Positions 1 to 64,000 of a DNA stretch of 64,000 nt are shown here, in pieces. Position numbers and translations under genes: made by a program. Within the stretch, counting starts at the first letter, position 1. Every line of letters starts with the position of its first letter. Origin of the DNA: Chrysophaeum taylorii. Taxonomy: Eukaryota > Sar > Pelagophyceae > Pelagomonadales > Pelagomonadaceae. The stretch covers positions 1 through 64,000 of the forward strand of contig JAQMWT010000004.1 in assembly GCA_029834535.1 (NCBI GenBank). The letters are read 5' to 3'. Below the pieces are notes generated by a model that was given only the letters and a program-made list of their open reading frames with translations, was not told the DNA's origin and did not search any database.

Positions 1-3000
1 CTTGTCCGATATCCATCATCTTCCGCAAACACTATCCTCAGGACTTTCCTCTCCATCACAAGGACCAACCACCTACGGCCACGACGGCCCCGGCACTTCC
101 ATTTCTACCACAGCTCTTCCGCGGCTCAAGTTCCTGCCGCCCAACCATCGCATTCCTCCTGACAGAACCTTCATCACCCCTTCGAAAGTCGCTGTTCCGA
201 TTGCACCTCCACCCGCGTGACTATGCATTCTACGGACTACGACATTCCTCCCGTCCCCACTCGAGTCCCCACTCAAGCAACCACTCCACCTCCTTTTTTC
301 TCCAAGTTCCAATGCACCTCCGTCTGCGCTCCACGCGAGTTGGCCGCCACTACGGTGCATTCCGCTCCAAACCGCTGAATGGCCGCAACCAAGGCCATGC
401 TCATCGCAAGGATGACGCCTGTACTCCACAGCCAACAAACTCACCCACCACACCCCGACGCGCCCTGGCTTTCGCCACTGCCCAGCTCCCCATCCAAGCG
501 ACTGCATCGCATCTTTTACCTCCTTTTCCCACACAACCAACCTTCATCCTCTTCCGAACAAACCCTCCGATGCCTCTCCACCCGATTCTCCCCGAGTATC
601 ATTACCACCCGCCACGGATGCCCCGGACTGGTTCTCCTGGTTCACCACCCACTCCATCTCTCTGTTCTCAACCCCCGCCATCTCTGGCCCTCCTCCTCTA
701 CCCACTCACTCTTCTCCTCTCTGGCATCCCTGAACCCTTTTTGCACCCGCTCGCCGTATGAAGCTACCTGGTTCATTCCAACTCGACCACATCCCCGCGT
801 CCGAGTTGTCGAGGGCATCCAAAACAAACCAACAACCCCCGACCTGCCATTCCATACCCCACACACACCGGCGACCGTACCCCTACAACCAGCGACGATC
901 TCCACGTGCAAAGTCCCACCAAGAATCAAGACCACCCACATCAAGAGTCGACAAGTTTTGAACTATCAAAAGACAGCTCTTTGCCAGATGGTCATGCTCA
1001 CCATCATGCTGCCAATACATGCATAAGGGCTTCTTCTCTCTTCGGGCACAACGGCCCAGGAAGCAATCTTGTCGAAGAAACACCAAGCCATCTCGTTCCC
1101 ACTTTCGACAAGTCAAAGACCAAGACACCTCGAGATGGTCCCGAGTATTATGCCTACATCGACTATGGCAACCACACCCAAGAAACCTAAGGCTCCGCCG
1201 TATTATATGCCCCAGGCACAAGAGCCGCAGGCCACTGACAACATCCCCTCGGATTCAGCCCCCTGGTATGATGCATACAGCGAAGTAGCAAGACCCACTT
1301 CGCTAGTCTCGAAGATGGTCTCCCCGACCATTCCAGATCAGCCACCTGATCCAAGCACCATCACCAATGCCCCAGCAATGCCGTATCCACAAGGACAAGA
1401 CACGCTGTCAACGGTCCCACGGTCAACATACTCGCAGGCACTCACCGCACCTGCAGGTATCAGCTCAGATTCGCCAGGCACTCCCGCCTTGTTCGATATC
1501 TCTCGATCAGCAGCTCCCGATCACTTCGAAGCTGGTTCCGCCTCGCCGCCTCCCCTCCTCGAAGACAGGCGCGCACTGCCGCTCACCGGCGCTTGCTGCT
1601 GCACCCACCATCCTCCTTCTCGGTTGGATGCACTGGATGACACTGCTCGGCGGGTTGCATGGACCCATATGCGACCACCGTGTGACGATTTGATGGATGT
1701 CTTCGCACGAGCACCAGTCGCTACACCTGATCACCCGCTCCCCAACTCTCAGTCACAGAACGCACTCCTTTGACTGCCGATCCTTATGTCTCACCGCGAC
1801 CAAGCCTCTGGAAACCTTTCCCCATGGCTGCAGTAACCGACACAGATTTCGAGAGTTCTGAACGACCCGATCAGCCACAAACGATGCACGATTCCATTGC
1901 GACCACTTCGGTCCTGTGTGCCCCCTTGCATAGCTCTCTTCTGGACGCCACACGCTTGCGCTGCCTCCGGAAAATCGACGTTGCGCTCTCAGGAAACATT
2001 CTCCGCGCACTATGCACAGACTCGCTTCAACTGAACCACTCCCCTAAGCATTTTCGCATCACTGGAATGCACGACCAACGTTCCACGCCAGCTGCCGGCT
2101 CCACCACAAACACACACCCAAGTCACGTACGTTGCCTCCCTCAAAAGCGTCTTATCGCTCAGCACGTCACTCCTCATTTGAGGACGCATGTCACATGCCC
2201 GCACCTTCGAATGCTCTACACGCCGAAGGGAAACCCTAGTCACTACGGCACTCACCGCTCTGGTCTCAGCATCTCCGCTATTGAGGATGCACCCAGCAGG
2301 ACTGACCCTTACATCGCCTTTGGTTCAACTGCACTCTCCATCGGCGACCCCTCTTTTCGAATTCCCGCTCTGGAGCCCAAGCATTTCAGGCCGGATACTC
2401 TCCACCACGGGATATCAGCTCACGCGCCCGTCTGCCCTACCTTGCAGACAGGTCAGCCGCGAGCCACACTCCTTTTGGCACTGACTTTCGGACCACCCGC
2501 ATCACGCGCTTTCGCTCTTGGAGCATGACACGCTTTCGATGCTCTCTGCGTCACCGCCTCTAACACCACGACACTCGTCATTTCCACCGACACTCCGCGC
2601 CGCAACGTATCTCACGACCTTCAGATCACCAACATAAGCCGCTCGCGCCCGCACCACGACGCGCACGCCTTACGAGGGCGTATTTCAATTGGTGACCTCA
2701 CAGGTCTTTCGATGCATTTTCCGACGTCCGACTTTGAACTTACGAGTTACTTTATGGCAATCCCCAATGCCAAGACGTCTGAAGCTGCGCAATCATGTCT
2801 CTGGAACTCCAAAGCAACAGAAACTGCCAGACAAGAGAGCACTCAGCTCTCAACAGCTGCTCAAAAGCTACTTAAAGTCTCGCACATAGCAACCAGCACT
2901 ATCTCGCAGTCTCTATTGGACGACGAGACGAAAGATAAGACCACAACGGCCAGCTACACCAGCCAGCTCATTGATGTAGCAGACGAGACAACGCAAACCA

Positions 3001-6000
3001 ACTGCACAGCACGGTTCCAGACTATGCAGACGATGCTCAGGTCCAACGCTCAATTACTCGACCACGCACACGTTCTGTCACCTGACCTTGCACTGCTACT
3101 GGCTCCTGTCTCATTCATAGCTGATGCACCCCATCCGATGGACCAATCCTTAAGATATGTCCCGCTCGCAGAAGCACCACCACAGGACACAAAGGTACAT
3201 CATGAAGACACAGGTAAGCGCACCACGATCATGCGCACAAGCTCATTGCGCCTATCCGATCACGACGAGACGAAGCTACAGCTTTGCTTGACCCCTTCGC
3301 CTCTGAAAGACAAAGGCCGCCTCTCAGCCCCCCAGGCACCTGACCCTTCCCTGTCGCTGCAATCCACATTAGCACAGACGAGCTCGCCCCCATGCACGAC
3401 TGCAGATCATGCACAGGCCAATGTCAGCACTCTGCAGAGTTATGCGCACCCGCTGGAATCTTACCAGCACGGCCACCTCCGCCAGTCAGGTCACTGCACC
3501 ACCTCGGTCTCCCCTGACACCACGTCGACGTATCGCTCATTCGACCACCTCAAGTCATCTAATGGACGACTATGATCTCGAGCATGAGCTCATTCCAACG
3601 CTTGAGTCATACCCACGAAGGAATCCTACTTTGGAGTCACCTCAACCACTCCCACAGGAACTTTGGCCACCAGACGCCACCCATGTGCTCGTGGTTTCTC
3701 CATTGGTTTCCTCCAAAGCATTTGACTGCAGCAGAGACAAAATGAAACCTCCCCATGCGACTATAACCGCATTCTCGTTTGGGACACAAGCATTTACTTC
3801 ATGTCGTTTGTTTACGCCCATAGTACCGCGACACACGGCAACCAAGATAGAAGTGGACTGCGTTCCACCCTCATCTCCGAGCACCACCCCCGACATGCTG
3901 CTCCCGGCACTACTAGCCAGTCCCACCACGTCTGATTCAGCTCCCATCGCTTTGTATGACGTCATATGTCATATTCCGATTAAAGCCCAGACACCGCACA
4001 GGCTAAAATGCACTCGCGACGGCACGCTCACCGCCCCTATCGGTTTAGACTACAAACATCGCACCATACCCATGGTACACCCACAGTCAACTGAGACGAA
4101 CGCTCGCTTGTCGCACAGTACGATGCCCAAACACCTTTTGATTCATGATACGCAGAACACTGTCGTCTCAGCCACCGCTGAAGCGGCTCCTCCGACCGCC
4201 GCCCGGCTCTGCGCTCGTTTCGCAATCATGGTCGCTCGGTCTCACCGGCAATTCGAAGATTTCACCCAGTTCGAATTACGAGGGCGCATTAGTTTTCCAC
4301 CGACGACAAGATTCGTTTCGATCCGTATCAGTCATGCCTCCTATGGCTACTCTGGCTACATCGGAACACAATTCAAGGCACGTACCGAAGTCCCTCTTTC
4401 TAAGGACCTCTGTCACACATCAAGACCTGATGAGTGTTCGTCGTTCCTCCCCGCTTCAACGCGACTCCCGACGATCAAATCCCCTACGATTTGTGACAAC
4501 ACCAAGTTCCGTCATCAATGCAATTCATAGCCACCCACGCTCCTTCGTCAGTCTCTCGCAGGTCACACCTCTCAAGTTTCAGCATTCCATCCTCGCTCGA
4601 TTTTATCCAGCATGCTGCCATATGCAAACAAAGTTCAGTCACGCCAACGCCACACTTCGCAGTTATCGCCAGTCTCGCGCGGTAAATGCCCGCCACCAAA
4701 TGATAGCCGCACGCAGAGTCCTTTGCTCACCTCTCTTCACGTCCCTCCCAGCACTATGCTTGACGTTGAAGCTCTGCACCACTATGGTTCGGTTACAACA
4801 CAACCTCACGCGAAATCCTCGTCCAGTTCTGATCATATCTCGCATCTGTCGACATTGTTATCGGAATCATGCTTCGGACACAGCTCAGACAGCACTAGCG
4901 TATTACGCTCTTATGACGCACTCGGTTCGCTCCTCTCCGTTCGCACTGCAGGTTCCATCTTGCAGAACTCTGAGCCCAACAGCCGCCATTGCGTTTCGCA
5001 CCCAGTCGACGCTTTCCGTAGCACCCGCGAGGATAACCCCCAATCTCCACAGGCTGGACACGCGCTCTGCTCTCAGCATTCCACCGCATCTCACTGCCGC
5101 ACACCGCTAGCCCCACCCAGTTGTGTTACGAATCAAGGGAAGTTAACTGCCATGACTATTTACTTCTTCATTCCCACACACTCGCTGCTAGCCACAGTCT
5201 CGCGCGACTCATTATCGGAGAGTTCTCGCATTATGGACAGGACCTCACATCATGTTCATTATTCGGACATCCCCCGTCCACAGATCAATCCTCTCTTGAA
5301 ACATACGCTCCCTACACGTTGTATACTGTACAGCTCTCGCATATCGACAACACCCTCCTGTCGAATGTCACCCCTTTCAGTCACTGCACGATTCACCAGG
5401 GATGCACCTCGCGCTTGTACATCAAGGGACGTTTGATTCTGGTGAAAACGCTTCGTTTGATTCTGATGAAAACGACTCCGGACATGAAATACACACTGGA
5501 TCAGTCGATACTGGATCAGTCGATCGTCACAGCTCAGGATTACTATATCGAACAGAATACAAAAGATGCGACTTTGACCATATCTTCGAAGTCAACTCTC
5601 CCCCTGGCACGGACACTATCTTCAAGCAGTCCATCGCCTTCCGGCATTTTCTTCTGTTGCCCCACTCTTCTGCATTTTCTGCACGGGGCACCGACTCGTC
5701 AGCACAGGACACACGCCTGTATCCACCATCATGCGCGATACACTCGCAAACCTCAGTCTCCGCCCAATCATCTTTTGATGACATCCACTGGCGACTTACA
5801 CGAGACAACGAACCCAAACCTACAGCAAATTTAGAGTACGAACCCAATGCTACAGCAAATTTTGAGTTTTCATATTTATGGCCACCCCAACAACTTTATC
5901 CCGATGTCCTCATCGCGCTACGATTATCCGCATATTATTTTAGACGCTCATAGCCTAGCTTCAGCTGTCCCACGCTACACTCAGGACGACAGCTTTGACA

Positions 6001-6870
6001 CGTATGTGACAGGCAATTCTGGTTCCCTCATCTTCCAGAAACAGCACCGCCTTACTCGCTCTCATTACGACGATTACCTTACCATGTCGAAACCGATTTG
6101 GTTAAATGGTCATATCTCTTCATGGGATCACGCTGGCGCTCCGTCACATCGTCAAATCTTCACTAGCCCAACATTAGCCACAATAGAATCTCATCCCTAC
6201 GGCCACTCTCATTATTCGCTTTTCGATCAACTATTGGTCTGCTGCACAATTCCCGACTGCCTGACCCATGATCCCTCCTGTTGTTGTTCGTTAGACTCCC
6301 CGCTCTACTCAGATGCTCCCCCAGCCACTTCGGATTTATCCACCGGCACACACCGTCCCCTATATCATTAGCCACCGAGCAAGATGACGATCTGACCTCT
6401 CGCACAACATTCGCCATACTTCATCGTTAGCCTACTTAGCATCTTCCTCCACTTTTCTTCTTACTCACGATCGATGCTTTTTCCTTTCTTTGATCACCCG
6501 CTCTTTCTCCTTCCTCACTTCACACACTACCTGCGTTTCGTTTTTCCTCTATCTCTTTCATGCACTTCGCACACTTTCCTTCAACGCCTCCTCACGACTC
6601 GACATCCATTTGTCCTTGGCCAGACATTTGTTTTGTTTGTCCCAGATTTCGCTCATCACCGAGTTCAATCTGCGAGGGCGTAGAGATAGGAAACTCCATT
6701 GAGGGTTAGAAACCCCCCTCCCCCTTAACCACATCATTCACACTTACAACCACAAAATCGCTGTGTCGCACACCGTGCTGCTCTTTGTGTCGTTAGAGGA
6801 CAGGACGAAAGGCAGCACTACCACTGCCACCATTCTCTACCAGAGGCACAGTGATTTTTACTGTTCTCTA
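1..6870 (+). mobile_element. Copia-type LTR element, 3' part (5' end outside window)
   Basis: This is the interior and 3' LTR of a plus-strand element whose start lies left of the window. The LTR at 6,681-6,870 matches the LTRs of the copia element at 11-21 kb in sequence and in its TAGAG...CTCTA ends. The interior is pyrimidine-rich, open in several overlapping plus frames, and rich in Ser, Thr, Pro and His. I recognise no RT, integrase or MTase in it. Two short peptides, YGHDGPG at 74-94 and FGHNGPG at 1,041-1,061, match a motif seen in element E and in the MTase copia, which ties the interior to that group. The piece just inside the LTR also resembles the copia 3' end. It is an old, broken fossil, inserted into the Gyp2 copy that resumes at 6,871. 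It may be a large derivative without pol, but the unseen 5' part could hold pol. Confidence 0.6.
6681..6870 (+). repeat. 3' LTR of the copia-type element
   Basis: A 190 bp LTR starts TAGAGATAGG and ends TGTTCTCTA, so the ends form a 5 bp inverted repeat. The right half aligns with the copia LTRs at 11,157 and 20,927, sharing the CACCGTG block and the ACTGTTCTCTA end. The sequence just before it, with GAGGGCG next to the LTR, is shared with the copia element and element E. Gyp2 coding sequence resumes directly at 6,871. Confidence 0.75.
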
Positions 6871-7765
6871 TGGAAAACTGCTTATAGGAGCACGAGAATT
6901 ACGTATGTTGGGGGCAATCGTGGATTACACCCCAGAGAGGGCTATCTTTCGTCGCTCCGAGGTTGCCTTTGGTGTCATCGAAAGTAAAAACTGCGATCTG
7001 CCCAAGATTATCAGGGGGTCGTCCTCTACAATGCAGCGTTCGATACAACTCCAACAGTGGTGCCGATGTTCACAACGGCCAAGCTCGCCGTACAAGACGG
7101 GAACGAGAAGCAGTGGACGCCTTTTAGCCCTCCCTGGCGCTACGACAGTCTACTTCGATCCATTCGATCTAGGGCCAACCATCATCGCCGCTACCATAGG
7201 GAACCTCTGTTGGGAGATGATGGCCGCGTCGAGAGTGAGACTCCTGACACGGACAGTCAACGTCGACCCTCTCTAGAGGATAGGACCTTCGTCCCTCACT
7301 TCGCGTTCGTGACGACGAACGCTCGCTATCTTCTGCCCAGCCATCCCTATATGCTGGAGCTCGAGTGCGATGTGCCGCCGATGAGAGGTCAGGCGTACCG
7401 ACCTTGTCGGTCGCTACACCATATGATCTTCGTGTGATACCATGATCCTTCTCGTCCTATTGCCCCCAGGAGCCCAGCGAAGTTCGCGTGGCCGTGGAGC
7501 ATATTGGAGAAGGACCTATTGGCATCGACCCGGATGTCCCCATGGTTGAAGGGGAAATCGTGCGGCATGAGGGCTGTGTCAACGTTCAGCTTGAAGCCGC
7601 TGAAGAGGAGACTAACGTTTGTTTGGTGACCGCTTCGGCCGACGAAGACGAAACCGAAGTAGAAGAGGTCTTGAGTGAAAGACCTCCTGAACCTCCTCCA
7701 GAGGAAGAAACAACAAAAAAATCATCCGAAATGGAGGAGACTACTAAAGAGCTGCTCGCTAAGCA
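6871..7765 (+). pseudogene. Gyp2 protease-like end and acidic linker (fossil)
   Basis: Plus-strand pieces read ARELRMLGAIVDYTPERAIF, matching the segment after the retropepsin-like fold in the younger Gyp2 copy (about 28.4-28.6 kb) and in Gyp1 (LLGGRDIRVLGAVVD). A Glu-rich stretch follows near 7,490-7,750, with VEHIGEGPIGIDPDVPMVEG, then a Pro/Glu segment just before the MTase. The role of the linker is unknown. The fossil has several breaks. Confidence 0.65.
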
Positions 7766-8650
7766 CGCTCTTTGGTCTGGATACCAATCACGTACACTTT
7801 CGTTGTCGTCTACCTCGCCGGCGCGGGTGGATCGTCTTTGGGTATCCGTCGATGCAATGAAGTCTATGGGACTTCTTTTCGCATTGTTTTAGCTTTGGAC
7901 TCTTGTCCACAAGCGCGAGCTGTTTTCCAGCTCAATTTTCCTAAGATCCCTTGTGTCTTACATGACTTGGGGAAATCTCACCGTCGCACGTATGACTTGG
8001 ATTTGTCATATCTGCACCAGGACTATTGGAAGCGCTCTTATTTCCATGCGAGTCCTCCCTGCATCTATGGATCTACCGCCAATTTGCACTGTAGGTACGC
8101 GCGTAAAGGTGCTGCCATCACTTCTTGGGTTCTACGCCATTTTCGTAACGCACCTCATGTGATTGGGCGATGGACGTTAGAGCAGGAACTATCCGTCATA
8201 CCTTCTGTGAATCACAGCTTTTATGTTCCGCACGTGGTCGACTTTTATAGTATCACTCCGGAATTGCTGTGTTCGCGCACGCGCCTACTTGCGTGCAAAG
8301 TTCGTTTGTCGCTGCCACTATTGACGCGTGTACCACCCAACTTACAGGATCGTTTTGGGCCAGCGTTGGGATTTACGAGTGGTCACCCGCTGATCGTGGT
8401 TAATAGCTCTCGTCTACGCTACCAGCCATTGGACCAGCCTTTACAGTGACTCGCAATATAAGTTGCAGATGGACCCTCGTTCCTCCAACACGCGACCACT
8501 TTCGTTGGAGATGCGCCAGGAAATCATTACTGTCCCACGTACGTGGCAATGGGGTGAGGTGTGCAGACACCAGCCATGAAAATGCTCGGCAGCATGGTGC
8601 CGCCCGCGCATATGACGATGATTGCACTGGCAGTACACAACTCTTTTGAT
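7766..8650 (+). pseudogene. C5-cytosine methyltransferase domain of Gyp2 (fossil copy)
   Basis: The segment carries the C5-MTase motifs in order. Motif I, which binds S-adenosylmethionine, is YLAGAGGSSLG near 7,820. An acidic ALD follows near 7,890. Motif IV, with the catalytic Cys, is ASPPCIYGS near 8,050. A Glu lies in LEQE where motif VI is expected, then SRTRLLAC (motif VIII) near 8,280 and LGSMVPPA (motif X) near 8,580. In the family this enzyme methylates position 5 of cytosine in DNA. It sits between protease-like and RT regions, as in the other gypsy copies here. The copy is old and broken. The assignment rests on the motif order, which the younger Gyp2 copy shares. Confidence 0.8.
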
Positions 8651-9303
8651 CTTTCGATCCAAAATCTTGGTAAGCGGAATATAACGACTGCGACGACAGC
8701 AGATCCTGATCACCATCTCCTATGGTTTCACCTTTTGCTATCGAGTCGCGCATTCCAATGCTTGACCCCGACACCCGAAGCGTGTCATGGATCAACCAAG
8801 ATGAATGGTACTCGCACACCAGTCCAGCACCGAGTCCTGCACCATCCCTTGTGTCCACCACCGCCCCAGCACCCCGCTCGCCTATATCGCCTGGAACGGC
8901 TCAATCATTTCCAGGGGGCACCGTCGCCACTGCTGTGATGCAGAACAACCAAACCCCCTCGACTGCCGAAGAAGAAGGCGCATCGAAGGAGCGACCAGCA
9001 TATTTCAATAAGTACGAAGTTCCGTGGGCGGACGCGCCTCACACGAACATGGTCATCCTTTACCAGTGATGCCTCCTCATTTAGCTGATCAAGAGAGCAT
9101 GAAGGTCATCCCTCCGACCATCACGCAGGTCGAGGAGGTGATGGCTGAGTAGGGCATTACAGAGCATCCTGCATTAGATGATTACGAGAAGTTGATGATG
9201 AAATACCTCATATCGTATTCGTGGGCACTTTCCGATGATGTGATGAGACCGGTCGACTCACCTGAGGTCAAGCTGCGATTGAAAGAAGAGAACCCGAACC
9301 CCA
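8651..9303 (+). pseudogene. Gyp2 linker between methyltransferase and RT (fossil)
   Basis: Plus-strand segments match the linker of the younger Gyp2 copy (26.1-26.8 kb). They include SRIPMLDPDTRSVSWINQDE, a Ser/Pro/Thr-rich stretch, a conserved stretch near 9,000 around KYEVPWADAPH, and SWALSDDVMRPVDSPEV just before RT. The same order is seen in Gyp1 (FDVPWKDAPRD, IMRPVDSPPV), so this bridge is conserved between families. No enzymatic function is recognised. TIR element 1 cuts it at 9,304. Confidence 0.65.
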
Positions 9304-10201
9304 TGGCTGGGCGAAGACCGCTTCCAGGGGGGGGGGCGCGCGAGAACATCGAGATACTGGGGGGGGGGGTCGCGACCCCCCAGCGCTAAAGTTTCGTTCC
9401 GAGGTGGACCTCCAGCGCTTAAATTTCAAGCTGGGGTGGGCTTCCTGGCCGCCCACCTACGCCTACGCGCCTGTCTCTAACCCGCGCTAGTCGCGAGGAG
9501 GTCTCGTACACGAGGGTGAACCTTGCTTGCCAGGCGTCCCGGTCTTCAGAGCTAACGCGAGGGTTTAACCTGCCTCGCATGCCAGGCGCCCCGGTCTCCC
9601 GAGCTACCACCAACGGACCGCCGCTAACCGAGGCTCGGCGGCTCTGTCGGGGGGGAGCGCCTCTGAGAGCCTCGCGCTCTTCTCGGGCACGGGCGTTGAA
9701 GACTCGTATCCGAGGGAGCGCCGCTGCAGAGAGATCACTGTGCCGTAGCCAAACGCGCGACTCCGAGCCGTAATACTTGACGAGGTACTGAATGCGACCT
9801 GTTTTCGGCTCGGACCGCCTACTTTCTACATTCCCAGGCATGCGAGTTCTGCCGCGATGCATGAGGGGCATGCCCAGGGCCCAAGCGGGACATCGGTGAG
9901 CCCTGAGCACTCGAGGTGTGCACCCGTGGGGCTTCCTCGTGGTTACCGTCCTCGCGCCAAAACCCTCCCTCCAGCGACGAATGCCCTGCTGATCTGTAGC
10001 TTGACGAGTAGAAGCTGTCTGGCGCAGCAATGCCAGTCGTCCCGGGGGGGGGGGGGTCCGAGACCCCCAAGCGCCACCGACAAGCTCCAGGGAGTAGGTC
10101 GCCGACCCCCTAGGGCCAAATTTTTGTGCTCTGGGGGGGGGGGTGTTGTCGTGTCCTCGCGCCCCCCCCCCCCCCACTGGAAGCGGTCTTCGCCCAGCCC
10201 A
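9304..10201. mobile_element. TIR DNA transposon, G-tract family, copy 1
   Basis: An insertion of about 0.9 kb splits the Gyp2 copy between NPNP and KLTPYR. Its ends are inverted repeats: GGCTGGGCGAAGACCGCTTC at the left has its reverse complement at 10,178-10,199. A G run and a GCGCGAG block follow on the left, with their complement on the right. The interior has several copies of a CCCC-agcgc-tttcg-GGGG inverted-repeat unit and a minus-strand ORF with a chromodomain-like stretch. The TSD is short and not firmly set, with CCCA flanking both sides as the best fit. No transposase is recognised, so it may be non-autonomous. TIR element 2 at 10,729 belongs to the same family. Confidence 0.75.
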
Positions 10202-10216
10202 CCAAGCTAACGCCAT
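9419..10216 (-). CDS. ORF with chromodomain-like segment inside TIR element 1
   Basis: A 265-residue minus-strand ORF starts within a few bases of the right TIR. Residues about 130-176 read GRIQYLVKYYGSESRVWL, then a DLSAAALP stretch. This resembles a chromodomain: the central strand (YLVKxxG), a Trp, and a closing amphipathic helix. Chromodomains bind methylated histone tails. The segment before residue 125 follows the G-rich end repeats and may not be coding. The segment after residue 180 is Arg- and Ser-rich. The copy in TIR element 2 (11,020-11,147) keeps the same core with many substitutions, which argues that the peptide once mattered. It could be a captured chromovirus integrase tail or host gene piece. 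No transposase motif is visible. Confidence 0.5.
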   Translation of the reverse strand: MALAWWAGRRPLPVGGGGARGHDNTPPPRAQKFGPRGSATYSLELVGGAWGSRTPPPPGRLALLRQTASTRQATDQQGIRRWREGFGARTVTTRKPHGCTPRVLRAHRCPAWALGMPLMHRGRTRMPGNVESRRSEPKTGRIQYLVKYYGSESRVWLRHSDLSAAALPRIRVFNARAREEREALRGAPPRQSRRASVSGGPLVVARETGAPGMRGRLNPRVSSEDRDAWQARFTLVYETSSRLARVRDRRVGVGGRPGSPPQLEI

Positions 10217-10392
10217 ATCGCTTGTCGAAGGAAAAGATCGAATGCTTGAGGATGCAAATCGAGGAGTGGACCCGATACGGAGTTATCCGTCCCGCGAGCT
10301 ATCCGTGGGGTTTCCCTATCCGGATGTTGCCCTAGAAAGGGGCTGAGCCAGGTACTTCCAATGCCTACAGAGCAGCTGTTGATCTGCGGCGT
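10202..10392 (+). pseudogene. Gyp2 reverse transcriptase, N-terminal piece (fossil)
   Basis: The plus strand reads KLTPYRLSKEKIECLRMQ, then EEWTRYGVIRPASYPWGFPI and a segment ending in DLR. This is the start of a gypsy RT, with the I-R-P-S-x-S-P-W-x-F-P type box. It continues after the solo LTR and TIR element 2 at 43,614. It belongs to the old Gyp2 copy and is a broken fossil. Confidence 0.8.
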
Positions 10393-10716
10393 TGTAGTGG
10401 TAACTCATAATCACCCGCCCCTCTTGGCCGGACCGGCATTCACACCGAACCCGTTCACCCAGCCCAAACCGCGGGTGTTACCACCACGCGCCCGACCTCA
10501 GCGTATACGCTCACGCCATATCGAGACCAGACAATCAAATTATGAGGGAATAGCAAGAAGCAATACTAATTCTCGGTACATTGGTTTCAGTGGAATAGTA
10601 GGTGAGGGTGTCGAGGTGACACCCCCCCCACAATAGCAAGGTCAGTGCCACAGCAACAAGCAGAGTAAGTGGGAAGTAACAAGCCGGCAAGTGGGGGGAT
10701 GGGCGTAACTGCCACA
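10393..10716 (-). repeat. Solo LTR of the Gyp2 family
   Basis: A 324 bp sequence starts TGTAGTGG and ends CTGCCACA. It aligns along its length with the two LTRs of the young Gyp2 element (22,506-22,835 and 30,305-30,634), but with clear divergence. It is flanked by a 4 bp direct repeat GCGT (10,389-10,392 and 10,717-10,720) and interrupts RT of the plus-strand Gyp2 copy at DLR. No internal sequence adjoins it, so it is a solo LTR, presumably from LTR-LTR recombination. Its orientation is minus relative to the young element. Confidence 0.85.
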
Positions 10717-11019
10717 GCGTCTCAAGCCTTGGCGACAGCCGCATCCGAGGGGGGGGGGCGCGCGCGAGAACAGCGTTTTGCTAGGCGAGGGGGGCGCCGC
10801 GCCCCAGCGCTTGAGTTTTGTGCCCGGGGGGGAGTCTGCGACCTCCCAGCACGAAAGTTTCGTGCTAGGGGGGTGTCTGACCACCGCGCGCGCACTCTAC
10901 AAGAGGCCTTGATTGCTTGCCGAGCGCCCAGGTGGTCAGCAGAGCTATAGAACTACGGACGGCCACGGACTGGGTACCGGCGGCTCGACCGGGAGGGAGC
11001 GCCTCTGCTAGCCTCGCGC

Positions 11020-11147
11020 TCTTCGCGGGTATAGGCGTTAAAGAATCGGACCAGAGGGAGCGTGGCTGCAGGAAAATCGCGGTTTAGCCATACGCGCGAC
11101 TCTGCGCCGTAAAACTTGTAGGGATATTGTACGCGTCCTGTCCTCAA
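11020..11147 (-). pseudogene. Chromodomain-like fragment in TIR element 2
   Basis: The minus strand reads RTGRVQYPYKFYGAESRVWL, then FPAATLPLVRFFNAYTREER. This matches the chromodomain-like core of TIR element 1 at roughly two thirds identity by eye, including the G-x-x-x-Y start, the Y-G-x-E-S-R-V-W block and the E-E-R-E-A tail. The copia element inserted at 11,157 cuts its upstream side. Confidence 0.55.
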
Positions 11148-11156
11148 GACGAGGAT

Positions 11157-11502
11157 TAGAGAACAGTATTTCCACTGTGCTACCCTTCGGTGGAGATTGA
11201 GCAGCGGTAGGCTGCCCTTGTCCTGTTCCCAACAACGGAGGACAGCACGGTGTTGATAACACAGCGTTTTCTGGTTTTTAGTGTGAGATAAGAAGATGCT
11301 AACGCTAGGATAGGGGGTACTGACCCTTAATAGGCCAACGCCTTGCCGTCCTTACTTACACATTACACCCCTTACACCCTCCCACCCCACTCTCATTTCA
11401 GCTCGACGCTCTCACCCCCGCCAATCTAAGCTGCTTTGATCAGCGCACGTTCGCTAACCTCCGAGTTTACTCTTAACCCCTAAATAGAGTTTTGTAGCTC
11501 AA
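11157..11502 (-). repeat. 3' LTR of the methyltransferase copia element
   Basis: A 346 bp LTR. On the minus strand it runs from TTGAGCTAC to TGTTCTCTA; the 5' LTR starts TAGAGATAC, so the family ends are TAGAG...CTCTA instead of TG...CA. It holds one copy of a unit of about 117 bp (around 11,390-11,490) that is present three times in the 5' LTR. It is flanked outside by AGGAT (11,152-11,156). Confidence 0.8.
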
Positions 11503-11542
11503 CGCCCTCACATATTGAACTCGGGATCGAGCGAAATCTGGA

Positions 11543-13971
11543 TCAAACTAGACAGGAAGAGATTTCCCATCGACAAGTACGTGGAGAGTGTTCTGGACGG
11601 AATTGTACGGTGGGAGAGAAGTTGAAAGACTGACTTGGTGGGATGGAGGTGAAGAAAAGGTGGAGTGAACACCATAGGCGATTTAGACTTGTGAAATAAA
11701 TTGCGAGAGGGGAGTTTATAAAATGATCGGCGATCTCGTAATGAGTAGGACACCAGAGTGGACGGATCACAGAATTGGCTTGGTAGTCACAGATGCGAAA
11801 TTCTCGTAAGTCGATATGACGAGAGGGTGCACTGAATTTAGGGTGATTAGCGACATGCAGTGCGCTAGCATTGTCAATAAGAAGGGGGAATAGCGTGAGC
11901 TTGATCACACGAAAATAAATAGGGGTGAGAAGAAACTAACTAACTTCAGACCTCTCCCGATGCTTGGGAGCCAGAGCATGGGAGCCAAGCCGGACAGGCC
12001 GGAACCAATCCGGAATCACAGAGGAAAATCACGCAGCTGGGGCAGAGGCGAGGGACGAGGACTCGTTGATGACGGACCGCCACTGCGCGCGGTCTTGTGC
12101 GAAGTCGTGCAAAAGCGTCGCAGGCCGCGAACGTGTTTGTCCACGAACAATCGACCTGTCCGTCGCGTTCTGCCCAACCGAGCGAACCCCATCCCAGCGC
12201 GAACTTCCCGGGTGCTAACCGGCCAGCCCGGGAGGCAAGCAGGCACCGTCTCACTCCGGGACGGCCGGGGCCGCCGCAGGGAGCAAGCGTGTTAGGCGCC
12301 GTCCTCCATCGCAAAAATACGGTTAGCGATCGCAGGGTTAGGAGTAAAGATCTTGTGAAACCATTGGCATTCATCGGCAGCTGCGCTAGCGGCGATAAGT
12401 TTGGCTTCCATGGTGCTTTTAGCAGTAAGGGTCGGTCGTTTACTAGACCAAAATACGAGACTGCCAAAAACGAAAATACAAGCACTGGAGTGAGATCGCA
12501 AACGAGGATCAGAATTGTCAGCGAAACTGGCATCAGTAAAACAAATAATAGGTGAACTAAGGTGATGCAATTCTGGGTAGTTGTTGCTCAAATGCGGAAT
12601 AAAGGGCGTGATGGAGGGGCTGTCGGATGAATAGTCTAAAGAGTCATTCGGGGTACCCTTCAGATAGCGAAGTAAAACATACAGGTGCAGAAGGTGAGTT
12701 TGCTCAGGATTGTGCATGCCTTTACAGCATTTGTTGCACAGAGTTGTAATGTCAGGGCGGCATGTGACAGATAAATAGATACTAGTGCCTCAATAATGAG
12801 GAAAGTGTTTTCGAAGAATATCGAGGGTAGGAGCCAAGTCGGACAGAAGCTTAGCTGAAGGCCTCTGAGTGAGCAATTCGGAGTGAGGAACATCGGAGCT
12901 GCGAATATTGAGCTTATGCTCGGCAAGCATCTTGGTGATCTTGGCTGCGACATTCATGGTGAGATGGCCAGCAGACACATTGTAGTGCACGTCGATACCA
13001 AGAAATGATCGAATATTGTCGTGCCAGGTACCTTTGCCGTATTCTTTCTCCAGAGCAATGCGAAGAGAGGTAATTTTGGCGGTCTTGGTACCGGTGATCA
13101 AAAGATCATCGACAGGGACGGATAGGAGAACCCATCTGTTGATAGATCGATCCCAACTGAAGTAGAGACAAGTGTCGACTTGCGAGCGTTTGAACTCGTG
13201 TTGTCGAAGGAACGAGTCAAGCTTGATGTTCCACAACAAAGCTGACTGTTCAAGACCATAGAGTGCCTTGACGAGTCTCAGAGCTAACTTGGACTCGGGG
13301 TGGTTCTTCTGTATCTGTTGAATGAGGTTCTGCGAGACACGAATACCACGAGGCAAATCGATCCATACCGGGCGATCAAGCGCCGATTATATGAAGGCCT
13401 GTGGAATGTCCGCGTGCGCGACGGGGAGCTTGTACTTCACAGCGATAGCGAGCAACAACCGGTTGGTGGCGAGCATCGCGGTCGGTGAAGAGGTGGCATA
13501 GAAATCGATGCCAACGCGTGCCAAGAAACCTCGGGCAACTAGGCGAGCCTTACAACGGTCAGGAGTGCCGTCAGCAAAATACTCGATCTTCAGCACGAGT
13601 TTCGTCGAAATCGACGAACGATGCGGCGGCAATGGCTCCAGCTCGAAGACGCCATTTGAACATGATCCTTCAATCTCTTTGCGAATCGAAGCGATGTGCT
13701 TGAGCTTGTCTTCTTCGCTGAGGTCCTTGAGTTCAACAATCTTCTCAGGTTCATAAACAATGTCGTCGGAGGTCACGAGCTGTAACACGACATGGTCGAT
13801 GTGCTCCAAGTCACAGTCCATGACTTCCGGAAGAATGTCTTGATTCGGATCACTTTGGCTTAAGAAGAGGTGACCGAGTTCGCCGGAGTCATGCATGAAA
13901 GCGTGCCTGTGACGAGAAGCTACATGGCAATGCTGGTGTGCAGTAATGTCCCATAAGAGAGAAGAGCTCAT
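11543..13971 (-). pseudogene. Copia reverse transcriptase and RNase H (fossil; SINE inserted)
   Basis: On the minus strand, RT begins near 13,900 with KIVELKDL and GVFELEPLPPHRSSISTKLV, then DRCKARLVARGF and AHADIPQAFI, all typical of copia RT (RVT_2). The catalytic region VPVDDLLITG lies near 13,092-13,120. RNase H follows with ICFTDASFADN and EAKLIAAS near 12,400-12,550, then DNASALHVANHPKF near 11,850, the copia CDNxxA region. A SINE (11,935-12,340) sits inside RNase H. RT copies the element RNA and RNase H removes it. The fossil is broken in several places. Confidence 0.85.
11935..12340 (-). mobile_element. SINE-like element, variant copy
   Basis: The minus-strand copy begins with CTAACCCTGCGATCGC and GCGATGGAGGAC, matching the head of the SINE at 44,131. 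It ends with GGTCTGAAGTTAGTTAGTT, the shared tail. The middle part differs from that copy, so this is a related variant. It interrupts the copia RNase H between EAKLIAAS and DNASAL. I could not settle its TSD. It has no ORF of its own; open frames across it are chance. Confidence 0.7.
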
Positions 13972-14103
13972 GCAACAGAATTATTGGTTCCATTGTCGTG
14001 CATAATACTCTGCCGGTGGCACTTCGTCGTGACACATGTGCTTCTCGAGAACAGAGTTATCGTTGTCCAGATGGTCGACTAGGTCAGACGAGTGATGCGG
14101 CTT

Positions 14104-16500
14104 CTATGGAAAGTCGACATACAGGAGTTCGGCTTCCGTTTCCTTTTGCAGGTCCAGCGCGGTGCCACCTGATATGCCATACTCTTGGGTAGTGTTCGCG
14201 AGGAGGCATCCCATCGGAACATCGTCTGGTGGCTTGTTGTGTCTTCTAAGATTCAGATCGGATGCGATGCTGGCGGCGTGGCCTTGATGCAGAGCGCTGA
14301 CGCCGACGAGAAACATCAATGTACTGGACATGCTGGCGGTGGCGCGTGCCGTGGGCTGATATTGCTGGTACTCCCAGTTGCGACCATACTCGGATGCGAT
14401 GATGCGTCTGGTGAATAATTGTCCATCGTCAACACGTTTCACTATGTAGAGTTGGTCTTTGGGAATGCGGAAACCGCGGTCGTCCTTGTGATCTGCCTTG
14501 AGTTTGTCACTCTGGTTGCGATGCACAATGACTGGGGTAAAATCTGAGTCGTCAAGAACAACCTACAGACGGTCGTGTCGCTTCGGCATCGGGATGCTAC
14601 CGTCCGGTGGAGGAGGCCTGTTGAGGAATGAAAAGTCCTGTGCAGGTGGCTCGTCGCTGTCACGGGTAGTGGATGGCTGACGGTCTGAAGAAGCAGTATC
14701 CTTGTCGTCTGGTTGGTCATCGAGGTCATCGCGAGTCTCGCCCTCATTTGGTGTGACGCCCTCAGTTGGTGATTCCTGTCCGATTTCCGGTATTGGTTGG
14801 TTGCCGATTGCCGGAGGCGGATTGTCTTGCCGTGATTCTGTTGGAAACTGTGCCTGTGGTTTGATGAGCTCAATTTCCTTGTTGCGATCAACTGGCATAT
14901 CTGCGTCGACGTGGAAGTCATTCGAAGTGACGATTTTCCCATGCTTCCCCTGACGTACACGCAGGATGAGCTGTGGACATCACGGGCAAATCTGTCAGTG
15001 CCAGGGAGGTTCGGCAGATAGTTGTTGCTGTGGAAATAGGAGGCAGAAACGTTGGAGGGCTCCATTTTTTGGCTTTGAGGGTACACGAAAGTGACCGGTT
15101 CGCCAAATGGGAGGAACTTCAAGAGTGGTGTCTTTGAGGACATGATGCGCCTGGGGGCGGTGCAAGGCATGTGGGTGCGCGAGGGCAGTCCATGGGAGCG
15201 TTGGTTGTCGGCTTGGATCTTGTGCAGCAGAGCAAAAGGGTGGTAGTACTCGGCGCTAATGGGCTTCCCCTCAATGCGAACGCGGCGTAGGTTCATAAGG
15301 CGAATGACGGTGCCCCGGGTGTTTTCCTTGATGATGTTCTCCGCTAAGTTCCGCTGATGTGGGTGGCGACCGATGATTTGAAACTGGATGCCAAGTTGTA
15401 CCTTGAGCGGGTGAAAGGCGTCGGAGCGGAATGTCGAGAATGCGTTCGGAGGATATCATCTTTACATGTACCTCGAATTCGACCTTAACGACGTTGACCA
15501 CATAGAGGATTCTTGCAGTTACGTATTGTGCGTCCAGTTTCCGCAAGAAATATACCCATTTGTGGGCAGATACTACGCACACAAAGTGCATTATATAACG
15601 AAATCCACCATGGCGTTTGTTGATGCTCGGGTAGAACGCATCCATGTGGAGATGTCGACCAGGGACATGTGCCAGTTCGTCGTGCGACCAAGGGCCGTTC
15701 TTATGGCTGAAGCCAACGTGTGACTTGCAGCGCTTGCAGTCGGTGCAGTCCCGCAGATACCGATCATCACCTGAGCGGAGGTTGGTGACGTTAGCGGCGA
15801 TCGTGCGGCGACGAATTTCGGGCTGTTGGTGGCGAATGCGGTGCCAGCGAGTCACCAGCAGCACTCTTTGGCCGTGCTGGATGGTGCCAGGTTTGTGAAA
15901 AGGAGGCAGCGCGGCAGTCGGGGTGCGAGGAGGGGTGGCTCGTTTGTCGATTCTGACTTTGGCAACGGTGGCTTCGGCAATGAACGTTTCGAGGTTTGAC
16001 GAGTCGGGCGACTTTCGAATCGCAGCATGATGAGCGTCTGCAACAGCACTGAAGAGGGAGGCGAGGTGGGGGTCCTCAACTGGTAGGAGACGGCTGGAGA
16101 TATTCGAGAAGAATTCCCCAATCTGGCAGATGTCTCCAGGGGTAGGAATGCCACTGCGGAGAGTGTCCCATTCGATGTGAAGGTTTACGTGGTGATGCGG
16201 GCCATGGAGTGTGAGGACAGCATTGTACTTGGCGTGCAGCATGTTGTGCGGGACAGCGTCGGCTACTGCCTTGAACACGAAGAACGGGGGGTGCTGTTGG
16301 AATAGAAGGAGGAGCTCTGGGTCCGAGTGGTGGCCGACTTTTGCGATTTCGTTGAGGGTCGCTTATCGGACTCGATTGGGGGACACCAGCAGCAGTGCAT
16401 TTGAGTAGCTCGAGTTGGTTGGGTACGAGCCGGTGATAGACTAGCACTTGGTGCTTTTCTGAAGCTTGTCGCCGATATAACCGACATAGTCCGCATACGT
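14104..16500 (-). pseudogene. Copia integrase region (fossil)
   Basis: On the minus strand the core has CTDCKRCK near 15,740, a zinc-type pair ahead of the catalytic core, then HMDAFYP with the first acidic residue (about 15,640) and HGGFRYIMHFVCVVSAHKWV. The third acidic residue lies in LAENIIKEN near 15,340. Downstream (14,100-14,950) is a Pro/Asp-rich linker typical of the copia integrase-RT bridge. Upstream (15,900-16,500) is a His- and Pro-rich stretch after the MTase. Integrase inserts the cDNA. The identification is firm for the first part of the core and weaker for the rest. Confidence 0.7.
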
Positions 16501-16534
16501 GGGGCGTGCTTCGGACATCACGAGTCCTGTGGGG

Positions 16535-18056
16535 TCATCGAGAGTGATTCTCCCTCGTTAATCGATCGCGGCAAAGCCGGGGTGCGAACGACTCATATAG
16601 TTGACCCACGTGGAGGGGCGCGAGCAGCTGTGCGCGGCAGCCAAGGAGGTGGTGAAGGCCACGACCAGGAAAGCGGCACCCTTGGGGACTGTCATATAAA
16701 AGGCGTGTAGCGGCGAAAAGACTGCGGTCTGGTGGGGACCATCCAGGATCGGGGGGCGCGAATGGATGGTGAGAGAGGCGCGCGTGAAGTAGCCGCATGC
16801 AAGGGCGGTAGCGGCGGTGCCTGAGATGTGGCCATCCAACTGGTAGACATGCGCTGATTCGGATGCGTGATAGCAGCGACGCGTGTTCCAGGCAACGAGT
16901 GTTGGGTGGTTGCAGCAAATGGCTGTGCAGCAATGTGAATACCATAAGGTTCGGGATGGAAGCCATGGAGACATATGGGGTGCCGTGTGCATCCAGTCCG
17001 AGATATAGGAAGGGTGCCTTGAGGCGTGCGAGCATTTGGCAGATGCGTGCATTATCGGAAATCGAGAGTTGGGCTGCGGTGGCGCGTTTATACGAAAATA
17101 TAGCCTTATGTTGATAGTAGTCAAAGGTCGAGCGGGTCACAGTGCCGCGAAGAGCGGGGGCGGGTATCCAGAGGTGTTCTGGGATTGTGTGAGCGGGATC
17201 CAAGAAGGGAACCATGCTCGGGGGGGGATGTTAACCAGGAGGAGGCGGCTTTCTCGAGATTGTAGCCGTCTAACGGGTGCCGAGCGAAGACAGCGAGGTA
17301 GCGGTGCTTGCTAATGGCGTCGCCGAAGGAGGAGGCGTTGTAGACACCGGAGTGTCGAAAGTAGCCCATACTTTGATAGTGTTTTGCGAGTTGCGTGTAC
17401 TCGTGGTGAGTTTCCGGGTTTGGAGGGACGTTCTCGACAATAGTATATGTCGGGAGCGTGCAACGAACAAAGCGAACTTGCTCCGTGACGAAAAGATCGG
17501 CAGTCGCTGGGGTCGCATAGCCGTCGTATTCCTTCATTATGCTTAAGTGTTGACAAGGCAGGGTGAAAACAACCATGTCGAGTCGAGGCAGTCGTAATTT
17601 GCCAGTTTGAAGAGCGGCAGTAAGCTGCCTTAGATCCCTGTAGTGCTGGGCATCTGGGAACAATTGTTGCGCGCGGGCATGCATAGTGGGGTTGATTTCA
17701 CAGGTGACGACGACCGTAATTCCTTTGTCGAAGCGTTTGCGAACGGAAGTGAAGCCCTCTTGGTGGAGTCCACCTGCGATAATAGCAACATGCAGCGGGG
17801 GGGGTTGTGTGTACACAGAGTGGTCCGCGGTGCCAGTGAGCGCATATTCTAAGCAAGGACTCGGCAGTCTGAAAGACTCCGGCAGAAAAGCAGAATGTGT
17901 TTGCAATTTGTCGAAATCGAGGAAGTGATGCTGCGAGCGTGTTTTGGCGACCTTTTGGGTGATGTTTGTTATCTCGTCCTCGAGAGACATGTCGCGACGA
18001 GTGTGGAAGCTAAGCACATTGTCGAGGGCATGTTTTGGATGGGAGGGTAGGGACAA
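16535..18056 (-). pseudogene. C5-cytosine methyltransferase domain of the copia element (fossil)
   Basis: A 312-residue minus-strand ORF (17,121-18,056) carries C5-MTase motifs. IIAGGLHQEGF is motif I (about 17,751-17,783), CEIN is motif II (about 17,690), and TLPCQHLS with the catalytic Cys is motif IV (about 17,545-17,570). VENVPPNP is motif VI (about 17,416-17,440) and SKHRYLAVFAR is motif VIII (about 17,279-17,312). The region continues to about 16,535 with a possible target-recognition part and a weak motif X candidate. Motif IV (PCQ) and motif VI (ENV) differ from the gypsy MTases here (SPPC, EQ), so the two are not close relatives. It sits between the protease-like region and integrase. 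Family function is DNA cytosine methylation; sequence preference is unknown. Confidence 0.85.
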
Positions 18057-18101
18057 GAGGCCGTTGGACTGTCTATGAGCGATAACTACAGCAGTGGTTC
18101 C

Positions 18102-20840
18102 TCATAGATTTTTGTAGTCGTGCGGATCTGAGGTCGAGTGGGTCAGCAGTTCGTACAAATATGGAGGGTGCGGCAGTGGCGAGTCTGTTGCCTGAACAGT
18201 GAGGGCTTTTAGTTGAGACGTCGCTATGACCTGTAAAAAGTGTGGTACGACTAGGAAAACCAAATAGAGCGCATAGCCTGTGGAGCTCTTTGTGTCATGT
18301 GAGGAGAGACCTGCAGCCTGCAGATACAGTGGTTGATACCTATGAAGTTGCGGATGAGGGTGCCTCTTCCCATGCGGATAGTGTGCTCGGGGATCCAGCG
18401 TATAGATCGGGAACAAAGTTCTTGATGGTGCGAGTGAAAGGAACAAATGCACCGCCATCAAGCAAAGAAAATTCGGTGCCGGGGCCGTTGCATCCGTGCA
18501 GGGAGTAGGTCTTCTTGGGAGACTTGCCTGGGTATAGACAGCGCACATGAAATCTGCGACTTGGGGAGAAATTGTCGATGAAGGGGAAAACTTGGTTATC
18601 GCGAGGCTTGGTGCCTGATTCGGTATGTTGTGGTTGGCGGCAATGGCGTGTCTTCGACCGTTAGCGAAAAAGCTGGCTCTTATGAAGGGCACATATGTAT
18701 TGATGACGCTGTATTCTTCAATAGAGTCTTCTTGTTGAGCTTCGATTTCGGGAACTTTATCGTCGTATAAGCCGAGGTGCCCACGATCATCATATAAACC
18801 GAGTTGGCCTTGGTCATCGTACAACGAGCCGTCGTCGAGTGCGCCCTCGTCAGCTTGATCATCCGGCGGGTGGTCGGAGGAGAGTAGCTGAAGGAATTCG
18901 GCGGCGTCGTTATCAGCTTCTGAGAGAAGGTTCTCGTCGGAGATGGTGGTGATGAGTTTGATGAGCTTGTTCATGCGGACTGGGTTGGAAGTATGTTGCT
19001 GGCCGGCTTGACAGAGGTTACGGGTGGTCTGAATCTTGCGGCGGACATCACGTAGTGGGACTTTGAACCGTTGGTCAGGGGTGGATGGCTTAGGAGGATG
19101 GGCCTGTGTGGGAAAGGTGACCTTGCGGAGGTGCGGGTGTTCGCGATTGTCAGGGACAGGAGGAACACGGGGATTTGGCTTATGTTTGGAGGGGGTGACC
19201 GGGGTTGCTTTGGGCTTGGGACTGTCATTGATGTCGTAGTATGACGGTGAGCGGGGATTGGGGGACTTTTTGGTTTTCTTTGGATGGCGGGATACTTTTT
19301 TCTTGCGATAAACGTGGAGGTGTTGGATGAGAATGTTGTCCTCGTCTGGATCGAGATTGGCTTCTGTGAAAAAGGCGCCGACAAGGTCGGCGTCTTCTGG
19401 AGGTGCTTCGTCTGGATCCGGGGGTATCTCGTCGTCAGGGGGGGATGCGTCATCGTCATCTTCGGTGAGGTGGAAATCAATGCGGCGAGGACGAAGGCGT
19501 GGGTTGTCATTGTCTTTTGTGGGCAGACGACCGAATTCTGTGACAAATCGGAGTGGCTTGAAATTGTGCGAGTGGTGGGGCTTCAGCTGAGCCCAAAAGG
19601 TGCGCTCAAAGGTGGAAATGACCGTGATGCGTGCAATCGGCTTGGGCAGATGATGAATCGCGGCCTTATCTTCGTCGAGGAGCTGAGAGTCGTGTGGAGT
19701 GCGAAGACAATTAGCAAGACGGGCGAAGCCTTTGATGCGAGTAGGCGCGCGGGAATCCAGGAGGCTGGAGGGTTACTTGAAGCGAAGCATTTTATGGATG
19801 TCTTCTTCGATCGTGTCGTCGCTGAGTTGAAGAGAGGCATCGTCGGTGATTTGGCGGAGTTGCTGCTGAACATGAAGGGGGTAATCGATGTAGTGTGCGG
19901 GCTCGTGGATCTCCGGGTTGAACGGCGTCTCCAAGTGCGAGTTGAATATGTAAAGGGCATGGTGGACGTGGTTCTGGCCCGTGTGCTTGTCAAGAGCGAG
20001 GCGAACTTGGTGAACGAATTCGAGGCCTATCGGGTGCGAAGATCCGAGTTTGTCGATTTCGTCGCATGCGGGGTGTTTGACGGAGTCGCGACCGGCGTGC
20101 AGGAAACGGCGAAACAGGGGGTGCACGGTCTCGCGGAGGTACACGGCGAAATCAGCTTCTTTGTCCTTGAGGTGAGGTTGCGTGATAGGATAGAGCTTAC
20201 CTTTCAATGCATTGGTGGTGTCTTTGTCTTTGTCTTGACGTTCTTGGAGTTTGGGCTCGTAGATGTTGTCAAGGAAGTCCTTGCCGAATTTGCGGTAGAA
20301 GCCCTGGTAGTAGACCAGGCGACCTGGAAAATCTGGGGTGTTGCCAGATGTGGCGTGGAGTTCGGGGTCTTTATCGTATTCTTCGATGCAGTGGCTGAGG
20401 AGAGCGTCTGCGAGATCGTTAGATCCGCGTATGACGGATTCCCATGTGTGTAGAAGCCCTGCAGGAAGTACTGAGTGATGCCGGTCTCAGGCATGAGATG
20501 TTCGGCGAACAACTGCATGACATGAAAAGAGAGCATCGGAGGGGTTACTTGAGCACCGTGCATCGACTTGAGGACAGAGACAGGGGGGTCTGAGAAGGAG
20601 GTGGCCTTGCTCTTGGGGTCTTGTTGAGCCGGAGTGGGGGGAGCAGTCGCTGCGGCGACGGCAGGTCGCGGGGTGTTTTGCTGCGTCTGAACAGCGTTGA
20701 GTCTTGCTCCGAGTTGATTTAAGCGAGCTTCTTGATCTCGAATGGTGTGTTGATACCGAGCTTCTTGAGCTTGGTATTGGACTTTTTAGTTGGCCCATTC
20801 CTTTGCCAGGTCTTGGTTGCTTTAATTGCGTGTGGTGGCC
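18102..20840 (-). pseudogene. Copia gag and protease-like region (fossil)
   Basis: Minus-strand gag starts near 20,840 (MATTRN) and continues with a helix-rich stretch (ARYQHTIRDQEARLNQLG), a capsid-like part (GITQYFLQGFYTHGNPSYAD; HPIGLEFVHQVRLALDKHTG) and an acidic Pro/Asp linker near 19,400. A Pro/Lys basic stretch and a short repeat of LGLYDDxGH type near 18,750-18,830 follow. Near 18,480 is HGCNGPG, the motif shared with the other copia-type elements here, followed by FSLLDGGAFVPF, which resembles the D-S/T-G active site of a retropepsin. Gag would form the particle. I cannot see a CCHC knuckle. The fossil is broken. Confidence 0.65.
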
Positions 20841-21108
20841 ATCTTGTTTGGTTCAGGAACCTCAGAGAGCAGAACTAAACTGGAAATCCTGGTACTCTAC
20901 CGATACCGGACTGGTCCCCGTATATCTAGAGAACAGTAATTTCTAATGTGTTACCCTTCGGTAGAGATTGAGCAGTGGTAGGCTGCCACTGTCTTGTTCC
21001 TAACAACAGGGGGCAACACGGTGTTGATATCACAGCGTATTCTGGTTTTTAGTGTGAGATAAGAATACGCTAACCCTAGGATAGGGGGGTACTAACCCTA
21101 AAACTCCC

Positions 21109-21440
21109 ACCCCACTCTCATTTGAGCTCGACGCTCGCACCCCCGCCAATCTAAGCTGCTTTGATCAGCGCACGTTCGCTGACCTTTGAGTTTCCTCCTA
21201 AACCCGAAAACGCCCCCTTACACCCACACCCACTCTCATTTCAGCTCGACGCTCTCACCCCCCCAATCTAAGCTGCTTTGATCAGCGCACGTTCGCTGAC
21301 CTTTGAGTTTCCTCCTAAACCCGAAAACGCCCCCTTACACCCACACCCACTCTCATTTCAGCTCGACGCTCTCACCCCCCCAATCTAAGCTGCTTTGATC
21401 AGCGCACGTTCGCTAACCTTCGAGTTTGCTCCTAAAACCC
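21109..21440 (-). repeat. Three tandem copies of a 117 bp LTR unit
   Basis: The marker GCTGCTTTGATCAGCGCACG starts at 21,155, 21,272 and 21,389, exactly 117 bp apart. The 3' LTR has one copy (marker at 11,430). A more diverged copy lies at 46,490-46,610, away from any copia LTR. The second and third units look almost identical, so expansion is recent compared with the age of the LTR. Confidence 0.85.
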
Positions 21441-21446
21441 TGAATA

Positions 21447-21549
21447 ACTAACTAACTAACTTCAGACCTCTCCCGAGCATGGGAGCCAGGCCGGACCGGC
21501 AGGGGCCGGTACGGTATCACAGAGGAAAATCGCGCAGTTGGGGCAGAGG
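21447..21549 (-). mobile_element. 5'-truncated SINE-like fragment in the copia LTR
   Basis: 103 bp with the SINE 3' end: GGCTCCCATGCTCGGGAGAG and a GTTAGTTAGTTAGT tail on the minus strand. It is flanked by CCCTGAATA (21,438-21,446) and CCCTAAATA (21,550-21,558), a 9 bp TSD with one change. 5' truncation is usual for LINE-mobilised elements. Confidence 0.8.
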
Positions 21550-21574
21550 CCCTAAATATAGTTTTGTATCTCTA

Positions 21575-21709
21575 ACGATGATGACGACAACGAACCGCCT
21601 CCGGCGCACATGGCGAGGCCAACGAGCCAGACTCCGTCGACGAGCCCGCCCTCGAGGAGGAGGAGGATGAGAGCCCAGGTCCCGAGGAGAACCTCCGCGA
21701 CTACCTTAC
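21575..21709. other. Internal piece of TIR element 2 between two LTR insertions
   Basis: 135 bp lie between the copia end (21,574) and element E (21,710). In the plus direction one frame is markedly acidic (EEEEDESPGPEENLRDYL). The same frame continues through the 15 bp at 32,999-33,013 and on at 43,320 with DPAFYHDAATFLATH when the inserted elements are left out. This is consistent with a single ancestral coding run inside the TIR element. I recognise no family. Confidence 0.5.
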
Positions 21710-21915
21710 CAGAGACAGAAAATTCGATGTCACCTTGGCGGAGTCCTTGTCGCAGTGGCCGAAGTGCTTGACCACGGCGCGTCCTGTCTCCTTCGACGCA
21801 GGGACAGCACTTGACAGTGTCAGGTGACGGGCTTCTTGCGCGTGTACGTAGTGTGTTAGCGATATAGAGAGATTAGGGGGGGGGGTCATGGCGAAAATGA
21901 AATTTTCTACCTCTA
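21710..21915 (-). repeat. 3' LTR of element E
   Basis: 206 bp. On the minus strand it starts TAGAGGTAGAAA and ends CTGTCTCTG; the partner LTR ends ATGTCTCTA. It has a run of C on that strand after the GCCATGA block. The partner LTR at 32,285-32,998 has the same blocks in the same order. Confidence 0.8.
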
Positions 21916-22505
21916 CGCCCTCACAGAGCGAACTCGGGAGGAGGGAGCTCTGGACCAAGAAATGTAGACGAAGGAAAAGAGCGGACGGCGGGGAAGTAGC
22001 CGAAGATTGCGGTCGTGAGAAGCTTGGATGTTGGGGCTGTGGCGGGCGACGGAGTCGTCCATGGAACCAGGGGAAGGGTCGGGGAAAGGTGCGTTGTAGT
22101 CGTTGTAGTCTTCGTCGTAGAGGCTGTATAAGGTCGAAAGTTCGAGTCATGGGGGGTGGGTTATGCGGGTGGTGAGGTGTTGGACGGTGGTTTCGGCAAG
22201 AAGAAGGCGTGGTGGGGTGTAGGTGGTAAGGGGGCCGGGTCCGCTGTGGGGAAACAGAAAGGGTTCGAGGGGGGAGTCGGCGCAAGATGGAGGTGGGTGG
22301 CACGGTGGTGGCGAAGGATTGCGGTCGGGAGGGGACTTGGGAAAGAAGGGCCGTGTGCGGGAGAAATTATATGGTGTGAGGAGTCCGGGGTTCCGGGTCC
22401 GGGGCCGGAAAAGTTGAAGAGGGGTGGGTCGTGAGAGAGGTTGAGCGGGGTGACGCCCTCAGAAGAGGAACGTGGGTTTGAAGGGAGAATCGGAGCGACA
22501 GGGAG
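21916..22505 (-). pseudogene. Element E interior, 3' part (fossil)
   Basis: About 590 bp, purine-rich on the plus strand, so open in minus frames. The part nearest the LTR (SSLCEGVEVEN on minus) resembles the same position in the copia-type elements at 6.68 kb and 11.5 kb (SSICEGVE), so the sequence just before the LTR is conserved. Otherwise it is Pro/Ser/Arg-rich low complexity with no recognised domain. The young Gyp2 copy interrupts the interior at 22,505, and it continues at 30,639. Confidence 0.5.
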
Positions 22506-22835
22506 TGTAGTGGTTTTCTCAGAAACCCGCCCCTCCTGGCCGGACCGGGGGCCTCAACAACCCTTCCTCCCAACCCGAACCGCGGGTGAAACCACCACAC
22601 GCCCGATCTCAGCGTAATACCTCACGCCATCACGAAATCGGACAATCAAAAGAGGGTAATATCAAGAAGACAACAAGAAAGCAATACAAATGCCCGGTAC
22701 ATTGGGTCCAGTGGAAGCGCAGGTGAAGGTGTCAAGATGACACCCCCCCATAAATGCAAGGTCAATACCAGGGCAACAATCAGGGTAAGTCAGGTGGCAG
22801 GCAGGCAAGTGGGGGAAATGGGCGTTACTGCCACA
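22506..22835 (-). repeat. 3' LTR of the young Gyp2 element
   Basis: 330 bp, TGTGGCAG...ACTACA on the minus strand, so canonical TG...CA ends. It differs from the 5' LTR at four sites, three of them transitions and one of those at a CpG. Confidence 0.9.
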
Positions 22836-22870
22836 GGAGCCCCCTACTTGAGATGAAGTCGTCCTCGACT

Positions 22871-24260
22871 TCAAGGGTGACGAAGGTCACGCTCACGAAT
22901 GGTACGATAAGCTCGTTCAGCTACATCAGCAGGAACTTTGTTGCTGTGGAGACCGAAGTTAGTGACGAGGACATCGATTTCATCCGGGCGAAAATCAGTC
23001 ACACAGGGTTCACAGCCCTCCATGTTGGGTCGTAGGCGTGTGAAGCTACCTCCGTCAGGATCTTCGTATTCTGGTCTTAAGCGCCGCTCAGCCAGAGGCT
23101 TAGTAGGATCAAAAACGCGAGGATCATCGCGTGGTCCCAAATCGGTATAATAGTGAAGCGCAACTGTATCATTGTCGTAGTCATATTCTTCGTAGACTTC
23201 GGCAACATAGATACGCTTCTTCCACGCGTTGGATCGTCCTTTCACCCTGAAAATCGCGAACTTACCATGTTTGAATCGGTCGCGGTCCGAGGGTAAATGT
23301 AGAGGGGCTGAAGAAGTGTCGATGGTTGGCACTTTCAATGGCACAATCGGTTGGACAGATACTACAGCCGATTCAGCATCATCGTCGTTAACGTCTCGAG
23401 TTTCATAAACGACGGGAGAGATCATTCTAGTAATCATGTAAGGTCCGCGCCAAATGGGCCGAAGCTTGTGGCGTGTGTTAGGCACGAAACGCAGAACATA
23501 ATCACCTGGGGAAAACTGGATGTCAACTTGGTGGGCATCATAGTTGAGCTTTTGACTCTCCTGTGCTTTCTGATGAGCTCGTGTAACGAGTCGACTATAA
23601 AATTCAAACTTGTTCTTAAAGTCCACCAAAATCTGATGACGTGATTGCGGTAGATCACGCTGTTCACTCAAAAGATTGTAATCAGGTGGTAACAGGGGTT
23701 GCTTGCCAGTACGCATCATTAAAGGTGAAATCTTCGTTCCCGGAATGTACATCCTATTGTACATGAATGACACATATGGGAGGAAATTCGACCAACATGG
23801 CTGACGCTGTTCATCGATCGCAGCTCGCAAGAAGGCTTTGATGAATCGATTGACACGCTCAGTATGATTACTCTGAGGATGATACGGAAGGGTAGTACGA
23901 TAACGTACGTTGAATTGACGAACAAACGTGCGAAATAACCTGTTCGCGAACTCATTTCCATTATCCGTGACTATGCACCGTGGGAGACATCCCTCGAGTA
24001 AAATCTTGTCAACAAACGCGTTCAAGATCGAATAATCGTGCTTCGTGTTGATCAGAGCTAATTTCAAGAAATGTGATGCTGCGTCGTACATGGCGAGTAT
24101 GTACGTGTACAGGTCAGCGCCTCGTAGAGGTCCAATCAAATCCATACCTAGGACATAGCAGTCTCCGACGCGATTCGGTTGACAGAGCAAGCCATGGCGC
24201 TTAGGCATGGTGGATCGAATCTTCTGACAAATAATGCAGGCATTGACGAACTCATTAACG
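22871..24260 (-). CDS. Gyp2 integrase with long C-terminal domain (fossil element)
   Basis: The 445-residue minus-strand stretch has the integrase catalytic triad: Asp in LGMDLIGPLRG (near residue 23), Asp in VTDNGNEF (near 100) and Glu in NHTERVNRF (near 136). PGTKISPLMMRTG follows, as in gypsy integrases. A GPY/F-type module follows (WRGPYMITRMISPVVYET). The last 150 residues form an extra domain with GKFAIFRV, IYVAEVYEEYDYDNDTVALH and YYTDLGP, then RRLRPEYEDPDGGSF. This tail is shared with Gyp1 and resembles a small beta-barrel reader such as a Tudor, BAH or chromo-like fold, which might steer insertion; that is inference. Integrase joins the cDNA ends to target DNA. Confidence 0.85.
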
Positions 24261-24289
24261 GATGATGAGACGTTTGGCCACGAATACCG

Positions 24290-25470
24290 TTATAGGATTT
24301 GATTCGCCGTGGAATCTCGTCCTACATGGCCTCCGAACAAGCCTCGGTGATGCATGGCGATCACACGCTTCTGCATAGACTGAGGGACCACAATAAGACG
24401 TTGAGAAGCTGAATCATCGACCTTATACAACACGTTGTCATCAATCTCATACGGTACGGATGACTGCTCGTCTTGATCTTTCTGTTCAGAGTCGAGTTTT
24501 CGTCTGATGCGCTTGCATGTTTCATCCTCCGCTTGTTCTTTCGCTATCTCATCGAGAGTGATCTCATCCTCCGCTTGATCCGCAAAAGGGAGACGTTCAA
24601 CGGAGTCAACTGGCTCAGATTCGTACGAGAATTGAGGCGGTTGTACGTTCTGTCGCGTACTAACTGCTACCATAGCTGCGGTGGGTCCGCTGTCCGTCAG
24701 CATGGGCATCGTCACCGAAGAGAAGGTGAAGCAAGCTGTGCCAGGGACATCGGTGGGGATTTATTGGAAAATCAAAAAAGCTTCATTGATCGGTTCCCCG
24801 TCTTCATCTTTTTCGATCAACTTGTCGATAGGGTTGCGCGACAGACAATCCGGAATACGCATGCCAGGGGAGCTTCCAGGTTTGTATCCGAGCTCCCGGT
24901 CGAACGCAGCAAGCCGCATAGCCCAACGTGCTAACTGTCCAGACGTATGATTCGAATCCCGCAGAAACGTTAAGTTACGATGATCCGCCTCTAACTTTGT
25001 CTGATGACCTTCGATATAAAATCGGAAATTTTCGAGAGCAGAGAGTACTGCGAGGAGTTCCAAGCGCCGAGGATCATACTTCCTCATCGACTTAGGCACG
25101 GTTCGACTCCAGTACTCGACAACTCTCTCTTCGATTCTTTCTCTTCCATCGTCGTCAACGACTGGCACTTTTCGAAATAGGTAAGCACCCAACCCATGCG
25201 CGGAAGCATCAGTTCGAATGTAAAAAGGCAACGAGTAATCAGGATGGTAGACGCCCTTCGACGTGACAATAGCCTCGATGATGGCATCCCAAGCTTCCTG
25301 ACACTCTTTCGTCCACGTGAATTTCACGTCCGGCAACGTCAGTTGTCTTAATGGCTCTGCAACTTTCGCAAAATTGCTTACATAACGCCGGCAAAAGCTC
25401 CCCATTCCAAGGAAAGATCGCACTTGCTTCTTAGGGTCAGCATCCGACAAAGTGCCAGGGATTGGCATGT
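24290..25470 (-). pseudogene. Gyp2 RNase H and integrase N-terminal region (fossil)
   Basis: On the minus strand RNase H has FYIRTDASAHGLGAYLF near 25,200, ALENFRFYIEGH, then LEADHRNLTFL and GQLARWAMRLAAFD, ending in GMRIPDCLSRNPID. The next stretch (24,290-24,715) reads DEIAKEQAEDETCKRIRR, then RVIAMHHRGLFGGHVGRDST, the His-type start of the integrase zinc-binding region. These order as in gypsy pol. The fossil is broken. Confidence 0.8.
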
Positions 25471-26200
25471 GTCTGATGGCTTCTAAAGATCTTGGTGATG
25501 GAAGAAGTCCGTTCGGGGTAGATAAATATGACCCAAAAACTCAATGACTTCTTGCATAAAATGAATCTTCTTGATCTTGGCACTGTACCACTTCAAGGCG
25601 AGATGGGGAATAACTTGCACAAGGCACTACAAGTGATTATTTGTATCTGCGTGACCGGCGAGAATATCGTCGATATATGCCACGAGATCACGATATAGCC
25701 ATTGCGATAAGTCAGTGTTCAACTGCTTGCACAACAAACTTCCGGCTGGTTTGACTCCCAAAGGTAGACGCATGTAGCTGTACGCTCCCAGAGGACTAGT
25801 GAAGGTGACCACATCTTGTGCATCCAGCGACAATCGTAAATTGTGTAGCCCCAACGAATATCCAAACTGGAACGACAGAACTTGTCAATGAGAAACATCA
25901 ACGCGTCAGCCATGCTCACACTCGGCCAGCTATCATCCTTGAGCAATGCATTGAGGCGCCGTAGGTCGACAGCTGCTCTGTAAGCATTGGAAGTGCCAGG
26001 CTCAGCACCTTTCTTAGGCAACATCAAAATAGGGAAACCCCATGGAGAATTCGCGGGACGAATAACTCCATCTCGGGTCCATGCTTCAATCTGCATCCAA
26101 ACATTCAATCTTTTCTTTCGATAACCGATATGGCGAGAGTTTGACGGGAGTCGGGTTCTCTTCTTTGAACCGGAGCGTCACTTCGGGTGAATCAACAGGC
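25470..26200 (-). pseudogene. Gyp2 reverse transcriptase (fossil)
   Basis: On the minus strand RT runs from KLSPYRLSKEKIECLDAD through EAWTRDGVIRPANSPWGFPI, AYRAAVDLRRLNALLKDDSW, HDVVTFTSPLGAY-type sequence (here DVVTFTSPLGAYSYMRLPLG) and the catalytic AYIDDILAG near 25,660. This is a standard Ty3/gypsy RT. The old plus-strand copy has the same sequence in pieces at 10.2 and 43.6 kb. The fossil is broken. Confidence 0.85.
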
Positions 26201-26800
26201 CTCATCACATCATCGAATAATGCCCATGAATACGAGATTAAATGCTTCATCATCAGCTTCTCGTCATCATCTAAGGCAGGATGCTTCATCATCAGCTTCT
26301 CATCATCATCTAAGGCAGGATGCTCTGTAATACCCAATTCAGTCATCACCTCTTCGACCTGCGCGACGGTCGGAGGGATGACCTGCATGCTCTCCTGATC
26401 CGCTAAATGAGGAGGCATCACCGGTGAAGGTTGACCATGTTCGTCGTGAGGCGCGTCCGCCCACGGAACGTCGTACGTATTGAAATACGCTGGTCGCTCT
26501 TTCGCGGTGCCTTCTTCTTCAGCAGTTGCGGAGAGCTGGTTATCAACTTGGTTGCTCTGCATAACAGCAGTGGCGACGGTGCCCCCTGCAAAAGATGAAG
26601 CCGTCCCAGGCGATGTAACTGAAGGCGGTGGCGGGGTGGTGGTGGCAGCAGCGGATGGTGCAGGACTCGCAGAAGAGTAGAGTTCATCGGGCGCAATCCA
26701 TGATACACTTCGAGTGGCAGGGTCGAGCGTTGGAATGCGCGACTCTACAGCAAAAGGTGAAAACCGCAGAATATGGTGATCAGGTTGGGCTAGCGTAGTC
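26200..26800 (-). CDS. Gyp2 linker between methyltransferase and RT (fossil element)
   Basis: A minus-strand stretch links the MTase to RT. It has SRIPTLDPATRSVSWIAPDE, a Ser/Ala/Pro/Thr-rich segment, FNTYDVPWADAPHDEHGQP, then VAQVEEVMTELGITEHPALD. A short tandem repeat near 26,240-26,320 encodes HPALDDDEKLMMK twice. SWALFDDVMRPVDSPEV leads into RT. Gyp1 has a parallel linker (FDVPWKDAPRD; ELGIPDNRHLDDEAKLMLRH), so the segment is conserved in the MTase-bearing group and may be a domain of its own. Function unknown. Confidence 0.6.
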
Positions 26801-27771
26801 GTCGCAATATTCCGCAACTTACCCAAATTCCAAAGTGAAGTTTCAAACGAATTGTGCACTGCTAGCGCAATCCGCGTCATAGTCGCGGGTGGCACCATAC
26901 TGCCAAGCATCATCGTAGCTACTGTCTCGGAAACTGTCGCACCCTATTGCCACGTAGCAGGAACGGTCATAATTTCCTGGTGCATCTGCAACGTGAGTGG
27001 ACGGGTGTTCGAGAAATGAGGTCCTAAGCGGAGCTTATTGCGCGTCACCGTGAAGGCAGGGCCGATAGCCGGGCGCGTAGATGAGAAACTGTTAACTATA
27101 ATGAGCGGGTGACCACCGGTAAATCCCAACGCTGGGCCAAAACGGTCCCGTAAATTCGGTGGTACACGCGATAATAACGGCAGTTCCAAGCGAACATTGC
27201 AAGCAAGTAGGCGCGTACGCGAGCACAGCAGCTCTGGCGTGATACTATAGAAATCAACAATACGCGGCACATCAAATTGGTGATGCACAAAAGGGATCAC
27301 TGATGGTTCCTGCTCGAGTGTCCATCGTCCAATCACATAAGGCGCGTTGCGGAAATGACGCAGGACCCAAGAAGGAATAGTAGCGCCCTTGCGTGCGTCC
27401 CTGTAGTGCAAATTGGCAGTCGATCCATAGATACACGGCGGACTGGCGTGAAAATAAGAGTGCTTCCAACAATCTGAATGTAAATACGACAACACCAAGT
27501 CGTATGTACGACGATGAGATTCCCCCAACTCATGCAAAACATAGGGAATCTTCGGAAAATTGAGTTCAAAGGTGGCTCGGGCTTGAGGACAAGCATCCAA
27601 AGCCAGGACAATGCGAAATGAACTGCCATATAGCTCATTGCATCGCCGGGTACCCAACGTTGATCCTCCAGCGCCAGCAAAGTAGACAACGACGAATGTG
27701 TAGGTGATGGGTATCCAAACCAAGGAGGCGTGCTTAGATAGCAGCTCCTTAACAGTCGCCTCCATCTCCAT
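26800..27771 (-). CDS. C5-cytosine methyltransferase domain of Gyp2 (fossil element)
   Basis: This is the best-preserved gypsy MTase in the window. In the 276-residue stretch ending at 26,944, motif I is YFAGAGGSTLG (residues about 30-40), an acidic ALD lies at 57-59, and SPPC with the catalytic Cys at 110-113. LEQE has a Glu in the motif VI place (about 153), SRTR is motif VIII (184-187), and RPLTLQMHQEIMTVP near the end fits the segment ahead of motif X. LGSMVPPATMTRIALAVHNS (about 26,850-26,910) is motif X. The domain is compact, with little room for a target-recognition region. It methylates cytosine C5 in DNA in known relatives. Position between protease-like and RT is shared with Gyp1. 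Old Gyp2 at 7.8-8.6 kb has the same set. Confidence 0.88.
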
Positions 27772-28660
27772 TTCTGGTGTTTTTTTTCACTTCTTCATCT
27801 GGAGGTGGCTGAGGAGGAGGTCTGTCACTCAAGACATCCTCCTCGACTTCGTCGTCGTCAACAGCAGCCGTAAGAGTGGCATGACACACGTCATCAATGG
27901 CTTCTAGCTGCATGTTGACACATCCTTCATGCGGCATGATCTCGCCTTCGACCACCGGGACTTCGGGGTCGATACCAATGGGTTCGTCACCAATGTGCTC
28001 CACATCCACATGAACTTCGTTGGGCTCATCAGCACAATACGATGAATAGGAACCAGGTACAAGGCGGAGATCTTGGAGGAGTGTCCGATAAGGTCGGAAT
28101 ACATGACTCTTTTCCAGCGGCACATCGCACTCCATCTCCAAGAAGTACGGTTGGCTTGGAAGAAGAAGTCGAGTACTCGTCACGTACGCGAAATGAGGGA
28201 TGATATCTTCCTCGTATGCAGGGCATTCAAGTTGGTCTTCAGCTTTTCCAGCAGTCTGATCACCGGAAGGAATGTGATGGTGATTCGCTCTGATACGAAT
28301 AGAACGCAATAGACTGTCATAACTCCACGGTTTACCAACTGGCGTCCAAGTTTGGATGTTTCCGTATTGCACAGCAAGCTTAGCTGTCGGGAACATCTGC
28401 ACTACCTGCGGAGTCGCATCGAATGCATCAATGTAAAGCACAATTCCATGCTGGTCTTGTGGTGAGGCGGAAGTCCGATTCTCGAGAACTCCAATGGCCA
28501 CTTCAGAACGCCGAAAAATAGCTCTCTCTGTCGCATAATCCAAAATCGTACCCAAGAGTCGTAAACTGAACCATTCACGTTCAAGCTCCTCAACCGTAGC
28601 CCGAGGTGGACAAGGAAGCTTCGTCGCTTCTTGCATAGCATCCAGACAGTCCTCATCATG
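27772..28660 (-). CDS. Gyp2 protease-like end and acidic linker (fossil element)
   Basis: The minus-strand stretch reads LRLLGTILDYATERAIFRRS, then VLYIDAFDATPQVVQMFPTA, DSLLRSIRIRANHHHIPSG, and an acidic tail (VEHIGDEPIGIDPEVPVVEG; DDDEVEEDVLSDRPPPQPPP) leading into the MTase. The first part corresponds to the segment after the retropepsin-like fold in Gyp1. I could not place the D-S/T-G active site in this copy. Function of the linker is unknown; its length and position are conserved in Gyp1. Confidence 0.55.
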
Positions 28661-29828
28661 CTGGCGCTACTCTTTCATTGTGATGGTCCCATCCTTGTAT
28701 TGTTTCCACATCTGCGGTCGTTCAACTTCCCACTTGCGATAAGCTTCCATAGGGGCGAGTTGATACTCGGCTCCAATCACGTTCATCGCTATGTTTCCAC
28801 ATCTGCGGTCGTTCAACTTCCCACTTGCGATAAGCTTCCATAGGGGCGAGTTGATACTCGGCTCCAATCACGTTCATCGCTATTGAGGGTTTATCAATCT
28901 TCCCCTCCATCATACGCCGCAAATGCATCCACCACGCGTCCACCTCATCACGGTCCTTGGTAATTTGCCCCGTGAGATTCGAGAATGTGATACGTGTCAT
29001 ACCAGCAGCTCCCTTCCTGACGCGAAGTATTTCTTCTTCGTCACGAGGACGCGCCGAACCGGGGTCAGTATGATGGTGCGGGGTAGGCTCCGGTCGACTT
29101 CGCGGTGGCTGGTCGTCGGTCAGTGCCGATACAGCGTCATTATCGTCGTCGGGCGTAACACGCGTAGCATTCGGAGAGGTTGGCCGTGCCTCTCGAGCAT
29201 GCGCCTGCATGGATTCCTCCATCATTCGCCGAAGTCGATCGTTGTCGATCCGCTGTCGCTCCACTTCTGAGCGTTGTTGTTGAGCGTCGCGGCGGGTGTT
29301 CTCGAGTTCACGTGTGATTTGCTCCATCTGCGACTGGTTCATCTCGAATCGTTCGTTGATGGTCTGCCGAACCTCGGGGTCGACATCCCCGCGAAAATCT
29401 GTCGCTCTCATATTCACAGATGGTGGCCTAGGAGGTGCACTCTCCTCTGGTCCACGCATCGTCCACGCATCGCCGTAAACGGTTCGGGTTCCGCTCGAGA
29501 TCTCCGTAGTATTCATCGCACGTTCGTAGGGTCGTGCGTACGGGAACGTCGGCTCCCCTTGTCTTGAAGTTGCGTCTGACGCAACCGTATCTCCCCCTTC
29601 GCCGCCGCGTGGAACCGGGAGGATGACCACGCTCGGGGGGCTGTCGAGGCTATCATATGATCTTGCCTCTCTTCCGATGCCGCTTTCCTCGGCTTCCTGT
29701 CGTTGAAAGGGCGTACTGAACGGTGTTCTTCCAATAGACGCAAACGGAGTCCCTGCACTGAATCGTTGCAGACGCCCCTGTGCGTCCCGAAACCACTGCG
29801 ATCGTTCTGTCATTGGCCTCTCTGCCAT
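28660..29828 (-). CDS. Gyp2 gag (fossil element)
   Basis: A minus-strand ORF of 368 residues starts MAERPMTERSQW. Residues 1-130 are Ser/Pro/Arg-rich. Residues about 160-215 form a likely coiled coil (QSQMEQITRELENTRRDAQQ; RSEVERQRIDNDRLRRMM). An acidic Pro-rich stretch follows, then a capsid-like start (MTRITFSNLTGQITKDRDEV; WWMHLRRMMEG). Near the end a 90 bp unit is repeated in tandem (about 28,707-28,886), encoding AMNVIGAEYQLAPMEAYRKW twice. Gag would form the particle shell. Compared with Gyp1 the capsid part is short; I see no CCHC knuckle. Confidence 0.65.
28707..28886. repeat. 90 bp tandem duplication in Gyp2 gag
   Basis: The block starting CACATCTGCGGTCGTTCAAC occurs at about 28,707 and again 90 bp later at about 28,797, with both copies nearly identical. 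As the unit is a multiple of three it repeats 30 codons. High identity suggests a recent duplication. Confidence 0.85.
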
Positions 29829-30240
29829 GATCGCGATTTGCCCGGATAATAGGTTTGTTCCGGATGTTCACAACTCACTTGTTGTATTCTTTTCGTCAGA
29901 CGACAATTGCCGGCAGCCGTCTGACTACTGCGCGCTGTACCGGTGCGCTGGTCTTACGGAAGCATTTGCCTTGCGCGTGAAGACTATGGACGGCCTTCCC
30001 GGTGTAGTCGCTCGCCGTCAGGGAGGTGGTCTGCCTCGCGCGAGCTAGTTAGGTCTTATAACAATGCCTTACGATATGACGATCGATATGCAAAAGTATG
30101 CAAAATGAGTCCTAGTGACTCCGCTCCCCGTTCGATCCGAATCACGTAAAATGAACCCCGCGGCGGTACCCGTGATCCTCTGGATCTTCACCCACAAATG
30201 CGTCGTCTTCGCACTCACTCGACCGTTACGAACCGACTCG

Positions 30241-30304
30241 CCGCCGAGAAACAGGAGATCGATAGTCCGGGAGTTGGACTATCGATTCCCGTTTCTGAGA
30301 CCAC
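30241..30304 (-). promoter_or_regulatory. Gyp2 primer-binding site and adjoining hairpin
   Basis: Directly inside the 5' LTR, on the minus strand, is TGGTCTCAGAAACGGGAATC, starting one base from the LTR end. TGG at this place pairs with a tRNA 3' CCA end, and ACGGGAATCGA resembles the complement of a tRNA T arm. I cannot name the tRNA. Next to it, 30,258-30,286 is a perfect inverted repeat: 11 bp arms ATCGATAGTCC and GGACTATCGAT around a 7-base loop. In the RNA this would be a stable hairpin just behind the primer site, possibly for packaging or dimerisation. Confidence 0.6.
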
Positions 30305-30634
30305 TGTAGTGGTTTTCTCAGAAACCCGCCCCTCCTGGCCGGACCGGGGGCCTCAACAACCCTTCCTCCCAACCCGAACCGCGGGTGAAACCACCACACG
30401 CCCGATCTCAGCGTAATACCTCACGCCATCACGAAATCGGACAATCAAAAGAGGGTAATATCAAGAAGACAGCAAGAAAGCAACACAAATGCCCGGTACA
30501 TTGGGTCCAGTGGAAGCGCAGGTGAAGGTGTCAAGATGACACCCCCCCATAAATGCAAGGTCAATACCAGGGCAACAATCAGGGTAAGTCAGGTGGCAGG
30601 CAGGCAAGTGGGGGAAATGGGCATTACTGCCACC
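30305..30634 (-). repeat. 5' LTR of the young Gyp2 element
   Basis: 330 bp, almost identical to 22,506-22,835. On the minus strand it ends ACCACTACA, followed by the primer site. GGAG on both outer flanks marks a 4 bp target repeat, as for the solo LTR (GCGT). Confidence 0.9.
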
Positions 30635-30638
30635 GGAG

Positions 30639-32106
30639 TGTGGGGGCGAATGGGGTCGACGGTGAAGGAACAACTTGCGGATGTGGTGCCGGTGGGGATA
30701 TGGTGTCGGTGCATGGGGGTGTACCAGGGTCGTAACCGTAGGTGGAGTAGGTGTGGGGGGTGATACGAGGAGCATCCGAGTGGACAGGCGGTGGAAGGGA
30801 GTTGAGGATTTGCCGAAGAATAGCATCCTGGGCTCGTTGGGTGTCGTGGAGGATCGCGAAGGAGGCTTATTGGGCGGGAAGATGAGCTTTTGCTTGGGCG
30901 AGGTCAGACTTGGTTTCGTTGCGAGCGCGGGCTTCGGCGTCAAGGCGGGCGTTGACGCTGGCGAGTGCGGTTTGAGTTGCGATCATTTCGTGGTAGAGAA
31001 CTGCGGGGTTCATAGAGGAGGGAGGAAGGGTGGTGTTGTCGGAGAAGTTGCCAGGGCCGTCACAACCATACGTGGCGTAGTTGCGCGGGTGGAGGCGTTG
31101 GTCTTCGGAGAGGAGTGTGCCATGTACCGGGGTAATAATGGCAGTGGTGTCGGAGATGGGGACTCGAGTGTGGAGTGGTGGTGGTGTGTTCGACATCGGT
31201 GGCGATGAAAGCGAGCAAGGTGATGGGGATGGGGTGGTGCCTGGAGAGGCAGAGGAAGGTGGGGTTGTGGTTGGGGTGACGGTCGGGATGGTCGGTGTGA
31301 CGATCGGGACGGGCGGGGTGGTGACCGGAGTGGTTTTGGCTGTGGGGGGGGTGACTGGTGTGGTCAGGGGTTGTGGTGGCGCAGAAGCGGCGGCTATAGT
31401 TGGAGGAGCTATCGGGACGGTCGGTGTGACGATCGGAACGGTCGGTGTGGTGTTCGGGACGGTCGGTGCGGTGACCGGGGTCGTCGGGGCTTGTAGTGTG
31501 GTGACCGGAGTGGTCGGGGCTTGCGGTGTTGTGACCGGAGTGGTCGGGGCTTGTAGTGTTGCAGAAGCGGCGGCTGCAACTGGAGGAGCGGCGGCGGCTG
31601 GAGGGGGGGTTCTGCTGGTAAGAGCGGCGAGTTGGTTCTGAGTGGACAGGGGTTGGGGTGGAGCAGAAGCGGCGGCTACAGCTGGAGGAGCTGCGGCGGC
31701 TGGAGGGGTGATGCCGCTGTCAAGAGCGGCGATCTCGTTACGCAGCTGATCGGCGTGCTGTTGAATCAGGGCGTTGCTGGCGGCGGCGGCGGCGAAGCCG
31801 CTGTTGCAGGGTCGGCAGCTACGGGAGCTGCTGGTAAAACATAGCGTCATAGGCGGCGAGGGCAGCGTAGAGCCTGTCATAACAGGCGGGGCGTTGCGCA
31901 CGATCGGTGGCTGCTCGGGCACGGTAGATGGCGGTTCGCGCTTCGAGTGCGTCGAGTTCATCGTCGTCGAGTGCATCGTCGTCGAGATCAGCGTCGTCGA
32001 GTTCATCGTCGTCGAGTTCAGCGTCGTCGCTGGCATGGTCGGTGGCGAAATCGTCTTCTAGTGGTGCGATCGCTTGGTGCGGGTCTTGGTCTTGCTTGCG
32101 CGACAT
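30639..32106 (-). pseudogene. Element E protein: acidic start, Pro/Thr/Ala repeats, GPG motif (fossil)
   Basis: The minus strand starts MSRKQDQDPHQA and has an acidic repeat of Asp-Leu-Asp type (DDELDDADLDDDALDDDELD) near 31,950-32,060, then Ala-rich helices. A long Pro/Thr/Ala/Val stretch follows (about 31,180-31,700) with a 10-residue repeat LQAPTTPVTT in tandem, coded by a 30 bp unit. Then come NYATYGCDGPGNFS near 31,050-31,080 and a helical stretch (MIATQTALASVNARLDAEAR). Near 30,730 is a second related peptide, STYGYDPG. No enzyme domain is recognised. It may be a Gag-like protein for a non-autonomous element. Confidence 0.55.
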
Positions 32107-32284
32107 CTTGTGCTGCGAGTCGCTGGACGTGGTTGGGGTCTGTGGGTCTTGACTTGAGTTGGGGGGGGGGTTGGCGTCGAAGTGAACTTCGATAGCCTGT
32201 CGAGGTCGGGACGTCGAACTAGTGCGATTGTCTCCGAGTAACGCGAGATTAAAGAACTCCGCTACTGTGAAAAGGGCCCAAACC

Positions 32285-32998
32285 TAGAGACATAAACTTT
32301 GATGTCACCTGGGCGGAGTCCTTGTCGCAGTGGTAGAAGTGCTTGACCACGGCGCGTCCTGTCTCCTTCGACGCAGGGACAGCAATTGGCATTATCAGGA
32401 TGCGGGCTTCTTGAGCGTGTTAGCGATATATAGAGATATATATAACTTACCCTTACCCTGATCGCTCCTCGTCTACAGGCCCGTGATTCCGGACTGGTTC
32501 CTGTCGGTCCGGCCTGGCTCCCATGCTCGAGAGAGGTCTGAAGTTAGTTAGTTAAGTTATATAACTTACCCTTACCCTGATCGCCGACTGCGGTTGCGAT
32601 GGAGTACGGTGCCTCATGAATCCTGAGCCATGCGAGGGCATCCGCCCTCCCGGCGTAGGTTGGCACCTATTCGCCTCCCGGGGGGGCGGTTGGCAGCCGG
32701 AACGTTCGCACTGGGACGGGGTATGGCCGGGGGGCGAAGACGGCAGGTTATCGACGAGTTGGTTCTCAGTCACATCGCGGTCTCCTCGTCGCATGGCGAC
32801 AAGCTTGATGGTCACTCTCCGCCGACCGACCTTTCGGCGCTCGTCGTCTACAGGCCCGTGATTCCGGACTGGCTCCTGTCGGTCCGGCCTGGCTCCCATG
32901 CTCGGGAGAGGTCTGAAGTTAGTTAGTTAGTTAGTTTAGCGATACAGAGAGAGAAGGGGGGGGGGGGGTCATGGCGAAAATGAAAATTTCTACCTCTA
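32285..32998 (-). repeat. 5' LTR of element E, with SINEs inserted
   Basis: On the minus strand it starts TAGAGGTAGAAA (32,998) and ends ATGTCTCTA (32,285). SINEs occupy about 32,441-32,935. Just inside, the minus strand reads GGTTTGGGCCC, close to GGTTATGGGCCC, the complement of the initiator-Met tRNA anticodon arm used as a half-tRNA primer site by some copia elements. That reading is tentative. Confidence 0.75.
32441..32935 (+). mobile_element. Two adjacent SINE-like copies in the element E LTR
   Basis: A short copy (about 32,441-32,556) has the head AACTTACCCTTACCCTGATC joined directly to the 3' part and a GTTAGTTAGTTA tail. A full copy (about 32,563-32,935) follows with the same head, matching the SINE at 44,131 almost throughout. 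Flanks TTAGCGATATATAGAGA (left) and TTAGCGATACAGAGA (right) look like a diverged TSD within the LTR. The short copy lacks the middle, so either an internal deletion or a separate short family made it. Open frames across them are chance. Confidence 0.75.
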
Positions 32999-33013
32999 CT
33001 TATGGACCTCGGA

Positions 33014-33348
33014 TGTGGCGTAAGGAGAATTTAGGGGCTACCTGGCGTGCCTTCGAATCCTGGCTCGCCGCTCGCGTCCGTGCCCTTGGTGGAGTCGCTG
33101 GACGAGGATGGCCGTTCTCCAGCCACACAACCACAAACAACTTCCGTGCCTGATCCTCACAACTTGAGGATCGGCTGTTGCTTTATGATTAAGATATTAT
33201 CGAAAAACAGAAATCAGGGTGACACATGTCGCGGAAAAGGAAGATGATGTCATAAAGAAAACTGACATCATCACAACGGAGTAGGGTGCCCCTTATAAGG
33301 GGGGCCCTAGAAGAGGGGTGAGCCTTAGGAGGCGGGAGTTGCCGCCAC
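33014..33348 (-). repeat. 3' LTR of the minus-strand Gyp1 element
   Basis: About 335 bp. On the minus strand it begins GTGGCGGCAACTCC (family start TGTGGCGG) and ends CTTACGCCACA. Differences from the 5' LTR are mostly transitions, three of them at CpG sites. Confidence 0.9.
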
Positions 33349-33389
33349 CGGACTCCCCTGGTAAGAATTCGAGCTGCCCCAGCGAGGTG

Positions 33390-35102
33390 CTAGCGCGAGG
33401 AGCGCGGCTTCGCCTTACGAGCATCTCGTGAACGAATCTTCTGGTAAACGCGGGTGATGACCGGTTCAGGAACTCGGCCACTGCGTAAAGTGAACTTGGG
33501 GATCGACACATCAATCTCGTGCGGAGCGAAATCCGTGACACAAGGAGTTGTGTTGGAAGAAATTCTGGACTTGTCGGTGAAACTTCGACCTTCAACGTCC
33601 TTGAACTCGGGCTTGAGCTTGCGGTGCGAAAGGTGAGAGGTCGGCTTGAAATAAGCGACATCATCGTTCGGACCCAAATCGGAATAGAAATGTAGAGCAA
33701 CACGATCATTTTGGTAATCGTAAGGCTCATAAACTTCAGCAACATAAATATTCTTGCGCCAATCAGAGCGCTTCCGGTCAGGAATCCGGAAAACAACAAA
33801 CTTACCGTGCTGATAATCATCACGGAAGGTTTCTTCGGGTTTGCGGATGGTTTGATCGACGATCGGAGGTACCATCACAGGCGTGATCTGACTAACACGA
33901 ACACGTCGTTCTTCGGGCGGAGAGTCGAGAGACTCGATCCTATAGGTGACCGGGGAAATGCGTTCCTTGATAATAAACGGTCCTCGCCAGTTCGGTCGAA
34001 GTTTGTTCTGAAGGAAAGGAATGTAGAGCAAAACGTGCGATCCTCCCTTGTATTCAACATCAACATGATCAGCATTGTAAGCCAATCGTTGTTTCTTCAA
34101 AGCTTTATCACGAGCCTCGCGGACGATCTTCGTATAATACTTCAATCGTTCACGAGTTTCGGCGACTGCATCAGAGCGAGTCTTCGGCAATAATCGCGTA
34201 TCAAAGTCCATAAGCGTGTAGTCGGTCGGCAGCATCGACTGACGGTTCAGGCGCAGCATAAAGGGAGAAATCTGCGTGCCTGGAATAAACTTGCGGTTAT
34301 AACAAAACGCAATATAATGAGCAAAGTCAGGCCAATCCGTGATGTTCCGGCCATGAAGGCAAGTACGGAGGAAGGCCTTGATAAATCGGTTTACACGCTC
34401 AGCCGGGTTCGACTGGGCATGATAGGGAATCGTAGTTTGGTATCGTGTGTTGAAGAGATGGCAAAACTCGCGCATCAACTTGTTCACGAACTCTTTACCG
34501 TTGTCGGTACGAATCATCTGGGGCAAGTAGCCCTTGAGAAGAATGTTAATGACAAAAGACTCGAGGACAGACTCGGCAGTCTTATCGTTCAAAACATCCA
34601 GAATCGAGAAATGCGAGAACGGATCAAAAAATACTAGAAGATACGTCTCGGGACCAGCGCTGGGCAAGGGTCCGAATAAATCCATGCAAAGAACAGCACC
34701 ATCACCATCGTATACGGGCTGCTGCAAGAGTCCAGCTCGTTTCGGCTCAGGCGTACGAGTTTTCTGGCAAACTAAACATTCAGCAATGAAGACTCCAACT
34801 TCGTTCGACATGTGGGGCCACCAAAATCGTTCTTGGATAGCCTGGACGGTACTGTGACGTCCCATATGACCACCGTTAACCGGAGTGTCATGGTAGAGTC
34901 GAATAATGCGCTTGCGCAACGTAGCAGGTGCAACAATCATCGGGTGCAAATCAGCAGAAATGCGGCAAAGAACGTCTTTAACGACTTCGAATCGTTCGTT
35001 CGCTCGGGAACGTCGCGGCGTCTGACCTTGGGCCATTCGGTAGCGAATATCCTCGCAAGTAGCATCAGATTCTTGCTCACGTGCGATCTCAGCGAGCGTC
35101 AT
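33390..35102 (-). CDS. Gyp1 integrase with long C-terminal domain (fossil element)
   Basis: A 570-residue minus-strand stretch. The zinc-binding part has HDTPVNGGHMGRHST and CLVCQK (H-x-H, C-x2-C; about residues 73-110). Catalytic residues are Asp in CMDLFGPLPS, Asp in IRTDNGKEF and Glu in NPAERVNRF. PGTQISPFMLRLNRQSM and a basic helix follow, then the GPY/F module (WRGPFIIKERISPVTYRIES). The last 180 residues form the same extra domain as in Gyp2: HGKFVVFRIPDRKRSDW, NIYVAEVYEPYDYQNDRVAL, FYSDLGPNDD. It ends with Arg/Lys-rich KAKPRSSR. Longer than usual gypsy integrases because of this tail, which might read chromatin at the target. Confidence 0.88.
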   Translation of the reverse strand: MTLAEIAREQESDATCEDIRYRMAQGQTPRRSRANERFEVVKDVLCRISADLHPMIVAPATLRKRIIRLYHDTPVNGGHMGRHSTVQAIQERFWWPHMSNEVGVFIAECLVCQKTRTPEPKRAGLLQQPVYDGDGAVLCMDLFGPLPSAGPETYLLVFFDPFSHFSILDVLNDKTAESVLESFVINILLKGYLPQMIRTDNGKEFVNKLMREFCHLFNTRYQTTIPYHAQSNPAERVNRFIKAFLRTCLHGRNITDWPDFAHYIAFCYNRKFIPGTQISPFMLRLNRQSMLPTDYTLMDFDTRLLPKTRSDAVAETRERLKYYTKIVREARDKALKKQRLAYNADHVDVEYKGGSHVLLYIPFLQNKLRPNWRGPFIIKERISPVTYRIESLDSPPEERRVRVSQITPVMVPPIVDQTIRKPEETFRDDYQHGKFVVFRIPDRKRSDWRKNIYVAEVYEPYDYQNDRVALHFYSDLGPNDDVAYFKPTSHLSHRKLKPEFKDVEGRSFTDKSRISSNTTPCVTDFAPHEIDVSIPKFTLRSGRVPEPVITRVYQKIRSRDARKAKPRSSR

Positions 35103-35978
35103 ATTATCGGGTATCTTATCGATATAATCTTGTAAGCGGCTGCGTCCTTGAAGATCTGTGGCTCATCGCGCGCACGGTTCTTCCGACGTTGTCTCGTAGC
35201 GTGAGACGTAGCCAATTTCATCGGATCCTTTTCCGGATCTTCTTCCTTGTCTTCCGGCAGTTCGGTCGTAATAAACGACATTATGAAGTGGCAGCCGGAG
35301 GCGGGAACTCCTCGGTCATCAACAGGTCGGGGAAGCTCTGGGAACACCAAATAAGCGTGGTTCAAAGGTTCTCCAAACTCGTCAGTCTCGATAACATGAT
35401 CTATCGGGTTGCGGGAGAGACAGTCAGGGATACTCATTCCCGGTGACTTTCCCGGCTTGTAACCAAGTTCAGGGTCAAAATTGGCGAGGCGCATCGCCCA
35501 ACGAGCAAGCTGCCCAGACGAGTGCGTCGCCTTACGTACAAACGTCAAATTTCGGTGATCGGTCTCCAAAACAGTACGGTGCCCTTCGATGTAGGCTCGA
35601 GAGTGCTCTAGAGAAAGTATAACTGCCAGCAGCTCTAGCCGACGGGGCTCGTAATTGCGCATCTCCTTCGGCACAGCTCGGCTCCAATATTCAATCACTC
35701 ATTCTTCTCGAGTCACTCTTCCGGCATCGTCCTTGACTTCGACAATCTGGAAGAGATACGCTCCAAGTCCATCCTGGAAGCATCGGATCGGATCTGAAAA
35801 GGCAGATCATAATCGGGGTGGTATACTCCTCTGGAATCAACCAAAGCAATAATCCCAAGCTTTCTGACACTCGGGCTTTACACCTTCGAGGCATAATCGT
35901 CTCAGCGGTTCCATCCATGAACTCCACCGCGCATTCATATCTCCAGTTCCACGATTCGAGTAGCCTCAATATGCGCAA
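35099..35978 (-). pseudogene. Gyp1 RNase H (fossil)
   Basis: On the minus strand: VIEYWSRAVPKEMRNYEPRR, LELLAVILSLEHSRAYIEGH, LETDHRNLTFVRKATHSSGQ, LARWAMRLANFDPELGYKPG and GMSIPDCLSRNPIDHVIETD. This is the RNase H and tether region of gypsy pol. The plus-strand copy at 60.8-61.5 kb has the same sequence. The fossil is broken. Confidence 0.85.
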
Positions 35979-36720
35979 GCAGCCGATGAAGAGCGTATGG
36001 GTATTCGGGAAGTATTCGGCAAAGTACCTGGAATCGGCATCTTCTGCAGTGCTTCCAGCGTCTTCGGATTCGGCTTCAAGCCCTCTGGGGTAGAAATGTG
36101 TCCCAGAAATTCTATATCATCCTTGAGAAGGCGGAACTTCGCGGTTCGACCGCTGTACCCTCTCTGTGCCAAATGACACATCACTTCGATCAAAGCTTGT
36201 AAATGTCGATGAAGATCGTCGGATCCCATCATAATATCGTCAACAAACGCAACCAAGTCTTGATACATCCATTTCGAAAGGTCGCTCGCCATTTGCTTGC
36301 AGAAAAGAGCTCCGGCCGTCTTCACACCTAGAGGTAATCCCACGAAACTATGAGCGCCAAGTGGGCTAACCATCGTGACAGCGTCTTGCGCTGCCGGATC
36401 CAGACGAAGGTTGTGGTATCCCCGTCTAATATCTATGCATGTCCGCCATCGTCGCATAGCGAGAAAGCTAAAGCATCATCTTGTCGAATGTTCGGCCAAC
36501 TGTCATTGACCAATTGATCGTTGAGCTGACGTAAGTCAACTGCAGCACGGAACGCGTTTGACGGTCCAATCTCTGCTCCTTTCTTTGGAAGCATCAACAC
36601 AGGAAAGCCCCAAGGTGAGTTGGCCGGACGAATGACTCCATCCCGGCACCACTCGCTGATCTGCTTGCGGAGACAATCGAGCTTCGCAGCCGTCAATCGG
36701 TAGGGCGTCATCTTAATCGG
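35966..36720 (-). pseudogene. Gyp1 reverse transcriptase (fossil)
   Basis: On the minus strand: MTPYRLTAAKLDCLRKQISE, CRDGVIRPANSPWGFPVLML, FRAAVDLRQLNDQL, DIRRGYHNLRLDPAAQDAVT, SPLGAHSFVGLPLGVKTAGA, then the catalytic AFVDDIMMGSDDL near 36,230-36,260 and HISTPEGLKPNPKTLEALQK. These are the standard gypsy RT boxes. Compared with Gyp2 (AYIDDILAG) it is a clear sister family. The fossil is broken. Confidence 0.88.
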
Positions 36721-37200
36721 TCGCGGATTCGCGTCTTTGAATCATAGAGACACAGGAGTTGAGTCTACAGGTCTCACAATCGGGTCGAAAAAGGCCCAAG
36801 AATATTGCACACAGTGACGGAGCATCAGTTTCTAGTCTCATTTCCGGGTGGCTTTTGTTGATCCTCTCGCCTTTGACACGAACACTCGGCTCGCTCTTAA
36901 TCTTCGGTTCCCGATCTCGCTCAGGATCTGGCGGATGGTCCAAATTTGGTTGTCGGGGGGGGGGGCAGCAGAAAAAGCACGAGACGTCCCCGGCTCATCT
37001 GTTGCAGGCGGAATCAACGGTACCTCTGGAGGTTCCCATTTGGTGCGATCTTGGAGATCATCAGTCGACACCCATCTTACGACACGTGTGCGCGTGTTTA
37101 ACAGCGGAACTTGCGTGACGAAGGGTGGTTTCATCAATTTGCAAATAATAATCAAACGGTCGGTCTGCAGGACTCAACGCTGACGGCAAAGCTTCGCCGC
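36720..37200 (-). pseudogene. Gyp1 linker between methyltransferase and RT (fossil)
   Basis: The minus strand has VPLLNTRTRVVRWVSTDDLQ and a Pro-rich stretch (PPEVPLIPPATDEPGTS), then charged sequence leading to RT. The plus-strand copy (59.4-59.95 kb) shows the same segment followed by FDVPWKDAPRD and EVDKVVRELGIPDNRHLDDE. A domain of unknown role, shared in outline with Gyp2. Confidence 0.55.
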
Positions 37201-38150
37201 TCAGGTGAAAATCCTTGGTCACAGAGTTGTGCAGATCAGTACTAATAAGGTCATCGTGTCTGGTGGCACGACGGACGCCAAGTGTTTCAACGAGGTCGTC
37301 CTGGAGAAGCCGGCCCAATCAAAATCAAGGGGCATCGTCAGCAACTCCGAAGTCATTTTCAGATTCGGAGATCTGTAATCGGAACGGTGCGGTCCTACGC
37401 GAAGCGGGACACGCGTAACGGTATAAGCTGCGTCTGTCGCGGCTCGTGATGATCCTAAATTGTTCATCTGAAGTAAATGTCGTTCGTCGGCGTAGCCAAG
37501 TGCTGCGGCGAACTCTTGCTGCATATTCTTGCAAGTCTTTGGAACTGCGCGCAAATGGAGCGGATGGCTGGAAACCAACAATCGCACGCGACAGCTCATC
37601 AAACTGGGCGTTATGTCGTAAAAATTGACGACGTACACGTAAGGGTGCAAACGTGCAACGTAAGAAATAATCGAGGCCTTTTGCTCTATCAACCACATGA
37701 AGAAACCAGCCATCTTGCATAATTTCATCGTCCAGTGGGTAGCGGTGACTCCTTTCCCAACATCTCTGGAGGTCAAGTTGCACAGAGCGGAGTGTACGCA
37801 GGGTGGCGACGCGACACACATCGACGACGACCATTCCGCGTAGGGCAAATAAGATTCGACCAACCGTAAGGTTGTAACATAGACCACCCAGTGTGTGCTG
37901 CACCACAGGAATGTTCGGAAAATTCTTATGGTGGATCTGGTTGGCGGTGTCCGACGCATCGAGTGCTAGCACGACTCGAAACGACGTTCCACACAAACGA
38001 CGTTCCACACATTTCGTTGGCTCGTTGGAGACCTAAAGTACTGCCTCCGGCTCCACTGAACAGCATCACCACCTTGCGATAAGTGATTGGAAGCCATTGA
38101 ACCTTTTCGTATCGGCGGCGGATCTCCGCTTCGGTGATCTCGCGGCATTT
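37200..38150 (-). pseudogene. C5-cytosine methyltransferase domain of Gyp1 (fossil)
   Basis: Minus-strand motifs in order: LFSGAGGSTLGLQRANE is motif I (about 38,030-38,070), ALDASD follows (about 37,970), and ASPPCVHSALCNL is motif IV with the catalytic Cys (about 37,790-37,815). IEQKASI has a Glu at the motif VI place, SCRVRLLV is motif VIII, SPNLKMTSELLTMPLDFDW precedes motif X, and ASVVPPDTM is motif X (about 37,255-37,280). The set equals that of Gyp2 and of the plus-strand Gyp1 copy. Motif I matches the F-x-G-x-G-G consensus well. Upstream is the protease-like region with an acidic linker. Family function is DNA C5 methylation. Confidence 0.85.
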
Positions 38151-39300
38151 CTTTCCATCTTCTTCCGACCTTCGAGCGAAATCGTCGCTGCCTTCGGGTC
38201 GTTTGAGGGTGGACTTGTCCGCCATAGCGCTCGTAGCGTCCTTCTGCACCGTGCTCAGCAGCATCGGCGGGGGAGATTCGTCGCATCGCGTCAAGTGACT
38301 AGCGACAGAAACGGCGAAAGAAAGGTTCCCCTTGTCGTGTCCTTCTTCACATTCTTTCGTAAGTTCGTTGATCGTAGAGACGTTCAACTCATCTTCGTAC
38401 CTAACGATACCGCCAATCGCAAGGACTTCGCCTTGAGTGACGACCGTCGGCACTTCTTCCGCGGTAGTAACCGCAATCCGAGCAGCGGACCGGTCGTGCT
38501 CTTCGCAAGAAGAACACATTCCTTCGACAACTCCCAACTGCTCGTTCTCAGCAAACGTGGCGACGAAAACCTGTCCCATTTCCATAGGTTTCGACAAAAT
38601 AACCGGTAGATTGTAAGTTCGACCGGGCTCGATTTGAAGCGTGCGCGCAGCGTAAGCAACTACTTTCCGCGCGGCTTCTCCCGGAGCTGGGGAGAATTTG
38701 GTCGTAGCATGTCCCCGCGTAGCCAAGGCTACCGTACGTTCCGGCGGCGGGCTTCGGTGATCGTTAATCGTGCTCAAACGAGCGTAAACTCGAGTCTTGA
38801 CCAGGTCGAGACTCTTCCGAAAGGCATCGTGTTGATGATTGTAAATCGGCACGGTTATCGGGTCTCGATCGTAAACAGATCGAAAGGTCACAATGGGTGC
38901 ATCGACTCGCTCACCCTTGACTTTGATCTTCTTGCGCCCGTAGACGACTTGGGTTCGATAAAAACAGATTCGATCGTGGGGGTAGTCCACGACGGCTCAT
39001 AAAACTCGTATATCGCGCCCTCCCAACAGGAACAGATAGTTCGTATCGGCCACAATAGCGACAATGGGGGCGGCGATGTTGTCGGCGAGGGCGACCCGAA
39101 TCGCGATCCAACGAAAGATCGTCGTCGTATTCAACCCTGATCCGTACAGCTTGCGCTTAATCGGAAGTTCGCCTTCATCGAAAATCAACTGATCTTTGGC
39201 CAACTTTCTGACCATTTATCGGCAGATATAAGAAACATCTGCCATTCAATCGACACCGATGGTCGTCGAGAATTTCGGTCCGTTACGATTCCTGTATATG
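38150..39300 (-). pseudogene. Gyp1 protease-like region and linker (fossil)
   Basis: The minus strand carries a retropepsin-like fold signature, with IAIRVALADNIAAPIVAIVA and NYLFLLGGRDIRVLG (the latter like the I-L-G-x-D strand after the flap). A conserved linker follows: VYGRKKIKVKGERVDAPIVT, FRSVYDRDPITVPIYNHQHD, VVAYAARTLQIEPGRTYNLP, EEHDRSAARIAVTTAEEVPT. The linker has a barrel-like look but no family I can name. It is also present in the plus-strand copy (57.2-58.2 kb). The protease would cut Gag-Pol. Confidence 0.6.
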
Positions 39301-42300
39301 TGACAGGCTATAAACGTAAGAGTACCCGCATCTAAACAACCGAGGGTAACCAAATCATCTTCGGTCGTCTTGCCGTCTCGCGGCGTCAACGAAGTGTGAG
39401 CACATCGGGCTCTGACTCGCTCATCTCCGGGGTTGGGCATCGATACCGCGGCTTGAGCTTTCGTATCATCGGTTGTTGGCGTCATCGACGTGACGCTCGC
39501 GGCAGCCTCTTTATCTGGCGGCTTCCGCTCTTCCTCCAAAACAATCCCAGAGGGAATCAGTGCTGGTAGGGGAGCCTGGTCTTCGTAGTACACGGAAACA
39601 AAGGACCCCTCCCATAAATCATTCATTTCGCCTTTCCATAATGCATCTGCAAATTCATTCGTCCTCGGTTGATCATCACTATCATCGACGATCGGTTCCG
39701 TGTCGGCTGCAGCTTCGCGTCCGTAGCTGAGCGGTTGTTCTGGTGGCTTCTTTAGCAAGAAGTTCCGAGTTCTCGTCCACCAATCCTGCAGGTTCCACGT
39801 CGGCTCGTCTTCGTCCCACGTGAGAACGCTGCTAATCTTCTTCTTAAGTCTATTCTTTTCTTCCGGCGGCGTATCCGTGGCTCGATCCGTAGTAACCGAA
39901 ACCGTTTCGGGGGGGTCCGCAGGAAAAGATGGCGTCGTCCCCGACGTCAACTCTATCGTAAGATCGTCATCTGCATCACTCGCGGTGGTCATCGTCTCAT
40001 CAGTCGAATGAGCGCACGAGCTATCACTGCAGAAATCCATGTCTGGCTCACAGCCAGTTCGGTTGCCAGAGGTCGTCCCTGGAGGGTCCAAAGATAAGCC
40101 GATGGCGTCGAGGGCTTCCTCGTCAAAAATAAACGGTGGGTCGTCCGTGGACGATTCGTCAAATAACATTATCGCGGACACTGGTTCACAAGGTGTAGCT
40201 TCTTCGTCTTCCGAATCTGGATTGCCTTCCCAGTACCGTGGAGCTTCGAGTTCATCGCTCGAATCTTCGAGTTCATCGCTCGACATCTGCTCATAAATCT
40301 GTGCCAAAGACCGACGATTGGTCAGCACGTCGTTGGGTGGCTCGTCCATCGATGGGCGAGCAAGATCTTCGAATGCGGCCGCGGCAAGGGCGTCGGCTGC
40401 GTCGTCGGTGCGGGTGTCCGCGTTCGGGTACACCGTCACTCCTAATGGTAACTGTTGACCGCAAGGGGTCGGAAATGCAAACGTTGCAGACGACTGTCCC
40501 GAGTCTTCCCGGTAACGACCATCGTCCGAATTTCGATCGCGAGATCTTCGTCGCCGGCGGCGGCGTGAATGTCTGCTAGAGCTCCGGCTATCTTTCCGTC
40601 GGCGCTGGCGCGAGCTGCTACGGCTCCTGTCGCGGCGTCTTGGGCTCCGGCTATCTCGACGGCCCGGTCGTGTGGAAGACGATCGGCCGTGTCCATCTTT
40701 CAAGTGCTTCACGGAATCCATAACCGTGGTCAGCTGCGTGCCCATATCATTGAGTCTGCTCTGAATGTCGTGAGCAGCGCTCGAACCGAGGGTGGCATTA
40801 GAACTGCCGTCGTCACGCGAATGATTATCTTTCCTTTGTCGGCTCTCCCATCGTCCTCGCGAAATGGGCTTTCTGCCGTCTTCGATGTATTTGCACATCG
40901 CCACATAATAGTCGTCGGGCTCGCGGTTGCAAATGACCCGGTTCCCGTGTTCGTCCTTGTCGTGGGTCGTTATGAAAAACCCAAAATCCTTGCATGTCCT
41001 CTCGAACCACTTTTTCGGATTCTCTTCGAGGCGTAATGCTTCATATTTCGTCGTTTTACCTTTCGTTCCCGAGGCGAGCGCCCGTCCTCCGCGTCCAGAC
41101 GGTGGCTTCTGCGGCTTCCCGCTCGATAGGTTCGTTGAGTTTCGGCTGGTCTTCTCCGCCATGGCTGTCGCGAAGTCGTTATCGAGCCGCGTAATCAGTG
41201 ACAACGTAGACGTAAACGTCTTATACGTCGTCGGGTGTCCGCTGCGCATCGTTCGCACGCGGGATTTCAATTCGCTGGACTCCAATCCGCGTATCAAGTA
41301 ATAAATGATCTCCACATCGTTGAGATCTCGGTTGGCCACGGAACAGTACGCCATGGCCTCTTGCTGAAATTTAGTGCAATACGTATGCACGTGGCGTTCC
41401 CCGGAGCGTTTCGGAACGGTCGCTTGGGTCGTGCATTGTAACTTTCGTAACGATTCTTCTGCCGTCACCGGCAGCGGGCAACTCTCTCGGAAATATTTCT
41501 AAATCTTGAGGCAATACTTCTCGTTCAATCGTCGTAATCGTCGTACCACGGAACTGTACTCCTCATCGTCGATATCCCGACGTAAATAAAAAGACGCTGG
41601 GTGATCGAGGTCTTTACACAGGTCTTCGTACTTCTTTAAGTGTTCTCGAAAAATCGGTGCGACTGTGTCGCGCAGGGTCGCGGGTAGCAGGTATCGTAGT
41701 TTCTCCAAGCTGAAATGGTCTTCGGCTAACGTACTCATCACCGCGCCCGCATCTAAATCGAACTGGACCTGATCGCGTCCATCGAGAACCAGTTTAAAAG
41801 TTTCGGTTTTTTATCCAGAGGTCGATCGCCGCTCCTTGTTGCGATCGTGTTTAGCTAACGCGCTGGCGAATCGATCTGTAAAACCCATCAAGAACTCATG
41901 GGTGTCGATCTTTCCGTCGCCACGCGTCTCCTCCTTTTCTTCTTCATCATCGTCTTCATAGCGCGGCTTCCTAGCTTTCGCGCGTGATCGTGTAGTTGGC
42001 GGCTCCTCCTCAGCTCGGGACCCCGGGCTGCTCGCTCGCCTTGATCGACTCGGCGTACGCAACTCGTCTCTTTCACGTGTCAACGAGCTTACTTGATCTT
42101 GGAGGTCGTCTGCTCGAGCATTGGCCCTACGCACTTGCTCTCTTAATTCTTCTGCCTCCTTCCGTTGTAGCCGCTCTTTTCGTTCGTTTTCTTCTTCTAT
42201 CTGTTTTAAAAGTCGTTCCTGCGCGCGTTCGTTCTCTTCGCGTAATGCCCGCAAGTGAGCCTCGTAGAACTCATTCATTCCTGTTACATCCGGGGGTCCT

Positions 42301-42960
42301 GCACGCGTTGACGGCGCTGTCGATCGTCATCCCGGCGGTCTCTTCGTGGGCTCGCCGTCATTGTAGTCTAGCTCTTCTTCCTCGTCGTCAACTTCTGTGT
42401 CGTGCTCTTCTTCATCGTCATCATTATCATCATCGTCATTCCGCTCGCTCGTCTCATCCTGACGGCTTGGCGGTTCTTCATATCGTAGCTGCTCGACGGC
42501 AGCATCATCGTCTTCCATATCGGCTCTGGCTCGTTCTAGTCGGCCGAGATCAGAGCGGGTCCAAAATGGTTGAGTCGTCGTCGTTCTCGTGTTCCTTCGA
42601 CTCTGGGACTTCTACTCGTCCACGACACGCGTAATATCGTCGTTGCGTGCGTCTTCCACCGACAAATCTATCAGTCCGGTGGGCGGCAGAATTCGTCTCT
42701 GCCCGGCAATCAATGCCTTATCAGTGAGTTGCGATCTCACTCCGCTCGCCTGCGGCAGCGGTACCCGGGTTGCGCGTCGGCTAGCACCGAATCGCGCGTC
42801 GTCCCTTCCGACGACTAACGTATCCGGCCGGGGAACTTTCCCACGGCAGTGGTCCTTCTGGAATTCCTTGTCGGCGCGCTTGATCAGGGCGCGCACGGCT
42901 TGTCCGGACTGTGCAGAGAATGCAAGATGCACTCGTTCGCTGCGACCGATATAGTCGCTC
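39246..42960 (-). pseudogene. Gyp1 gag with coiled coil, capsid-like part and RS-rich tail (fossil)
   Basis: Reading from the 5' LTR (about 42,930 leftward): an N-terminal basic part, an acidic stretch (DDDDNDDDEEEHDTEVDDEE), and a long charged coiled coil near 42,070-42,280 (ENERAQERLLKQIEEENERK; LREQVRRANARADDLQDQVS). A capsid-like part follows (FKLVLDGRDQ; FSLEKLRYLLPATLRDT; YCTKFQQEAMAYCSVANRDL; LIRGLESSELKSRVRTMRSG), then a possible zinc site with Cys and His near 40,900-40,990. Next is an Arg/Ser-rich domain (RRDSRSPRRRDRSRSSSRQR) near 40,550-40,680 and a 400-residue acidic tail. RS-rich sequence may bind RNA in place of a CCHC knuckle. Gag is unusually long. Confidence 0.75.
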
Positions 42961-42981
42961 GAGTCTCGTATTCCTCCACCA
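42959..42981 (-). promoter_or_regulatory. Gyp1 primer-binding site
   Basis: Two bases inside the 5' LTR the minus strand reads TGGTGGAGGAATACGAGACT, continuing CGA. It fits the complement of a tRNA 3' end: CCA, an acceptor arm TTCCTCC, then a T arm with TTCGAGTCTCG-like sequence. I cannot name the tRNA. The plus-strand copy has TGGTGGAGGATTACGAGATT at 45,120. Confidence 0.6.
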
Positions 42982-42983
42982 CC

Positions 42984-43319
42984 TGTAGCGTAAGGAGAAT
43001 TTAGGGGCTACCTGGCGTGCCTTCGAATCCTGGCTCGCCGCTCGCGTCCGTGCCCTTGGTGGAGTCACTGGACGAGGATGGCCGTTCTCCCGCCACACAA
43101 CCACAAACAACTTCCGTGCCTGGTCCTCACAACTCGAGGATCGGCTGTTGCTTTATGATTTAGATATTATCGAAAAACAGAAATCAGGGTGACACATGTC
43201 ACGGAAAAGGAAGATGATGTCATAAAGAAAACTGACATCATCACAACGGAGTAGGGTGCCCCTTATAAGGGGGGCCCTAGGAGAGGGGTAAGCCTTAGGA
43301 GGCGGGAGTTGCCGCCACA
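42984..43319 (-). repeat. 5' LTR of the minus-strand Gyp1 element
   Basis: 336 bp, TGTGGCGGCAACTCC at the start and CTTACGCTACA at the end on the minus strand. TCGGA follows at 43,320-43,324, the same as at the other end of the element. Confidence 0.92.
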
Positions 43320-43610
43320 TCGGAGACCCCGCATTCTACCACGATGCCGCCACATTCCTTGCGACCCATTCAGCGTCGCCAAACACCCCCCTCGAGACCC
43401 AAGTTCCCTGCCAAACTGTAGCCTACCATGTAGAGCTACTCAGGTGCTGCGGTGCCCGTCGTTCTATGGGAGGGGTACCGATCCCCCAGCGCTACAGGAG
43501 AGGCCTAGGGGAGGGGACACCGACCCCCCGGCGCTAAGCTTTCGTGCTGGGGGGGGCTTTCTCTTCGTGTTCTCGCGCGCACCCCCCCCCCCGGATGCGG
43601 CTTTCGCCAA
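43320..43610. other. Right end of TIR element 2
   Basis: Holds the last 290 bp of TIR element 2, with G-run and C-run inverted repeat units (CCGATCCCCCAGCGC; CCCCCGGCGCTAAGCTTTCG; CTGGGGGGGG) and the right TIR GATGCGGCTTTCGCCAA. The first 150 bp continue the plus-strand open frame from 21,709 (DPAFYHDAATFLATH). Gyp2 RT resumes at 43,611. Confidence 0.7.
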
Positions 43611-44130
43611 GCCCAACGAACTGCTCCAGGATGATAGCTCGCCGAGCGTGAGCAAGGCTGACGCGTCGATGCTTCTCGTCGATAAGCCCTGTCGTTCCGG
43701 CTTGGACCTCAGATGGGGCTATCACAATTTGCGACTGTCACTAGATGCGCATGATGTGGTGACCTTTACCAGTCCTTCGGGTGCGTTCGGCTACATGCGT
43801 CTACCATTAGGGGTCAAACATGCTGGAAGTCTGCTCTGCAAGCAACTAAACACCGACCTGTCGAAGGTGGCTATATCGTGATCTCGTGGCATAAATTGAC
43901 GATATCCTTGCTGGACATGCAGATACAAGGAATCATCTGCAATGCCATGTTCAGGTTATTCCCTATTTAGCTTCGAAAGGATACAGCGCCAAGATAAAGA
44001 AGATCAACTTCATGAAGGAAGTCATCGAACTGTTGGGTCATTTATCTACCCCGAACGGGCTTCTTCCTTCACCGAGATCTTTATAGGCTATCAGGCACAT
44101 GCTGCCAATCCCAGGCACCTTGCCAGATGC
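43611..44130 (+). pseudogene. Old Gyp2 copy: RT, later part (fossil)
   Basis: The plus strand continues RT from 10,728: NELLQDDSSPSVSKADASML, GLDLRWGYHNLRLSLDAHDV, SPSGAFGYMRLPLGVKHAGS, LLCKQLNTDLSK, and HLSTPNGLLPSP-type sequence to the IPGTLP stretch. It corresponds to 25.5-25.95 kb of the young Gyp2. A SINE splits it at 44,131. The fossil is broken. Confidence 0.85.
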
Positions 44131-44493
44131 CTTACCCTGATCGCCGGCCGCATGGTTGCGATGGAGGACGGTGCCTCATGAATCCTGAGCCTTGCGAGGG
44201 CATCCGCCCTCCCGGCGTAGGTTGGCACCTATTCGCCTCCCGGGCGGGCCGGTTGGCAGCCGGAACGTTCGCAGTGGGACGGGGTATGGCCGGGGGGCGC
44301 AGACGGAAGGTTATCGACGAGTTGGTTGTCAGTCACATCGCGGTCTCCTCGTCGCATGGCGACAAGCTTGATGATCACTCTCCGCCGACCCACCTTTCGG
44401 CGCCCCTCGTCTACAGGCCCGTGATTCCGGACTGGCTCCTGTCGGTCCGGCCTGGCTCCCATGCTCGGGAGAGGTCTGAAGTTAGTTAGTTAG
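44131..44493 (+). mobile_element. SINE-like element with GTTA tail and 11 bp target repeat
   Basis: A 363 bp insertion begins CTTACCCTGATCGCCGGCC and ends GGTCTGAAGTTAGTTAGTTAG. The target repeat TTGCCAGATGC is perfect on both sides (44,120-44,130 and 44,494-44,504), and removing one copy plus the insert restores the Gyp2 reading GTLPDADPKKQ. A variable-length TSD and a simple-repeat tail are typical of LINE-mobilised SINEs. I do not find a convincing tRNA, 5S or 7SL head. Other copies: 11,935, 21,447, 32,441 and 32,563. The matching LINE is not in the window; the LINE at 47 kb has a different 3' end. Confidence 0.85.
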
Positions 44494-44778
44494 TTGCCAG
44501 ATGCTGACCCTAAGAAGCAAGTGCGTTCCTTTTTGGGAATGGAGAGATTCTGTCGTCGCTATGTGCGCGACTTTGCGAAAGTCACTGAGCCGTTAAGACA
44601 ATTGACATTGCCAGACGTGAAATTTGAGTGGACGAAGAGTGTCAAGAGGCTCGGGATGCCATCATTGAGGCTATTGTCACTTCGAAAGGAGTCTACCATC
44701 CGGACTACTCGCTGCCTTTCTACATTCGGACTGATGCTTCCGCGCATGGACTCGGGGCCTATATATTTCGAAAAGTAC
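44494..44778 (+). pseudogene. Old Gyp2 copy: RT end and RNase H start (fossil)
   Basis: The plus strand has KKQVRSFLGMERFCRRYVRD, FAKVTEPLRQLTLPDVKFEW, then GVYHPDYSLPFYIRTDASAH and GLGAYIFRK, the start of RNase H. It stops at 44,778, where the Gyp1 LTR begins. Confidence 0.85.
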
Positions 44779-45117
44779 TGTGGCGGAAACTCCCGCCTCC
44801 TAAGGCTTACCCCTCCTGTAGCCCCCCCCCCCTTATCAGGGGCACCCTACTCCGTTCTGATGATGTCGGCTTTCTCTGTGACATCATCTTCCTTTTCCGT
44901 GACATGTGTCACCCTGATTTTTGTGGTTCGCGAGTATCTTAATCATAAAGCAACAGCCGATCCTCGAGTTGTGAGGACCAGGCACGGAAGTTGTTTGTGG
45001 TTGTGTGGCGGGAGAACGGCCATCCTCGTCCAGTGACTCCACCAAGGGCACGGACGCGAGCGGCGAGCCAGGATTCGAAGGCACGCCAGGTAGCCCCTAA
45101 ATTCTCCTTACGCCACA
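44779..45117 (+). repeat. 5' LTR of the plus-strand Gyp1 element
   Basis: 339 bp, from TGTGGCGGAAACTCCC to TTACGCCACA. It aligns along its length with both LTRs of the minus-strand Gyp1. It is inserted in RNase H of the old Gyp2 copy. Confidence 0.9.
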
Positions 45118-46363
45118 GGTGGTGGAGGATTACGAGATTCGAGCGACCATGTCGGTCGCAGCGGACGAGTGCATCTTGCATTCTCTACACGGTCCAGACA
45201 AGCCATGCGCGCCCTGATCAAGCGCGCCGACGAAGAGTTCTAGAGGGACCATCGCCGTGGGAAAAGATCCCCGGCCGGATACGTTAGTCGTCGGAGGTGA
45301 CGACGCGCGGATCGGTTCGAGCCGACGCGCAACCCGGGTACCGCTGCCGCGGGCGAGTGGAGTGAGATCGCAGCGCACGGAGGCATTAATTGCCGGGCAG
45401 AGACGAATTCTGCCGCCCACCGGAGCTGATAGATCAGTCGATGGAAGACGCACGCGGCGACGATATTACGCGTGACGGGGACGAGTAGAAGTCCCAGGGT
45501 CGTAGGATACGAAAACGACGACGAGTCAACCACTTTGGACCCGTTCAGACTTTGGCCGATTGGAGCGAGCCGAGGCCGACATGGAGGACGATGAGGCTGC
45601 TGACGAGCAGATACGAGAACCTGAACCTTCAAGTCGTCCCGAGGGGACGAACGAGCGGAACGATGATGATGAAGACGATGCTGATGATAATGATGATGAT
45701 GAAAACGCTACCGAAGACGATGACAATGAAGAAGAGCTGAACTACAACGGCGACGAACCGTTGGAAGCGCCGCAGGCGAGGCAACCGACAGCTCAGTCAA
45801 CACGTGCACGAAACACCCAAGCACCGATCATGAACGAGATTTACGAGGCTCGTATACGCGAGTTACGCCGATAAAACGAACGCGCGCAAGAGAGCATTCT
45901 GCAGCAGATAGAAGAAGAAAACAAACGGCGTGAACGGCTACGCCAGAAGGAGTTGGACGAGATGCGAGAGCAACTGCGGAAAGCAAACGCTCTGACGGAG
46001 GAACTCCACGATCAAGTACGGACACTGACCCGAGAGAGGGACGAATTACGTACGCCGAGTCGCTCGAGGCGAGCGAGCAGTCCGGGGTCCCGACCCGAGG
46101 AAGAGCCACCGCCTACGCGAACACGCGCTAAAGTTAGGAAACCGCGCTACGACGACGATGATCACGAGACAAAGGAGGAGACGCGAGACGACGGGAAGGT
46201 CAACGACCAGAAGTTCCTCATGGACTTCACTGACCGGTTCGCCAGCGCGTTAGATGAGCATGATCGCAGCAAGGATCGGCGACCAACCTCCGGATTGAAG
46301 ACTGAAACGTTAAAATTGGTTCTTGATGGTCGCGACCAGGACCAGTTCGAATTATATGCAGAC
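45118..46363 (+). pseudogene. Gyp1 gag, N-terminal part, plus copy (fossil)
   Basis: Plus-strand gag: a basic N-terminal part, an acidic stretch near 45,650-45,740 (NDDDEDDADDNDDDENATED), a charged coiled coil near 45,880-46,020, then RSRRASSPGSRPEEEP, KVNDQKFLMDFTDRFASALD and LKLVLDGRDQDQFELYAD. It matches 41.77-42.93 kb of the minus-strand copy. Gag continues after the inserted block near 54,640. Confidence 0.8.
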
Positions 46364-46715
46364 AGGAGCAGGCCAGTAAGTTCACCTAGTCCGAATCTCT
46401 AACCGCAGTAAGTTCACCTGTTTCCGTTGCGTTTACCTGGTCAGTAAGTTCACCTAGTCCCAATCTCTAACCCCAGTAAGTACGGCGTAAACCCACTCGT
46501 GCTCACACCCACTCACCCCACTCTCCATTGAGCTCGTCGCTCTCACCTCCGCCAATCTAAGCTGCTTTGATCCGTACACGCCGCTAGCCTTTGCGTTTAC
46601 TCTAAAAACCCCAGTAAGTTCACTTGGTCCCAGTAAGTTCACCTGGTCACTAAGTTCACCTAGTCCCAATCTCAAACCCCAGTAAGTTCACCTGGTCCCA
46701 GCAAGTTCACCTACA
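46364..46715. repeat. Minisatellite with AGTAAGTTCACCTGGTCC units around a copia LTR unit
   Basis: About ten imperfect copies of CCAGTAAGTTCACCTGGTCC (or CTAGTCC), some followed by CAATCTCTAACC, lie at 46,370-46,500 and 46,610-46,715. Between them (about 46,490-46,610) is a unit CAATCTAAGCTGCTTTGATC that matches the 117 bp repeat of the copia LTRs. I see no gene here. This may be the terminal repeat region of the Helitron whose helicase lies next to it, or an independent satellite. Confidence 0.7.
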
Positions 46716-47325
46716 GTGCGCGTGTAGACGCCGTGAGGGGGCTTATCGGTATTGCGCAGCACGTGTGGGGTAGGGTGGAGTCGTCGACCCGGAAGAGGAT
46801 ATCCTCGCGGTTGCCGACTCGATAGTGAGCCACGTAGAGCTGGAGGTGGCAGAAGACGGGCCTTGGGCAAGAGGACGCCGACCTTGCGGGGCGTCTGCCC
46901 CTGGCTCTTGTTGATCGTTTGGCGTCGGCGGGCCTTAAGGGATACTGGTTGGAGGAGCCTCGGTGACACGACACGATCGATCATGTATCTGGTACCGTTG
47001 CAGTGGCCGTGCGACGGGTCGATGTTGCGAAAACCTTAAGCTCGCGCTCGAAGTCAGCATGCCGTTGGTTGTCAGGGAGTTGAAAACTCGACTGTAAAGA
47101 GCGAGGCGTCGTCTTCCGACCCAACCTAGTCGGCCGAAAAGAACTCCGACGCCTCGTCTCCGGGAACGGCCGCGGTCATGCGCGCGTTGTCAGCATCGAC
47201 AACATCGTTTCGACGGGGCGTGAGAATGGCGCGCTGAAAGAGCCGCCGCGGGTCGTGGAAATAGTCTGCGAGGTCGCCGTATACGGCTTGGAGGATCAAT
47301 GCCTGGCTCGCGAGCCTACCTGATC
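46690..47325 (-). pseudogene. PIF1-type helicase C-terminal fragment, probably Helitron
   Basis: Minus-strand reading gives the late PIF1 helicase motifs in order: LILQAVYGDLADYF and RAILTPRRNDVVDADN (about 47,187-47,300), then PGDEASEFFSAD. Next is NIDPSHGHCNGTRYMIDRVV (about 46,975-47,030), TINKSQGQT (about 46,891-46,918) and QLYVAHYRVGNREDI (about 46,795-46,850). These are spread over different frames: there is a stop after FFSAD, a frame change before NIDPSHG, and another after TINKSQGQT, so the gene is dead. This tail is typical of Helitron Rep-helicases and of cellular PIF1. With no Rep domain in view I favour a Helitron remnant. The N-terminal part is cut off by the LINE at about 47,330. 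Confidence 0.75.
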
Positions 47326-47329
47326 CTTA

Positions 47330-47455
47330 CCCTGAATCGGGGACAAACATACCCCACAAACCCACCCACATCATTCATGCTCCCCACACACACCCCCCTC
47401 TTAGCAGTCGACATTTAAAGACAAACAGACAACTGCTGACGCAAGTCCCGCCACC
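47330..47455 (+). promoter_or_regulatory. LINE 5' leader with ATTTAAAG box and strong start context
   Basis: The leader has CCCCACAAACCCACCCACAT, CCCCTCTTAGCAGTCGACAT and TTTAAAGACAAACAGACAAC. The start codon at 47,456 sits in GCCACCATGG, an ideal eukaryotic context, which supports this start. The block from CCCCACAAAC to AGACAACTG recurs twice in the 3' region (about 54,390-54,470 and 54,545-54,620). TATA-like use of ATTTAAAG is inference. Confidence 0.5.
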
Positions 47456-50400
47456 ATGGCTTCGGGCAGTCGGGGACTGGCTTTCTCGTGCTTCCGGCGT
47501 CTCCTGCTCCTTTCCGCCATCTTCGCCATTTTCCTCATTGTCAGCTCGCCATCAGCCCCCGCGAGTCATCCATTCCGTGTTTGGCCTTCGCTCTCGGTGC
47601 AGGTCTCCTGCGGCGTCAAGCGGCTCGATGTCTTCCCCACCGACGTCGATTACTTTTGGTCCCAGCGTCTCATGTTCCCCATAGGCTTTACTGTGCTTAC
47701 GTTAGTGCGGCTCTTGACTCTCCTCCTGGTTAAGAGTTGTATGGTCACTATCCCGCAAGCTGCTGCTGCCGGCTCATCTGTAGCCACCGCCTGCAGCTCT
47801 TTGCCTTGCGCACCCTTCAAGGCCGCTTGCACTGGACCTCTTACCACCCTCTGCAACTTGGTAAGCACGCTCGTGCGGATCTCACCCGCACGTGCTCGTC
47901 ACCGCCTCGCCCACCGCAATCATCGTTGCCACCGCCATTGCTGCTACTCGCGGGCGGCCCAGCTGCGTCTCATGCGCGGCTTCTGGTCGCTCCGCCGTGC
48001 GGTTCAGCGTGATCCTTTGCATCGATCCGCCCGGTGCCTTGCCGTCTATGGTTGCCTTATTCTCACGCACGCCGAGGCACGCAGAGTCTACGGTCATGTC
48101 CCGCGGCCTTTCGCCACCTTCTTCAAACGCGTCGCTTTTGTTTCGCGCCATGCCACTTCCGTGGCCCTTGGCCTTGCTCTTGACGCGTTTCTCCCTTACG
48201 AGCAACATCGCGATCCCCGTGGAGCTGCCTCGGAGTCCGCCCCTCGTGCGGCGTCACCTGCAACCTCGGAGCCACCCCCAGCCACACCCGCTCGTCGGCC
48301 TCGCCATCGACGCCGACAGGAGTCCGCCCCCCGTGTGGAATCACCGGCACCCTCGGTTGCGCCCCCAGCCACGCCTGCTCCTCATCCTCCCCACCGGCAC
48401 CAACAGGAGTCCGCCCCTCGTGCGGAGTCTCCTGCAACCTCGGATACGTCCTCAGGTCCGCATGCTCCGCGTCCTCGTCGTCAGCGCCGACAGGAGCTCA
48501 CCACTCCACCGTCCACGGACATGGGGCCGGATTCCCCTCCTCCCGCACCCGGACCAGACCGACACCACTCCCGTCGCCGCAGGTCTTCCCCCACGCCCAC
48601 TGACACCACACCTCCTGGGCCTGTGGCTATGGACCTGGAGTCATCGGAGGCAGGGTCCGCTACTTCCCCGCCTCGCCGTCGGGAACCCACCAATGCGACT
48701 CCCCCTCCGCCCGCTGCGACACCGGCACCGCGCCGCCATGGCCCCCGCCGCCGCGCGCCACCATCCGGGTCTGTTGCTACGGACATCGCGCCTCCACCGA
48801 ACGCGGGGATCGCCAATACCACCGCGCCCCTCCCAATACCCACCACGGCGCCAGCCACCCACCCTCCCGGCCCCTCTGCCGGAAACTCTCCTGCATCGCG
48901 TCGCCGACGCCCACACCGCCAGCGGTCCTCCGCCACAGTTCATGACCCCGTACCACTCGAGCCTGCGCCTATGGACCTCGAACCGTCCTTCATGTACACC
49001 CACAGTGCCGCCGAGAACCTCCCCTCGTCTGGCACACACCCTCGTCCCACCGGCACGGACATGGACCTTGAGGTCGACCATCCTTCGCCACCGGTTCCCG
49101 CGCACACCGCTGCCCCTGACATCTCTACGCCAACGCCTTCGCCCTCTGTCGAGGCTCCTGGCTCGTCGCACGCCCCCCTACCGCGTCTCCACGCCTTGCC
49201 AGCCGATCGTGCTCGAGCCTGCACCCATCCCACTTTGCCAGCGGTCGCCCGCGCTGCACGCACCCAACATCTACACGCCCAGGCGCGTGCAGCCCGGCTG
49301 AACCTCGTCGCAGCTCGGCGCCACGATCCTGGTCAGTCTCGCCACCACGCTGCAACTCTTCTCCAGCGCCAGTTTCGCGCACGGACTCAACCCCAGGCAG
49401 CTCTCGCTACCGACAGCCCTCCATCGTCTGCTGCGGCCACACCGGCTCACTCGCCGCCCGCCCCCGCGACCCAGAGCTCGTCAACTCCCCCTCCGCCACC
49501 ACAGCCGGCTCTGCCTCCGACCCCTGTTCCGCACTCAACTTTCTCGTCCACCGCTCGTGCTGCCCGAAGTCGCGCTCAGCATACTCTTGCACGTGCTGCC
49601 CGACAGAACCTCGTTGCGGCCCTGCGCCGCGCTCCTGGTCAGCCACGTCACACCGCCGCGCTCCGTCTTCAACGCTTTGTTCGCGCTCGGCAGCACCTCC
49701 GTGCCCGTCGCTCACCTGCTACACCCACACAGTCCGTCACACCCACTGCCACCAGTACTTCCCCGGCGTCTGCCACACCCACGCCAAATTCCTCGCCACC
49801 CTCGGGCCCGTCACCTACCCCTCAGCCGCCGCTATCTGCCTCGCCTTCACGCGCATACACCAACTCTGCACATCCGGATGTCGCCCGCGTTATACGCACC
49901 CGCGCTCAACACGCTCAAGCACGTGCTGCCCGGCAGAACCGCGTCGCGGCCTTGCGCCAGACTCCTGGCCCGCCACTCCACTACGCAGCGGCCCTTCTTC
50001 AGCACCAATTTCGAGCCTGGAAACGATTACGTGCTCGTCGATCCCTGGCAATAATCCGCCGCTTCCTGCGCCACACGGCCGGCCGCTATGTCAGCTACCT
50101 CAGGGACCGCGCTTGTCCTATATGCTCCAGCCCTTGCTTTACCCGTTGCCAAGTCCGCTGCTGTCGCGTGGTCCTGCACCACGCCTGCGTTGGTCAGTGG
50201 GCGCTAAGCAACCTCGCCGGCGACCAAGGCGACCCTGACGTGGCGCCCACCAACCGCACGCGCCTTCCGCCGTGCCCCAACTGCCGCAGTCCTATACGCA
50301 TGGTCCGCCCTCATCAACGCTGGGTGTCTGTGCACTCTCTCCCCCAGGTCCGCGCTGCCGCACCCCATCGCATTTTCCCACTTGCTGCAGCCCTTGCCGC

Positions 50401-52180
50401 CACCACCGCCCGATATCGCATTCGAGCGCGTATGCGCGACGCTGCCCTTGCCGCTCGAGCCGCTGCTGCTGCGGAACGCCATCTCGCCGCTATGCACGCT
50501 GCTGCTGCCGCTGCTGCGGCACTCCAACTCGACGCGGGACGGGCCGCCGCCGCTGCTGCCAGCGCCGACGCTTACCTCGCTCATCGCGCTGCCACCCACG
50601 CTGCTCGAGCTGCCCGTGCCGCCCGCCTCTCCCACATTGGCTCCCGCACGCGATCCACTGGCACCCGCAACACCCCTACCACCCCTCCCGCTGGCAACCG
50701 CCGCACCACTGCGTCTGGCAACCGCACTGCGAATGCAACAGACAACCGCAACACCCCTGCCGCTGGCACCCGGACCACCCCCACTACTAGCACCCCCCCC
50801 CCCGCCGCTGCCGCCGGCAACCGCCGCGCCCCTGCCCCTGCCACCAGCCACCGCAACACCCCTGTCGCGGCTGCAGCCTCCACGAGCGCGTCTCCTGGCA
50901 TTTCCCCCATTGGGCCACGGTCACATTCGGCGCCACCGTCTGTCGCCTCCGCCCACCCTACGTCATCCGGGCCAGCCCCCTCCCTCCCGACACGCCGTCC
51001 ACGTGACCTGAGCGATTTGCGCTCTGCGATCGACGAGGTCTCCATCAAAGACCTCATTATATCGCCGTGCTCGTGCATTCGCACCATTCCCGCCCAATTC
51101 CGCGAGGCATGGGCGTGCGCAATGGCCGAGGTGTGTTCGTGGTTTGAAGACGCCACTTCCGATAACGCTCGTGACCGTGCCCTCCTTTGGTACATGAGCC
51201 TTCACAGCCTACTTCTTCGGCGAGCACCACGAGGCGGCGCCCGTCGGCCCGACGTGCTCACTGACCGCTTTGCAGCCTTCGCCGCTGGGCGTTACGACCT
51301 CCTCATTGACGGCTACCTCCACGACGTGACTCGCGTGCGCTCCCATGTACGCTCACGGGCGGCCCCCGACGATGACGCGGACGCACTTCGTGCATTGCGA
51401 CTCGCGGAATCTGGCGACCTCTCTCGGGCATGCCGTATTCTCACCAGCCTGGGCATCGCCGACCCATGCCACCCAGACGTCATGCGCCAACTCGAGTCCA
51501 AACATCCTGCTCGCAAGGAGGACCTACCCACTTTCCCCAACCACCCGCAACGGCTCGCCACACTCTCGGTCGCCCTGCGTGAAACTCACCGCACGCTCCG
51601 GCCGAAGGCTGGTGTGGGCCCCGACCAGTGCCGCAATGAATTCCTCTCCGTTTTCGCCCAGCCCTTCCCGAGCAACGTCAAGGCACGCTCGGCGATGGAC
51701 AAAATCGACAACCTTGAGACCTTGTTCGTTCGTGGAGCTCTTCCTGACTGGTATTACTTCATCACCACCACGGTAACCCTCATTCCGTTGGTGAAACGAC
51801 GCGCCTCTGACGCTAACCAAGCACCTGATGTTCGACCTATCGCCATTGGCACCGTCCGCCGCCGTGCCACTGGACGGTGCCTTGTGCGTAGCCTCCACTC
51901 CGAGATCTCCGAGGCACTGTACCCGATCAACGTTGCCGTCGGGGTCAAGGGCGGCCCCTCGCGCCTCGTCTTTGGCGTCCGCACCCACGCGGAGCAGTAC
52001 CCCGACCAGGTCATCATCAAGCTGGACAAACGCAACGCCTTCAACGAGCTCAAGCGCCGGACCGTCGTGGACAAACTCGCAAACCACGCCAACGCTAAGC
52101 TGCGTGCCTTTGGCCACTTTATGTTCAAGCAATTACGGCCGGCATCCTGGGTGGTTGGCGTACTGTCTGGTAACGCATGA
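47456..52180 (+). CDS. LINE ORF, N-terminal part: low-complexity region, IQ-like repeats, RING-like finger, RT start
   Basis: 1,574 residues. Residues about 12-32 are hydrophobic (LLLLSAIFAIFLIV). Residues 240-600 are Pro/Ser/Ala/Arg-rich with repeats (SAPRAESPATSD). Three IQ-like repeats follow, each with an AARxNxVAALRxxPG start and an AALLQxQFRA end (about 615-645, 717-748, 826-860). A RING-like zinc finger lies at about 887-944: CPIC, CRVVLHHACVGQW, CPNC. A long Ala/Arg-rich helix follows. RT starts at about 1,382 with GVGPDQCRNEF, then RPIAIGTVRRRATGRCLVRS, and motif A IIKLDKRNAFNEL with the catalytic Asp near 1,524. The ORF then runs into a stop. RING-like fingers can be E3 ligases or nucleic-acid binders; the role here is unknown. 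Confidence 0.8.
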   Translation: MASGSRGLAFSCFRRLLLLSAIFAIFLIVSSPSAPASHPFRVWPSLSVQVSCGVKRLDVFPTDVDYFWSQRLMFPIGFTVLTLVRLLTLLLVKSCMVTIPQAAAAGSSVATACSSLPCAPFKAACTGPLTTLCNLVSTLVRISPARARHRLAHRNHRCHRHCCYSRAAQLRLMRGFWSLRRAVQRDPLHRSARCLAVYGCLILTHAEARRVYGHVPRPFATFFKRVAFVSRHATSVALGLALDAFLPYEQHRDPRGAASESAPRAASPATSEPPPATPARRPRHRRRQESAPRVESPAPSVAPPATPAPHPPHRHQQESAPRAESPATSDTSSGPHAPRPRRQRRQELTTPPSTDMGPDSPPPAPGPDRHHSRRRRSSPTPTDTTPPGPVAMDLESSEAGSATSPPRRREPTNATPPPPAATPAPRRHGPRRRAPPSGSVATDIAPPPNAGIANTTAPLPIPTTAPATHPPGPSAGNSPASRRRRPHRQRSSATVHDPVPLEPAPMDLEPSFMYTHSAAENLPSSGTHPRPTGTDMDLEVDHPSPPVPAHTAAPDISTPTPSPSVEAPGSSHAPLPRLHALPADRARACTHPTLPAVARAARTQHLHAQARAARLNLVAARRHDPGQSRHHAATLLQRQFRARTQPQAALATDSPPSSAAATPAHSPPAPATQSSSTPPPPPQPALPPTPVPHSTFSSTARAARSRAQHTLARAARQNLVAALRRAPGQPRHTAALRLQRFVRARQHLRARRSPATPTQSVTPTATSTSPASATPTPNSSPPSGPSPTPQPPLSASPSRAYTNSAHPDVARVIRTRAQHAQARAARQNRVAALRQTPGPPLHYAAALLQHQFRAWKRLRARRSLAIIRRFLRHTAGRYVSYLRDRACPICSSPCFTRCQVRCCRVVLHHACVGQWALSNLAGDQGDPDVAPTNRTRLPPCPNCRSPIRMVRPHQRWVSVHSLPQVRAAAPHRIFPLAAALAATTARYRIRARMRDAALAARAAAAAERHLAAMHAAAAAAAALQLDAGRAAAAAASADAYLAHRAATHAARAARAARLSHIGSRTRSTGTRNTPTTPPAGNRRTTASGNRTANATDNRNTPAAGTRTTPTTSTPPPAAAAGNRRAPAPATSHRNTPVAAAASTSASPGISPIGPRSHSAPPSVASAHPTSSGPAPSLPTRRPRDLSDLRSAIDEVSIKDLIISPCSCIRTIPAQFREAWACAMAEVCSWFEDATSDNARDRALLWYMSLHSLLLRRAPRGGARRPDVLTDRFAAFAAGRYDLLIDGYLHDVTRVRSHVRSRAAPDDDADALRALRLAESGDLSRACRILTSLGIADPCHPDVMRQLESKHPARKEDLPTFPNHPQRLATLSVALRETHRTLRPKAGVGPDQCRNEFLSVFAQPFPSNVKARSAMDKIDNLETLFVRGALPDWYYFITTTVTLIPLVKRRASDANQAPDVRPIAIGTVRRRATGRCLVRSLHSEISEALYPINVAVGVKGGPSRLVFGVRTHAEQYPDQVIIKLDKRNAFNELKRRTVVDKLANHANAKLRAFGHFMFKQLRPASWVVGVLSGNA

Positions 52181-54158
52181 CGCCGCACAGGCCCTTGACA
52201 CCCGCTTACGTTCATGTGCCGGCTACGCACGATTTGGCATGGACGACGGCGTCATCTCTGGTTCCCCTCGTGAGGTTGTCGACGCCCTCCTGCAGTACGC
52301 CCGCGACATCCAAGCTAGCGGCGAGGAGCTCCGCCTCGACAAGTGCGTGGCGTTCTGTCCGGCACTTGGCATGGGTCTTCTCGATCACCCCGATGTTCAC
52401 GACCACGTCCAAGTTGCGCCTGACGGCACGCGTACTCTTGCTGGTATCCCCGTTGTCGCCGACGGCCTCGTAATCTACGGTGTGCCCATCGGCTCCCCCG
52501 GCCACGCCGGAGATGCCTATGTCGAAGCTACCTTGCAACGCGAGGTTGACGCTCAGGTGAGCTACATGAGCCGTATTCGCACCAAGCTCCAGAACGTCTC
52601 CCTCCACTGCATGTACTCGTTGGGCCGCTACTGCATCGCCCCGCGCATGGACTACCTCGCGCAACACTGCTACCCCGCCAATGCCTTGAGCGCGCTCCGC
52701 CGCTTCGACGTTGCCGTCCTCAGCTTCGTCGCCACAGCACTTGGCGCAGAGCCGCGTCAGGTTTTTGACTCCACCGGCATCGTCCTCCAACGCCTCCGTC
52801 TTCCTGCTCGAAGTGGGGGTGGCGGCATTCGCTCCTGCGCCGACCTCAGCCCCGCCGCCTTTGTTGGCACGGCGGCCCAGGCCCTCCCACACCTCGTCGA
52901 CCTTCGCGATCCTACGGGTGCCTTGGAGGTCCCTGGCTACCTCCCCCGCCTCGCCTCGGTCCTGGGTGCCACTTCTTTTCGCACAGGTAACGAGTTGCAC
53001 CGTTGGCACCACCTCCTCGCATCCGGTTGCCGCCTGGGGCGAGCACTCGAGACTGCGTGGGACGGACTTCGGGCTGATCTCCGTACCACGCTGGCTTCCC
53101 ACGGCGGCGCTGGTTCCGGCGATCCCGCCAACGTTCATCTCGTCGACGGTCCTCTCTCCCACGAATTCGTCTCCATGGGCGTCCTCGTCGACCCCACCAT
53201 CTCGACACCCGTGCTCATACCCCAACTCCAGCGTGCTCTAACCTCCCAGCGCGAGACAGCTCGGGCCACTGCACTCCAGCGCCTTGCGGCCACCCTGCCC
53301 ATCACCGATGCACTTCGAGTAGCGGCGTCCTCATGGGATCGCTTCTCGACCACGTTCATCAGCTCGTGGCCCAGCTCCGCCCTTCAAATCCCCAACCGCT
53401 GCTGGGCTGAGACGTGTGCCCAGTACTTTGGCTACCCCTCTCCAGCTTGTTCGGGCCTCGTGGGCACTCGCATTCTGGGCACTGACGTCGTTCTCGACGC
53501 TCACGGCAAGGTGCTTCTCACGCAGGCCAACCTTGTCAACCGCGGAGGAGCGCGGACCACCTGGCATGACGGCCAGCTCGAGTGCGTCCTCTGCAGCGTC
53601 AAAGAGGCCGGCATCCCAGCCCTGTCCGAGGTTTTCGGCATCTTTGCTGACGTCGTCGCCCCTACCATTCGCACGCGCCTCTACGGCCGGTACCGAGGCA
53701 ATCTCGCCCGTCGCCACGTCGTCCCAGACATCCTCACCACGCTCGACAACAAGGAGCAACTCTACGACATCAAAACCCTCGCTTGGGGTTCGTTACACAC
53801 CGCCCACGCCCTCCATCCCTCCCACCCGTCGCCTGTCGATCGGCGCGCAGCGCAAGTCCACTCCGAATACCTCGCTCACGCCCGCGGCATCGACGCCATC
53901 ATCCCCCAGCCGGGTACAGCACCACCGCCTGGCTTCTTGGGCCCTGTCGAACAGCGGCTACGTACCTACGGCACCGTCGCCGGCCTCGTCTTTGGTGCTT
54001 TCGGTGAGGCCAGCGCGGCGTGCCACGCTCTCGCCCAAACATGCGCAGAGCGCATCGCTGCGCGAACCTGGGTGGCAAGCGGCTGCGTCAACTTCACAGA
54101 GGCAAAGGCGGCCCAAACTCGCCGCATCTACCGTGAGTGGGGGATCGCCAACGCATAA
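52150..54158 (+). pseudogene. LINE ORF, C-terminal part: RT motif C onward and PD-(D/E)XK nuclease
   Basis: Continues the RT in another frame. DAAQALDTRLRSC is followed by the catalytic FGMDDGVISG (about 52,230-52,255) and EELRLDKCVAFCP. The usual G-x-QQGDP-type motif B, which should lie between motif A (52,025) and here, is missing, so a deletion of some tens of codons shifted the frame at about 52,150-52,180. Thumb-like and linker regions follow. Near 53,717-53,780 VVPDILTTLDNKEQLYDIKT has the PD...D-x-K pattern of restriction-like endonucleases. The C-terminus has LVFGAFGEASAACHAL and ends REWGIANA. The nuclease would nick target DNA for primed reverse transcription. Confidence 0.8.
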
Positions 54159-54640
54159 GGCCGGGCTCGCTGAGCCCTCACCGCCCTCACCCATGTCGCC
54201 GCCTCGGGGAACCCCACCCAGGCCGCCCGATCCCAGCAGGACGTCACCCTTCGTCGCGCATACGCCCGGCGGCAGCATGCGTACGACCTACGGGCGGGAC
54301 CCGTCCTCTCTTCGCCTGCCCCACGACTCGGCGATGACCCCGACTAGGTCCCGCGTACTTATCTCCGCCCGTCAGGCACATCCTACCCCACAAACCCACC
54401 CACATCCTTCATGCCCCCCCCCCACACACACCCCTCTTAGCAGTCGACATTTAAAGACAAACAGACAACTGCCCCACGACTCGGCGATGACCCCGACTAG
54501 GTCCCGCGTACTTATCTCCGCCCGTTAGGCACATCCCTCCTACCCCACAAACCCACCCACATCCTTCATGCCCCCCCCACACACCCCCCTCTTAACAGTC
54601 GACATTTAGAGACAAACAGGCAAACATCTGCCGATTAGTA
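54159..54640 (+). repeat. LINE 3' region with 153 bp tandem repeats containing leader sequence
   Basis: Units begin GCCCCACGACTCGGCGATGA at 54,318 and 54,471, exactly 153 bp apart. Each holds GACTAGGTCCCGCGTACTTA, a C-rich stretch and GCAGTCGACATTTAAAGACA (AACAGTCGACATTTAGAGACA in the second). The later half of the unit equals the leader at 47,330-47,440. Before 54,318 is about 160 bp of unique GC-rich 3' sequence. Confidence 0.8.
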
Positions 54641-57200
54641 GTAAGGATGCCGTGATGAGCACGTTGGCCGACGACCATTACAGCATGGATAAGCTGCGGT
54701 ATTTACTGCCGGTAAGCTTACGCGACACGGTCGCACCGATTTTCCGATAGCACTTGAATAAATACAAGGAAGAGTGCAAGGATCTCGACCATCCGGCGTC
54801 CTTTTACTTACGTCGGGACGTCGACGATGGCGAGTACGGTTCAGTGGTACGACGACAACGACGACTGAACAGAGAGTACTGCATCAAGATTAAAAATTTT
54901 TCCGATCGAGTTGCCCTTTGCCTATGACGACAGAGGAGTTACTACGAAAACTTCAGAGTACGACCCTGGCATCCGTTCCGAAAAGGCCTGGGGAACGCCA
55001 TGTGCACACTTATTGCACCAAATTCCAGAGCGAGGCGATGGCCTACTGCTCTGTGGCAAATCGAGTCCTCAATGATGTCGAGATCATTTCTTATTTGATA
55101 CGTGGACTGGAGTCCAGCGACTTACGATCCCGCGTGCGGACCATGCGCAGCGGGCACCCGACGACGTACGACACGTTTGCGTCGACGTTGTCACTGATTA
55201 CGCGGCTCGATAACGATTACGCGACCGCGTTGGAAGAGCGGAACGACCGCAACTCGAAGAACCCGTCGAACGGGAAATCGCAGAAACCGCTGCATGGACG
55301 CGGAGGCCGAGCACCAGCCTGGGGACCGAACGATAAGAAGACGAAATACGAATCGTTGCGATTAGAAGAGAATCCGAAAAGTGGTACGAGCTCACATGCA
55401 AGAATTGTGGATTTTCCCTCTCGACCCACGACAAGGATGAACATGGGAGCCGCGTCATTTGCAACCGCGAGCCCGATGAGTATTATGTGGCGATGTGCAA
55501 GTACATCGAAAACGACAAGAAACCACCCTCTCGAGGCAGATGGGAGAGTCGACAGAAGAAGGATAACCAGTCGCGCGATGATGGCAGTTCGAATGCCACT
55601 CTCGGTTCGAGCGCCGCTCATGATGTTCAGAACAGTCTCAACGACATGGGCGCGCAGCTGACCACGGTCATGGATTCCGTGAAGCACTTCAAAAATGGAC
55701 ACGGCCGATCGTCTTCGACACGACCGGGCCGTCGAGATAGCCGGAGCCCCCGACGCCGCGAGAAGAGCCGCAGTCACAGTTCGCGTTCGCGCCGACGGAA
55801 GGAAAGCCGGAGCCCTAGCAGACATTCGCGCCGACGCCGGCGACGAAGATCTCGCGACCGCGATTCGGACGGTGGACGTTACCGAGAAGATTCGGGACAT
55901 TCGTCTGCCACGTTCGCATTTACGACCCCGTGCGGTCAACAGTTACCATTCGGAGTGATGATGTACCCGGACACGGACACCCGCTCCGACGACGCAGCCG
56001 ACGCCCTTGCCGCGGCCGCATTCGACGATCGTGCTCGTCCGCCGCCGGACGAGCCACCCAACGAAGTGCTGACCGATCGTCGGTCTTTGGCACGGATTTA
56101 TGAAGAGATGTCAAGCGATGAACTCGAAGAGTCGAGCAATGAACTCGACGCTCCACGATACTGGGAAAGCGATTCGGACTCGGAAGACGACGAAGCCGCA
56201 CCTTGTGAGCCAGTGTCCTCGATTACGCTACTTGAAAAGTCGTCCAAGGACGACCCACCGTTTGTTTTTGACGAGGAAGCCCTCGACGCTATCGGCCTAT
56301 ATTTGGATCCCCCCGAGATGACCTTTGGCGACCGGACTGGCAGTGAGCCAGACATGGATGTCTGCAGCGATAGCACGGATGATCATTCGACAGATGAGAC
56401 GATGACCATTGCGAGCGATGCAGAAGACGACCTTACGATAGATTTGACGTCGGGGACGACGCCATCTTTTCCTGCGGACCCCCCCGAAACGGTTTCGGTT
56501 ACGACGGATCGAGCCACGGACACACCGCCGGAAGAAAAGGATGCGAAATCGCACATTGCGCCGGACGAGAAGCTACGTGCACGGTCCGATGATGAAGGGG
56601 ACGCTCCTCCAATCGAGCAATGCCTGGATTTGTCACCGCCCGAAGAAGAGAGCAGTCGCGGCGTTGCCGGAGTCGAGCCGAACCCGACCGAAGAAGATGG
56701 ATGTAAGAAGAAGATTAGCAGCGTTCTCGATCGGGACGAAGAGGAGCCGACGTGGAACCTGCAGGATTGGTGGACGAGAACTCGGAACTTCTTGCTGAAG
56801 AATCCACCAGAACGACCGCTCAGCAACGGAATCGAAGCCGCAGCCGACACGGAACCGATCGGCACCGACTGTGACGATCAACAGATTACGAATGAATATA
56901 CGGATGCAGTATGGAAAGACGAAATGAACGATTTATGCGAGAGGTCCTTTGCTTCCGAGAACGCCGAAGACCAGGATCCCCTACCAGTATCGATTCCCTC
57001 CGAGATTGCCATGGAGGAAGAGCGGAAGCCACTAGATAAAGAGGCTGCCGCGAGCGTTGCGTCGATGACGCCGACGACAGATGATACGAGAGCTCAAGCC
57101 GCGGTGTCGATGCCCAACCCCGGCGACGAGCGAGTCAAAGCCCGATGTTCTCACACTTCGTTAACGCCGCAAGATGGCAAGACTATCGAAGATGAGTTGG
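54640..57200 (+). pseudogene. Gyp1 gag, later part, plus copy: capsid-like, RS-rich domain, acidic tail (fossil)
   Basis: The plus strand resumes gag with MSTLADDHYSMDKLRYLLPV, then the capsid-like part (TYCTKFQSEAMAYCSVANRV; LIRGLESSDLRSRVRTMRSG). A Cys/His cluster near 55,390-55,480 (LTCKNCGF, HDKDEHG, VICNRE) may bind zinc. The Arg/Ser-rich domain lies near 55,700-55,880 (RSRRRKESRSPSRHSRRRRR). A long acidic stretch rich in Ser, Asp and Glu follows to about 57,150. It matches 39.2-41.74 kb of the minus copy, with an extra segment near 56,540-56,700 not seen there. Confidence 0.8.
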
Positions 57201-58440
57201 TTACCCTCAGTTGTTTGGATACGGGTGCTCTTACGTTTATGGCCTGTCACATCTACAGGGATCGTGACGGACCGAGATTCTCGGCGACAATCGGTGTCGA
57301 TGGAATGGCAGATGTTTCTTATATTCGCCGCGAAATGGTCAGAAAGTTGGCCAAAGATAAGTTGATTTTCGATGAAGGCGAGCTTCCGATTAAGCCCAAG
57401 CTGTGCGGATCGGGGTTGAATACGACGACGATCTATCGTTGGATCGCGATCCGGGTTGCCCTCGCCGACGACATCGCTGCCCCCATTGTCGCTATTGTGG
57501 CCGACACCAATTATCTTTTCCTGTTGGGAGGGCGCGATATCCGAGTTTCAGGAGCCGTCGTGGACAACCCCCACGATCGGATCTGTATTTATCGAACCCA
57601 AGTCGTCTACGGACGCAAGAAGATTAAAGTCAAGGGCGAACGAGTCGATGCACCCATTGTGACCTTTCGATCTGTTTACGATCGAGACCCGATAACCGTG
57701 CCGATTTACAATCATCAGCACGACGCCTTTCGGCAGAGTCTCGACCTGGTCAAGACTCGAGTTTACGCTCGTCTGAGCACGATTAAAGATCTCCACAGCC
57801 CGCCGCCAGAACGAGCGGTAGCCTTGACGACGCGGGGACATTCTACGACCAAACTCTCCCCAGCTCCGGGAGAAGCCGCGCGGGAAGTAGTTGCTTACGC
57901 TGCGCGCACGCTTCAAATCGAGCCCGGTCGAACTTGCAATTTACCGGTTATTTTGTCGAAGCCTATGGAAAAAGGACAGGTTTTCGTTGCTACGTTTGCT
58001 GAAAACGAGCAGTTGGGAGTTGTCGAAGGGATGTGTTCTTCTTGCGAAGAGCACGACAGGTCATCTGCTCGCGTGGCTGTGACTTCACGGATGAAGTGCC
58101 GACGGTCGTCACTCAAGGCGAGGTTCTCGCAATTGGCGACATCGTTCGGTACGAAGATGAGTTGAACGTTTCTACGATCAACGAGCTTGCGAACGAATGT
58201 GAAGAAGGGTACGACAAGGGGAACCCTTCTTTCGCCGTTTCCGTCGCTAGTCACTTGACGCGCTGCGACGAATCTCCCCCACCGATGTTGCTGATCACGG
58301 CGCAGAAGGACGCTCCAGCCGCTGCTGTGGACGAGTCCTCCCCCAAACGACGAAAGCGAGACGACGATTTTGCTCGACGGTCTGAAGAAGATGAAAAGAA
58401 GTGCCGCGAGATCACCGAAGCGGTGATCCGCCGCCGATAC
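57200..58440 (+). pseudogene. Gyp1 protease-like region and linker, plus copy (fossil)
   Basis: Plus strand: LVTLSCLDTGALTFMACHIY, FSATIGVDGMADVSYIRREM, then GSGLNTTTIYRWIAIRVALA, VADTNYLFLLGGRDIRVSGA. The order of a strand with Asp/Gly, a middle segment and an L-L-G-x-D-I strand fits a retropepsin-like fold. The linker follows: IYRTQVVYGRKKIKVKGERV, VTFRSVYDRDPITVPIYNHQ, LQIEPGRTCNLPVILSKPME. A conserved CSSCEEHDRS has a Cys pair. The linker is shared with the minus copy. Confidence 0.65.
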
Positions 58441-59330
58441 GAAAAGGTTCGATGGCTTCCGACCACTTATCGCAAGGTGGTGACGCTGTTCAGTGGAGCC
58501 GGAGGCAGGACATTAGGTCTCCAACGAGCTAACGAAATGTGTGGGACGTCGTTTCGAGTCGTGCTAGCACTCGATGCGTCGGACACCGCCAACAAGATCC
58601 ACCGCATGAATTTTCCGAACATTCCTGTGGTGCAGCAAACGCTTTGTGGTCGCTATGTTACAACCTTGCAGTTGATCGAATCTTATTTACCTCACGCGGA
58701 ATGGTCGTCGTCGATGTGTATCGCGTCGCCACCCTGCGTCCACTCCGCTCTGTGCAACTTGACTTCCAGAGATGTTGGGAAGAGAGTCACCGCCACCCAC
58801 TGGACGATGAAATTATGCTAGATGGCAGGTTTCTTCATGTGGTCGATAGAGCAGGAGGTCTCGATTATTTATTATGTTGCGCGTTTACACCCTTACGTGT
58901 ACGTCGTCAATTTTTACGACATAGCGCCTCGTTTGATGAGCTGTCGCGTGCGGTTATAGGTTTCCAGCAATCCGCTCCATTTACGAGCAGTTCCCAAGAC
59001 TCGCAAGAATATGCAACAAGAGTTCGCCGCTGCGCTTGGCTACGCAGACGAGCGGCATTTACTTCAGATGAACAATTTAGGATCATCACGAGCCGCGACA
59101 GACGCAGCTTATGAGTTACGCGTGTCCCGCTTCGCGTAGGACCGCACCGTTCCGATTACAGATCTCTGAATCTGAAAATGACTTCGGAGTTGCTGACGAT
59201 GCCCCTTGATTTTGATTGGGCCGGCTTCTCCAGGACGACGTCGTTGAAGCACTTGGCGTCCGTCGTGCCACCAGACACGATGGCTTTATTGGTACTCGAT
59301 CTGCACAACTCGGCCACCAAGGATTTTCGC
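58440..59330 (+). pseudogene. C5-cytosine methyltransferase domain of Gyp1, plus copy (fossil)
   Basis: Plus-strand motifs: TLFSGAGGRTLGLQRANEMC is motif I (about 58,480-58,540), VVLALDASD follows, and IASPPCVHSALCNL is motif IV (about 58,720-58,760). Motif VIII-like C-R-V/A-R sequence and an E-Q pair follow. LKMTSELLTMPLDFDW comes before motif X, and HLASVVPPDTMALLVLDLHN is motif X (about 59,245-59,305). The set matches the minus copy at 37.2-38.15 kb, which shows the MTase is a fixed part of the family. Upstream a stretch KKCREITEAVIRRRYEKVRW leads into motif I. Confidence 0.85.
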
Positions 59331-59945
59331 CTGGGCGGCGAGGCTTTGCCGTCCGCGTTGAGTCCTGCAGGCCGACCGTTTGATTATTATTTGCAAATCG
59401 ACGAAACCACCCTTCGTCACGTACAAGTTCCGCTGTTAAACACGCGCACACGTGTCGTAAGATGGGTGTCGACTGATGATCTCCAAGATCGCACCAAATG
59501 GAAACCTCCAGAGGTGCCGTTGCTTCCGCCTGCAACAGATGAGCCGGGGACGTCTCATGCTTCTTCTGCTGCCCCCCCCCGGCAACCAGATTTGGACGTT
59601 CCGCCAGATCCCGAGCGAGATCGGGAACCGATGATTAAGAGCGAGCCGAGTGTTCGTGTCAAGGCGAGAAGATCAACAAAAGCCACCCGGAAGTGAGACT
59701 CGAATATGAGAAAAAGTTCGATGTGCCATGGAAAGATGCGCCGCGCGATACTGATGGTGCACCGCTGCCGCAAACTCCCGAGCATGTCAAAGATAACCCC
59801 GTTATGAAAGTGAAGATTCCTACGAAGGAAGAAGTTGACAAGGTTGTTCGGGAGCTTGGAATTCCTGACAATCGGCACTTAGATGACGAGGCGAAGCTGA
59901 TGCTCCGTCACTGTGTGCAATATTCTTGGTTTTTTTCGACCCGAT
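59330..59945 (+). pseudogene. Gyp1 linker between methyltransferase and RT, plus copy (fossil)
   Basis: Plus strand: RPFDYYLQIDETTLRHVQVP, LLNTRTRVVRWVSTDDLQDR, a Pro-rich stretch, then KKFDVPWKDAPRDTDGAPLP, VKIPTKEEVDKVVRELGIPD and HLDDEAKLMLRHCVQYSWFF. The second half matches the Gyp2 linker (YDVPWADAPHDEHG; VEEVMTELGITEHPALDDDE), so it is conserved between families. No known domain is recognised. Confidence 0.6.
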
Positions 59946-60850
59946 TATGAGACCCGTGGACTCGCCTCCTGTATCTCTACGATTCAAAGACGCGAATCCG
60001 CGACCGATTAAGATGACGCCCTACCGACCGACGCCTGCGGAGCTCGATTGTCTCCGCAAGCAGATCAGTGAGTGGTGTCGGGTGGTGTTATTCGCCCGGC
60101 CAACTCCCCTTGGGGCTTTCCGGTGCTGATGCTTCCCAAGAAATGAGCTGAGATTGGAACGTCACACGCGCTCCGTGCTGCAGTTGACCTACGTCAGCTC
60201 AACGATCAACTGGTAAATGACAGTTGGCCGAACATTCGACAAGACGATCCTTCAGCTTTTCTCGCCATGCGACGCTGGCGGACATGCATTGATGCTAGAT
60301 GGGGATACCACAACCTTCGTCTGGATCCGGCAGCGCAAGAGGCTGTCACGATGGTTAGCCCACTTGGCGCTCATAGTTTATTGCTATTACCTCGGGGTGT
60401 GAAGACGGCCGGAGCTCTTTCTGCAAGCAGATGGCGAGCGACCTTTCGAATTGGATGTATCGAGACTTGGTTGCGTTTGTTGACGATATTATGATGGGAT
60501 CCGACGATCTTCATCGACATTTGCAACTTTTGATCGAAGTTATGTATCATTTGGCACAGAGAGGGTACAGCGGTCGAACCGCGAAGTTCCACCTTCTCGA
60601 GGATGAGATATAATTTATGGGACACATTTCGACCCCAGAAGGCTTGAAGCCGAATCCGAAGACGCTGGAAGCACTGCAGAAGATGCCGATTCCAGGTACT
60701 TTGCCGAATACTTCTCCGAAGACCCAGATGCGCTCTTTCATCGGCATGAGTAATTACTGCCGGCGATATGTGAAAGGCTACTCGAAGATTGTGGAACCGC
60801 TGAGACGATTATGTCTCGAAGGCGCAAAGTTCGAGTGGACGCCCGAGTGT
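59945..60850 (+). pseudogene. Gyp1 reverse transcriptase, plus copy (fossil)
   Basis: Plus strand: IMRPVDSPPVSLRFKDANPR, MTPYRPTPAELDCLRKQISE, LNDQLVNDSWPN, RWGYHNLRLDPAAQEAVTMV, SPLGAHS, the catalytic AFVDDIMMGSDDLHRHL near 60,475-60,520, and GHISTPEGLKPNPKTLEALQ. It then runs through RSFIGMSNYCRRYVKGYSKI. Matches the minus copy at 36.0-36.7 kb. Confidence 0.85.
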
Positions 60851-61620
60851 CAAAAGGCTTGGGATACGATTATTGAAGCTTTGGTTGATTCCAGAGGAGT
60901 CTACCACCCCGATTATGATCTGCCCTTTCAGATCCGATCCGACGCTTCCAAGGATGGACTTGGAGCATATTTTTCTCTTCCAGATTGTCGAAGTCGAGGA
61001 CAAGGCAGGAAGGGTGACTCGAGAAGAACGAGTGATTGAATACTGGAGCCGAGCCGTGCCGAAGGAGATGCGCAATTACGAGCCCCGTCGGCTGGAGCTG
61101 CTGGCTGTTATCCTTTCTCTATAGCACTTTCGAGCCTGTATCGAAGGGCACCGGACTGTTTTGGAGACCGATCACCGAAATTTGACGATTTTACGTAAGG
61201 CGACGCACTCGTCTGGACAGCTTGCTCGTTGGGCGATGCGCCTCGCCAACTTTGACCCTGAACTTGGTTACAAGTCGGGAAAGTCACCGGGAATGAGTAT
61301 CCCTGACTGTCTCTCTCATATAGATCATGTCATCGAGACTGACGAGTTTGGAGAGCCTTTGAACCACGCTTATTTGGCGTTCCAAGAGATTCCCCGACCT
61401 ATTGATGACCAAGGAATTCCTGCCTCCGGCTGTCACTCCATATTGTCGCTTGTCACGACCGAACTGCCGGAAGACGAGGAAGAAGATCCCGGAAAAGATC
61501 CGATGAGATTGGCAACGTCTCACGCTACGAGACAACGTCGGAAGAACCGCGTGCGCGATGAGCCACAGGTCTTCAAGGACGCAGCCGCCTACAAGGACTA
61601 TATTGACAAAACTCCCGATA
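60850..61620 (+). pseudogene. Gyp1 RNase H, plus copy (fossil)
   Basis: Plus strand: GVYHPDYDLPFQIRSDASKD, GLGAYF, VIEYWSRAVPKEMRNYEPRR, METDHRNLTILRKATHSSGQ, LARWAMRLANFDPELGYKSG and GMSIPDCLS, then a tether with TELPEDEEEDPGKDPMRLAT. It is the gypsy RNase H, as in the minus copy at 35.1-35.98 kb. Confidence 0.85.
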
Positions 61621-62812
61621 ATATGACGCTCGATGAGATCGCGCGTGAGCAAGAATCTGATGCTACTTGCGAGGATATTCGCTATCGGATGGCTCAAGGT
61701 CAGACGTCGCGACGTTACCGAGCGAACGAACGATATGAAGTTGTAAAGGACATTCGTTACCGCATTTCTGCTGATTTGCACTCGATGATTGTGGCCCCTG
61801 CCACATTGCGCAAGCGCATTATTCGACTCTACCATGACACTCCGGATAACGGTGGTCATATGGGACGTCACAGTACTGTCCAGGCTATCCAATAACGATT
61901 TTGGTGGCCCCACATGTCGAACGAAGTCGGAGTCTTCATTGCTGAATGTTTAGTTTGCCAGAAAGCTCGTACTCCTGAGCCGAAACGAGCTGGACTCTTG
62001 AACCAGCCTGTCTACGATGGTGATGGCGCTGTTCTATGCATGGGTTTATTTGGACCCTTGCCCAGCGCTGGTCCCGAGACGTATCTTCTAGTGCTTTTCG
62101 ATCCGTTCTCGCACTTCTTGATTTTGGATGTTTTGAACGATAGGACGGCTGAATCCGTTCTGGCGTCTTTTGTCATTAACATCCTCCTCAAGGGCCACTT
62201 GCCCCAGATGATTCGCACCGACAACGGTTAAGAGTTCGTGAACAAGTTGATGCGCGAGTTTTGCCATCTCTTCGACATGCGATACCAAACTACGATCCCC
62301 TATCATGCCCAGTCGAACCCGGCTGAGCGTGTGAACCGATTTATCAAGGCCTTCCTCCGTGCCTGCCTTCAGGGTCGGAACATCGCGGATAGGCCCGACT
62401 TTGCCCATTATATTGCGTTTTGCTACAACCGCAAGTTATTCCAGGCACGCAGATTTCTCCCTTTATGCTACGCCTGAACCGTCAGTCTATGTTGCCGACC
62501 GATTATACACTTATGGATTTCGATACCAGATGTTGCTAAAGACTCGCTCTGATGCAGTCGCTGAAACTCGTGAACGATTGAAGTATTATACGAATATCGT
62601 CCACGAAGCTCGTGATAAAGCTTTGAAGAAACAACGATTGGCTTACAACGCCGATCATGTCGATGTCGAATACCAGGAAGGATCGCATGTTTCGCTCTAC
62701 ATTCCTTTCCTTCAGAACAAGCTTCGACCGGAATGGCGAGGACCGTTTATTATCAAGGAACGCCTTTCCCCGGTCACCTATAGGATTGAGTCTCTCGACT
62801 CTCCGCCCGCAG
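61620..62812 (+). pseudogene. Gyp1 integrase, plus copy, C-terminal end not present (fossil)
   Basis: Plus strand: ATLRKRIIRLYHDTPDNGGH, MGRHSTVQAIQ and CLVCQKARTPEPKRAG are the zinc-binding part. GLFGPLPSAGPETYLLVLFD and MIRTDNG belong to the catalytic core, followed by YHAQSNPAERVNRFIKAFLR. The GPY/F module is EWRGPFIIKERLSPVTYRIE. The copy ends there, at the junction with the inverted third copy (62,813). The extra C-terminal domain is outside. Confidence 0.82.
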
Positions 62813-64000
62813 GATTAGCCCGAGCATGATGGGGAATCGTGGTACTATACCGAACATTGAAGAGATGACAAAACTCTTCCATCAATTTGTTGACGAACTC
62901 TTCTCCATTGTCAGTACGACAAGAAATAAGAAAATGGATCAAAAAAGATGATCAGGTACGTCTCGGGACCGGCACTAGGCAAGGGTCCGAACAAATCCAT
63001 ACACAGGACGGAGCAATCACCATCATACACAGGTTGCTGAAGAAGACCTGCTCTCTTTGGTTCAGGCGTGCGAGCTTTCTTGCACACTATGCAACCAGCA
63101 ATATAAGCACCCACCTCATTAGACATGTGGGACCACCAAGAACGTTCAAGTATCGACTGCACCGTACTTTGACGACCCATGTGACCACCACTGAGAGGTG
63201 TGTCATGGTACAATCGGACGATGCGCGTCCGTGAAGTTCGGGGTGCGACTATCATCGGGTGCAAGTCAGGTGCGGCACGATAGAGGACTCCTTTCACCAC
63301 TCGATAGCGACAATTGGTTCCGTACCGACGAAGAGAATGGCCTTGAGCCATGCGATAACGAATCTCCTCGCAAGGTAGCATCAGTGATCTGCTCTTTGGC
63401 TATCTCTTCCAAAGTCAAATTATCCGGAATCTTGTCGATGTACGCTTGGTAATCATCGGCATCACATAAAATACTAGGTTGGGTCTGCAGACGTTGCTTC
63501 TGACGTTGTCTCGTAGCGTGAGACGTGACCAATTGCATCGGATCGTCGCGACCATCTTCTTCTTCCTCCACAGGCAGCTCAGTCGTAACAAACGAAAGAA
63601 TGACATGGCACCCAGGTAAAGGTACTCCTTCATCATCGACAGGGCGAGGAAGTTCTTGGCACACTAGGCACGCACACTACGTACGCGTGGTTCAAGGGTT
63701 CACCAAACTCATCCGTCTCGATGACATGATCGATAGGATTGCGAGAGAGAGAGTCAGGGATACTCATTCCCGGCGACTTTCCTAGTCTGCAACCCAATTC
63801 AGGATCGAAATTGGCGAACCGCATCGTCCATCGAGCCAATTGCCCAGACGAGTGCTTCGCCTTTCGTAAAAACGTCAAATTGCGATGATCCGTCTCAAGG
63901 ATCGTCTTGTGACCTTCGATATGAGAGCGAAAATGCACAAGAGAAAGAATAACTGCCAGTAGCTCTAGCCGGCGGGGCTCATAGTTCCGCATCTCTTTCG
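62813..64000 (-). mobile_element. Third Gyp1-family copy, minus strand, partial (fossil)
   Basis: On the minus strand, from the window end leftward: RNase H (MRNYEPRRLELLAVILSLVH; LETDHRNLTFLRKAKHSSGQ; GMSIPDSLSRNPIDHVIETD), a tether (TELPVEEEEDGRDDPMQLVT), and the integrase zinc-binding part (RIVRLYHDTPLSGGHMGRQS; CIVCKKARTPEPKRAGLLQQ). The core follows (VLCMDLFGPLPSAGPETYLI). The copy stops at about 62,813 just after HHARANPA, where the NPAERVNRF box should continue. It is more diverged from the other two Gyp1 copies than they are from each other. The rest lies beyond the window. Broken, with a few breaks. Confidence 0.82.

Follow-up and report, generated by a model that had tools for sequence, protein, structure and literature searches.

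Retrotransposons that carry their own DNA methyltransferases (DNMTs) have been described in PMC5890265, the accessible parts of which report SymbioLINE-Dnmt and SymbioDIRS-Dnmt3 in Symbiodinium and KnitGypsy-Dnmt3 in Klebsormidium nitens. These examples bear out the sequence-only reading of the DNA studied here, according to which retrotransposon-borne methyltransferases (MTases) are known in dinoflagellates and charophytes. Gypsy-borne DNMTs are already published in the form of KnitGypsy-Dnmt3, which, as described in the same parts of that paper, resembles the Gypsy elements reported below in that an LTR Gypsy element encodes the DNMT within its Pol polyprotein, exists in many copies and shows purifying selection. 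A further parallel is Symbiodinium, an alga without Dnmt1 for which hundreds of retrotransposon DNMTs are described, the SymbioLINE carrying an orphan DNMT lineage. In yeast, both SymbioDIRS domains tested methylated CG, while the KnitGypsy and SymbioLINE domains gave no methylation, a result termed inconclusive there.

For Copia elements the literature is sparse. A single sentence in the accessible part of PMC12344493 places DNMT3s in 'LTR Copia and DIRS' elements and cites the 2018 paper (PMC5890265), which, in its accessible parts, reports Gypsy in Klebsormidium and describes the Copia elements of Symbiodinium as being without a DNMT. A survey of microeukaryote DNMTs (PMC9998398), as far as its text is accessible, reports retrotransposon DNMTs only by citing the 2018 paper, and beyond the sentence in PMC12344493 no other report of a Copia-borne C5-MTase was found in the open-licence papers searched.

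In this study, a C5-MTase domain was found within the polyprotein of three abundant LTR-retrotransposon families of one genome, namely two Ty3/Gypsy families (Gyp1 and Gyp2) and one Ty1/Copia family, all represented in the window (the whole analysed stretch of 64,000 nucleotides). Judged by sequence comparison, what is new is the Gypsy capture with an EQ active site, in which an affinity to DNMT3 is not visible, together with the Copia capture. Compared by description, KnitGypsy carries a Dnmt3 and DIRS-like repeats, whereas Gyp1 and Gyp2 have plain LTRs and EQ; the carriers in Symbiodinium are DIRS and LINE elements, whereas here they are Gypsy and Copia elements with an integrase. The host of the two captures is a eukaryote, probably an alga, and probably lies outside the dinoflagellates and charophytes. 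The Gypsy-type features of the window are as follows.

22506..30638, minus strand: Ty3/Gypsy element of family Gyp1, flanked by an LTR pair (98.8% identity over 334 bases; domain map)
30305..30638, minus strand: 5' LTR of the Gyp1 element (LTR pair)
28562..29795, minus strand: gag region of the Gyp1 element, a fragmentary match (tblastn with L063 gag, two pieces)
27866..28564, minus strand: Gyp1 protease-like region (residues 861-1240 of L063 as tblastn query; no Pfam protease match)
26827..27744, minus strand: Gyp1 C5-MTase with motifs I to X, interrupted by a single premature stop at 26944 (tblastn; PF00145 E 1.5e-4 up to the stop)
25516..26250, minus strand: reverse transcriptase (RT) of the Gyp1 element (tblastn)
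24791..25510, minus strand: RNase H of the Gyp1 element (PF17917 E 1.9e-24; tblastn)
23765..24436, minus strand: integrase of the Gyp1 element (PF00665 E 1.1e-7; tblastn)
22506..22839, minus strand: 3' LTR of the Gyp1 element (LTR pair)
7769..8665, plus strand: second Gyp1 C5-MTase, three stops (tblastn; PF00145 E 0.028 for one frame)
33014..43330, minus strand: Gyp2 Ty3/Gypsy element with LTRs 33014-33358 and 42984-43330 (96.3% identical over 347 columns; domain map)
37237..38123, minus strand: Gyp2 C5-MTase, split over two frames (tblastn)
36086..36828, minus strand: reverse transcriptase of the Gyp2 element (tblastn)
34305..34976, minus strand: Gyp2 integrase (frame 33390-35162 matches PF00665 at E 5.9e-12; tblastn)
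54894..62420, plus strand: second Gyp2 element, coding part from gag to integrase (tblastn domain map)
58426..59327, plus strand: second Gyp2 C5-MTase, split over two frames (tblastn; PF00145 E 3.7e-4 for frame 58003-58821)

Both families show the Ty3/Gypsy layout, with LTRs and with RT (RVT_1), RNase H and then integrase in this order (LTR pairs, tblastn, Pfam). The sequence-only reading had described two gypsy families with a compact C5-MTase between the protease-like region and RT, in four copies at 7.8, 26.8, 37.2 and 58.4 kb; the LTR pairs, the tblastn domain map and Pfam agree with this arrangement, and all four domains were located by tblastn. Their position, given as always the same, holds for the MTase at all four sites, but in the 7.8 kb Gyp1 copy only the first part of the RT is in place (tblastn). 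The term protease-like is justified by position and by a DGMA motif at that place, but no Pfam aspartic protease model matched upstream of RT in the Gyp polyproteins. All four Gyp MTases of the window are damaged, by stops (one at 26.8 kb, three at 7.8 kb) or by frame breaks (37 and 58 kb); this damage was overlooked in the inventory of four, as was a fifth MTase, that of the Copia element (16901-17819, minus strand).

Better-preserved copies were found elsewhere in the genome. In L063 (Gyp1, contig C225), one frame of 2129 aa runs from a gag with a zinc knuckle through the protease-like region, the MTase (1261-1565) and the RT (1819-1982) to the start of RNase H. In L064 (Gyp2, contig C49), MTase and RT share one frame of 1868 aa, and RNase H and integrase occupy a second one. 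The MTase and RT lie in one frame in all four long copies that were read (L063, L064, L065 and L066), by which bacterial contamination was rejected as a source of the domain; a domesticated host gene was likewise rejected, since the MTase copies sit inside LTR elements (LTRs, domain map). The Gyp1 and Gyp2 MTase domains are homologous (41% identical), which, together with the RT tree described below, points to a single capture as their putative origin.

Searches of the same genome (an assembly of 70.8 Mb in 697 contigs) gave at least 147 matches with the Gyp1 MTase domain, at least 150 with the Gyp2 domain and at least 130 with the Copia domain, fragments being included in each case and the Gyp1 and Gyp2 lists overlapping in some distant rows. 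The top 52 rows of the Gyp1 list all match the 280-residue query from residue 2 or earlier through to its end, and 37 of them are stop-free (counted by eye). With so many open frames available, it can be asked directly if self-methylation promotes retrotransposition.

The assignment of the domain was examined with Pfam PF00145 (curated cut-off 22 bits) and with four alignments: A1 (Gyp MTases, 10 members), A2 (Copia MTases), A3 (Gyp MTases plus P0001, a transcriptome protein described below) and A4 (six C5-MTases, namely those of phage KP15, Paracoccus and Acidovorax, E. coli Dcm, host Dnmt2 and host Dnmt5). The profile search that had been proposed for the 26.8 kb Gyp1 copy (segment 26944-27786) gave an E-value of 1.5e-4 and a score of 21.8 bits, just under the cut-off, because motif X lies beyond the premature stop at 26944. 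Three frames of the 37 kb Gyp2 copy had no PF00145 match at E<=1. All ten A1 members matched at E<=1 (best E 1.1e-9), the MTase domain of L063 scored 38.4 bits, above the curated cut-off, and the strongest match among the ten window frames scanned was that of the Copia frame 17121-18101 (minus strand, E 5.1e-12). Complete copies thus match PF00145, and the catalytic Cys is kept in most copies examined, so that the proposed reading as a C5-MTase withstood the check by which it could have been refuted.

In profile-against-profile comparisons with A4 the scores were 65.3 for A1, 78.5 for A3 and 43.6 for A2. Reversed profiles gave noise-level scores, and a chance explanation of the match to known C5-MTases can be considered excluded, since none of 100 column shuffles was as good as the observed score for any of A1, A2 and A3. 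Comparison with A4 by hhalign gave probabilities of 95.3% over 91 columns for A1, 96.7% over 264 columns for A3, where the match extends to motif X, and 73.1% over 148 columns for A2. The best matches to PDB sequences had E-values of 0.12 (A1), 0.027 (A3) and 0.011 (A2), none of them significant, and all those listed are C5-MTases. Another type of Rossmann methyltransferase was rejected on the same matches, as all six for A3 and all three for A2 at E<=10 (none significant) are C5-MTases. DNMT3 chains are absent from these six and three matches, all of which are weak.

Among the six references of A4, the nearest is the Acidovorax enzyme for Gyp and the phage KP15 enzyme for Copia, and the TIGR00675 model (dcm family) matched with E-values of 7.8e-5 (Gyp1), 1.1e-3 (Gyp2) and 8.4e-9 (Copia), with scores far below its cut-off of 100.65. 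No relatives of either MTase domain were found at E<=1e-3 among candidates of similar length in 5.8 billion proteins (long polyproteins being covered for Gyp1 only), in viral contigs with A1, A2 and A3, or in prokaryote genomes with A3 and A2. AlphaFold models of the Gyp and Copia domains were of low confidence (pLDDT 38.6 and 33.3), and a fold search from these low-confidence models gave Dnmt2 4h0n as the best match (E 0.13, not significant).

Motifs were counted in 42 Gyp copies (32 Gyp1 and 10 Gyp2) and 11 Copia copies, one per place, after five duplicate loci had been dropped; best-scoring loci were used, so the counts are biased to well-preserved copies. The Gyp set comprised copies with tblastn coverage above 90%, two window copies among them, frame-broken copies falling below this limit. 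The motif numbers and the roles of the motifs follow common usage for the C5-MTase family. In Gyp, motif I is kept in 40 of the 42 copies, SPPC in 40, (L/I)E in 39, EQ in 38, [SC]RxR in 39 and SxVPP in 41, and motif I, the Arg pair of motif VIII and motif X stand in the right order, aligned with known enzymes. The claim that motifs I, IV (SPPC), VIII and X are present thus proved correct (39-41 of 42 copies), and so did that of EQ in place of ENV at motif VI as a trait of both families: Gyp keeps the Glu (39/42) but has Gln next to it (38/42), against VEN in 11 of 11 Copia copies. The residue following the catalytic Cys is I or V in Gyp, versus the usual PCQ. In Copia, motif I and LPCQ are each kept in nine of the 11 copies and SKxRYL in all of them, motif X being weak. 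Taken together, it is nearly certain that the domain borne by the Gyp and Copia elements is genuinely derived from a C5-MTase, and in intact copies it is likely to be catalytically active.

The distribution of the Gypsy-borne domain was extended by P0001, a polyprotein of 2018 aa known from an MMETSP transcriptome. It shares 53% identity with Gyp1 in the RT, and upstream of the RT lies a 305-residue domain with 27% identity to the MTase of Gyp1 (E 8.8e-31 by blastp with three subjects; 94 bits with profile A1). This domain keeps the PxC Cys, EQ and RxR positions and other residues; its motif I is degenerate and mostly lost, and such a domain may therefore persist without a normal AdoMet site. 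The EQ active-site variant, common to the elements and to this distant transcriptome protein, constitutes a defined biochemical question. In the RT tree, P0001, Gyp1 and Gyp2 form one clade (100/100), separate from 12 other Gypsy-type proteins. PF00145 is absent from the precomputed domains of all 12, but it is absent from those of P0001 too, and the PF00145 profile itself does not match P0001, so diverged MTases can escape such annotation. When the genome was searched with the P0001 RT, 22 of the top 23 hits had an MTase match directly upstream (matched by eye). The exception is a Gyp1 copy on C335, which lacks the MTase; there a deletion, which appears to be out of frame, joins the protease-like region to the spacer. 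By these comparisons the Gypsy MTase capture is old, and it would predate the split of both hosts unless the element moved between them, because P0001 has a homologous domain at the same place and its RT falls in the same clade.

The fifth MTase of the window belongs to a Ty1/Copia element with the following features.

11157..21209, minus strand: Ty1/Copia element bounded by diverged repeats at 11157-11484 and 20927-21209 (76% identical; domain map)
18708..20288, minus strand: gag region (tblastn with L065 1900-3633; assigned by position, no Pfam match)
17844..18647, minus strand: protease region (tblastn; IDGGAS motif in L065; no Pfam match)
16901..17819, minus strand: C5-MTase, split over two frames (tblastn; PF00145 E 5.1e-12 for frame 17121-18101)
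15114..15771, minus strand: integrase (tblastn; PF00665 E 0.0055 in the relative L065)
13306..13758, minus strand: start of the reverse transcriptase, RVT_2 (tblastn; PF07727 E 1.9e-17 in L065)

In L065 the integrase (rve, E 0.0055) precedes RVT_2 (E 1.9e-17), which is the Ty1/Copia layout, and the order in the window is alike. The MTase is placed between the protease region and the integrase, and it has the canonical forms of motif IV (LPCQ) and motif VI (VENV). No relation between the Gyp (A1) and Copia (A2) MTase profiles was detected by hhalign (probability 0.1%), which leaves a recent common origin of the two unsupported. The Copia MTase is apparently a second capture, separate from that in Gyp, with no detectable relation beyond the superfamily. 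Two LTR superfamilies of one genome would then have made two apparently independent captures of a C5-MTase; if this is true, such capture is recurrent and selected rather than a curiosity.

Selection on the domain was assessed by dN/dS (Nei-Gojobori), the values for deep Gyp pairs being approximate as their dS is near saturation. Between the Gyp1 copies L063 and L066, dN/dS was 0.062 for the MTase (dS 1.6), 0.021 for the RT, 0.20 for the spacer and 0.18 for the N-terminal part; between the Gyp2 copies L064 and L067 it was 0.048 for the MTase (dS 2.3), 0.14 for the spacer and 0.21 for the N-terminal part (230 codons). The RT is thus lowest in Gyp1, followed by the MTase and then the rest, and in Gyp2 the MTase lies below both its neighbours. 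The all-pairs median was 0.174 for the Gyp1 MTase (196 pairs of 21 mostly close copies), a higher value because decay after insertion counts among close copies, and 0.058 for the Gyp2 MTase (53 pairs of 11 copies), one place occurring twice in each Gyp set (L013 = L066; L045 = L064). For the Copia MTase the median was 0.13 (15 pairs of six copies), with 0.13-0.155 against the most distant copy, L061. The deep comparisons show strong purifying selection on the Gyp MTase, and the domains of these families have been maintained by selection across long divergence.

The proposed function, to which a probability of roughly one in two is given, is that a packaged MTase methylates the new cDNA of its own element. 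The domain would be made as part of Gag-Pol and, because it sits inside Gag-Pol, would enter the virus-like particle along with RT and integrase. It would then methylate cytosines in the double-stranded cDNA freshly made by the element, either ahead of integration or during it. Each new copy would reach the genome with host-like marks, which a maintenance enzyme of the host (Dnmt5 is present) could propagate. That the element's own cDNA is the main substrate is about an even proposition, and the accessible parts of PMC5890265 propose the same substrate for SymbioDIRS-Dnmt3. Counted against self-methylation are the EQ and non-PCQ motifs, the motif I of P0001, the loss in C335, the Gyp1 median of 0.174, the lack of CpG depletion and the yeast result for the KnitGypsy and SymbioLINE domains described above.

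The compact size of the Gyp domain is similar to that of Dnmt2, a tRNA m5C38 methyltransferase, and Dnmt2-type tRNA enzymes account for four of the six PDB sequences matched by A3 at E<=10, none of them significantly (lowest E 0.027); host Dnmt2 takes second place among the six references for both A1 and A3. An RNA m5C methyltransferase is accordingly to be considered. Acting on the element's genomic RNA or on the tRNA that primes it, such an enzyme would shield the RNA or modulate reverse transcription, and RNA methylation is raised for SymbioLINE by the authors of PMC5890265 in its accessible parts. Such a role is nevertheless unlikely: scores this weak do not permit assignment to a subfamily and bacterial DNA enzymes score equally well, Dnmt2 has ENV where Gyp has EQ, and the Gyp domain forms part of a polyprotein. 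A preference for Dnmt2 is not seen with the Copia profile, the Copia domain being nearest to a phage DNA-type enzyme with host Dnmt2 last of the six.

A non-methylating part of the polyprotein, structural or nucleic-acid-binding, for instance in the handling of cDNA or RNA, would agree with EQ for ENV, the loss of PCQ and the low PF00145 scores in Gyp, and with a P0001 domain in which motif I is degenerate while the Cys, Glu and RxR positions stay. This explanation is rather improbable in view of motif I (40/42) and SPPC (40/42) in Gyp and of motif I and LPCQ (9/11 each) in Copia, whose retention is not required without catalysis. It is very unlikely that the enzyme targets other DNA, such as host chromatin round the insertion, competing elements or DNA viruses, as the high copy number of three families and the speculation on an antiviral role of retrotransposon methylases in the accessible parts of PMC6338049 might suggest, given that all four long copies examined have the MTase and RT in one polyprotein, suggesting packaging, and that none of them has the MTase as a separate frame.

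With regard to the preferred reading, methylation of the element's own cDNA, base composition was also considered. For the elements the observed/expected CpG ratio ranges over 1.03-1.34, compared with 1.26-1.46 for three host-gene loci (two of them overlapping). Clear CpG depletion was not found in the Gyp and Copia elements, unlike in SymbioLINEs, which are described as CpG-depleted in the accessible parts of PMC5890265; therefore, no lasting mutational trace of methylation is visible.

The C5-MTases of the host were sought among 474 candidates, of which 123 were scored, giving at least 57 genomic matches to PF00145. Of these, 52 coincide with entries of the Copia list, three more are assigned to Copia by tblastn and two are host genes. 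The two host genes, the only host C5-MTases among the 123 scored, are a Dnmt2 (L001; PDB 1g55, DNMT2, E 3.9e-39) and a Dnmt5 (L002; PDB 7r76, E 7.5e-126), the latter with an SNF2 match in the same frame of 2086 aa. We take PDB 7r76 to be the Cryptococcus Dnmt5, its deposited name being 'DNA repair protein Rad8'. A diverged host DNMT1, DNMT3 or DNMT6 may also be present and could have escaped, because 123 of 474 candidates were scored and the numerous Gyp MTases are themselves absent from the list. Dnmt5 is reported from diatoms, pelagophytes and haptophytes, among others, in the accessible parts of PMC9998398. It is doubtful that Dnmt5 (a maintenance type elsewhere) and Dnmt2 are the sole host enzymes and that the twice-captured MTases of the elements are the main source of new cytosine methylation. 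If this were true, each element would mark its own cDNA, the host would copy the marks, and the parasites would make good a missing host de novo gene. With Dnmt5 and Dnmt2 as the only host enzymes found among the candidates scored, de novo methylation supplied by the elements becomes testable. The assignment of the host as a probable alga comes from a frame that overlaps the host Dnmt2 gene on the opposite strand and contains a chlorophyll a/b-binding domain (PF00504 E 1.2e-13).

The RT of the Gyp1 copy at 7.8 kb was found by tblastn of the window in two separated parts on the same strand: 10195-10398 encodes residues 34-101, and 43615-44065 encodes residues 101-250. The element looks as if other elements (Copia, Gyp1 and Gyp2), together approximately 33 kb long, had been nested within it. 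This copy and the other features considered here are as follows:

Window 7769-10398 and 43615-44777, same strand: 7.8 kb Gyp1 copy, apparently in two parts (tblastn)
Window 47405-52180: open frame of 1591 aa, GC 0.655 (composition and Pfam scan)
G000:C335:25300-27500: L076, Gyp1 copy without MTase
P0001 residues 821-1125: MTase-like domain of a transcriptome-derived Gypsy polyprotein
G000:C621:16962-20237: host Dnmt5 gene, part of it in L002 (MTase and SNF2 matches)

The GC-rich open frame gave no Pfam match at E<=0.01.

In L076, the entire MTase has been lost to a deletion lying between protease-like region and spacer. The MTase-like domain of P0001 retains the Cys, EQ and RxR positions, and its AdoMet motif I is degenerate. 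The canonical aspartic protease site is DTG/DSG; in both Gyp families the expected place of this site is occupied by DGMA (residue 900 of Gyp1 locus L063 and residue 758 of Gyp2 locus L064).

The single 2086-aa open frame of the host Dnmt5 gene carries both the MTase and the SNF2 matches. Host-gene loci (L001, L002 and L068, two of which overlap) have CpG o/e of 1.26-1.46 and TpG of 0.78-0.92, and the Gyp2 loci (L064 and L067) 1.23-1.34 and 0.81-0.88, respectively. Values for the Gyp1 and Copia loci (L063, L065 and L066) are 1.04-1.09 and 1.10-1.12, and these elements may possibly have undergone mild CpG decay.
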